Assembly (NCBI GenBank): GCA_016931775.1
Contig: JAFGEC010000648.1
Span: 1 to 41,705 of the forward strand
DNA length: 41,705 nt
Direction of reading: 5' to 3'
Origin: Candidatus Zhuqueibacterota bacterium
GTDB taxonomy: Bacteria > Zhuqueibacterota > Zhuqueibacteria > Residuimicrobiales > JAFGEC01
This document shows, piece by piece, positions 1-41,705 of the stretch. Numbering within the stretch: position 1 is the first letter of the stretch; each line of letters begins with the position of its first letter. Position numbers and translations under genes: made by a program. The notes below the pieces were generated by a model that was given only the letters and a program-made list of their open reading frames with translations, did not search any database and was not told where the DNA came from.

Positions 1-435
1 GCAAACGTCGGATGGTACATCTGGGAACTGATGATTGTGCGTGAAGGATGGGGTCCTGTTCACGGTGTTTTTTATGAGGATGGCAGTGTTCGTGATCCAT
101 CCATACCCGCAGCCATCATGGGATTTTTCCGAAAACGTACTGCCGATATACTCCCTGCTATTCCGGACAAGGAAGGATGGGTAACCAAGGTTATCGATCA
201 GAGTGATCAATGGCTTAAAAATCCTGAAGCAACCAGGAAGGATGGGCTGGATATTGCTGAAACCGCCGCTCATCTGCTGGAAGCGGGAGAATTGACGGCC
301 ATGAGGACACCCCCGACATGGGAAGTCGAGATATTGAGAAACAGTGAAGAGAACATGATAGGTCTGAAAGAACTGATTGTAAGATTTAAAGGACAGCTCG
401 AGCCTTATAAAGCACCACAGATAAAAAAGAATTGA
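1..435 (+). CDS. C-terminal part of a TIM-barrel glycoside hydrolase (5' truncated)
   Basis: The reading frame is open from base 1, so the gene begins outside the window; only about 144 C-terminal residues are visible. The first residues (NVGWYIWELM, then GVFYEDGSVRDPS) look like the last strand and helix of a clan GH-A-type (beta/alpha)8 barrel. In GH5-like and related enzymes an aromatic G-W-Y-x-W-E-L segment closes the active site, followed by a 'district for the next entry' phrase. The remaining hundred residues are helical and charged with no motif I recognise. The stop lies 16 bases before the next gene, so the two are probably co-transcribed. The active-site glutamates are not in the window, so family and substrate cannot be fixed. 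It could be the cluster's endo-acting enzyme. Confidence 0.6.
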   Translation, partial: ANVGWYIWELMIVREGWGPVHGVFYEDGSVRDPSIPAAIMGFFRKRTADILPAIPDKEGWVTKVIDQSDQWLKNPEATRKDGLDIAETAAHLLEAGELTAMRTPPTWEVEILRNSEENMIGLKELIVRFKGQLEPYKAPQIKKN

Positions 436-451
436 CAGCAAAAAAACCTAA

Positions 452-1600
<1,149 letters not shown>

Positions 1601-1602
1601 AC

Positions 1603-3159
1603 ATGAATCGTATATTACTGTCGGCCTTGATCATCTTTGCGAGTTGGGCTGCCTCGACGGCCCGCGCGGCAGATCCTGAGATTGGAAAATCAGCGCGCTA
1701 CTGTAATCCCCTGCCGATGATCACGGCGCCGGGCGGGAATGCGGCCGGCGACGTTACAGTCATCCGGGAGCAAGGCAAGTATTACATGTACTGCACGGGC
1801 GGCGGTGCATGGATATCGGACGATATGCTTAACTGGTCTTTTCAGCGCGTCGATCACGTCCCAATCGCGCCGGACGTCGTTAAATACAACGGCAGCTTTT
1901 ATATGTGCGGCAATGACGGGCCTCTCTTCAAAGCGGACAACCCGCTTGGGCCTTTTACCAGCCTTGGAGAATGGAAGAACACACCCGACGTTGCAGGCGG
2001 ATGGAACGGCGCTTTCGACATGGAAATTTATATCGACGAAGACAACAAGCCGTATCTCTATTACTCCGGCCGAGGCGTGAGCGGTATCTTTGTAGTGCCC
2101 CTCGATCCCAGCGACCTGACCAGATTCGCGGGCCCGGTTAAACATCTCTTCGGATTCAACAGCGACCATGTATGGGAACGCTACGGCGAGATGAACGAGT
2201 ACACGGATGTCTCTTGGATCGAAGGCCCGTGGCTTCAAAAACATAACGGCGTATACTATCTGCAATATTCGGCTTCCGGAACACAGTGGAAGACCTACGC
2301 CGAGGGCTACTACACAGCGAAATCTCCCATGGGGCCGTTCAGTTATGCTCCCAACAATCCGCTGCTGCGCAGGACCGATGGTTTGGTCACCGGTCCCGCT
2401 CATGGCAGTATCGTTGAGGGACCCGACGGGAATCTCTGGCAATTCTACACGATTGTTCTATCGAATCCGCCCGGCGGACGGCGAATCGGCATGGATCGTA
2501 TCACCTTCGATAAAGACGGCAACATGGCGGTAAAGGTCACCGATACGCCGCAATGGGCCCCCAGTGCGGTCAACGATCCCGCAAAAGGCAACAGCGGTTC
2601 GATCCCGGTGACCATCAATAAGGTTCGCGCGATGAACGCGCTTTCAAAATTCTCCTCCCAGCAACCGGGGCGAGATGCAGCCCATGCCGTGGACAATTCC
2701 AGCGGTACCTGGTGGGAACCCGCCAGAACCGATACGCTGCCGACGCTGACGATCGAGCTCTCCCCCGCCACACGCTTTGATGTGGTGCAACTATTTATCA
2801 TTGATTCCGCCCGTTTGATGTTTAACAGCGGAAGACGACGTTTCGACCGGAGACCTGCAGCAACAGAGAACGCACCGGCACCACCTACAGATACAAAACA
2901 GCCTCCGACCGACGCGTATCTATACAAAATCGAAACGTCAATGGATGGGGAGACTTACGTCATAGCCCTTGACCGGACAAACAACGCCATTCCGAGAAAT
3001 ACGATTTTTGAGGAGATATCCCCGGTCAAGTGCCGCTTTGTAAGGCTGACCTTGACAAATTGGCCCCGTACCTCGCCTCTGGGAATTATCGAGTTCACTG
3101 TTTTCGGCAAGCCGGCGGAGTCTTTGCCCGCGGAACAGCCGATTCCCGAGACACATTAG
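1603..3159 (+). CDS. GH43 glycosidase with C-terminal F5/8 type C-like (CBM32-like) module
   Basis: Secreted five-bladed propeller of family GH43, expected to release arabinose or xylose from hemicellulose side chains. A signal peptide ends at ARAA (residue 23). Candidate catalytic residues are Asp50 in AAGDVTV (base), Asp139 in GAFDMEIY (stabiliser) and Glu207 in WIEGPW (acid). Blade repeats such as GKYYMYCTGG and GVYYLQYSASG are clear. Residues about 340-502 form a discoidin-like beta-sandwich (RAMNALSKFS, then CRFVRLTLTNW and IIEFTVFG), probably sugar-binding. The frame stays open upstream to 1540, inside the esterase. ATG 1603 is preferred because it opens the signal peptide and follows AAAGG. 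The gene is visibly GC-richer than its neighbours (row 1741-1800 has 36/60 G+C), which suggests a separate origin. Confidence 0.88.
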   Translation: MNRILLSALIIFASWAASTARAADPEIGKSARYCNPLPMITAPGGNAAGDVTVIREQGKYYMYCTGGGAWISDDMLNWSFQRVDHVPIAPDVVKYNGSFYMCGNDGPLFKADNPLGPFTSLGEWKNTPDVAGGWNGAFDMEIYIDEDNKPYLYYSGRGVSGIFVVPLDPSDLTRFAGPVKHLFGFNSDHVWERYGEMNEYTDVSWIEGPWLQKHNGVYYLQYSASGTQWKTYAEGYYTAKSPMGPFSYAPNNPLLRRTDGLVTGPAHGSIVEGPDGNLWQFYTIVLSNPPGGRRIGMDRITFDKDGNMAVKVTDTPQWAPSAVNDPAKGNSGSIPVTINKVRAMNALSKFSSQQPGRDAAHAVDNSSGTWWEPARTDTLPTLTIELSPATRFDVVQLFIIDSARLMFNSGRRRFDRRPAATENAPAPPTDTKQPPTDAYLYKIETSMDGETYVIALDRTNNAIPRNTIFEEISPVKCRFVRLTLTNWPRTSPLGIIEFTVFGKPAESLPAEQPIPETH

Positions 3160-3247
3160 CTTTGGTAGCATGGTTTGAAACGTTTGATAGTCAGGATAAA
3201 AAAATCCGGACAGAACAAATTGTGAAAAAATTAAGGAATTAAAATTT

Positions 3248-5662
3248 ATGAAAACAAAATTATCTTTGACTGTGTTTTTACTCCTTCTGTGGAATTCGGG
3301 AATAATTGACCGGATCTCGGCTCAAACTCAAAAGCAGACATTTCTGCCCGACTTTGTTTCGTTGGAAAAGGCTGATCCTGTTCCCGAATGGTTTAAAGAT
3401 GCCAAATTTGGCATATATTTCCACTGGGGCGTATACTCTGTTCCGGCATTTTCAAACGAATGGTATCCCCGTAGTATGTATATCAAAGGATCTTCTGAAA
3501 ACAAACATCATATCGAGATTTATGGTGATGTATCCCGGTGGCCGTACAACAATTTCATCACAGGAGCAAAAGACAAACAGGATCGTTTTGTACAGTTTGC
3601 ACCCAAACTCAAATCGGAAGGCGGTTTTTTCGATCCTGAAGAATGGGCACAGCTGTTTGCTGATGCGGGAGCTAAATTTGCCGGCCCGGTGGCTGAGCAT
3701 CACGACGGCTTTTCCATGTGGGCGAGCAAAATCAATCCCTGGAATGCAAAAGATACGGGACCGAAACTTGATTTGGTGGGTTTGTTAACGGATGCCATCC
3801 GTAAAAAAAACATGAAAATAATCCTTTCCATGCATCATGCATACAATATCACCGGATTTTATCAACCGGTTCCTGAAACAGACGATCCAAAACTTCAAAT
3901 GCTATACGGACAGCAGGGAAAAGAAAAGAACGAAGCCTTTTGGCTCAGCAAGCATAAGGAAATTATCGAAAACTATAAACCCGACATCATTTGGCAGGAT
4001 TTCAATTTGCATGTTATCTCCAAGTCTGTTCTTCTTGACTTTTTATCTTATTTCTATAACCGGGCAGCCCAATGGGACCAAGAAGTGGTCGCCACATACA
4101 AAGACGGCCTGAATACAAAATGTGCCGTTCTCGATTATGAGCGCGGCGGCCCCATCGACATTACTGAAAATTACTGGCTTACCGATGACGCAATCAGTTC
4201 ATCGAGCTGGTGTTATACCGAAGGCATTGGATATTATTCCAAAAAACAGATACTTCATGGTTTTCTCGACAGAATAAGTAAAAACGGCAATCTGTTGCTG
4301 AATATATCACCCAAAGCGGACGGCACAATCCCCCAGGAACAGAAGGATATTCTGCTTGCCATGGGTGCATGGCTGAAAAAATATGGTGAAGCGGTGTATG
4401 CTACCCGTGCGTGGGAAAAATACGGAGAGGGCCCGACAAAGATGGGGGCCGCTCATGGCATATTTACCGCTCCGGCCGAAGGAACAGCGCAAGATGTCCG
4501 TTTTACCCGGTCGAAAGATAACACGGCACTTTACGCCATTTTGCTCGGCTGGGAAAAAGGCCGGAACAAAGTTATTCTCAAATCATTGTCTACAAACAGA
4601 ATGGACTGCGAAAATCTGAAATCCGTTGAACTCGTCGATGGCGAAGCCGGAAAATACCTTCCGGTAGATTTTAAACAGGACACAGAAGGTCTAAAGGTTC
4701 GCTTACCCGAACACCATTTCGAAGAACCGGCCTACGTTCTGAAACTAAACTTCGATGGCAAAATCCCGCCACTCGACAAGTATGCCGACATTGACTGTGC
4801 GCCGCACTATTACCTTATCCCGGGTGATAACACGAGCAGTTTGGTACTGGGTTCTGATTTGACACTGACCGGCAATAGAAAAGATACTGCAAACCAGTGG
4901 AAACTGGAAACGGCAGGAAAAGGTATTTATAAAATCCTGAACCGTAAAGACGGTAAAAAGACATTCGAGTGCAGTGATTCCGGTCAAAACCTTGTCATTT
5001 CAGATTTTTCCGAGCGGGACAGCCAATTATGGAAAATTGAAGATGCACACAACGGATTACTTAAAATTTCAAACATACAATTCCCGAATATTTTACTATC
5101 CGTCACACCTGCCCTTGCTGAAGGGAATAAAGCGGAGTTAATCAACACGGGAAACGGTTCGTTTTTTGGATGGAAACTTTTGCAGGTCTGCGACCTGAAA
5201 CAGGAAGCTTTTAAATCCAATACGATTCCGGGAACCATTGAAGCCGAAGACTTTGATACCGGATGCCCCGGTGAAACTTTCCATGATAGAGATGAAGTAA
5301 ATGAAGGCGGCCAATATCGGCTCGATGAAGGTGTGGATATTGAAAAATGCAGTGCAGGTGGTTACAATCTTGGTTGGACCCGTACCGGAGAATGGACCGC
5401 ATACACAGTCACAATTCGTGAATCCGCAACGTACCAAATTTCTTTCTATATTGCCTCAGGTTCCGAAACTGCAAAGCTGCATCTCGAATGTGATGGCGCG
5501 AACACGACGGGAATGATGACAATTCCAAATACCGGAGGCTATCAAAACTGGCAAGTTGTCAAAAAGACAGTAAAACTTGATGCCGGTCAGCACGTGCTGA
5601 AACTGGTTGTCGACGGTGATTACTTTAATCTTGACAAAATGGTTTTTGAAGAAATAAATTGA
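3248..5662 (+). CDS. GH29 alpha-L-fucosidase with ricin-like and CBM6 modules
   Basis: Secreted alpha-L-fucosidase, expected to remove terminal fucose from, for example, xyloglucan or glycan side chains. A signal peptide ends near ISAQ (residue 26). The GH29 barrel begins at WFKDAKFGIYFHWG and contains EHHDGFSMW (150-158). The nucleophile is Asp251 in DIIWQD; Glu299 in DYERGG is the usual general-acid candidate. The signature GNLLLNISPKADG appears at about 347-359. A small beta domain ends near 505. Residues about 518-648 resemble a ricin-type beta-trefoil with repeated Q-W-K and L-W-K elements. Residues 660-803 are a CBM6, opening with IPGTIEAEDFD and ending with FNLDKMVFEE. At 804 aa it is longer than a bare GH29 because of the two modules. 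AAGGAA at 3233-3238 precedes the ATG. Confidence 0.92.
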   Translation: MKTKLSLTVFLLLLWNSGIIDRISAQTQKQTFLPDFVSLEKADPVPEWFKDAKFGIYFHWGVYSVPAFSNEWYPRSMYIKGSSENKHHIEIYGDVSRWPYNNFITGAKDKQDRFVQFAPKLKSEGGFFDPEEWAQLFADAGAKFAGPVAEHHDGFSMWASKINPWNAKDTGPKLDLVGLLTDAIRKKNMKIILSMHHAYNITGFYQPVPETDDPKLQMLYGQQGKEKNEAFWLSKHKEIIENYKPDIIWQDFNLHVISKSVLLDFLSYFYNRAAQWDQEVVATYKDGLNTKCAVLDYERGGPIDITENYWLTDDAISSSSWCYTEGIGYYSKKQILHGFLDRISKNGNLLLNISPKADGTIPQEQKDILLAMGAWLKKYGEAVYATRAWEKYGEGPTKMGAAHGIFTAPAEGTAQDVRFTRSKDNTALYAILLGWEKGRNKVILKSLSTNRMDCENLKSVELVDGEAGKYLPVDFKQDTEGLKVRLPEHHFEEPAYVLKLNFDGKIPPLDKYADIDCAPHYYLIPGDNTSSLVLGSDLTLTGNRKDTANQWKLETAGKGIYKILNRKDGKKTFECSDSGQNLVISDFSERDSQLWKIEDAHNGLLKISNIQFPNILLSVTPALAEGNKAELINTGNGSFFGWKLLQVCDLKQEAFKSNTIPGTIEAEDFDTGCPGETFHDRDEVNEGGQYRLDEGVDIEKCSAGGYNLGWTRTGEWTAYTVTIRESATYQISFYIASGSETAKLHLECDGANTTGMMTIPNTGGYQNWQVVKKTVKLDAGQHVLKLVVDGDYFNLDKMVFEEIN

Positions 5663-5861
5663 CGGATGAGTCGACCTGTATTTAAAACAAAACAGGTATT
5701 TGATGCGACACTCATAATGGTTTCGAGATGCTTAATTCGTTGACAGGAGTTGCTAATATGAAAATTATGGTTTTAATTTGTATCTTTTTGACGAAAGAGG
5801 TGATTGATTTTTTACAATCTGCTATTTATATTTTTTGAAATAAATAAAGGACGAATTCAAA
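5663..5861. other. 199-base intergenic region with imperfect inverted repeat
   Basis: There is no supported gene. Bases 5666-5714 can fold: ATGAGTCG pairs imperfectly with CGACACTCAT, and ACCTGT (5674-5679) pairs with ACAGGT (5692-5697) around a 12-base loop. No T-run follows, so calling it a terminator is weak. AAAGGA at 5846-5851 is the ribosome site of the next gene. Confidence 0.35.
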
Positions 5862-7904
5862 ATGACGTTCAAGTTTTGCCGATATACCAATTGGATTCAC
5901 AGATTTTATAGGCCGTTCAGCTATTTATCTTATATTTTTCCTGTTTTCAGTGCCGTGCTTTTCACTTTCAGTTTTCTCTCTTTTGGTTTCGCCCAATCCA
6001 CTGCTGCTGCAAAATGGGTGGGAACCTGGAGCACGGCACCACAACTCGTTGAAACGAGCAACAATCCCCCTTCGCCGGGCTTGAGCAATAATACGCTTCG
6101 ACAAATCGTTCACGTTTCAATCGGCGGTGATAGTTTACGGATGCGGTTTTCCAATGAATTCAGTAACAGTCCTGTCACATTGAAATCAATTCATATGGCG
6201 GTATCCACGGGCAGCAGCGCGATCGACACGACCACTGACAAAACGCTGTACTTTAACGGGGCACCTGAAGTTACAATAGAGGCGGGTGCTGCGGTGACCT
6301 CAGATCCTTTTGAATTTGATTTACAGCCGTTGAGCAATGTGGCAATCACGATCTATTTTGGCCAAACCTCCCCGGATGTGACCGGTCATCCCGGATCTAG
6401 AACCACCTCATATTTGCTGAGGGATAATCAGGTGACACGGGATATCTTTTCAGGTGCAGTGAGGACGGATCACTGGTATGTGATTAATACGATCGACGTT
6501 ATGGCGCCGGACACTTCATATGCCGTTGCAGTACTAGGCAACTCGATTACAGATGGACGGGGTTCGGGAACAAACAAACAAAATCGCTGGCCGGATGAAC
6601 TTGCCCGGAGGCTTCAGGCAAATCCCGCCACACAACACGTGGCCGTATTAAACGAAGGAATCGGCGGCAATTGTGTCCTTGGAGCATGTTTGGGCCCTTC
6701 CGCCATCAGCCGGTTTGAACGCGATGTGATCAATCAGAACGGCATCAAATGGCTCATTATTCTTGAAGGAATCAATGATATAGGCAATTCCTCGGGATCA
6801 GGCGTCGGGAACAGACTGATTGACGCTTATCAGCAGATGATATACAGCGCCCACGCCAATGGTTTCTTTGTATATGGCGCAACACTACTTCCCATGGGTC
6901 ATTCATTTTACTATTCAGTGGCTCATGAAACCGAAAGACAAATCGTCAATGAATGGATCCGGAACAGCGGTGAGTTTGATGCGGTTATCGATCTTGATAT
7001 GGCGCTGCGTAATCCGGCGGATACGCTCAGTCTCCGGCCTGAGGCGGATACAGGGGATCATCTCCATCCAAACGAAACGGGCCACCGGTTAATGGCTGAG
7101 GCTGTTGATCTGAATTTATTTTCAGGCAGTGATTCTGTGGACTTTACTGACAAGATAAGGATGATTTACTTTGAGCCTGAATGTGCCACAGTAGGTGAGA
7201 ATTGGGATATACTCTCCGATGCCCAGGCGTCAAACAAGACATATGTCACGGTCAAATCCGGAATACAAAGCATTAACGCGGCGCCCTCCGGTAGTGAGAG
7301 CACTATTTTAATTCCATTTTCCGTGGATTCGGCCGGGAATTACTCCGTATTCGCCAGGTTAAATTGTCCGACCTACGATGACGATTCATACTGGGTAAAA
7401 ATGGACGATGGGACGTATAAAATGTATAATGGATTAGCGACCGGCGGATGGGAATGGAAAAAATTTGACGATTATTCATTGTCGGAAGGCGGACACACCC
7501 TGACCATTGCTTATCGTGAGGATGGAGCGAAACTCGATAAAATATGCATCTCAAATGCGTCCTATATCCCTATGGGAATGGGCGAAGAGGCGGAAAACAT
7601 TTGTGATCCGGTCGGTGTAAAAAACTCCAAACGAGCTCCTGTTGGTTATGCCCTGGAACAGAATTATCCGAATCCGTTTAATCCGATCACTTTTATCACA
7701 TACTCCATACCCGAAAAGAGCTTCATCTCTCTCAAGCTGTGGAATCTTCTCGGAGAGGAGGTTAAAACGCTCTACGAAGGTGTCCGTCAACCGGGTGACT
7801 ATACGGAAAGCTTCAATGCCGAAGGATTACCAAGCGGCATCTATTTCTACAGGTTAAAAACCGAAAATTTTAGTGAAACAAAACAATTCATTTTATTAAA
7901 ATAA
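5862..7904 (+). CDS. Secreted SGNH/GDSL esterase with sugar-binding-like module and type IX-like sorting domain
   Basis: Predicted extracellular SGNH-fold esterase, perhaps a carbohydrate deacetylase. After a long basic n-region and hydrophobic stretch, the signal peptide ends near FAQ (residue 45). Residues 50-210 are a beta-rich N-domain starting WVGTWSTAPQ, common in this subfamily. The SGNH blocks are complete: Ser228 in GNSITDG, Gly268 in NEGIGGN, Asn305 in EGINDIG, and Asp399/His402 in DHLHPN. Residues about 435-570 look like a carbohydrate-binding beta-sandwich (YFEPE to GHTLTIAYREDGAKLDKICI). Residues 595-680 are a C-terminal sorting domain with NYPNPFNP at 601-608 and the ending GIYFYRL...FILLK, implying export by a PorSS/T9SS-like route. 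AAAGGA lies 10 bases before the ATG. Thirteen bases separate it from the next gene. The ester substrate is unknown. Confidence 0.88.
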   Translation: MTFKFCRYTNWIHRFYRPFSYLSYIFPVFSAVLFTFSFLSFGFAQSTAAAKWVGTWSTAPQLVETSNNPPSPGLSNNTLRQIVHVSIGGDSLRMRFSNEFSNSPVTLKSIHMAVSTGSSAIDTTTDKTLYFNGAPEVTIEAGAAVTSDPFEFDLQPLSNVAITIYFGQTSPDVTGHPGSRTTSYLLRDNQVTRDIFSGAVRTDHWYVINTIDVMAPDTSYAVAVLGNSITDGRGSGTNKQNRWPDELARRLQANPATQHVAVLNEGIGGNCVLGACLGPSAISRFERDVINQNGIKWLIILEGINDIGNSSGSGVGNRLIDAYQQMIYSAHANGFFVYGATLLPMGHSFYYSVAHETERQIVNEWIRNSGEFDAVIDLDMALRNPADTLSLRPEADTGDHLHPNETGHRLMAEAVDLNLFSGSDSVDFTDKIRMIYFEPECATVGENWDILSDAQASNKTYVTVKSGIQSINAAPSGSESTILIPFSVDSAGNYSVFARLNCPTYDDDSYWVKMDDGTYKMYNGLATGGWEWKKFDDYSLSEGGHTLTIAYREDGAKLDKICISNASYIPMGMGEEAENICDPVGVKNSKRAPVGYALEQNYPNPFNPITFITYSIPEKSFISLKLWNLLGEEVKTLYEGVRQPGDYTESFNAEGLPSGIYFYRLKTENFSETKQFILLK

Positions 7905-7917
7905 GGACAATCATTCC

Positions 7918-9492
7918 ATGAAAAAAAAATATTTCATTTTTAATGCCCTTATTTCTACATTACTACATATCATGATGTTCACACAGGTTAATTCAGCTCA
8001 AAACCCTGTTATTCATGCCGATGTCCCGGATATGTCCATGATCCGGGTGGGCGACACCTATTACATGAGCAGCACCACCATGCATATGAATCCCGGTGTG
8101 CCGATCATGAAATCCAAAGACCTTGTCAACTGGGAAATCGTAAATTATGCTTACGATATTCTGGATGACGTGGATGAGCTGAATCTGAAGAATGGGAAAA
8201 GTTCCTACGGCCGGGGATCGTGGGCAAGCTGCATACGTTACCACGACGGACTGTATTACGTGAGTACTTTTTCAGGTACAACCGGAAAGACCTATATCTA
8301 TTCAACACCGGATATTGAGAACGGGCCCTGGAACACAATTTCATTCACACCTTCTTATCACGATCATACCATATTTTTTGATGATGACGGACGCATTTAC
8401 ATGATATGGGGCGTTGGCAGACTCCGGATGGTTGAACTAAAAGAAGACCTTTCCGGAGTAAAGGAAGGTACGGAAATGGTTCTTATAGAGAATGCAAGCG
8501 CACCGGCCGGATCCAATATTGGACTCCCTTCTGAAGGTTCCCAACTATTCAAGGTAAATGGTAAATATTATCTGTTTAACATTACCTGGCCAAGGGGCGG
8601 CATGCGTACCGTTATTCTTCACCGCGCCGACAAAATCACAGGCCCATACGAAGGAAAACTTGCCTTACAGGACAAGGGAGTGGCCCAGGGAGGTCTGATC
8701 GATACGCCTGACGGCAGATGGTTTGCCTATCTGTTCCGTGATTATGGTGCCGTCGGCCGCATCCCCTATCTTGTACCTTTAAAATGGGAGGATGGCTGGC
8801 CAGTTCTGGGCGTTGACGGTCAAGTGCCCGATACGTTGAACCTGCCTGCCGGTAAAGGCCTGATCCCGGGTATCGTGGCTTCCGATGAGTTCGAACGCGG
8901 TGAGAATGATCCGGTGCTGCCTTTGGTTTGGCAATGGAACCACAATCCCGACAATGAACTTTGGTCAGTTACCCGGCGGAAAGGTTATCTGCGGCTGACG
9001 ACCGGACGAATTGACACGACGTTTTTATCGGCAAGAAATACGTTGACTCAACGGACGATCGGTCCCGAATGCACGGGTTCAACCTCCATCGATGTATCCG
9101 GTATGAAGGAAGGAGATTTCGCCGGTCTCGCCCTTTTACAAAAAAAATACGGTTTGGCCGGAGTCAAATTTGACAATGGAGTCAAGTCGGTGGTTATGGT
9201 AAACGCCGCATCAGGCCATCCTGTTGAAATTGAAAGCGTGCCTGTCTCGCAGAAAACAGTGTATCTGAAAGCAGAGTGCGATTTCGGGGATCGTGCCGAC
9301 GTTGCTTATTTTTTCTACAGTCTCGATGGTCAATTATGGAGACCGATCGGCAATCAACTCAGGATGGAATACACTTTACCTCATTTTATGGGTTATCGAT
9401 TCGGATTATTTAACTATGCGACTAAAACCGCAGGTGGATATGCCGATTTTGATTTTTTTCATATCGATGATCGGATGACCGAAAAGAATTAA
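7918..9492 (+). CDS. GH43 beta-xylosidase/arabinofuranosidase with C-terminal beta-sandwich
   Basis: Secreted GH43 of the beta-xylosidase / arabinofuranosidase type (resembling subfamily 12). A signal peptide ends near VNSAQ (residue 28). Catalytic candidates are Asp38 in ADVPDMSMIRVG (base), Asp149 in SYHDHTIFFDDDG (stabiliser) and Glu206 in PSEGSQLFK (acid). The propeller runs to about residue 310. From about 320 to 518 there is a concanavalin A-like domain (Xyl-C type), beginning ASDEFE and ending GGYADFDFFHID, which in this family helps shape the active-site pocket. The length of 524 aa matches the two-domain family. AAGGA at 7903-7907 overlaps the upstream stop region, and the start is 13 bases after the SGNH gene, so the pair is likely co-transcribed. 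Confidence 0.92.
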   Translation: MKKKYFIFNALISTLLHIMMFTQVNSAQNPVIHADVPDMSMIRVGDTYYMSSTTMHMNPGVPIMKSKDLVNWEIVNYAYDILDDVDELNLKNGKSSYGRGSWASCIRYHDGLYYVSTFSGTTGKTYIYSTPDIENGPWNTISFTPSYHDHTIFFDDDGRIYMIWGVGRLRMVELKEDLSGVKEGTEMVLIENASAPAGSNIGLPSEGSQLFKVNGKYYLFNITWPRGGMRTVILHRADKITGPYEGKLALQDKGVAQGGLIDTPDGRWFAYLFRDYGAVGRIPYLVPLKWEDGWPVLGVDGQVPDTLNLPAGKGLIPGIVASDEFERGENDPVLPLVWQWNHNPDNELWSVTRRKGYLRLTTGRIDTTFLSARNTLTQRTIGPECTGSTSIDVSGMKEGDFAGLALLQKKYGLAGVKFDNGVKSVVMVNAASGHPVEIESVPVSQKTVYLKAECDFGDRADVAYFFYSLDGQLWRPIGNQLRMEYTLPHFMGYRFGLFNYATKTAGGYADFDFFHIDDRMTEKN

Positions 9493-9990
9493 AGGAGACC
9501 TCAAATAAAAAATAATAATTAAAGCGGCAGTGTTGTAAATTTTTCTTGTTTTAGCTGAATTCGTCAACGCGCAATGTTGAAGAGGTGCATGGAATATAAA
9601 AAAAGTCTTTTTACGTTAATATATTATTTATATATATATAATACTTTTTGGAGACAAATAAAGAATATAAAAACCCGTCGACTTTAACCTGTTGATTTCG
9701 ACTTTTTTTCTTCAGGCACAAGCGGATGGAAAAGTTGAAGCGAATCATGATGAACGTAAAAAAACCTAAAAAAAGCCTGGAGCCAGGCACAATTGTGAAC
9801 ATTGAGAGAAAGGAGAAAGAAAAAAAATTGTACACATGCAAAACCCACGGATGGATCTTTGCAAAATTCAGCAATTGCGAAAGTCACTTTACTAAAAGAA
9901 AGGAGGGAAAAAACAAATTGTTTTGCTGTTTTAGTCGTCTTTTAAAAATCCAATTAATTGTTCTATTCAATTTTTTAAAGGAGGAGCATC
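9493..9990. other. 498-base AT-rich leader/intergenic region
   Basis: No gene is supported. The region holds an A/T tract (about 9610-9645), a weak terminator-like hairpin at 9677-9709, a small GCCTGG-AG-CCAGGC inverted repeat at 9775-9788, and two internal purine-rich AAAGGAG-like sequences before the true ribosome site AAAGGAGG at 9977-9984. An open frame at 9726-10001 overlaps the next start and has no domain signal; I treat it as chance. The region probably carries the promoter and leader of the LamG gene. Confidence 0.55.
9677..9709 (+). terminator. Possible weak intrinsic terminator after GH43
   Basis: GTCGA (9677-9681) can pair with TCGAC (9698-9702) across a 16-base loop, directly followed by seven T. 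The stem is only 5 bp, so this is a weak candidate for ending the upstream transcript. Confidence 0.3.
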
Positions 9991-11073
9991 ATGTGCAGTA
10001 AACTTTATTATTTGTTGTTTTTTGGTCTGATGCTGGTTTTGACCGGAAGCCTGATGGCCCAGGATCCCGGCACGGCGAATCTGACTCACTTATGGACATT
10101 TGAGGACGGCACACTTAACGACCAGGTCGGTGAAGCAAATGGCGAATTTGTCGGTGATAACGCATTTGTGGATATGGGAGACATTGTCCTCGTTCCAGGT
10201 GCCGAGGGTATAGCTGATTCATGGGTTGAATTACCGGGTGATGCAATTGATCTTGCCGGTTACAGTGCGGTTTCGATTGCAGCCTGGTTTACACCGGCTC
10301 TGGAAAACACCCAGTGGAACGCACTCTGGTTTTTCGGCGATGACGGAGCCGGTAATGGTGTCGGTTCCGATGGTTTCTGCTTCCAGCCTTCCAGGGGTGA
10401 CAATGTGGCGCGTGTATGGATTTCATGCGGTAATCAATCAGCTCCATATTCTATTGAAGATGCCGTGGTTGATGCGATAGAATATAATGACCTGGATTTG
10501 CATCATGTCGTATGTGAACTCACTGAAAGTATGGAAATCGTGATGTACCATAACGGCGTATTTTTAGGTTCCTCTCCGCTGATAACGGATCCAGCGTTGG
10601 GTAAGGATAACGCCATCTGGAACATCAGTCCAAATTTCGCCCGTTTTGCTCATAGTTGCTATTCAGCCGACTACCCCTATTTGGGCTATATTCACGAGAT
10701 AGCGATTTTCAACAAAGAATTATCCGATGCCGAGGTCGCTTATCTTTACGGTGCTGGTGTGAATGGATTCCCCTCTACTGCCGTCAAAAACAACGAAGCA
10801 CCGCTACCCGAAGCATTCGGTCTGTCACAAAATTATCCGAATCCCTTCAATCCGTCAACAGAGTTTAGCTATACTTTGACGCAGACTGAGCATGTAAGGC
10901 TGACTGTTTTCGACGCCTTAGGCAGAGAAGTCGCGACACTGGCGGATGGGATTCAGAGCCAAGGCAAGCACGACATTACTTTTAACGCACAGGACTTGAC
11001 CAGCGGTGTCTATTACTACCAAATCCAGACTGAAACTGGTAAATTAACCAAAAAGATGGTTTTGATGAAATAA
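9991..11073 (+). CDS. Secreted LamG/concanavalin A-like protein with type IX-like sorting domain
   Basis: Predicted extracellular glycan-binding or adhesive protein without a visible catalytic domain. A signal peptide ends at LMAQ (residue 24). Residues about 28-255 form a laminin G / pentraxin-like jelly roll: LWTFEDGTLND at the start, AVSIAAWF near 93-100, LHHVV...MYHNGVFLG at 170-193, and YIHEIAIFNKELSDAEVAYLYG at the end. That last element is a classic LamG-like ending. Residues 275-360 are the sorting domain, NYPNPFNP at 281-288 and ending YYYQIQTETGKLTKKMVLMK. The ribosome site AAAGGAGG lies 6 bases before the ATG, among the strongest in the window, suggesting high expression. It has its own long leader and is followed by a hairpin, so it may be a single-gene unit. 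Its ligand is unknown. Confidence 0.88.
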   Translation: MCSKLYYLLFFGLMLVLTGSLMAQDPGTANLTHLWTFEDGTLNDQVGEANGEFVGDNAFVDMGDIVLVPGAEGIADSWVELPGDAIDLAGYSAVSIAAWFTPALENTQWNALWFFGDDGAGNGVGSDGFCFQPSRGDNVARVWISCGNQSAPYSIEDAVVDAIEYNDLDLHHVVCELTESMEIVMYHNGVFLGSSPLITDPALGKDNAIWNISPNFARFAHSCYSADYPYLGYIHEIAIFNKELSDAEVAYLYGAGVNGFPSTAVKNNEAPLPEAFGLSQNYPNPFNPSTEFSYTLTQTEHVRLTVFDALGREVATLADGIQSQGKHDITFNAQDLTSGVYYYQIQTETGKLTKKMVLMK

Positions 11074-11121
11074 GCAAGATATTACGGTAGATTATTGACA
11101 ATTTCCGGTTAATTTTGCTAA

Positions 11122-11149
11122 ATGCCGGAGCAATTTTTTGCTCCGGCAT
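11122..11149 (+). terminator. Strong hairpin, probable terminator or mRNA-stabilising stem
   Basis: ATGCCGGAGCAA (11122-11133) pairs perfectly with TTGCTCCGGCAT (11138-11149) across a TTTT loop: 12 bp, partly GC-rich. It begins 48 bases after the LamG stop. No clean T-run follows, so factor-independent termination is likely but not certain. Confidence 0.55.
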
Positions 11150-11252
11150 AAATATATTCAAACATCGGCAGAGGAAATTGGTCTGTCGGAAACGGCCGGG
11201 CCTTAAGTAAAAAACCAGGTCACCCCAAATCTCATGGAATCTACGATTCATT

Positions 11253-13511
11253 ATGACAAAACAAAAAAAAGCAGAAAAACAAATCAGGCTCGCTCAATTT
11301 AAAAAATTTATTTTCAGTATCGTACTGGTCGTATTACCGATCATCATTCTGGCAATTTTTGAGTTGTTTTTACGTTTAATACATTATGGTGATAATTTTA
11401 ACCTTTTTATTAACCTTGCTCCGGAAGATAATCAGAAATATAAAGTTGTTAATCCTGAGATCGGCAAAAAATACTTTAAGGTATTTTATCCTTCCCATCC
11501 GCGACATGATATGTTCACGAAGGAAAAGCCAAAAAATGGTTTTAGAGTGTTTGTGCTGGGCAGCTCAACGGTATTTGGCTTTCCGTATGAAGAAAATTTA
11601 ACTTTTTCGAAAATTCTGCACGAAAGATTGCAAGACAGTTACCCGGAAAAACATATAGAAGTTGTAAACACGGCTCTCACTGCAATCAATTCTTATACTT
11701 TACTGGACTTTATTGATGATATTTTAAAAGAAGAACCGGATGCTATACTTATTTACGCCGGACATAATGAATTTTACGGGGCCTTTGGAATCGGTTCGGT
11801 AGAAAGAGCAAATAAATACCGAAAACTAACATTTTTACATTTAGACCTTTTATCATCCAGGTCTTATCAGTTGTTGAGAAATATAATTAATACGGTTAGC
11901 CATTCCATGCAACGCGATAACAGACATGAGCCGGTTAAAGGTAAAGGCACTTTGATGAAGTTTATCGCTGACAGTAAGGAAATAGCTTATAAAGGTGATA
12001 TATACAACACCGGTATAAAAATTTTCAGAACGAATATGGAAGCACTATTATCAAAAGCGGCAAAAAAAAATGTCCCTGTTTTCATGAGTGAATTGATCAG
12101 TAATGTTAAAGATTTACCGCCATTTTGTTCTGTGGTAACAGATTCATTTCCCCTTGCTTCTGAAATATTCAATATGGCAAAACAATTTGAGAAAAACAGC
12201 GATTTTATAAAAGCCAAAGAAAATTACTACCTGGCGAAAGACCTGGATGGCGTCAGGTTCAGGGCTTCCGAGGAGATGAATGAAATCATTCAAAATTTGG
12301 CCGGCCAATACCATGCCGTGCTGGTTCCCATGAAAGAGCATTTCGAGAAAGCTTCGCCGAACCGGCTTATAGGTAACAATCTTTTAACCGAACACGTTCA
12401 TCCCAATATGGACGGATACTTTATAATGGCCGATGCCTTTTATCATAAAATTGTAGATTCAAAATTAATCGGTGATTCTGTCGAACCGGTTTTTTACAAG
12501 AATTCAGATTATTATAAAAAAAATTGGGCCTATACCGATCTCGATAGTCTGATTGGCGTTCATAAAATAAACAGTCTGCTCAGTTATTGGCCTTTTCAGC
12601 CATTAGATAACTCATCCGCCGGTTACCTGGATACCTATAAACCATTATCGATGGTGGATTCCCTGGCATTTGCTTTTGTGAAAAGCGCCGACCAGGATAT
12701 ACACGGCGCCCATATAAAAATGGCGGAATTTTACAAAGCAACAAGGGATTATTTCAGGGCTTTCAAGGAGTACCATGCTGCCATAAAAAGTAATCCGTTC
12801 ATAGCCAAAGATTATCTCGAAGCGGCAAGTTGCCTGATGGCTACCAACGATTTTTCCTTGGCGCTGCAATTTTTTGATCAATCGCTGCAATTACAGGAAA
12901 CGTTTTTTGCACATTATAATAAAAGTGAAATATTTTTCCTGATGGGAGGTTATGAAGAGGCTGTTAATGCCTTGAATTTTGCCCTTGAGTTAGAAAATAC
13001 GCCGGAATCCCGGGAAAAAGTGTTGAAAAGGATGCATAAAATATATTTTTATTCCGGAAATAAAAATAAAATGTCTGAAACCCTGGGGGAAATAAAAAAA
13101 ACAGATCCCGGTTATCAGCCGGCTTTCCCCGAGAATAAAAAAAGTTTTGCTTTTTTAATTCCTTTACAGGTTAAAGACCGGGTTGAAAAGGCGTATCGAT
13201 TATACAGTTCCGGTCATTTTGACCGGGCCCTCACAGAATTCCTGGTTTCACTCGAGATAAAAGAAACATCGCTTGCAAATCGTTGTGTCGGTGATATCCT
13301 GTTTTCCCAGGGCAACAGCAAAGCGGTCATATATTATCAAAAAGCCTATCCCGGTTACAAATATGATGTGGACTTTTTAGTGAATCTGGCCATTCTTTAC
13401 GTGCAGAATAAATCAGAAAAAAAGGCAGGTGAAATTTTAAAAGAAATCAAACAACTTGATCCGGAAAACAAAAAAATACATCTGCTTGAAGAAAATCTTC
13501 GGCATCTGTAA
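11253..13511 (+). CDS. Membrane-anchored SGNH-hydrolase-like protein with C-terminal TPR repeats
   Basis: A basic N-terminus is followed by one membrane segment (about residues 19-42), so the rest probably sits in the periplasm on an inner-membrane anchor. Residues about 97-400 are SGNH-like: GSSTVFG with Ser104/Ser105, GHNEFYG with Asn172, and EHVHPN with His383. The usual acidic partner is Glu380 rather than Asp. Residues about 480-750 carry tetratricopeptide-like helix pairs (AHIKMAEFYKATRDYFRAFKEY; EIFFLMGGYEEAVNALNFAL; LAILYVQNKSEKKAGEIL). Similar SGNH-TPR fusions occur in FCB bacteria, role unknown. The gene is clearly AT-rich (row 11881-11940 has 24/60 G+C), unlike the enzymes around it. 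No strong ribosome site is visible. It may serve envelope acylation rather than polysaccharide breakdown. Confidence 0.8.
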   Translation: MTKQKKAEKQIRLAQFKKFIFSIVLVVLPIIILAIFELFLRLIHYGDNFNLFINLAPEDNQKYKVVNPEIGKKYFKVFYPSHPRHDMFTKEKPKNGFRVFVLGSSTVFGFPYEENLTFSKILHERLQDSYPEKHIEVVNTALTAINSYTLLDFIDDILKEEPDAILIYAGHNEFYGAFGIGSVERANKYRKLTFLHLDLLSSRSYQLLRNIINTVSHSMQRDNRHEPVKGKGTLMKFIADSKEIAYKGDIYNTGIKIFRTNMEALLSKAAKKNVPVFMSELISNVKDLPPFCSVVTDSFPLASEIFNMAKQFEKNSDFIKAKENYYLAKDLDGVRFRASEEMNEIIQNLAGQYHAVLVPMKEHFEKASPNRLIGNNLLTEHVHPNMDGYFIMADAFYHKIVDSKLIGDSVEPVFYKNSDYYKKNWAYTDLDSLIGVHKINSLLSYWPFQPLDNSSAGYLDTYKPLSMVDSLAFAFVKSADQDIHGAHIKMAEFYKATRDYFRAFKEYHAAIKSNPFIAKDYLEAASCLMATNDFSLALQFFDQSLQLQETFFAHYNKSEIFFLMGGYEEAVNALNFALELENTPESREKVLKRMHKIYFYSGNKNKMSETLGEIKKTDPGYQPAFPENKKSFAFLIPLQVKDRVEKAYRLYSSGHFDRALTEFLVSLEIKETSLANRCVGDILFSQGNSKAVIYYQKAYPGYKYDVDFLVNLAILYVQNKSEKKAGEILKEIKQLDPENKKIHLLEENLRHL

Positions 13512-13700
13512 AAATATCTACAAATCCGGGATTTGAACTGATGATCTGAAGCCTCAGCTTTTGTGATGTTATGAGACATTCGATGAGTGCAATCCTGCTT
13601 ACAAATCCTGATGTTCTGATTATCTGATCCATAGAACTTTTAATCCGGGAAAACGTCAATATTTGAATAAGCCTTATTAATTTACTAAAAGGAGGTTGGC
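13512..13700. other. 189-base intergenic region
   Basis: I see no gene or convincing structure, apart from two similar short strings (ACAAATCCGG and ACAAATCCTG) and the ribosome site AAAGGAGG at 13687-13694 serving the next gene. Confidence 0.5.
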
Positions 13701-14630
13701 TTGATAAATTTCAGAAATTATTTATTTTATGCGACAGCGGTTTTATTGATTGTGGCCCTAGGTGGATGTCAAGCATTTAAAACAACCAAAATAGAAGTTA
13801 TATCAAATGAAATTAAATCAAGAACGGTAGAAGACGGCGGGACGGGCCCATACAGCGCATTGATGGTGACGGACAGTACGCTGGCAACGCATACGATTTT
13901 CAGACCGCAAAACCTGAGTGTTTTCGGACAGGAGAATAAACTGCCGGTTATCGCCTGGGGTAACGGGGCCTGCGCCAATTCACCATGGGAACACGTCAAC
14001 TTTTTATCCGAGGTGGCGTCACACGGTTTTTTGGTGATCGCAATCGGGCCCATGCCTGAGGAAGGCGAGCGGACCCATGAAAGGTCAGAATCTTTACAAT
14101 TGATTGATGCGATTGACTGGGCGATTGCTCAGAACAGCGACGAGACGAGTATATATTATGACAAGATCGATACATCAAAGATAGCGGTGAGTGGTATGTC
14201 GTGCGGTGGTTTGCAAACGCTGGAAGTGGCTCCCGATCCCCGCGTTACGACTGCGGTAATTTGCAATAGCGGCATTTTACCAAGTCCCGCAAGCAGCATG
14301 CCTGGGATGCCTGCCCTGACAAAAGACCATCTTAATAAATTACATTCGCCGGCAATATATATCCTGGGGGGAGAGTCGGATATCGCTTACAATAATGGTA
14401 TGGATGATTTTAATCGAATTAATAACGTCCCTGTTTTTGCTGCGAGTCTGGATGTTGGACACGGTGGCACCTACCGGCAACCACATGGCGGAGAATTTGC
14501 CAAAGTCGCAACGGCATGGTACAAGTGGCAATTAAAAGATGATAAAGAAGCCGCCAGGATGTTTGTCGGCGAGCCCTGCGGGCTTTCGCAGATGCCCGGC
14601 TGGAAAGTCGAAAAAAAGAATATTCCCTGA
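13701..14630 (+). CDS. Lipoprotein alpha/beta hydrolase (cutinase/dienelactone hydrolase-like)
   Basis: Predicted lipid-anchored alpha/beta hydrolase. The start is TTG at 13701, six bases after a perfect AAAGGAGG; no ATG serves as well. The first 23 residues are a lipoprotein signal peptide with lipobox ALGGC (Cys23). The catalytic triad is readable: Ser167 in SGMSCGG, Asp227 in GGESDIAY and His254 in DVGHGG. LPVIAWGNGAC (81-91) supplies the oxyanion loop. The fold resembles the chlorophyllase / PET-hydrolase-like group, so an ester is the likely substrate, but which one cannot be told. The following gene starts 82 bases later. An open frame overlaps its 3' end, but that is only upstream extension of the next gene. 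Confidence 0.82.
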   Translation: MINFRNYLFYATAVLLIVALGGCQAFKTTKIEVISNEIKSRTVEDGGTGPYSALMVTDSTLATHTIFRPQNLSVFGQENKLPVIAWGNGACANSPWEHVNFLSEVASHGFLVIAIGPMPEEGERTHERSESLQLIDAIDWAIAQNSDETSIYYDKIDTSKIAVSGMSCGGLQTLEVAPDPRVTTAVICNSGILPSPASSMPGMPALTKDHLNKLHSPAIYILGGESDIAYNNGMDDFNRINNVPVFAASLDVGHGGTYRQPHGGEFAKVATAWYKWQLKDDKEAARMFVGEPCGLSQMPGWKVEKKNIP

Positions 14631-14712
14631 CATCATTGCTGGTGACAGGTTTTTGAAACACTCTACTTTGCTGTACAGAAAAAAAAAGATAACTGTATTT
14701 GGGAATAGAATA

Positions 14713-16938
14713 ATGTTTGGTCGAATCGCTTCAGCAGGATTATACTTGGCAGTTTTTTCGGCGTTCGCACAATCCGGAGAGCGGGTGGATTTAGGACGCC
14801 TGCCAACCGGGGCAACGTTTTCTTTTGTTCGTACAGGGGGAGGTGAATGGGGTATCGATATCTCGGGCGGTGCTGTTCCGCGTCTGTCGCAACAGAAACC
14901 GGCGAAAATCGAGGCCTTTCAAAGTGAAAATGTTTTCCGGGTTCTTGCAGCCGGGTACCAGACCATCAGCCGGGATTCCTCAGGTATAATTGCCAGCGCC
15001 GAAATAACCTGCGAAAAAAATGTAAAGTTTCGTGTGTTGGACCACTGGGACATGAACGGAGCGGTCGTGTCGGTGCGCAGAAAGGTGGAAGTAACGGGGA
15101 CCGCACAGACCGGATTCAACTCGTCTGTCGTGTTCACAGTCGATCCTTCCGTACCCTGGAGTGACCTGCATTGTCTGGCCCCTGGCGCGCTTTACGGTGA
15201 TCCCGAATACAACGGCGGACGATCACCCGGCGGCACGTTAAACTATGAAGCGCGTCGATTCCTGATGCGCGAGGATATTCTCCCCTCTCCCCTGTTCGCA
15301 CTCTCTTTCAGCAACGGCACTTCGGTGGCGATGCTGGATCCATCTCCGCGAGGCGAATCGACCGTCGAGGAGACGAAACTTTTAAAGGATGTGATGACAG
15401 ACTCGAGATTTTTATTCGGCACGCTGGGAGCGTGGCAGGCGGACGGGTGTCCAATTGAATTCGGTTTCCAGTTTCCCGGTTCAACGGCACAATTCGCATT
15501 CGATCCCAAAACATCTGAAAAACCCCGTTGGATCCGGCGTTTTCATCCGGTGGCCCAGGGAGTTGTTCACAGTTACGAGGTGCGTTTCCGGTTCGGTCTC
15601 GACGAGTCGTTCCGGGACGTCACTCGAAACACGTGGCGGTGGGCGTGGAATACGTTAAAGCCGGCGATTGCACCGGTCGACGTCGAGCAGATGCGCCGTG
15701 TTCTGACGGACCACCTGGCCGCACAGGCTGCCACCATTGACGGACGCACAGCCATTCCTTTTGCAGTCGCTACATTTGATACAAGCGCTCCTCAATGGAA
15801 TTGGACAATGGCGGCAATGGGATTTGTGAGCAAGAACATCGAATGTGCGGACCAGTTACTGCGCGAGGCCGAGCGTGACAGTGCCAAACGAGGTCAAGAG
15901 ATGCGACAGATCGGCCTTTCCATTATTTCTTCCATGATCCGGGCGCTTCCGACCGTACCTCTCGATGCGACCGGGTACGATCTGGCTACCGGAAAACCAT
16001 GGACGGGTGAACGGCAGGAATGGCTCGCACCATGGCTCCGTAACGCCACCGAGGGAATGCGCGTGCTTGTGCGTGTTTACCGGCGTGAACGTGATCTCGG
16101 CCGCCTTCATCCAGAGTGGTTCAATTGGGTCAAGGCCTATGTCGAGTGGCTGGTCCGGCAACAGAGGGATGACGGCTCTTTTCCCCGGCGGTGGCACTCC
16201 GGAAGCAACGAGGTCGCAGAACCGACGGGAACGACAAGCTACTGCCCTGTGCCGCTCCTGGTCGTGATGACTGAAGAGACCGAAAATCCCATGTTTTTAC
16301 AGGCGGCTGTCCGCGCGGCAGAATATGTTTGGAAGAATTGGGGAAGCCGGGGATTTTATGTTGGCGGCGCCAGTGATAATTCGAATATCACCGACAAGGA
16401 AGCTGGCATGCTGGCACTGGAAGCCTTCCTGGCTCTATATGAGTCGACCCGGGAATCCAAATGGCTGGAACGTGCGAAATCGGCGGCTGACTATGCCGAA
16501 AGCTGGATATGGATATGGAACCTGCCGATGCCGGTCGATGCGGATAACGCAAAACTCCACTGGAAGAAAGGTGTGCCGACTGTTGGACTTCAGGGAATAA
16601 CGGCCCGTGGAGCAGGCGGCGTGGATGAGTATATGGACTGGTCGGCATCATCTTATGCAAAACTGTACAGTTACACGAATGATCCGCATTACCTGGATGT
16701 CGCACGGATTCTGCTTCACGCCACAAAATCCATGGTCGCTCTTCCGGGACGATTGTACAATATGAAGGGCATCGGATGGCAGCAGGAGCACTGGCGTTTG
16801 GGGCCTGGTAGATATGGCCGCGGCGTCGGGGGGCACCGGTTCTGGCTGCCCTGGATTTCAGCCAATCATCTGTACAGCATAACCGGTTTGGAAGAATTCG
16901 ACCCGGTCCTGTATGACCGGCTCTCAAAAGGGAAGTAA
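14713..16938 (+). CDS. Secreted protein of unrecognised family, probable beta-sandwich plus (alpha/alpha)6 glycosidase-like
   Basis: I do not recognise the family. ATG 14713 is chosen because it opens a signal peptide ending near SAFAQ (residue 20); the frame stays open upstream to 14539 but that part overlaps the previous gene. Residues about 25-300 are beta-rich, many alternating aromatic strands. From about 305 the protein becomes helical and aromatic (TWRWAWNTLKP, WFNWVKAYVEWLVRQQRDDGSFPRRWHSGS, GGASDNSNITDKEAG, ALEAFLALYESTRESKWLERA, DWSASSYAKLY). This helix-hairpin pattern with Trp/Asp/Glu at the loops is typical of six-hairpin glycosidases and some polysaccharide lyases. Asp/Glu in SDNSNITDKEAG and EVAEPTGTTSY are candidate active-site residues. 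It is GC-richer than the SGNH-TPR gene. Setting suggests a role on plant polysaccharide. Confidence 0.7.
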   Translation: MFGRIASAGLYLAVFSAFAQSGERVDLGRLPTGATFSFVRTGGGEWGIDISGGAVPRLSQQKPAKIEAFQSENVFRVLAAGYQTISRDSSGIIASAEITCEKNVKFRVLDHWDMNGAVVSVRRKVEVTGTAQTGFNSSVVFTVDPSVPWSDLHCLAPGALYGDPEYNGGRSPGGTLNYEARRFLMREDILPSPLFALSFSNGTSVAMLDPSPRGESTVEETKLLKDVMTDSRFLFGTLGAWQADGCPIEFGFQFPGSTAQFAFDPKTSEKPRWIRRFHPVAQGVVHSYEVRFRFGLDESFRDVTRNTWRWAWNTLKPAIAPVDVEQMRRVLTDHLAAQAATIDGRTAIPFAVATFDTSAPQWNWTMAAMGFVSKNIECADQLLREAERDSAKRGQEMRQIGLSIISSMIRALPTVPLDATGYDLATGKPWTGERQEWLAPWLRNATEGMRVLVRVYRRERDLGRLHPEWFNWVKAYVEWLVRQQRDDGSFPRRWHSGSNEVAEPTGTTSYCPVPLLVVMTEETENPMFLQAAVRAAEYVWKNWGSRGFYVGGASDNSNITDKEAGMLALEAFLALYESTRESKWLERAKSAADYAESWIWIWNLPMPVDADNAKLHWKKGVPTVGLQGITARGAGGVDEYMDWSASSYAKLYSYTNDPHYLDVARILLHATKSMVALPGRLYNMKGIGWQQEHWRLGPGRYGRGVGGHRFWLPWISANHLYSITGLEEFDPVLYDRLSKGK

Positions 16939-17057
16939 AACCGGATATTATGGATCATATCTCGAGAGTTTATAATTTTCCGGATATCGGCCTGCCGCAT
17001 TCTCATAAATGCCGGGCCCTGCTGGATGATTGATAGATAATAAAAATGGAGAACACA

Positions 17058-18239
17058 ATGAAGATATGTATTTTTCTTGTTATTGTGTGTGGATTTTTGC
17101 CTGTTTTCTTACACGCACAGCAAGCGAATGTCAACCTGGACTACAATCCACAAAAGAACACGGAGAATCTTATTCCGTTCAGTGCTCCGCTCAATTCACC
17201 GGACGTGCGTGACGATCGAACTGTTACCTTTCACGTGAAAGCCCCGGCAGCGGAAAAAATCGAGCTCTCGGGGCCGGTGATGATCGCTCTGGGACCCCGG
17301 GTCCGTACCATGCCGTTCGAAAAAGGCGAAGACGGTATCTGGTCTCTGACTGTCGGACCGCTCGAACCGGACATGTACATTTACTATTTCGTGATCGACG
17401 GCGTGCGCGTGGCGGATCCCAGCAATACTGTGGCCGGATTTACCGCCATGCCGCCGTACAGCCAGCTCGTGGTCCACGGGGACGGGCCGGCCTATTACGA
17501 CGCGCGTCATGTCCCGCACGGCAATGTAACGCGCCATGTGTACCATTCACAAGTGACCCAAGGCGAACGTGAAATGTATGTATATACACCACCCGGATAC
17601 AGTGCGGACAAGACTTACCCTGTTTTGTATCTGGTGGGCGGCAGTGGTGATCTGCCTTCGAATTGGGTATATGACGGACGCGTGAACTTTATGATGGACA
17701 ACCTGCTGGCGGAAGGGCTGGCCCAGCCCATGATCATTGCCATTCCTAACAATCAGGTGATCCATCGCAATCATCCAAAGCATGTGGAGCTTACCTTTGA
17801 TATTTTTGAAAAGGAATTACGGCAGCATGTGATTCCGCTGGTGGAAAGTCAATACAGCGTCATCAAAAGCCCCAAAGGCCGTGCCTTGTCGGGATTATCC
17901 ATGGGCGGCCGTCATACCATGTTTATCGGATTCAGGAGTCTTGACCTGTTTGGTTCTTTCGGTGTGCTGAGTGCCGGACATGTGGACAGTGAAAATGTTT
18001 TATCCGCGTTCCTCAACGATCCGGCAGTCAGTGAAAAAGTCGATTATTTGTTCGTGGGACAGGGTACGCATGAGGCGACCGGCCGCATGGGTACGCGATG
18101 CGCAAAGCTGCATGAAGCTTTGGAAAAACACGGTATTGAACACGAGTACTATGTAGGTGGTCATGGCGCTCATGACTGGGCAACCTGGCGTCACCTGATC
18201 TATTTCCGTTTTTTGCGGAATTTATGGCGAAAGAACTGA
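17058..18239 (+). CDS. Secreted CE1-type esterase with E-set domain, altered oxyanion motif
   Basis: Second CE1-like esterase of the window. ATG 17058 is preferred over 17046 because GGAG (17048-17051) then sits at proper spacing and the signal peptide (ending LHAQ, residue 21) is clean. Residues about 45-140 are the E-set domain (GIWSLTVGPLEPDMYIYYFVIDG), very like that of the 452-1600 gene. The esterase follows with Ser281 in GLSMGG and His372 in GAHDWATWR. The acidic partner is less clear (Glu339 in GQGTHEA). The normally conserved HG after the first core strand reads YLVGGSGD, so the oxyanion loop is changed. Length 393 aa is normal. It is followed within about 65 bases by the small beta-sandwich protein. 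Likely a feruloyl or acetyl esterase on hemicellulose. Confidence 0.83.
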   Translation: MKICIFLVIVCGFLPVFLHAQQANVNLDYNPQKNTENLIPFSAPLNSPDVRDDRTVTFHVKAPAAEKIELSGPVMIALGPRVRTMPFEKGEDGIWSLTVGPLEPDMYIYYFVIDGVRVADPSNTVAGFTAMPPYSQLVVHGDGPAYYDARHVPHGNVTRHVYHSQVTQGEREMYVYTPPGYSADKTYPVLYLVGGSGDLPSNWVYDGRVNFMMDNLLAEGLAQPMIIAIPNNQVIHRNHPKHVELTFDIFEKELRQHVIPLVESQYSVIKSPKGRALSGLSMGGRHTMFIGFRSLDLFGSFGVLSAGHVDSENVLSAFLNDPAVSEKVDYLFVGQGTHEATGRMGTRCAKLHEALEKHGIEHEYYVGGHGAHDWATWRHLIYFRFLRNLWRKN

Positions 18240-18304
18240 CCTTTAGCGGCAGAGATTCGTTTCCGTTTCTCGAGAATAACTAAAATTCTATGAAGGAGTA
18301 AACT

Positions 18305-19036
18305 ATGCATATTTTTAAAAGTGTTATGATGGCGGTCATCATGATTTTGATTGGATTAGCATCCCAGGGCTACTCTGCCACACCTGGCGGCTCGAACAGC
18401 AGCATGACGGACAGCGATGCGAGTGACAGCAGCGTGATTTACTTCAAGCCTGTCACTTTGTCCCCCAAGGCTCCGGACGGGGATGGCTTTCTCCAGCGCT
18501 GGTTGCTTCTCGAACCGATCGACAAGCCGAATCGTACCAATACGGTGTTTACAGACAGTTACCTCCGTGAAGTGTTCCATACCGAGTATTTTTCCAACCA
18601 GTTCACCCTGGTGCCGAACGACGGCGACAAAGTGACTGTTGCCGATCAAGAACTCACCTGGCATGCCCTGGATGCCACCGGTTTCAACGTCAAACTCTTT
18701 CGTTTCGCATCCGGTCTGGACACGCAGATTTACGGTGTCCTGTTTTGGGCGGTTACCGTCGTCAATAGCCCACGGGAGATGAAAAATGTTCGTATGGCGG
18801 TCGGTTCCAATTCGGCTTCTATGTGGTGGCTCAACGGCGAGGAAGCCGTTCTCCTTACAGGTGACCGCCGTATGGTGATGGATGATTTTGTATCCAAACG
18901 CCTCACGCTTAAAAAGGGACAAAACATCATACGCGGTACCGTTATCAACGGGCCCGGTATGAGTGATTTTTGCGTACGCTTTATTGATGAGAATGGTGAA
19001 CCGGTCAAGGATCTCACGACACGCTTTGAAAAATAA
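18305..19036 (+). CDS. Small secreted beta-sandwich protein (galactose-binding-like)
   Basis: A 243-residue secreted protein; its signal peptide ends near YSA (residue 25). After a Ser/Asp-rich linker, FLQRWLLLEPIDKP (62-75) matches the opening of a beta-sandwich module often fused to CE1 esterases and glycosidases. VRMAVGSNSASMWWLNGEEA (162-181) and LKKGQNIIRGTVINGPG (202-218) look like the paired strands of PA14/CBM-like sandwiches, in which 'G-S-D-D-x-x-x-V-W-L-N-G' is common. No catalytic residues are evident. It lies between a CE1 esterase and an arabinanase-like GH43, with AAGGAG at 18293-18298. I infer a polysaccharide-binding accessory subunit; here it stands alone rather than as a fused module. 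Confidence 0.75.
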   Translation: MHIFKSVMMAVIMILIGLASQGYSATPGGSNSSMTDSDASDSSVIYFKPVTLSPKAPDGDGFLQRWLLLEPIDKPNRTNTVFTDSYLREVFHTEYFSNQFTLVPNDGDKVTVADQELTWHALDATGFNVKLFRFASGLDTQIYGVLFWAVTVVNSPREMKNVRMAVGSNSASMWWLNGEEAVLLTGDRRMVMDDFVSKRLTLKKGQNIIRGTVINGPGMSDFCVRFIDENGEPVKDLTTRFEK

Positions 19037-19083
19037 TCAATTATCCTGTATTTGGTTTTTATCATATTGTTCTTGGAGGTTTT

Positions 19084-20535
19084 ATGAAATCCCGAATTCT
19101 CACAGGAGCAGTTTCGATCCTGCTCTTTCTCTGTCTGTCTGTTCCGGTTGTAGCTCAGGAAGGTGAAGTTTTTATCCATGATCCCTCGACAATAACATTG
19201 TGCGATGGCAAATATTATACTTTCGGTACAGGCGGTGGCGGCCTGATTTCCAACGACGGTTGGATATGGCGCAGAGGCGCCGAGCGTCCCGGCGGTGGAG
19301 TGGCTCCGGACGTCATCCACATCGGGGACCGCTACTATGTGACCTATGCCAAAGGAGGGGGCGGATTGGGAGGCGGACACGCCAGCAATGTCTACGTCAT
19401 GTGGACCAAAACGCTCGATCCCGAATCCCCCGACTTTGGATTTAAAGATGAAATAATTGTCGCCTCGTCTGACGGTGAAGAGGACTGCGATGCAATCGAT
19501 TCGGCGTTCCTTCTCGATCCCACTGACGGCAGACTGTGGCTCACCTACGGAACCTATTTTGGTTTCATACGGATCGTCGAGCTCGATCCCAAGACAGGGA
19601 AACGTATCCCGGGCAACCAGGCCGTGAATATCGCCATTGACTGTGAAGCGACCGCAATGATGTATCGCGACGGCTGGTACTACCTGCTCGGCACTCACGG
19701 CACATGCTGTGACGGTCCCAATTCGACTTATAACATCCGCGTGGGACGATCAAAAAAGGTGACGGGTCCCTACGTGGATAATATGGGTATACCCATGCTC
19801 AAAGGCGGCGGTAAACTTGTGGCAGCCGCCAACGGTCCCTTAATCGGAGCGGGGCACTTTGGCCTGCTTGATCTGGGGGACGGTGTTCAGAAATTCTCCT
19901 GCCATTATGAAGCCGATCTGCGTAAAAGTGGCTTGAGCGTGCTGAGCATTCAACCGTTGCTTTGGAAAGACGGCTGGCCGGTTGGCGGCGAAAATTTCAG
20001 GGAAGGTACATATCAGATTTTATCCGAGCGCAGCGGCTACGTGCTTGAATTGGTCGTGGATTTTGTACGAATGCCGCGCACCACGAGGTGGTTTCGACGT
20101 CAAAATGATGAACCGGTGAAGCCGGTTCCGCCGCAGACACTCGATGACGTGGTAAATGAATGGCCGGCCGGAAAAATTGACGTTCGCATGGGCGATTTTA
20201 TGGTCCGGCCCCATCAAAAGTGGACGATCACACCTGTCGACAGCGTCGGCGGTTATCCCGGTTCGCCCTTTTTCAAGATCACGATCTCCGGAACAGACCG
20301 TGCGCTGGCTGCAACGGCAGATTTGGAAGTCGTGACGGTCCCTGCCTTTACCGGCGATCCTGAACAGCTCTGGCGCATCGACCAATTGATTGACGGCACT
20401 TACCGTATTATGCCAAAAGTCGTGCCCAATACAAAGGAGGCATATGCGCTGATGGCAGTGGGCGCCAGAACCCCCACACTTGCCAAGTTCGATCCGGAAA
20501 GCGACAATTCTCGCTGGAATTTTAAAATGCAGTAA
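19084..20535 (+). CDS. GH43 arabinanase-like enzyme with C-terminal ricin-like module
   Basis: Secreted GH43 most like endo-alpha-1,5-L-arabinanases, expected to act on pectic arabinan. A signal peptide ends at VVAQ (residue 25). Candidate residues are Asp33 in FIHDPSTI (base), Asp139 in DAIDSAF (stabiliser) and Glu188 in IDCEATAMMYRDGWYYLL (acid). A Gly-rich loop (GGGGLGGGH, 91-99) is unusual but in frame. The propeller ends with LSIQPLLWKDGWPVGGEN, a typical arabinanase finish. Residues about 308-483 resemble a ricin-type beta-trefoil (GTYQILSERSGYVLEL, then PEQLWRIDQLIDGTYRI and SRWNFKMQ). GGAGG at 19075-19079 is a good ribosome site. The enzyme is one of few possible endo-acting ones here. 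Confidence 0.85.
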   Translation: MKSRILTGAVSILLFLCLSVPVVAQEGEVFIHDPSTITLCDGKYYTFGTGGGGLISNDGWIWRRGAERPGGGVAPDVIHIGDRYYVTYAKGGGGLGGGHASNVYVMWTKTLDPESPDFGFKDEIIVASSDGEEDCDAIDSAFLLDPTDGRLWLTYGTYFGFIRIVELDPKTGKRIPGNQAVNIAIDCEATAMMYRDGWYYLLGTHGTCCDGPNSTYNIRVGRSKKVTGPYVDNMGIPMLKGGGKLVAAANGPLIGAGHFGLLDLGDGVQKFSCHYEADLRKSGLSVLSIQPLLWKDGWPVGGENFREGTYQILSERSGYVLELVVDFVRMPRTTRWFRRQNDEPVKPVPPQTLDDVVNEWPAGKIDVRMGDFMVRPHQKWTITPVDSVGGYPGSPFFKITISGTDRALAATADLEVVTVPAFTGDPEQLWRIDQLIDGTYRIMPKVVPNTKEAYALMAVGARTPTLAKFDPESDNSRWNFKMQ

Positions 20536-21847
<1,312 letters not shown>

Positions 21848-21971
21848 CAGATTTTTTTTAAAGGTGATTCGTTTTCTGCAAATTCTGTACGAGTGATCTG
21901 GACACAGTGAACAGCTGGGCAAAAAGAAAAAGTTAAAGAATAAGAATTTTATAAAAAAAGGATTTAAAAAT

Positions 21972-24900
21972 ATGAAAATAGCCAGAGCGATATTTTGGAT
22001 TCTGTGTGGTTTTTCCATGATGGCTTTTTTGCCGGGCAGTGAAAAAGCCAAAATTCCGATTTATCTTAACACGAGCTATTCCTTCCAGGAAAGAGCAGTC
22101 GATCTGGTTTCAAGACTGACTCTTGAGGAAAAACAAAGTTTGATTGGTAATAATATGCCGTCGGTTCCCCGTCTCGGAATCAATAGATTTAATGTTTGGT
22201 CGGAAGCTCTGCATGGAGTGATGGGAGGATTTAGAATGCGTGCGGAGGGTGGTTCTCCAACTTCATTCCCAAATAGCGTGGCTCTTGGTTCGTCATGGGA
22301 TCCGGATTTAATGCAAAGAGAAGCTGCTGCTATTTCAGATGAGGCCAGAGCATTAAATTCTCCGGTGATTACCGGTCTGACTTACTGGTCGCCGGTCGTC
22401 GAACCCATAAGAGATCCCAGGTGGGGACGAACCGGGGAATCATATGGTGAGGATCCTTTCCTGGTATCCGAGATTGCAGGTGGATTTGTCAGAGGGATGA
22501 TGGGCAGTGATGCGACATACCTGAAAACTGTACCCTGCGGCAAGCACTATTTTGCAAATAACAGCGAATTTAACCGGCATGTCAGCAGTTCGAATATGGA
22601 CAGCAGGGATATGAGAGAGTTCTACCTCACTCCGTATAAAAATCTAATTGAGAAAGACAAACTGCCGTCTATCATGACTTCATACAATGCTGTAAACGGT
22701 GTACCGACCTCAGCCAGTAAATGTTACCTCGATACCCTGGCCAGAAGGACATGGGGTTTAAAAGGATATATAACGGGTGACTGTGCAGCCATTGAGGATA
22801 TTTATACCGGTCACTATTATGTAAAAACAGCCGAAGAAGCAACCGCTCAGGGCTTGAAGGCAGGGGTGGACATTGACTGCGGAAGTGTATATCAAAGAAG
22901 TGCAATCGATGCCCTGAACAAGGGACTCATCGCCATGGCGGATATCGACCGAGCTCTGGTGAACATCTTTACCATCAGAATGAGATTGGGTGAATTCGAT
23001 CCTCCTGAAATGGTTCCGTATTCACTTTCAGAACAGAGTGTGATTGGCTCACCGGCCAACAAGGCACTGGCAAAAGAAATCGCCACAAAAACGCCTGTTT
23101 TGCTTAAAAATAATATCCGCGCAAAAACAAACAGGAAAGCCTTGCCTTTGAATCCGTCCGAACTTTTAAAAATTGCCCTGCTCGGTCCTCAGGCCGATAA
23201 AGTTGAACTGGGACCCTATTCCGGAAGACCTGCACAGGAAGATATGATATCTCCTGCTGCCGGAATCAAAAAATACCTTTCAGAAAAAGGTCTTACCCCA
23301 AAAGTAATCGTTCGTTCCGGCGGAAGTACGGCAAGTAAAAGCAATCTGTTCTATATCGCCGGTTTTGAATTGCACAAATCCAATGGGAGTGTTACAAAAT
23401 TCGATGCCACAAAATTTAGTTCATCGTCAAAAGGAATAACGGTTGGTACCGGAATGGGATCGGAAGAGCAAGTCAGGACCATAAACGATGGATCGTGGAC
23501 GTCCTACGATAACATAAATCTGACGGACGTTGATACCATCGGAATCAGCTTGAATATTCCCACCGTAGGGGGAATCGTTGAAGTCAGAGTCGGTTCCCCG
23601 GAGGGGAATCTGCTGGGTATCCTAAATGCAACCGTTGCCGCCGGTGTAAGAGCAGGCGGAGTATATGGGGCCGGCCGTCTGATGAAAGTAAAAGCCAATA
23701 AACTCGGATTTAACGAACCTCAGACGCTCTATTTGGTATACAAGGCACCAGCCGATGAGAAAACTGATGACGAGACCATAGCAACCGCTGCATCCGCTGA
23801 TGTTGCCATTGTATTTGTCGGGACCGATGAAAAAACCGCCACAGAAGAAGCTGACAGGCTTACGCTTCTATTACCCGGAAATCAGATGGAGCTGATCAAG
23901 GCTGTGGCCGCCGTTAATCCGAATACCATTGTGGTCATGCAGACACTGGGCTGCGTTGAGGTTGAAGAATTTAAAAACCTTGAGAATATACCCGGAATTA
24001 TCTGGACCGGATTTAACGGTCAGGCACAGGGTGACGCCATTGCCGACATACTTTTCGGCGATGTAAATCCTGGCGGAAAGCTGAATGGTACCTGGTATAA
24101 ATCAGTTAAGGATCTTCCTGAAATCACCGATTATACGCTCAGGGGCGGTTCTGGAAAAAACGGACGCACATTCTGGTATTTCGACAAGGACGTTTCGTAT
24201 GAATTCGGATATGGTTTATCCTATACAACTTTCGAATATAGTCACTTCAAAGTCAGTCAAAACACCATTACGCCTCAAGATAAAATAACCATCAGTGTGG
24301 ATGTTGCGAATACAGGACATTACGATGGTGATGAAGTTGTCCAGATTTATATGAGAACACCGGCAAGTCCAGCATCGTTACAGAGACCCATTAAACGACT
24401 GAAAGGATTTAAGCGTTTAACGATACCGGCCGGGCAGACTAAAACAGTACAAATCGGCATCGATTGCACCGACCTCTGGTTCTGGGATATGGATAAAAAC
24501 AGGAAAACATTTGACCAGGGAAAATATATATTTGAGATCGGCGCCTCTTCAAAAGATATCAGGGGAACAGTCACCGCTACCATGAACGGCAAGTTTATCC
24601 CGGTTCTAAAAACTGTCGTGGCTGATTGCGGTGTAATGGTGATGAAAAAGGGAGCAAGTGCGCAAACCAGCGTGACGGCGGCAATGACGGATGACAGCTT
24701 TTATGATGTGACCAAAGCAAAAGTTGCTTATACCAGCAATAACCCAGCCGTTGCGGATGTTGACGGGAAAGGTCTGGTTACGGCAAAAGCAACGGGTGTT
24801 GCTACGATCACGGCTGACGTTACGATCGATGGACATACAAAATCCGGCAGTTTCCCGATCAAAATTATTCCGGATATGAAGCCGGTCAGTATTACCGTTC

Positions 24901-25808
24901 ATGGTGGAGAGGTCGCGGGATTTAATGCGGATGAACATAGTTACAGTTATCTGTTGCCCGCTTCGGACGCAGGAGCCCCCGAGGTCAGGGCAACTTCTTC
25001 AGGACCAGATATCTCGGTTGATATCGTGCAGGCACAGGGTGTACCCGGAACAGCTTTCATTACCCTGACGGATAATATTACACTGGAAAAGAACATATAT
25101 TCCGTAAATTTTGGCATTCAATCAGTCGATGACGAATTTAACAATACCACACTTGGAAAACAATGGAGCTGGGTGAGAGAAAATCCTGCAGACTGGAGTT
25201 TTTCGAAGAAAACAGGAACACTCACCATTACTTCAAAAGACGGAGATATTCAGGCAGCTCATAATAATGCTGAAAATATCTTGCTGCAAAGCGCCAACAC
25301 GGACTGGATTATTGAATCAAAGCTTGTCTTTTCCAGAAAACCTTCCGGGTTTTCACAGCATGGCGGAGTCATTGCGTATCAGGATGATGATAATTATATT
25401 AAACTTGTTTTCAGTGCAGGAGCAATTGGCTTTAGACGACCGAGAGGCAACCAAAGCGGTTCGGTCGTGCTCGTCACGGAGGAAAATGGAAATCAGAAGA
25501 ATGTAGCGATCCAAAGTATGGCTGATATCATCAATGAAGATAATACGCTCTGGTTAAAATTAGAAAAAGCTGGTGATCAATATTCTGCCTGGTACTCGAC
25601 AGATGGGAAAAAATTCGAATCTGCAGGCAGCACGAACAATATTCTTGGAGATATCAAAGCCGGAATTATAATTTGTGAAGGCATACCCGATCCAAGGATG
25701 GCCGGGTTTTTGAACAGGCGTGGTGGATCTCAGCAGCCGTCCGTTCCTGAAATTCCGTTCGAGGTCTCTGTCGATTATTTTCATATCAAAAATATGGGAG
25801 CGAAATAA
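21972..25808 (+). CDS. Large multidomain GH3 beta-glycosidase (copy A)
   Basis: Exported GH3 enzyme, probably beta-xylosidase or beta-glucosidase. The start follows a hydrophobic segment after MKIARAIFWILCGF; the cleavage site is unclear. The GH3 N-terminal barrel covers about residues 35-345, with KHYFANN and nucleophile Asp270 in GYITGDCAAI. The GH3 C-domain starts near 360 (TPVLLKNN) and is interrupted at about 455-592 by a beta-rich insert ending in TLYLVYKAP. It resumes at VAIVFVGTDEKTATEEADR (general acid among the Glu pair) and IIWTGFNGQAQGDAIADILFGDVNPGGKL. A fibronectin III-like domain (about 760-835), a Big_2-like domain (about 880-966), a further beta domain, and a concanavalin A/DUF1349-like C-terminus (about 1052-1278) follow. 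It is a close paralog of the 26909-30730 gene. Confidence 0.9.
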   Translation: MKIARAIFWILCGFSMMAFLPGSEKAKIPIYLNTSYSFQERAVDLVSRLTLEEKQSLIGNNMPSVPRLGINRFNVWSEALHGVMGGFRMRAEGGSPTSFPNSVALGSSWDPDLMQREAAAISDEARALNSPVITGLTYWSPVVEPIRDPRWGRTGESYGEDPFLVSEIAGGFVRGMMGSDATYLKTVPCGKHYFANNSEFNRHVSSSNMDSRDMREFYLTPYKNLIEKDKLPSIMTSYNAVNGVPTSASKCYLDTLARRTWGLKGYITGDCAAIEDIYTGHYYVKTAEEATAQGLKAGVDIDCGSVYQRSAIDALNKGLIAMADIDRALVNIFTIRMRLGEFDPPEMVPYSLSEQSVIGSPANKALAKEIATKTPVLLKNNIRAKTNRKALPLNPSELLKIALLGPQADKVELGPYSGRPAQEDMISPAAGIKKYLSEKGLTPKVIVRSGGSTASKSNLFYIAGFELHKSNGSVTKFDATKFSSSSKGITVGTGMGSEEQVRTINDGSWTSYDNINLTDVDTIGISLNIPTVGGIVEVRVGSPEGNLLGILNATVAAGVRAGGVYGAGRLMKVKANKLGFNEPQTLYLVYKAPADEKTDDETIATAASADVAIVFVGTDEKTATEEADRLTLLLPGNQMELIKAVAAVNPNTIVVMQTLGCVEVEEFKNLENIPGIIWTGFNGQAQGDAIADILFGDVNPGGKLNGTWYKSVKDLPEITDYTLRGGSGKNGRTFWYFDKDVSYEFGYGLSYTTFEYSHFKVSQNTITPQDKITISVDVANTGHYDGDEVVQIYMRTPASPASLQRPIKRLKGFKRLTIPAGQTKTVQIGIDCTDLWFWDMDKNRKTFDQGKYIFEIGASSKDIRGTVTATMNGKFIPVLKTVVADCGVMVMKKGASAQTSVTAAMTDDSFYDVTKAKVAYTSNNPAVADVDGKGLVTAKATGVATITADVTIDGHTKSGSFPIKIIPDMKPVSITVHGGEVAGFNADEHSYSYLLPASDAGAPEVRATSSGPDISVDIVQAQGVPGTAFITLTDNITLEKNIYSVNFGIQSVDDEFNNTTLGKQWSWVRENPADWSFSKKTGTLTITSKDGDIQAAHNNAENILLQSANTDWIIESKLVFSRKPSGFSQHGGVIAYQDDDNYIKLVFSAGAIGFRRPRGNQSGSVVLVTEENGNQKNVAIQSMADIINEDNTLWLKLEKAGDQYSAWYSTDGKKFESAGSTNNILGDIKAGIIICEGIPDPRMAGFLNRRGGSQQPSVPEIPFEVSVDYFHIKNMGAK

Positions 25809-25865
25809 CCTGCTTTTTCAAAAATGCAAAGCCGTCAATGTAATGCAGAAAAATAAGATCGAAAA

Positions 25866-26867
25866 ATGTTCATCATGGCAAAGAAAAAAGTAATCCCCAA
25901 TCTCCTATGTTGGTTTATTTTTTTGTTACCAATGGATCAATTCGTATCAAACGAATCAGGAGACAACCTTAAACCGTCTGATACATCACATCGTGCAGAG
26001 TCAGGAATACTTGAAGGCTATACCGATATTGTACCATTCCGGGACAAGTTTACCGGTGTTGGAACCGATGGACGAATTGACAACATCTCCATATCCGGAG
26101 AAAGAGTGCCTGTCGATTTTTCCAATAAATATAAACTGAACTGTGCTTTTTCAAATGATAAAATACTGATCGTAGCCGGAGACCATGGAACAATTCTATA
26201 TTCATACGATGGAACATGTTTTTATCACGCAGAACCCGCAACGGACAAAAACATCAATGGAATCACATGTAAAAACGGATTGATACTGGCCGGTACCGAT
26301 GAAGGAACGATGCTTATTTCAAAGGACGGAAAATCCTGGAGTGATATTCAGACGAAAACAAAAGGTAACATTCTATCGCTCTCTGCCAATAAATCATTCT
26401 TCATAGGGATTACGGATGCAGGTGAGATTTTAAAATCAACGGATGGACAAAACTGGGAAATAAAAAATTATAACAAAGAGTATGCCGGATATAACAGGTA
26501 CTCTAAATTCAAAAAGATATTGGCTACTCAAAACAGTATCGTAATAATCGGAACGCATGATGATGGTTCGCCTTCCATATTGTTTTCAACACTGGGGAAT
26601 GTCTGGGCTGAGAGACTGCCGTTTTATCATGATGATGAGGGAAAAAAAAGTTACCTGACAAAAAAGCCAAATGGTATAACATATGATCCTGACCGTGATC
26701 AATTTTTTCTTGCGTGTGATAATGGCGGACTATTCATTCTGCCGACATGTACAAAATGCAACGAGTACGTAAAAATATCCGAGGAAAATCTCAATGCAAT
26801 AATTTACGCTAACAACTGTCTGATAATGGCTGGTGACGAATTTTCTGTGTATATTCAGAGAATATAA
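25866..26867 (+). CDS. Exported beta-propeller protein with BNR/Ycf48-like repeats
   Basis: A 333-residue protein with a basic-hydrophobic N-terminus (signal peptide likely, cleavage site unclear) and several copies of a blade repeat of the form 'G-x-x-G-T/E-I/M-L-x-S-x-D-G-x-x-W': GDHGTILYSYDG (105-116), GTDEGTMLISKDGKSW (143-158), GITDAGEILKSTDGQNW (181-197). These are Asp-box-like propeller blades, as in sialidase-related and Ycf48-type proteins. No catalytic residues of sialidases are recognisable. It lies between the two near-duplicate GH3 genes, 57 bases after copy A and 41 bases before copy B. I cannot assign a function. ATG 25878 is an alternative start; neither has a good ribosome site. 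Confidence 0.72.
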   Translation: MFIMAKKKVIPNLLCWFIFLLPMDQFVSNESGDNLKPSDTSHRAESGILEGYTDIVPFRDKFTGVGTDGRIDNISISGERVPVDFSNKYKLNCAFSNDKILIVAGDHGTILYSYDGTCFYHAEPATDKNINGITCKNGLILAGTDEGTMLISKDGKSWSDIQTKTKGNILSLSANKSFFIGITDAGEILKSTDGQNWEIKNYNKEYAGYNRYSKFKKILATQNSIVIIGTHDDGSPSILFSTLGNVWAERLPFYHDDEGKKSYLTKKPNGITYDPDRDQFFLACDNGGLFILPTCTKCNEYVKISEENLNAIIYANNCLIMAGDEFSVYIQRI

Positions 26868-26908
26868 TCTCTATAGTTTAATTAAAATCAGAAAGGAGAT
26901 TTTATAAA

Positions 26909-29900
26909 ATGAAAACTGTCAGAACGATACTTGCGATTCTATGTGGTTTTATTATGATGGCCTTCTTACCCGGCGCTCAAAAAGCTAAAACACCCATTTA
27001 TCTCAACACCGCATATTCCTTTAAGGAAAGAGCCGCCGATCTTGTTTCAAGAATGACTTTGGAGGAGAAACAAAGTCAACTGGGCAATACAATGCCTCCT
27101 ATTCCCCGGTTGGGAATTAACCATTATGATGTTTGGGGTGAAGCCCTCCATGGAATTATGGGCAGAAATAATAACAGCGGGATGACAGCAACCTCTTTCC
27201 CAAACAGTGTCGCGGCAGGAGCGACATGGGATCCCGATTTGATTAAACGTGAAACATCTGTCATCGCTGACGAAGCCCGAGGTTTTAACCATGACCTCAT
27301 TTTTACACTGACATACTGGTCACCTGTTGTTGAACCGGCCAGGGATCCAAGATGGGGCAGGACAGCGGAAACATTTGGTGAAGATCCGTTTCTCGTTTCA
27401 CAAATAGCAGGTGGTTTTGTTCAGGGTTTAATGGGCGATAATCCAACGTATCTTAAAGCAGTGCCTTGCGGAAAACATTACATTGCGAACAATACAGAGT
27501 TTAACCGTCACACAGGAAGTGCCGATATGGATGACAGGGATATGCGCGAGTATTACCTTCAACCATACAAAACACTTATTGAAGAAGATCACCTACCGGC
27601 TATTATGACGGCTTACAGTGCCGTCAACAGTATCCCGGTGTCGGCAAGTAAATTCCTTGTTGATTCCCTTGCAAGAAAAACTTTTGGAATGGACGGATAT
27701 GTCACCGGAGACTGTGGCGCAATATCCGATATGGTGTCCGGACACCACTATGCAAAAAACAATGCCGAGGCAGCCGCCATGGGATTAAAATCGGGAGTCG
27801 ATACGGATTGTGGCGGTATTTATCAGACGAGTGCTCTCGAAGCACTGAACAAAGGATTAATTACCGAGGCCGATATGGACAGGGCTTTGGTTAATATGTT
27901 CTCTATAAGAATGAGGCTGGGCGAATTTGATCCTCAAAATATTGTACCTTATGCCGGTATCAAACCCAGTATTATCAACGATCCTTCCCATAACGATCTT
28001 GCCGTTGAAATGGCAACGAAAACACCGGTTCTGTTAAAAAATGAAAATGTTGCCAAAACCGATAAAAAAGTTTTACCGCTTGACGCAAAGAGCATTAAAA
28101 AAATTGCTGTTTTAGGACCGCAGGCGGATAAAGTTGAATTGGGCGATTATTCAGGACAAGTTGAACCCGAGCTTAGAATTACGCCCCTGGCAGGCATCCA
28201 GAATTATGTTCAGCAAAAAGGACTTGATATCGAGGTTGTTACCAGTTCAGGCGGAAATACCCAGAGGAAAAATGACTTTTTTAATGTTATCAGTTTTTCA
28301 ACCGTCGGCAAAGATGGTACGGTCCAAGAGTATGATGCTACGAAATTCGACAATGCCGCAAAAGGCTTGATAACTTCGGCAAGGTTTGGCCGGAATTCCG
28401 TGAGGGGAATTAAGGATGGTGACTGGACTTCTTATAACGATATTGATGTCACGGATCTTGATTCGATAAAATTCAACATGAACGTTATCGCCAATGGGGG
28501 GCAGATCGAAGTCAGAATCGGATCTGCATCCGGCAATATCCTCGCGTCGCAAATGGTAGAAGGTGATCAGCAGGGCGGATTTCGCGGGTTTGGAAGATCC
28601 GTAACCATACCGGCAAAGATCAACACCCTGGGTATAACCGGTCCGCAGACTCTTTGCTTTGTCTATCGCGAACCGGAACCCGAAGCTACCGACCAGGAAA
28701 CACTTTCAATGGCAGCATCTGCCGACGTTGCCGTGATCTTTGTCGGTACCGATCAGAGTACAGGACGAGAAGAATCTGACAGGTTCTCTTTATTGTTACC
28801 GGGCAATCAAAATGAACTGATTAAATCCATCGCAGCTGTCAATCCTTTTACCATCGTAGTTATGCAAACCATGGGGATGGTTGAAGTCGAACAGTTCAAA
28901 AATAATCCGAATATTCCGGGTATTATCTGGACCGGATACAACGGGCAGGCACAGGGAACGGCAATGGCAAAAATATTGTTCGGCGACGTCAATCCCGGTG
29001 GAAAACTGAACGTTACATGGCATAAATCCGTAAACGATCTTGCTGATTTTGACGATTATACACTGAGAGGCGAATCCGGGAAAAACGGCAGAACCTACTG
29101 GTATTTCAATAAAGACGTCTCTTATGAATTCGGTTATGGATTATCTTACACGACTTTCGAGTATAGTCATTTCTCTATTAGTAAAAGTCGTATCACACCG
29201 AACGATAAAGTTACGGTTAATGTGGATGTAAAAAATACAGGAGATGTCGATGGAGATGAAATCGTACAAATTTACCTTAAAACTCCGGATAGTCCGGCAT
29301 CCTGGCAAAGACCGGTCAAGCGATTAAAAGGCTTCAAACGTGTGACAATTCCTGCGGGACAAATAAAAACGGTGTCGATCAATATTGATTGCTCCGATTT
29401 GTGGTTCTGGGACCCCAAAAATGACAGGATTTCTTTCGATCAGGGCAAATATATTTTTGAAATTGGTGCTTCCTCAAAAGATATAAGGGGTCAGGTTGAA
29501 GCTGATATGAGCGGTACATATGCTTCTGTATTAAAAACTGTTGTTGCTGAATGTGAGAGGGTGGTATTCAGACCTGGCGATACCGCACAAACAAGTGTAA
29601 CGGCATCGATGTCAGACGATAGTTTTTTGAATATAGAAGACGCAATCGTCATCTATAAAAGCAATAATCCGGCTGTTGCCAGTGTCGATGAAAAAGGCAA
29701 TGTAACCGCCAAAGGGGTTGGGGCTGCGTCAATATTTGCATATGTCACAGTTGGAGGAAAGACCGTATCGAACAGTTTTCCGGTGAAAATAATGCCCGAT
29801 CTGAATCCCAAATCGATTACAGTTAACGGAAAAAATATCGATGGTTTTGATAAAAAAATCAAGGCTTACAGCTATCTTTTGACAGACAACTCAAAAATTC

Positions 29901-30730
29901 CTGTGGCTAAAGCTACTGCACAAGGAAACGATATTACGGTTGATATCGCACAAGCAAAAGGTGTGCCCGGAACGGCTGTAATAAATTTTATTGACAACAT
30001 CACACTTGAAAAAAATATCTATTTCTTAAATTTTGATGTTAAATCGGTGAACGATGAATTTAACAGTGCCTCCGTTGGACAACAATGGGAATGGGTCAGA
30101 GAAAACCCGGCAGCTTACAGCCTTTCCAAGAAACCTGGTTGGCTTACGATAACCAGTGAGGCAGGAGATGTATCTGAGGTCACAAACAATGCCAGGAACA
30201 TTCTGGTACAGAGTGCAAACAACGATTGGACGATTGAAACAAAACTGGTTTGCTCCAGAATTCCATCCCAACCGGAAAATGCCGGAATTTTAGTTTACCA
30301 GGATGACCATACTTTTGTAAAACTGATGTTCAGAGCAGTTATCAAAAGAACGAGATTTAGAAGGTCTGGGGGCGCGCAAGTACAACCCGGAACAATAGAC
30401 CTGATTATTGAAGAAAATGATATTACAAAATCTTTGGCAACCTTTGACCTCCGGCAGGAAGTGACGGATAATAACGCGTTAATACTTAAACTGGAGAAAA
30501 AAGGCAGCGTTTACACAGCCTTTTATTCATTGGATGGCGTGAAATTTGAAAAGCTCGGAACCGCCGATATGTTGTTAAAGGATATCAGGGCAGGATTTAT
30601 TGTATGTGACGGCGTCATAACGCAGAATATGAAAAGCACATTTTGGTTCGATCCGGATACGACCAAACCGGACACACCATTTGATGTTTCGTTCGATTAC
30701 TTCCATATCAAGAATAGTGGACTCGAATAA
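26909..30730 (+). CDS. Large multidomain GH3 beta-glycosidase (copy B)
   Basis: Paralog of the 21972-25808 gene with the same domain order and nearly the same length (1273 versus 1278 aa). Even the N-terminal export segment is shared (LCGFIMMAFLPG versus LCGFSMMAFLPG). Nucleophile Asp268 lies in GYVTGDCGAI and the acid pair in GREESDRFSLLLPGNQ. A beta-rich insert interrupts the GH3 C-domain (about 455-592), followed by fibronectin III-like, Big_2-like and concanavalin A/DUF1349-like domains. The C-terminal module of copy B differs most (a CSRIPSQPENAGILVYQDD region). AAAGGAG (26892-26898) precedes the ATG, a better ribosome site than copy A has. Probably beta-xylosidase or beta-glucosidase; a substrate shift between copies is possible. 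Confidence 0.9.
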   Translation: MKTVRTILAILCGFIMMAFLPGAQKAKTPIYLNTAYSFKERAADLVSRMTLEEKQSQLGNTMPPIPRLGINHYDVWGEALHGIMGRNNNSGMTATSFPNSVAAGATWDPDLIKRETSVIADEARGFNHDLIFTLTYWSPVVEPARDPRWGRTAETFGEDPFLVSQIAGGFVQGLMGDNPTYLKAVPCGKHYIANNTEFNRHTGSADMDDRDMREYYLQPYKTLIEEDHLPAIMTAYSAVNSIPVSASKFLVDSLARKTFGMDGYVTGDCGAISDMVSGHHYAKNNAEAAAMGLKSGVDTDCGGIYQTSALEALNKGLITEADMDRALVNMFSIRMRLGEFDPQNIVPYAGIKPSIINDPSHNDLAVEMATKTPVLLKNENVAKTDKKVLPLDAKSIKKIAVLGPQADKVELGDYSGQVEPELRITPLAGIQNYVQQKGLDIEVVTSSGGNTQRKNDFFNVISFSTVGKDGTVQEYDATKFDNAAKGLITSARFGRNSVRGIKDGDWTSYNDIDVTDLDSIKFNMNVIANGGQIEVRIGSASGNILASQMVEGDQQGGFRGFGRSVTIPAKINTLGITGPQTLCFVYREPEPEATDQETLSMAASADVAVIFVGTDQSTGREESDRFSLLLPGNQNELIKSIAAVNPFTIVVMQTMGMVEVEQFKNNPNIPGIIWTGYNGQAQGTAMAKILFGDVNPGGKLNVTWHKSVNDLADFDDYTLRGESGKNGRTYWYFNKDVSYEFGYGLSYTTFEYSHFSISKSRITPNDKVTVNVDVKNTGDVDGDEIVQIYLKTPDSPASWQRPVKRLKGFKRVTIPAGQIKTVSINIDCSDLWFWDPKNDRISFDQGKYIFEIGASSKDIRGQVEADMSGTYASVLKTVVAECERVVFRPGDTAQTSVTASMSDDSFLNIEDAIVIYKSNNPAVASVDEKGNVTAKGVGAASIFAYVTVGGKTVSNSFPVKIMPDLNPKSITVNGKNIDGFDKKIKAYSYLLTDNSKIPVAKATAQGNDITVDIAQAKGVPGTAVINFIDNITLEKNIYFLNFDVKSVNDEFNSASVGQQWEWVRENPAAYSLSKKPGWLTITSEAGDVSEVTNNARNILVQSANNDWTIETKLVCSRIPSQPENAGILVYQDDHTFVKLMFRAVIKRTRFRRSGGAQVQPGTIDLIIEENDITKSLATFDLRQEVTDNNALILKLEKKGSVYTAFYSLDGVKFEKLGTADMLLKDIRAGFIVCDGVITQNMKSTFWFDPDTTKPDTPFDVSFDYFHIKNSGLE

Positions 30731-30755
30731 ATCTTTCATAAAGAGGATTATTGAC

Positions 30756-31121
30756 ATGAAGAAGACGACTTTTTTTATTACAGCACTGCTGATTTTCAGT
30801 GGAGTACAAACAACCACTGCACAGGAAAAAGACAAAAAAAAGGTTGTTCCGGGTGAACAGGCACCTCCTGCCGACCCGGGCCAGAGGAATTTCGGCGGAT
30901 TTTTGTCCGGGCAGCAACGGCCACGACCGCAGCGTCCGCGTCCGGAACCGGAAGCTTTTAAAGGAGATAATTCCGGTCACGGAATGATTTTTACCACCTT
31001 TGAAGGGAAACGGCTGCTCATCATCCACCATGCTGAGGAAAGAGGACCACGTAAACCACAGCTTTACGGGATCGATGATTCCGGTGATAAATTGCTGCTT
31101 GGACCGAGATATTATCCGTGA
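30756..31121 (+). pseudogene. Orphan GH43 C-terminal fragment behind its own signal peptide
   Basis: A 121-residue frame starting at ATG 30756 (AAGAGG upstream), 26 bases after the GH3 copy B stop. Residues 1-23 are a good signal peptide ending TTAQ. Residues 24-70 are Lys/Pro/Arg-rich (QQRPRPQRPRPEPE). Residues 73-116 (SGHGMIFTTFEGKRLLIIHH, then PQLYGIDDSGDKLLLG) match the last propeller blade of GH43 enzymes. There, 'G-H-G-M-x-F-x-T-F-D-G' is followed by an 'R-x-x-L-F-E-I-E-D-x-G-D' ending. The first four blades and all catalytic residues are absent. It could be a pseudogene left by internal deletion, or a small secreted protein kept for another use; the frame and ribosome site are intact. 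Confidence 0.65.
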
Positions 31122-31209
31122 TGAATCAAGAATGCACCGTATGATTCAATAAGTCTAAATTTGTTAAATTTACAGATGGTTTACTCATTTAAAAAAAGGA
31201 ACGACTCTT

Positions 31210-32778
31210 ATGAAGAATATAACACTTTTTATTGCAGTGTTGGTTCTGTTTGTAGGATGCAGCAACATGCCGCAAACTGTTTCGTCGCTCGTAAAAGTCG
31301 ATGGCGGAATTGTAGAGGGGACGACCGAAGACGGATTGACTGTTTTTAAAGGTATTCCCTTTGCCGCGCCGCCTGTTGGTGACCTTCGCTGGCAAGCCCC
31401 CCAGCCCGTTGTACAATGGGATACCGTGTTGCAGGCAAACAAGTTCGCTCCCGGCCCGATTCAAGGCTGGAATCCTCCCTCAGGCAAAAGTGAGGATTGT
31501 CTTTACCTGAACGTCTGGACACCGGCTAAATCCACCGGTGATCGTATTCCGGTCCTGGTGTGGATTTACGGCGGCGGATTCAATGGCGGTTCCACAGCGG
31601 AATTGAACTACAGCGGAGAGAATCTTGCGAAAAAGGGAGTGGTGCTTGTCAGCATTGCCTACCGTGTCGGCCATCTCGGGTTTCTGGCTCATCCGGAATT
31701 GAGTGCGGAGAGCCCAAATCACATTTCAGGGAATTACGGCCTTCTCGATATGATCGCAGGTCTGCGATGGGTGCAGAAAAATATCCGTGTTTTCGGCGGC
31801 GATCCCGGTAAAGTAACGATTTTCGGCGAGTCTGCCGGGGGTATTGCGGTCAGTATGCTGTGCGTTTCACCGCTTGCCAAGGGAATCTTCCATGGCGCCA
31901 TTTCCCAGAGCGGCGGTTCGTTCGGACCTCCCCGGCCTACCACCTATCCCGGCGAGAACATGAAACGCCTCGATGTTGCGGAAAGTGACGGGCTGGCGTA
32001 TACAAAGAGTGCGGGCGCCTCATCCCTTGCGGAATTACGGAATATTCCGGCTGACAGTTTACCGGGAGGCGGTTTCGGCAAGGGTATGGCATGGCCTATT
32101 ATAGACGGATGGGTGATTCCTGACGATCAATACACACTCTATGAAGCAGGGAAATTTAATGACACGCCAATCCTGGTGGGCTACAACTCGGACGAGGGCG
32201 CCAGCTTTACCCGGACAAGAGATCCGAAAGCGTTTATCGCCGCTGCCAGGGAACGTTACGGAAAGTTTGCCGACGACCTGTTAAAGGCTTATCCTGTCGG
32301 TGAAAAGTCAATACCAAAAACAGCCCGCGACCTGGCCCGCGATGCAGCGTTCGGCTGGCAAACATGGAGTTGGGCACGGCTTCAGGCAGAGATGGGAAAA
32401 TCCAAGGCCTACTTTTACTATTTCGATCAACACCCGGACTATCCTGAAGACTCACCCCGCTTCGGGTTTGGATCTCCCCACGGACAGGATGTGGCATACG
32501 TTTTTCAGCATCTCGATGCGTCTAATCCGGAGACGACAGAGTCCGATCTGGCTATATCTGAAGCAATGGCGACGTATTGGACAAACTTTGCAAAATTTGG
32601 GCATCCCAACGGAGAGGGTGTACCCGAATGGCCGGCATTTAGTGACGAAACACCCGATGTGATGTATTTTGGCCCGACACCGCATATCGGTCCGGTACCC
32701 AGTCTGGAATCTCTCAAGGTCCTCGATGCCTATTTCCAATGGCGGCGTACGCCGGAGGGAGAATCGTGGGCAAAATAA
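31210..32778 (+). CDS. Lipoprotein type-B carboxylesterase
   Basis: Member of the type-B carboxylesterase family (once CE10; para-nitrobenzyl esterase-like). The signal peptide carries a lipobox ending LFVGC (Cys17), so it is probably lipid-anchored. Family landmarks are FKGIPFAAPPVGDLRW (46-61), EDCLYLNVWTP (95-105) and YGGGFNGGS (120-128, oxyanion hole). The triad is nucleophile Ser208 in FGESAGG, Glu329 in GYNSDEGASF and His424 in GSPHGQDV. The length of 522 aa is normal and no key residue is missing. AAAGGA at 31195-31200 precedes the ATG. It may remove acyl groups from plant polysaccharide or small esters; the substrate is not evident. The gene and the GH51 after it are GC-richer than the GH3 genes. 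Confidence 0.9.
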   Translation: MKNITLFIAVLVLFVGCSNMPQTVSSLVKVDGGIVEGTTEDGLTVFKGIPFAAPPVGDLRWQAPQPVVQWDTVLQANKFAPGPIQGWNPPSGKSEDCLYLNVWTPAKSTGDRIPVLVWIYGGGFNGGSTAELNYSGENLAKKGVVLVSIAYRVGHLGFLAHPELSAESPNHISGNYGLLDMIAGLRWVQKNIRVFGGDPGKVTIFGESAGGIAVSMLCVSPLAKGIFHGAISQSGGSFGPPRPTTYPGENMKRLDVAESDGLAYTKSAGASSLAELRNIPADSLPGGGFGKGMAWPIIDGWVIPDDQYTLYEAGKFNDTPILVGYNSDEGASFTRTRDPKAFIAAARERYGKFADDLLKAYPVGEKSIPKTARDLARDAAFGWQTWSWARLQAEMGKSKAYFYYFDQHPDYPEDSPRFGFGSPHGQDVAYVFQHLDASNPETTESDLAISEAMATYWTNFAKFGHPNGEGVPEWPAFSDETPDVMYFGPTPHIGPVPSLESLKVLDAYFQWRRTPEGESWAK

Positions 32779-32798
32779 GTATTTCAATTAAAAAAATA

Positions 32799-32969
32799 AT
32801 GCGGTTGGAATTGTTGCCAGATCGAAACAGAATTTTGGCGGCCATCATTTTTGTGGTGATGGCCGCGTCTGTAAATCTGATCTATGCACAGGAAAACATC
32901 GATGTCGGTGAAACAGGCTGGCACGTTAAACGGCCGGTCATGGCATCGGCCTGCGATAACGGTAATTAA
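32799..32969 (+). pseudogene. Signal-peptide remnant of a secreted protein
   Basis: A 56-residue open frame in the gap between the carboxylesterase and the GH51. It reads as a basic start (MRLELLPDRNR), a hydrophobic core (ILAAIIFVVMAASVNLI), a YAQ cleavage site and only about 25 mature residues (ENIDVGETGWHVKRPVMASA and on). I see no ribosome site. It looks like the 5' end of a lost secreted-protein gene, but a genuine small secreted peptide cannot be excluded. A perfect hairpin (32838-32866) lies inside it. Confidence 0.45.
32838..32866 (+). repeat. Perfect 10-bp inverted repeat (hairpin)
   Basis: GCGGCCATCA (32838-32847) and TGATGGCCGC (32857-32866) are exact reverse complements around a 9-base loop. 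It is GC-rich and 60 bases after the carboxylesterase stop. No T-run follows. It could be an attenuating or stabilising hairpin between the esterase and GH51, or a coincidence within a remnant coding frame. Confidence 0.5.
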
Positions 32970-32985
32970 CTATGGAGAGTCACCT

Positions 32986-35556
32986 ATGAAAACTCTTTTT
33001 ACTTATATTGTAAAAAAACATTTATCACAATGTTTTATCCTTCTGTGGGTCATGATGTTCTCTGCGTCCGCTTTTTCCGCCGGTCCAGGCAGGATCGTCT
33101 TGCAGGCAAACAAGCCAGGCGCCGAAATCAGTCCGATGTTTTATGGGATTATGACCGAGGAGATCAATTATTCTTACGAGGGCGGATTGTACGGCGAATT
33201 GATTCAGAACCGCATCTTCCGGAATCCCCTGGGTGGTGGTTCGGCGCCTCCGGTCTCCGGGACCGATGAACCGGGCTTGTTCAGGAGCGAACATTATTCC
33301 ATGAGCGCTTTCTCCTGCAAAATTCCCAACGGCAAGTATATCGCAAAGCTCTACTTTGCAGAGACGTACGCGGGTATTGCCGGCCCCGGCGAGCGCGTCT
33401 TTTCCTTCGATGTCCAGGGGCAAAAGTTCAAGGACTTTGACATTTGGATCAAGGCCGGCGGTCCCAACCGCGCCTACATCGAAACGGTGCCTGTGGAAGT
33501 GACCGATGGAGAGTTCCGTATAAATTTCACACCCCGGATCGAGAATCCGGCCATTAACGCGATTGAAATTTTTCCACAGGAAGGGACATCCGGATCCACC
33601 GTTCGGATCCGGGCCGGACAGGCCAACCCATATAAGGATTCAAACGGCAATGTTTGGCAGGGGGAGAAAGGCTTTGAAGGAGGCAGTACGGTCGATCACG
33701 GCCCACTCGTAGAGGCTCCGGGCGACTGGATACCGGGTGTTCCCCACTGGTTTCTCGTGACTTCGACCGGGGCTGAAGCCACCGCAGTTGCAGACACGAG
33801 TGATCCCATTAACAACACCGCCTTGACGACGAGTCTAAAGCTTACGATAAAAAATGTTCCCAACGGGGGGCGCGTTGCTGTTGCCAATGACGGGTATTGG
33901 GGTATTCCCGTCAAGCCCAACTGCACCTATTTGTGTTCTTTCTACGCCAAAGCCTCGGAAGGCTTCTCCGGGCCATTGACTGCCTCCATCGAGTCCAACG
34001 ATGGCGCAACAGTTTTCGCCTCCGTGATAATCCCTGTCGTCACCGACACATGGAAACACTACAAGGTCAGCCTGAAATCCGGGCAGGTCACGCCCACAGC
34101 CGACACCCGTTTTGTGATCTCGGCCGGTTCGAAAGGCACGGTTAACTTTAATCTCGTATCGTTGTTCCCGCCGGTATTCACGGAACGTTTCGGTGCTGCC
34201 CTGGGTGGACGTCCCGTCACGGGTTTCCGGCCGGACATTATGCGGCTTCTGGACGATATGCACCCGGCGTTCCTGCGTTTCCCCGGAGGTAATTATATTG
34301 AAGGATCCAATTTTGCGAATCGTTTCGATTGGAAAGCAATGATCGGACCGTGGGAAGACCGTCCCGGCCATTTAAGCCCGTGGGGCTACCGGTCGTCGGA
34401 TGGATTGGGCCTGCTGGAATTCCTCGAATGGTGCGAAGAATTAAATATGGAGCCGGTTGTGGGTGTTTATGCCGGCCTGCACCTCAATGGCGGCCGTGAT
34501 GTAAGGACAGGCGAAGCATTGAAGCCGTTTGTTCAGGAAGCACTGGATGAAATTGAATATATCACCGGAGATGTAACCACCGAATGGGGCGCCCGCCGCG
34601 CCAGGGACGGCCATCCGGAACCGTTCAAACTCACCTATGTCGAGATCGGCAATGAGGATTTCCTTAACAATGGCACACGCTCTTATCAGGGACCGGAAGG
34701 CCGCTTTGCCATGTTCTATAACGCCATCAAGGCCAAATACCCTGATATTCAAGTGATTGCAACGGTCGATCCGGGAGTACCGCATGATGTCATCGACAAT
34801 CACCATTATATGTCACCCAACACCGCCATCCGCAATGCCCATCTGTATGACAATGCCGATCGTAACGGTCCGAAGATATTTGAAGGTGAATGGGCTTCCC
34901 AGGAGCGCGGCGTACAACGCGGGTTGACTCCCTCCTTCCGGTGCGCTTTGTCCGATGCCGCGTTTCTTACCGGTCTTGAGCGGAACGCCGATATCGTCAT
35001 CATGAACTGCTATGCCCCACTGTTTACCCGCGTGAATCCGGGCGGCAGCCAGTGGAGAACGAATCTTATCGGCTACAACACCCTGACCAGCTTCGGGTCA
35101 CCATCGTACTATGTACAAAAGATGTTCTTTAAAACAAAAGGTGACCGGGTTATCCCTGTTACCAAAATCGTTCCTCAGACGATACCGGCTATCGAATCCG
35201 TTCAGGAACCTGCACAGACATCCGCAGGGCGCTTCAGCCGTGATGACGCTTCACCCAATCCCAACGAGCCCCTCTTCGCCTGTGCCGGCAAAGAGGACGC
35301 TTCCGGTGACATCATTTTAAAGGTCGTCAATGTTTTTGACGTGGATCAAACCCTGACCGTAGAACTGACGGGTGCCGATGTTTTATCCGTGGCCACAGGT
35401 GAGGTCATGGAGGGCGAACTCGATGCGATCAATTCCGTGGAGAATCCGTTCCACACGGTGCCCAGGCGTTTTATCGTCACCGATGCCGGCTCCAACTGGA
35501 CGCACACATTCCCAGGACATTCCATTACGGTCATTCGGTTCAAGACCAAAAACTGA
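32986..35556 (+). CDS. GH51 alpha-L-arabinofuranosidase with malectin-like and CBM4_9-like inserts
   Basis: Secreted alpha-L-arabinofuranosidase. ATG 32986 (GGAGAG just upstream) opens a signal peptide ending SAFSA (residue 32); the frame is open further back to 32884 but lacks support there. The GH51 start (ISPMFYGIMTEEINYSYEGG and LYGELIQNRIFRN, 48-80) is followed by insertions before the barrel resumes at FRPDIMRLLDDMHPAFLRFPGGNY. Residues about 95-200 are malectin-like (IPNGKYIAKLYFAETYAG, ERVFSFDVQG, INAIEIFPQ). Residues about 205-235 look like a malectin N-terminus, out of usual order. Residues about 238-400 are CBM4_9-like. Catalytic Glu557 is in EIGNEDF (acid/base) and Glu635 in FEGEW (nucleophile). 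The length of 856 aa reflects the inserts. It likely removes arabinose from arabinoxylan or arabinan. Confidence 0.9.
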   Translation: MKTLFTYIVKKHLSQCFILLWVMMFSASAFSAGPGRIVLQANKPGAEISPMFYGIMTEEINYSYEGGLYGELIQNRIFRNPLGGGSAPPVSGTDEPGLFRSEHYSMSAFSCKIPNGKYIAKLYFAETYAGIAGPGERVFSFDVQGQKFKDFDIWIKAGGPNRAYIETVPVEVTDGEFRINFTPRIENPAINAIEIFPQEGTSGSTVRIRAGQANPYKDSNGNVWQGEKGFEGGSTVDHGPLVEAPGDWIPGVPHWFLVTSTGAEATAVADTSDPINNTALTTSLKLTIKNVPNGGRVAVANDGYWGIPVKPNCTYLCSFYAKASEGFSGPLTASIESNDGATVFASVIIPVVTDTWKHYKVSLKSGQVTPTADTRFVISAGSKGTVNFNLVSLFPPVFTERFGAALGGRPVTGFRPDIMRLLDDMHPAFLRFPGGNYIEGSNFANRFDWKAMIGPWEDRPGHLSPWGYRSSDGLGLLEFLEWCEELNMEPVVGVYAGLHLNGGRDVRTGEALKPFVQEALDEIEYITGDVTTEWGARRARDGHPEPFKLTYVEIGNEDFLNNGTRSYQGPEGRFAMFYNAIKAKYPDIQVIATVDPGVPHDVIDNHHYMSPNTAIRNAHLYDNADRNGPKIFEGEWASQERGVQRGLTPSFRCALSDAAFLTGLERNADIVIMNCYAPLFTRVNPGGSQWRTNLIGYNTLTSFGSPSYYVQKMFFKTKGDRVIPVTKIVPQTIPAIESVQEPAQTSAGRFSRDDASPNPNEPLFACAGKEDASGDIILKVVNVFDVDQTLTVELTGADVLSVATGEVMEGELDAINSVENPFHTVPRRFIVTDAGSNWTHTFPGHSITVIRFKTKN

Positions 35557-35851
35557 TGCGCCCGGTGAAAGGAGATTTTATAAAAGAAAGTGAATTTATT
35601 TTTTAAAACTCTTTTTTTTTTTAATTATTTTTGCTATTTTATTGTGGCGATGGTAACGTTACCGGAATTCAAAAGGATCTACAACGGACAGAAATGAAAA
35701 GTTGAATTCATTCAAACAGCAGTTTTATGCAAATCCTTAAAAATTGGATCATATAAAAGTTGAACCTGTCAACAGGTAGAATCAAAATATCTTGGGCATT
35801 TAGACAGGTATTAGGAAAAAGTCAGCTTGATTTTATCAGAAGGACAATAAT
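35557..35851. promoter_or_regulatory. 295-base regulatory region before GH31
   Basis: No gene. It contains a T-rich tract and TATTTTTG at 35626-35633, which fits the FCB-type minus-7 consensus TAnnTTTG, although no good minus-33 box is visible. A LacI-type palindrome lies just downstream, and AAGGA at 35841-35845 is the ribosome site of the GH31 gene. It probably drives the GH31-GH3 pair. Confidence 0.45.
35652..35663. promoter_or_regulatory. Candidate LacI-family operator
   Basis: GGTAACGTTACC is a perfect 12-base palindrome with the central CG typical of LacI-family operators. It sits about 190 bases before the GH31 start and about 20 bases after the minus-7-like box, a position suited to repression. 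No regulator gene is in the window. Confidence 0.55.
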
Positions 35852-38272
35852 ATGAATAACAAGCTACCAGTAATCATCATGTTGACATCTGTTCTGATAA
35901 GCGGCGCAAACACCCGGACTTTTCAAAAAACAGAGATGGGCGTAAAATCCTCTATCAATACCATTAAAGTGGAAATTCAGTTCTACAATCCATCGACAGT
36001 GCGAATACTGAAATCGCCCGTGGGCGAAACCTTTACAAAAGAAAGCCTTTCTGTCATCGAGGCTCCGCAAAAAACCGCCTTCAGCATTAAGCAGAATAAA
36101 GAAGAACTTTACCTGAAAAGTCAAAAAATTCACGTAAATCTGAACCTGAAAAACGGGAAAATTTCGTTTTTTACTCCGTCAGGCAAGCCGTTATTAAACG
36201 AGAAAGAAGCGGGTGTCGCGTTTACGGATTTCAACGATGCCGGTATTAAAACTTTCAGTGTGTATCAGTCTTTTGTTCTGGACGAAGACGAAGCCATCTA
36301 TGGTTTAGGCATTCTGCAAAAAGGCAATATGGTGCAGCGCAGTCAAAAAGTACACATGGTACAGAATAATACTGAAGATTTCATTCCCTTTTTCCAGTCG
36401 GTAAAAGGGTACGGATTGTTTTGGGATAATTATTCGCCGACTGTTTTTGAAGACGGGCCGGAAAGCACGTCATTCAGTTCGGAAGTGGGCGATTGTGTCG
36501 ATTACTATTTCATGTACGGCGGCAATGCCGATGGCGTCATTGCCAAAATGCGCGATCTCACGGGCCAGGTGCCGATGTTCCCATTGTGGACTTTTGGCTA
36601 CTTTCAGAGTAAGGAACGTTATAAAAGTCAGGATGAAACCGTCGGTGTGGTGAGAAAATACCGCGAGCTGGGTGTCCCTTTGGATGGTATCATTCAGGAT
36701 TGGCAGTACTGGGGCAACAATTACCTGTGGAACGCCATGGAATTCCTCAATCCCGAATTTTACGATCCGCAAAAAATGGTCGATGACGTGCACAATCTGA
36801 ATGCACACATGATTATTTCCATCTGGAACTCGTTTGGTCCGCACACAAAACAATACAAAGAACTGGAAAAAATCAGCGCACTGATGGATTTCCAGACATG
36901 GCCGCAATCGGGTTCGGAAAAATGGCCGCCCAATATGGATTATCCTTCAGGGGTCCGGGTATATGACCCTTACAATCCCAAGGCGCGTGATATTTACTGG
37001 ATATATCTGAACCAGGGAATTTTCTCACTGGGCATGGACGGCTGGTGGATGGATTCATCCGAACCCGACCACTTGCAATTCAAACCTTCCGATTTCGACA
37101 ACAAGACATATCTCGGCTCTTTCCGAAAAGTACGAAATGCCTTTCCCTTGATGACGGTTGGCGGTCTATCCGATCACCAGCGCTCTGTAACTTCCGACAA
37201 ACGGGTGTTTATCCTTACCCGTTCTGCATTTGCCGGCCAGCAGCGCTACGGTGCAAATACCTGGTCGGGAGACGTGGTTGCTTCATGGGAAACACTCAGA
37301 AACCAGATTTCAGCAGGCTTGAACTTTTCGCTCTGCGGTATCCCCTACTGGAACAGCGATATCGGCGGATTTTTTCTTTGGAATTTCAGGAAAAAACTGG
37401 ACGATGCAGATTACCGTGAACTCTATGCACGCTGGCTCCAGTTCGGCACATTCTGCCCGATGATGCGTTCGCACGGAACCGATGCCCCCCGTGAAATCTA
37501 TCAATTCGGCAACAAAGGCGACAAGGTATACAATGCTATAGAAAAATTTATTAACCTGCGTTACAGGTTATTACCCTATATTTATTCCACTTCGTGGGAT
37601 GTTACTGCCAACCAGTCGAGTATGATGCGCGCCCTGGTTATGGATTTTGCACAAGATGAGCAGGCGCTGGATATAAACGACCAGTATATGTTCGGCAAGT
37701 CGCTGCTGGTTTGCCCGGTGACCAGGCCGATGTATTTACAAATGAATGTTCATGGTAACGATACCACTTTTGTTGAAGATTTCAGCCGGATAAAAAATGA
37801 CCAGGTTTATCTGCCCAAAGGAACCGATTGGTATGATTTCTGGACCGGCGAAAAGTATACCGGCGGACAGACTCTCACTAAAGAAACCCCGATTGACATC
37901 ATGCCATTGTACGTAAAAGCTGGTTCCATACTTCCCCTCGGCCCAAAGGTGCAATATGCCACAGAAAAAAAATGGGATAACCTTGAAATACGCATCTATC
38001 CCGGTGCCGACGGTGAGTTTGTATTGTTTGAAGACGAAAATGACAATTATAATTATGAGAATGGTCAATTTTCTTTAATGACTTTCACGTGTAAGGCGGC
38101 AAAAAATGTTTTGACGATCAATGCCCGCAAAGGCTCCTTCCCAGGGATGCTGACGGAGCGAAAATTCAATATTGTAAAGGTTGCTGCCGGTACAGGTACC
38201 GGAATAGATGCCGCCAAAAAGTATGACAAAGTGGTTACATATACTGGTGAAAAGGTTGTCGTCAAATTATAA
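35852..38272 (+). CDS. GH31 alpha-xylosidase/alpha-glucosidase
   Basis: Exported GH31 enzyme, 806 aa. The signal peptide probably ends near ISGANT (residue 17-22). The N-terminal beta-sandwich (to about 235) includes AIYGLGILQKG. The barrel starts at QVPMFPLWTFGYFQSKERY. The nucleophile is Asp401 in GWWMDSSEPD and the acid/base Asp474 in TWSGD. The segment LDGIIQDWQYWGNN and the PF/I-W-aromatic pattern around the active site fit bacterial alpha-xylosidases acting on xyloglucan oligosaccharides, but an alpha-glucosidase is possible. The C-terminal beta domains contain YDFWTGEKYTGGQT and PLYVKAGSILPLGP, both typical. AAGGA at 35841-35845 lies just before the ATG. It begins the last visible transcription unit with the GH3 43 bases downstream. 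Confidence 0.92.
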   Translation: MNNKLPVIIMLTSVLISGANTRTFQKTEMGVKSSINTIKVEIQFYNPSTVRILKSPVGETFTKESLSVIEAPQKTAFSIKQNKEELYLKSQKIHVNLNLKNGKISFFTPSGKPLLNEKEAGVAFTDFNDAGIKTFSVYQSFVLDEDEAIYGLGILQKGNMVQRSQKVHMVQNNTEDFIPFFQSVKGYGLFWDNYSPTVFEDGPESTSFSSEVGDCVDYYFMYGGNADGVIAKMRDLTGQVPMFPLWTFGYFQSKERYKSQDETVGVVRKYRELGVPLDGIIQDWQYWGNNYLWNAMEFLNPEFYDPQKMVDDVHNLNAHMIISIWNSFGPHTKQYKELEKISALMDFQTWPQSGSEKWPPNMDYPSGVRVYDPYNPKARDIYWIYLNQGIFSLGMDGWWMDSSEPDHLQFKPSDFDNKTYLGSFRKVRNAFPLMTVGGLSDHQRSVTSDKRVFILTRSAFAGQQRYGANTWSGDVVASWETLRNQISAGLNFSLCGIPYWNSDIGGFFLWNFRKKLDDADYRELYARWLQFGTFCPMMRSHGTDAPREIYQFGNKGDKVYNAIEKFINLRYRLLPYIYSTSWDVTANQSSMMRALVMDFAQDEQALDINDQYMFGKSLLVCPVTRPMYLQMNVHGNDTTFVEDFSRIKNDQVYLPKGTDWYDFWTGEKYTGGQTLTKETPIDIMPLYVKAGSILPLGPKVQYATEKKWDNLEIRIYPGADGEFVLFEDENDNYNYENGQFSLMTFTCKAAKNVLTINARKGSFPGMLTERKFNIVKVAAGTGTGIDAAKKYDKVVTYTGEKVVVKL

Positions 38273-38315
38273 CAGAATAACGGATGTATATTAACTTCCA
38301 GGAAGGATTTTTTTT

Positions 38316-40934
38316 ATGACATCGATGTTATCAAATAAATGTAAGAATATATATTGTGTTATAGCGATTTTTCTATTTACAACAGGCTTATGGGGGCAAC
38401 AATTGCCCTATCAAAATCCTGATTTAGGTTCTGAAGAACGGGCAAAAGATCTAATTTCCCGGTTAACATTGGTAGAAAAAGCGGCTTTGATGTGCGATGT
38501 ATCCGATGCGATTCCCCGCCTGGGAATAAAAAATTTCAATTGGTGGAGTGAAGCTTTGCATGGGCTTGCCAACAATGACAATGTGACGGTTTTCCCCGAG
38601 CCGGTCGGCATGGCCGCTTCATTTGACGAAAAACTGGTCTATCGAATATTCAGTGCGACTTCGGATGAAACGCGGGCAAAGTATCATGAAGCCATCCGAA
38701 ACGGAGAGGGAAATAAACGATTCCTGAGTCTTTCCGTATGGACGCCCAATGTCAACATATTCCGCGATCCGCGCTGGGGACGCGGCCAGGAAACCTATGG
38801 CGAAGATCCTTACCTGATGTCACGATTGGGTGTTGCTGTCGTGAAAGGCCTGCAAGGACCTGCCGATGCAAAATACAGAAAACTGCTGGCCTGTGCCAAA
38901 CATTATGCCGTGCATTCCGGCCCGGAATGGAGCCGTCACGAAATCAATCTGAACGATGTGGATCCGCGTGATTTATGGGAAACCTATCTTCCCGCATTCA
39001 AAGCATTGGTTCAGCAGGCCGGTGTCCGCCAGGTGATGTGTGCATATCAACGATGGGATGATGAACCTTGCTGCGGCAATACGAGACTTTTACAAAAAAT
39101 CCTTCGAGATGAATGGGATTATCAATACCTGGTGGTTTCCGATTGCGGCGCCATAGCTGATTTTTATACCAGCCATAAAGTTTCTTCCGATGCCGTGCAT
39201 GCTGCCGCCAAAGGCGTTCTGGCAGGTACCGATGTGGAGTGTCAATGGATCGATCATAATTATAAAAAATTGCCTGAAGCGGTTGAAAAAGGATTGCTCA
39301 CCGAAGACGATATAGATACACGTTTGATGCGTGTTCTGATCGGCCGATTCGACCTGGGAGAAATGGATGATGAAACGATTGTTCCATGGTCAAAAACCCC
39401 AATGTCAATTATCAACAATGAAGAGCATAGAAAACTTGCTCTGGATATGGCCCGTGAGTCAATGACACTTCTTCAAAACAAAAACAATATACTTCCGTTA
39501 AAGAAATCCATCAAAAAGCTGGCTGTCCTTGGGCCAAATGCTGACGATGAACCTGTGTTATGGGGAAATTATAACGGAAAACCCGTCAGAACGATCACAA
39601 TTCTTAATGGTATTTTATCAAAACTTTCGGGCGATAAGGTTCTTTATGACAAAGGATGCGATCTGGTTGAGGACAAAGTAACCGAATGTTATTTTTCCAA
39701 GTGTTTGATTGATGATAAAAAGGGCTTTAAGGCGACCTACTGGAACAATGCAGATCGTCAGGGTGATATCGTGGCAACACAACAGATTATCAACCCGATC
39801 AAGCTGACCACTGCCGGACAACATGAATTTGCATCCGGAGTCCGGCTCGAAGGCTTTTCAGCCAAATATGAAACCGAGTTTGTGCCGTCTCAAAGCGAAG
39901 AAATTGTCTTTAAATGTGGAGCGACCGGACATTTTGAATTATTGGTAAATGGAGAATCTATAACAAGGTATGATAATTGGAGAACTCTGCCGTCAAGACA
40001 TCCGTACGAGGTAAAAGCCGGTAAAAAATATAAAATTGAAATCCTCTATGCCCAATTGCACAATTGGCAAGCCAATCTGGAATTCAATTTCGGCAAAGAA
40101 GTCGACGTGGATTTTACTGATCTTGTAAAAAAGTTACAGGACATTGATGTGGTCGTATTTGCCGGTGGTCTTTCCACACTGCTGGAAGGTGAAGAGATGC
40201 CTGTATCCTATCCCGGCTTCAAAGGCGGCGACCGCACCGAAATCGAACTTCCTTCAATACAGCGCAATTGTCTTAAAACATTGAAAGAAGCGGGCAAAAA
40301 GGTCATTTTCATCAACTGTTCCGGCTCGGCTATCGCATTGGTGCCGGAGACTGAAAGCTGTGAAGCCATTCTCCAGGCCTGGTATGGCGGCGAATCGGGC
40401 GGACAGGCTGTTGCTGATGTGCTCTTTGGCGATTTTAATCCGTCGGGAAAACTGCCCATTACTTTTTATAAAAACTTGCAGCAATTACCGGATTTTGAAG
40501 ATTATTCCATGAAAGGGCGTACATATCGCTACATGTCCGATCCGCTTTTCCCCTTCGGATTTGGATTGAGTTACACCAATTTTGTTATTGGCGAGGCAAA
40601 GTGTAGTAAAACAGCGATAAAAGCGGATGAATCAATCGAACTTTCCATTCCGGTCTCAAATACAGGAAAACGCGACGGAACGGAAATCATCCAGGTATAT
40701 GTGCGTAAAGTAAACGACACCGATGGACCACTCAAAACATTGAGGGGTTTTCAGCGGGTTGATGTCGCTGCCGGAAAAACCAGCCAGGCTGTTATTTCAT
40801 TACCTTATTCGTCTTTCGAGTTTTTCGACCGGGCAAGCAGGAAAATGGCTGTCACCGCTGGAGAGTATGAGGTCTTTTATGGAAACAGTTCTGCTTCCAA
40901 AGATTTAAAGATGACAAAGATAACAATTTTTTAA
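38316..40934 (+). CDS. GH3 beta-xylosidase/beta-glucosidase with PA14 insert
   Basis: Secreted GH3, 872 aa, with a signal peptide ending at LWGQ (residue 28). It is distinct from the large GH3 pair. The barrel has WWSEALHGLAN, IFRDPRWGRGQETYGEDPYL, AKHYAVHSGPEWSRH and nucleophile Asp276 in VVSDCGAIADFY. The C-domain begins MTLLQNKNNILPL and is interrupted by a PA14 domain (about 470-595: GFKATYWNNADRQGD to WQANLEFNFG). It resumes with VVFAGGLSTLLEGEEMPVSYPGFKGGDRTEIELP, where the general-acid Glu lies. It ends in a fibronectin III-like domain (about 770-840). This architecture is the common beta-xylosidase type of plant-biomass degraders. GGAAGG at 38301-38306 precedes the ATG. Confidence 0.92.
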   Translation: MTSMLSNKCKNIYCVIAIFLFTTGLWGQQLPYQNPDLGSEERAKDLISRLTLVEKAALMCDVSDAIPRLGIKNFNWWSEALHGLANNDNVTVFPEPVGMAASFDEKLVYRIFSATSDETRAKYHEAIRNGEGNKRFLSLSVWTPNVNIFRDPRWGRGQETYGEDPYLMSRLGVAVVKGLQGPADAKYRKLLACAKHYAVHSGPEWSRHEINLNDVDPRDLWETYLPAFKALVQQAGVRQVMCAYQRWDDEPCCGNTRLLQKILRDEWDYQYLVVSDCGAIADFYTSHKVSSDAVHAAAKGVLAGTDVECQWIDHNYKKLPEAVEKGLLTEDDIDTRLMRVLIGRFDLGEMDDETIVPWSKTPMSIINNEEHRKLALDMARESMTLLQNKNNILPLKKSIKKLAVLGPNADDEPVLWGNYNGKPVRTITILNGILSKLSGDKVLYDKGCDLVEDKVTECYFSKCLIDDKKGFKATYWNNADRQGDIVATQQIINPIKLTTAGQHEFASGVRLEGFSAKYETEFVPSQSEEIVFKCGATGHFELLVNGESITRYDNWRTLPSRHPYEVKAGKKYKIEILYAQLHNWQANLEFNFGKEVDVDFTDLVKKLQDIDVVVFAGGLSTLLEGEEMPVSYPGFKGGDRTEIELPSIQRNCLKTLKEAGKKVIFINCSGSAIALVPETESCEAILQAWYGGESGGQAVADVLFGDFNPSGKLPITFYKNLQQLPDFEDYSMKGRTYRYMSDPLFPFGFGLSYTNFVIGEAKCSKTAIKADESIELSIPVSNTGKRDGTEIIQVYVRKVNDTDGPLKTLRGFQRVDVAAGKTSQAVISLPYSSFEFFDRASRKMAVTAGEYEVFYGNSSASKDLKMTKITIF

Positions 40935-41094
40935 ATTGTTTGCAAATTTGGCATGAAATGGTTTTGTATTTTGTGAGCGCTAGTGAAATTATGTGATGAC
41001 TTGACACGCGTCAATTTTTAAATTCCTGGAAGAGATGTTTCATTGGACAACTTACACGAGTAAGCCAAAGTTAAATTTATATGAGACTGAAAAA
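40935..41094. promoter_or_regulatory. 160-base intergenic region before GH42
   Basis: No gene. It contains a LacI-like site at 41001-41014. No strong promoter boxes or ribosome site are visible. Confidence 0.45.
41001..41014. promoter_or_regulatory. Candidate LacI-like operator before GH42
   Basis: TTGACACGCGTCAA is a 14-base near-palindrome with a central CG: six of seven base pairs match, with only the A/C pair at positions 6 and 9 failing. It is about 80 bases before the GH42 start. It differs from the 35652 site, so a different regulator would be needed. Confidence 0.42.
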
Positions 41095-41705
41095 ATGGCA
41101 AAATATATCAGGACAAGAAAAGATAAAATTCTAGTTTTAATTATAATTCAATTCTTTTTTGGCTTTTTGTTAAAAGCCCAGGAGCTATACGTTGGGGTTA
41201 ACTATCATCCTCACGATGATAAAAATCCTGAAAAGATAAAAAGTGACATCAGGTTAATGAAAGAGGCAGGATTTAAAGTTGTACGAATGGGTCATTTAGC
41301 CTGGGACAGTTACGAACCGTCTGACGGAAATTTTGACTTTGAATGGTTTGATAAAGTAATGGATTTGATGAACAAAGCCGGCATTCAAGTCATTTTGGAT
41401 ATTGCCATCCGGCCCGCCCCTATCTGGCTGCACCACAAATATCCTTCAATGAGTATAACAGACGCAAATGGAAATGTGTTGTATCCGAACCATCGTTACA
41501 TGGAAGATATCGGCGATCCCATGTACCAGAAATATGCCCTGCGCTACACCGATGCTCTCACAAAACAATACGCAAATCATCCGGCATTGCTGGCTTTCGG
41601 CATTGATAACGAACCGGGCGATGGCCGTATTTCCTATTCAGAAACAGCCCGGCAGAGATTCATTGCCTGGTTAAAGAATAAATATTCAACCGTAAAAAAC
41701 CTGGA
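41095..41705 (+). CDS. GH42 beta-galactosidase, N-terminal part (cut by window end)
   Basis: The frame runs open from ATG 41095 to the end of the window (203 residues visible). Residues about 1-29 are a signal peptide (hydrophobic ILVLIIIQFFFGFLLKAQ). The mature start LYVGVNYHPHDDKNPEKIKS is the classic GH42 opening, followed by DIRLMKEAGFKVVRMGHLAW and DSYEPSDGNFDF. Residues 170-175 IDNEPG carry Glu173, the expected acid/base; the nucleophile lies beyond the window. It should remove terminal beta-galactose, for example from xyloglucan or pectin galactan side chains. The start has no strong ribosome site; an upstream ATG at 41081 is out of frame. Whether it shares a transcript with the GH3 is unclear because a possible operator lies between. 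Confidence 0.88.
   Translation, partial: MAKYIRTRKDKILVLIIIQFFFGFLLKAQELYVGVNYHPHDDKNPEKIKSDIRLMKEAGFKVVRMGHLAWDSYEPSDGNFDFEWFDKVMDLMNKAGIQVILDIAIRPAPIWLHHKYPSMSITDANGNVLYPNHRYMEDIGDPMYQKYALRYTDALTKQYANHPALLAFGIDNEPGDGRISYSETARQRFIAWLKNKYSTVKNL

Follow-up and report, generated by a model that had tools for sequence, protein, structure and literature searches.

A 741-residue two-domain protein among plant cell-wall enzymes as a lead to an uncharacterised carbohydrate-enzyme family of familiar build

What does a 741-residue protein of no recognised family do among the carbohydrate enzymes of a Candidatus Zhuqueibacterota contig? A preliminary description, made from the sequence alone, took it for a secreted protein and possibly a new glycosidase or lyase; it named a Pfam profile search and structure prediction with fold comparison as checks, and a clear match to an established family of known activity as the outcome that would count against it. 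The window analysed here is the whole of contig C118 (41,705 nucleotides), from a genome bin of 7.2 Mb in 713 contigs. Its features are collected in Table 1.

The protein, starting with an ATG at 14713, lies within a longer open frame on the plus strand (14539-16938), whose longest start option at 14539 gives overlap with the preceding gene (ending at 14630). By inspection, MFGRIASAGLYLAVFSAFAQ directly after the Met at 14713 is a signal-peptide-like stretch, and pLDDT is low at residues 15-21 of the AlphaFold2 model. Because no strong Shine-Dalgarno motif was seen upstream of the ATG at 14713, this start is likely but unproven. The alignment of relatives spans the full length of the protein. 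Codon comparison, pairwise with the window gene, gave dN of 0.16-0.22 and dS of 1.3-3.3 for four of five relatives (the fifth had dN 0.29, with dS not computable), and for all five, change at third positions far exceeded that at first and second positions. Since full-length relatives exist and dN is well below dS, the open reading frame is a real, constrained gene; the frame, this constraint and the signal-peptide-like N-terminus support the claim of a secreted 741-residue protein. No second copy was found in the 7.2-Mb genome.

The annotated genes of the contig all run in one direction, and the Pfam matches of the neighbours bear out the carbohydrate-enzyme surroundings that had been described. 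The contig holds three CE1-type esterases, three GH43 and three GH3; it makes up 0.58% of the genome yet has 3 of the 13 PF00756 and 3 of the 25 GH43 matches. Por_Secre_tail domains, which mark type IX secretion, occur on two cluster proteins (5862-7904 and 9991-11073). Some of the cluster is thus apparently T9SS-exported; the 741-residue protein has no such domain. The 243-residue protein encoded downstream is strongly conserved, has a WWLNG motif and travels with the cluster; it may represent a new binding module or an accessory protein. A 333-residue protein (25866-26867), without Pfam match at E 0.001, lies between two GH3 genes and has one relative, in locus L006.

Table 1. Features of the window and of the 741-residue protein (positions are those of the window; L numbers denote loci of relatives)
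Feature	Position	Strand	Basis or remark
Upstream rest: CE1-type esterase, GH43, alpha-L-fucosidase family (PF01120), GDSL esterase with T9SS tail, GH43 with GH43_C2, LamG protein with T9SS tail, GDSL-TPR protein	452..13511	+	Pfam
PETase/DLH-like alpha/beta hydrolase, upstream gene; also adjoins family members in L003, L019, L042	13701..14630	+	Pfam
741-residue two-domain protein, apparently secreted	14713..16938	+	stop 16936-16938
Signal-peptide-like N-terminus, residues 1-19, MFGRIASAGLYLAVFSAFA	14713..14769	+	sequence inspection
Predicted N-domain, galactose-mutarotase-like beta-supersandwich, about residues 22-300	14776..15612	+	model of domain alone
P157-x-x-x-Y161 motif, N-domain	15181..15195	+	P157 and Y161 in 19/19 superfamily rows
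Arg186-Glu187-Asp188 motif, N-domain	15268..15276	+	32/32 core rows; E187 and D188 each 14/19 superfamily rows
Predicted C-domain, (alpha/alpha)6-type helical barrel, about residues 300-741	15610..16935	+	AlphaFold2, VIA-align
S554-D-N-S-N-I-T-D561-K562-E563-A-G565, loop into inner helix 562-579, candidate catalytic residues	16372..16407	+	model and alignments
CE1-type esterase (PF00756), weak CBM48 match, downstream gene	17046..18239	+	Pfam
243-residue secreted-looking protein, no Pfam match; companion in L003, L004, L022, L023	18305..19036	+	
GH43 with ricin-type lectin domain	19084..20535	+	Pfam
Downstream rest: CE1-type esterase, two GH3 with GH43_C2, 333-residue protein, carboxylesterase/BD-FAE, alpha-L-arabinofuranosidase (PF22848/PF06964), GH31, GH3-PA14	20684..40934	+	Pfam

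We searched for the protein in family collections. Pfam at E up to 0.1 gave three matches, all sub-threshold: GH127 (PF07944; 24.5 against a cut-off of 24.9 bits, the best stretch covering the 26 residues 646-671), GlcNAc 2-epimerase or AGE (PF07221; 20 against 23.4 bits) and GH76 (PF03663; 14.6 against 25.9 bits). NCBIfam and a single-sequence search of PDB sequences, both at E up to 1, gave none. The same weak matches recur among 32 family members in Pfam at E up to 1 (GH127 in 31, GlcNAc 2-epimerase in 29, GH76 in 25), a pattern that, judged from sequence, reflects the distant (alpha/alpha)6 toroid and not membership. GH88/GH105 (PF07470) had no Pfam match to the window protein and matched 8 of the 32 members at E up to 1 (best 0.0035). 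NCBIfam at E up to 1 gave weak, scattered matches in at most 5 of the 32 (best 0.0015). Matched against PDB sequences, a profile of the wider superfamily alignment had GH76 as its best match, over one stretch of about 75 residues (E 1.4e-9). The protein is thus of unrecognised family by Pfam cut-offs, NCBIfam and PDB sequences, as had been claimed, and none of the three gave the clear match to an established, characterised family that would have counted against it.

Four memberships were considered and rejected. GH127 enzymes have a conserved catalytic cysteine cluster; the window family has none, its best cysteine column (C378) being filled in 22 of 32 core rows, and besides the sub-threshold Pfam score the profile comparison with GH127 was local, at 44% probability. 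That with GH88, for which the window protein lacks a Pfam match, was weak and local, at 1.6% probability. AGE and GH76 each missed the Pfam cut-off.

Relatives were collected by a scan of 84,980 species genomes with six short peptide patterns, which yielded 39 related loci of 38-79% identity. By record titles and tree labels these fall in at least eight phyla: Bacteroidota, Acidobacteriota, Planctomycetota, Pseudomonadota, Verrucomicrobiota, Ignavibacteriota, Calditrichota and Fidelibacterota. This spread is not only a binning artefact, because in two cultured strains the gene lies on a long contig (451 kb in Terriglobus albidus, 647 kb in Rhizomicrobium electricum). The core family is rare in the window's phylum, with 3 of 82 genomes (window counted) and three more with distant C-domain matches. 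Corresponding figures, each with the centre genome counted, were 2 of 296 (plus 13 with distant matches) in a Bacteroidales-centred phylum sample and 2 of 200 (plus 8 with partial or distant matches) in a Terriglobus-centred class sample; in a Rhizomicrobium-centred phylum sample the centre itself was the one carrier among 249, with two further genomes having short matches. A phage collection gave no match. The tree intermixes phyla, its starred branches forcing at least four label changes for Acidobacteriota and at least five for Bacteroidota; such mixing makes horizontal transfer of the family likely, and paralogy and bin errors may also add changes. A Sedimentisphaerales bin holds tandem family copies (L024:3949-6432 and 6535-8766, which share 49% and 67% identity with the window protein), and this suggests two subtypes within one locus. 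In a Terriglobia bin the family copy is split across two overlapping frames (L022:5399-7653), by a frameshift or an assembly error.

Esterases and glycoside hydrolases recur around the relatives. A census of 124 ORFs, hand-chosen out of 212 around relatives and without random control, counted PF00756 esterase 20 times, GH43 and GH54-type ArabFuran-catal 10 times each, SASA esterase 9, GH97 6, GH127 4 and PF01120 3 times. COesterase made up 4 of 59 in one neighbour set; the families shown for the second set did not include it. The same neighbour types stand at most four genes from the family member in L003, L004, L012, L014 and L036. Directly downstream of the family member in L014, four consecutive genes (L014:4459-11116) belong to a GH54-type arabinofuranosidase similarity cluster; a Pfam scan of one of these by itself gave no match at E 1e-5.

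Beyond the core family lies a wider superfamily. A search of plasmid records found a near-full-length member, 39% identical, in Deinococcus aetherius and distant members in Bacteroides finegoldii, Segatella hominis and Catenovulum adriaticum, and whole-genome searches added more unnamed clades (e.g., L043/L059/L074, L044, L045, L077 and L082). A Pfam scan (E up to 0.01) covered ten distant relatives or C-domain matches: L048, L074, L059, L063 and L078 had no match, and L077 and L060 had matches solely below or at the cut-off. L065, L066 and L069 are DsbH/DUF255 proteins and were left out of the family because only the barrel is in common. Searches by sequence gave no useful solved structure for the distant relatives L044, L043, L048 and L063. 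A further clade of about 700-890 residues shows local C-domain similarity (L060-L064, L068, L078, L079, L083, L085); of three members scanned, L063 and L078 had no Pfam match and L060 matched C5-epim_C at 23.4 against 23.3 bits. The finding exposes several unnamed sister families with the same two-domain build. It is possible, though we lean against it, that the protein already falls inside an existing CAZy family or earlier work and is a new member and not a new family, which would be compatible with a hydrolase or a lyase. The four plasmid-record members named above are all annotated "hypothetical protein", no paper on this protein family was found in the open-access literature searched, and the weak NCBIfam matches likewise speak against such a placement.

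The AlphaFold2 model of the whole chain (mean pLDDT 89.7, pTM 0.90) shows both the beta-rich N-domain and the six-hairpin-type helical C-domain of the preliminary description, the former as a supersandwich over about residues 24-296 and the latter as a barrel over about 320-741. The folds closest to it belong to (alpha/alpha)6 sugar enzymes and to PL27, a two-domain lyase. In Foldseek with the whole chain, structures of the PL27 enzyme BACCELL_00875 took ranks 1 and 2 (5no8, E 1.1e-10; 5nok, E 4.6e-9), and VIA-align aligned 508 residues of 5no8 across both domains (Z 23.6). In VIA-align, absence from the lists was not counted as evidence. For the C-domain, 7tem_B was best (Z 28.6, rmsd 3.2, 341 aligned), with several cellobiose 2-epimerases and a D-mannose isomerase at Z about 27-28, GH76 up to Z 26.6 (rmsd 3.8, 341 aligned) and unsaturated glucuronyl hydrolase at Z 25.5 (rmsd 3.4, 323 aligned). 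Modelled alone (pLDDT 90.4), the N-domain had two human galactose mutarotase chains, Slr1438 and two chains of a Streptomyces mutarotase-like protein in Foldseek rows 1-5. VIA-align placed a blood-group galactosaminidase first (9ayu_A, Z 16.0, rmsd 3.1, 205 aligned) and a PL26 rhamnogalacturonan lyase second (Z 15.8, rmsd 3.6, 229 aligned), with GH36 enzymes lower.

These relatives raise two alternatives. One, the chief competitor of the hydrolase reading though we consider it unlikely, is a polysaccharide lyase like PL27, an L-rhamnose-alpha-1,4-D-glucuronate lyase, acting by beta-elimination at a 4-linked uronic acid in a cleft to which both domains contribute residues. Beyond the Foldseek ranks and the long alignment, the architecture reported for PL27, a beta-sandwich with an (alpha/alpha)6 barrel, is identical (PMC8377490); however, the whole-chain rmsd of 7.8 is high, and the PL27 sequence, though in PDB, was absent from the single-sequence search at E up to 1 and from the core and superfamily profile searches at E up to 10. 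No distant relative identifiable as PL27 was found to bridge the gap. The second alternative, a sugar epimerase or isomerase of the AGE/cellobiose 2-epimerase superfamily, is improbable. The Z values of the cellobiose 2-epimerases and D-mannose isomerase, the weak PF07221 match and a histidine (His708) that is conserved in 31 of 32 core rows just before the last inner helix agree with it; against it stand the PF07221 score below cut-off, an apparent secretion and N-domain unlike typical AGE, and hydrolases of the same fold at similar Z. Known AGE enzymes are mostly cytosolic and single-domain.

Where in this fold might catalysis take place? Residue counts were taken over a core alignment of 32 rows and a wider superfamily alignment of 19 rows. 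The preliminary description had pointed to acidic clusters at active-site-type positions, of which SDNSNITDKEAG proved conserved in the core rows (D555 29/32, N556 and N558 30/32 each, D561-K562-E563 32/32) and lies, in the model, at the N-terminal end of an inner helix of the barrel. That helix, 562-579, was taken as inner from the order of elements in the model, with Asp561 directly before it. Such a position is a usual one for catalytic residues in (alpha/alpha)6 barrels, and many invariant residues of the family cluster in loops preceding inner helices. Across the superfamily, Asp561, Trp714 and Gly625 are found in 19 of 19 rows and Glu563 in 18. We infer that Asp561 may be catalytic. Arg186, Arg276, His659, Arg680, Lys618 and Lys672 are invariant in the core (32/32) and His278 nearly so (31/32), and these could serve a lyase. 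It is very improbable that the protein is a non-catalytic binding protein with a retained enzyme fold: inactive enzyme-like proteins do occur in such loci, as reported for an inactive GH10 in B. ovatus (PMC4491172), yet charged pocket-loop residues are strongly conserved across at least eight phyla here, and Asp561 across the superfamily.

The apparently secreted protein is very probably a sugar-cleaving enzyme; its predicted architecture and fold relatives support the earlier reading as glycosidase or lyase, and no tested family accepts it. Between these two, we consider a hydrolase about twice as probable as a lyase. Uronate lyases are usually partnered by GH88, yet a phmmer search with one GH88 query (E up to 10) through 336 predicted ORFs, drawn from the window and 45 fetched loci, found no GH88-like protein, nor is any uronate-processing gene among the window's Pfam matches. 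This absence favours a hydrolase, as does the operon of the Deinococcus member, which comprises a short-chain dehydrogenase, a phosphotriesterase-family protein, an FGGY kinase and a KDPG-type aldolase with sugar ABC transport alongside, and which fits catabolism of a released aldose; a signal peptide was not evident in the Deinococcus member. The match of the wider superfamily profile to GH76 mannanases supports a hydrolase as well. Against a hydrolase count the KDPG-type aldolase, which could also serve uronate catabolism, the lead of PL27 in Foldseek, the high rank of PL26 for the N-domain, a GH88 that adjoins the distant B. finegoldii relative, and the mixed neighbourhoods.

There is about an even chance that the protein is an exo-acting glycoside hydrolase that trims side chains of esterified, arabinose-rich hemicellulose, in a family outside Pfam and NCBIfam. 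The genes around it, suited to degrading ester-decorated, arabinose-rich plant cell wall, the neighbour counts of its relatives and the contig's share of PF00756 and GH43 matches fit this reading. Such an enzyme would be periplasmic or surface-located. Its mutarotase-like N-domain would pack on the (alpha/alpha)6 barrel and help to close a pocket with the active site in the barrel, where Asp561 and the nearby Glu563, at the N-end of the inner helix, would act as catalytic acid or base. The mechanism would most likely be single-step (inverting), as is common among (alpha/alpha)6 glycosidases. A terminal neutral sugar would be removed from side chains, with the esterases, GH43, PF22848-type arabinofuranosidase, GH31 and GH3 of the same cluster as partners. 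Complex, acylated glucuronoarabinoxylan is the leading candidate substrate because the gene set resembles the complex-xylan locus of B. ovatus, and feruloylated arabinan or arabinogalactan are possible alternatives.

A bolder proposal is tentative, and we doubt it more than we credit it: that the protein stands for a new family of glycoside hydrolases (or lyases), one branch of a larger unnamed superfamily of mutarotase-like sandwich and (alpha/alpha)6 barrel with a D-x5-D-K-E signature, and acts on acylated arabinose side chains in a way covered by no described enzyme, for example on a linkage in feruloylated arabinoxylan side chains that is not known to have an enzyme. Esterified, branched arabinoxylans appear to be among the most resistant plant fibres, with few enzymes for some side-chain linkages. 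A family that occurs in at least eight phyla, with cultured soil bacteria among its carriers, and that accompanies CE1-type esterases and arabinofuranosidases offers an expressible candidate for a missing step.

Several known systems invite comparison. PL27 (BACCELL_00875) is the best whole-chain Foldseek match and has the two-domain build in common, whereas sequence matching fails at E up to 10 and the window's neighbourhood is one of esterases and arabinofuranosidases; since PL27 is missing from the core and superfamily profile searches, the window protein has the build of PL27 without qualifying as a PL27. The AGE superfamily (GlcNAc 2-epimerase, cellobiose 2-epimerase, YihS) has a like barrel (Z about 25-28) and weak local profile matches; the window protein differs in its extra mutarotase-like N-domain and apparent secretion. 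AGE enzymes have two catalytic histidines in the barrel; the window family has His708 and the invariant His659, conserved in a sequence alignment that sets up no residue-level structural equivalence to AGE. The GH76 alpha-1,6-mannanases are likewise alike in barrel and superfamily profile match, but the window protein has an extra N-domain, a plant cell-wall context and a sub-threshold Pfam score. GH76 uses an adjacent Asp-Asp catalytic pair; the invariant acidic motif of the window family, read from sequence and not from structural position, is D-K-E and not D-D. The GH127 beta-L-arabinofuranosidases share a helical barrel, the arabinose context and a near-threshold Pfam score, but GH127 neighbours carry their catalytic domain at the N-terminus, whereas the barrel of the window protein is C-terminal.

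As a gene set, the nearest likeness is PUL-XylL of B. ovatus, in which, by the published account, GH31, GH43, GH3 and esterase genes stand together with a GH97 present; in that complex-xylan locus the GH31 is likely a xylan-specific alpha-xylosidase, the GH97 acts on an alpha-galactoside substrate, and L-galactose is released by the GH95 (PMC4491172). The window shares GH31, GH43, GH3 and esterases, and loci of relatives add GH97. PUL-XylL as described there uses GH95 and GH115, neither of which is among the window's Pfam matches, whereas the window has the 741-residue protein. That protein is a good lead to a carbohydrate-enzyme family that is uncharacterised yet of familiar build; it is not a system of a categorically new kind.
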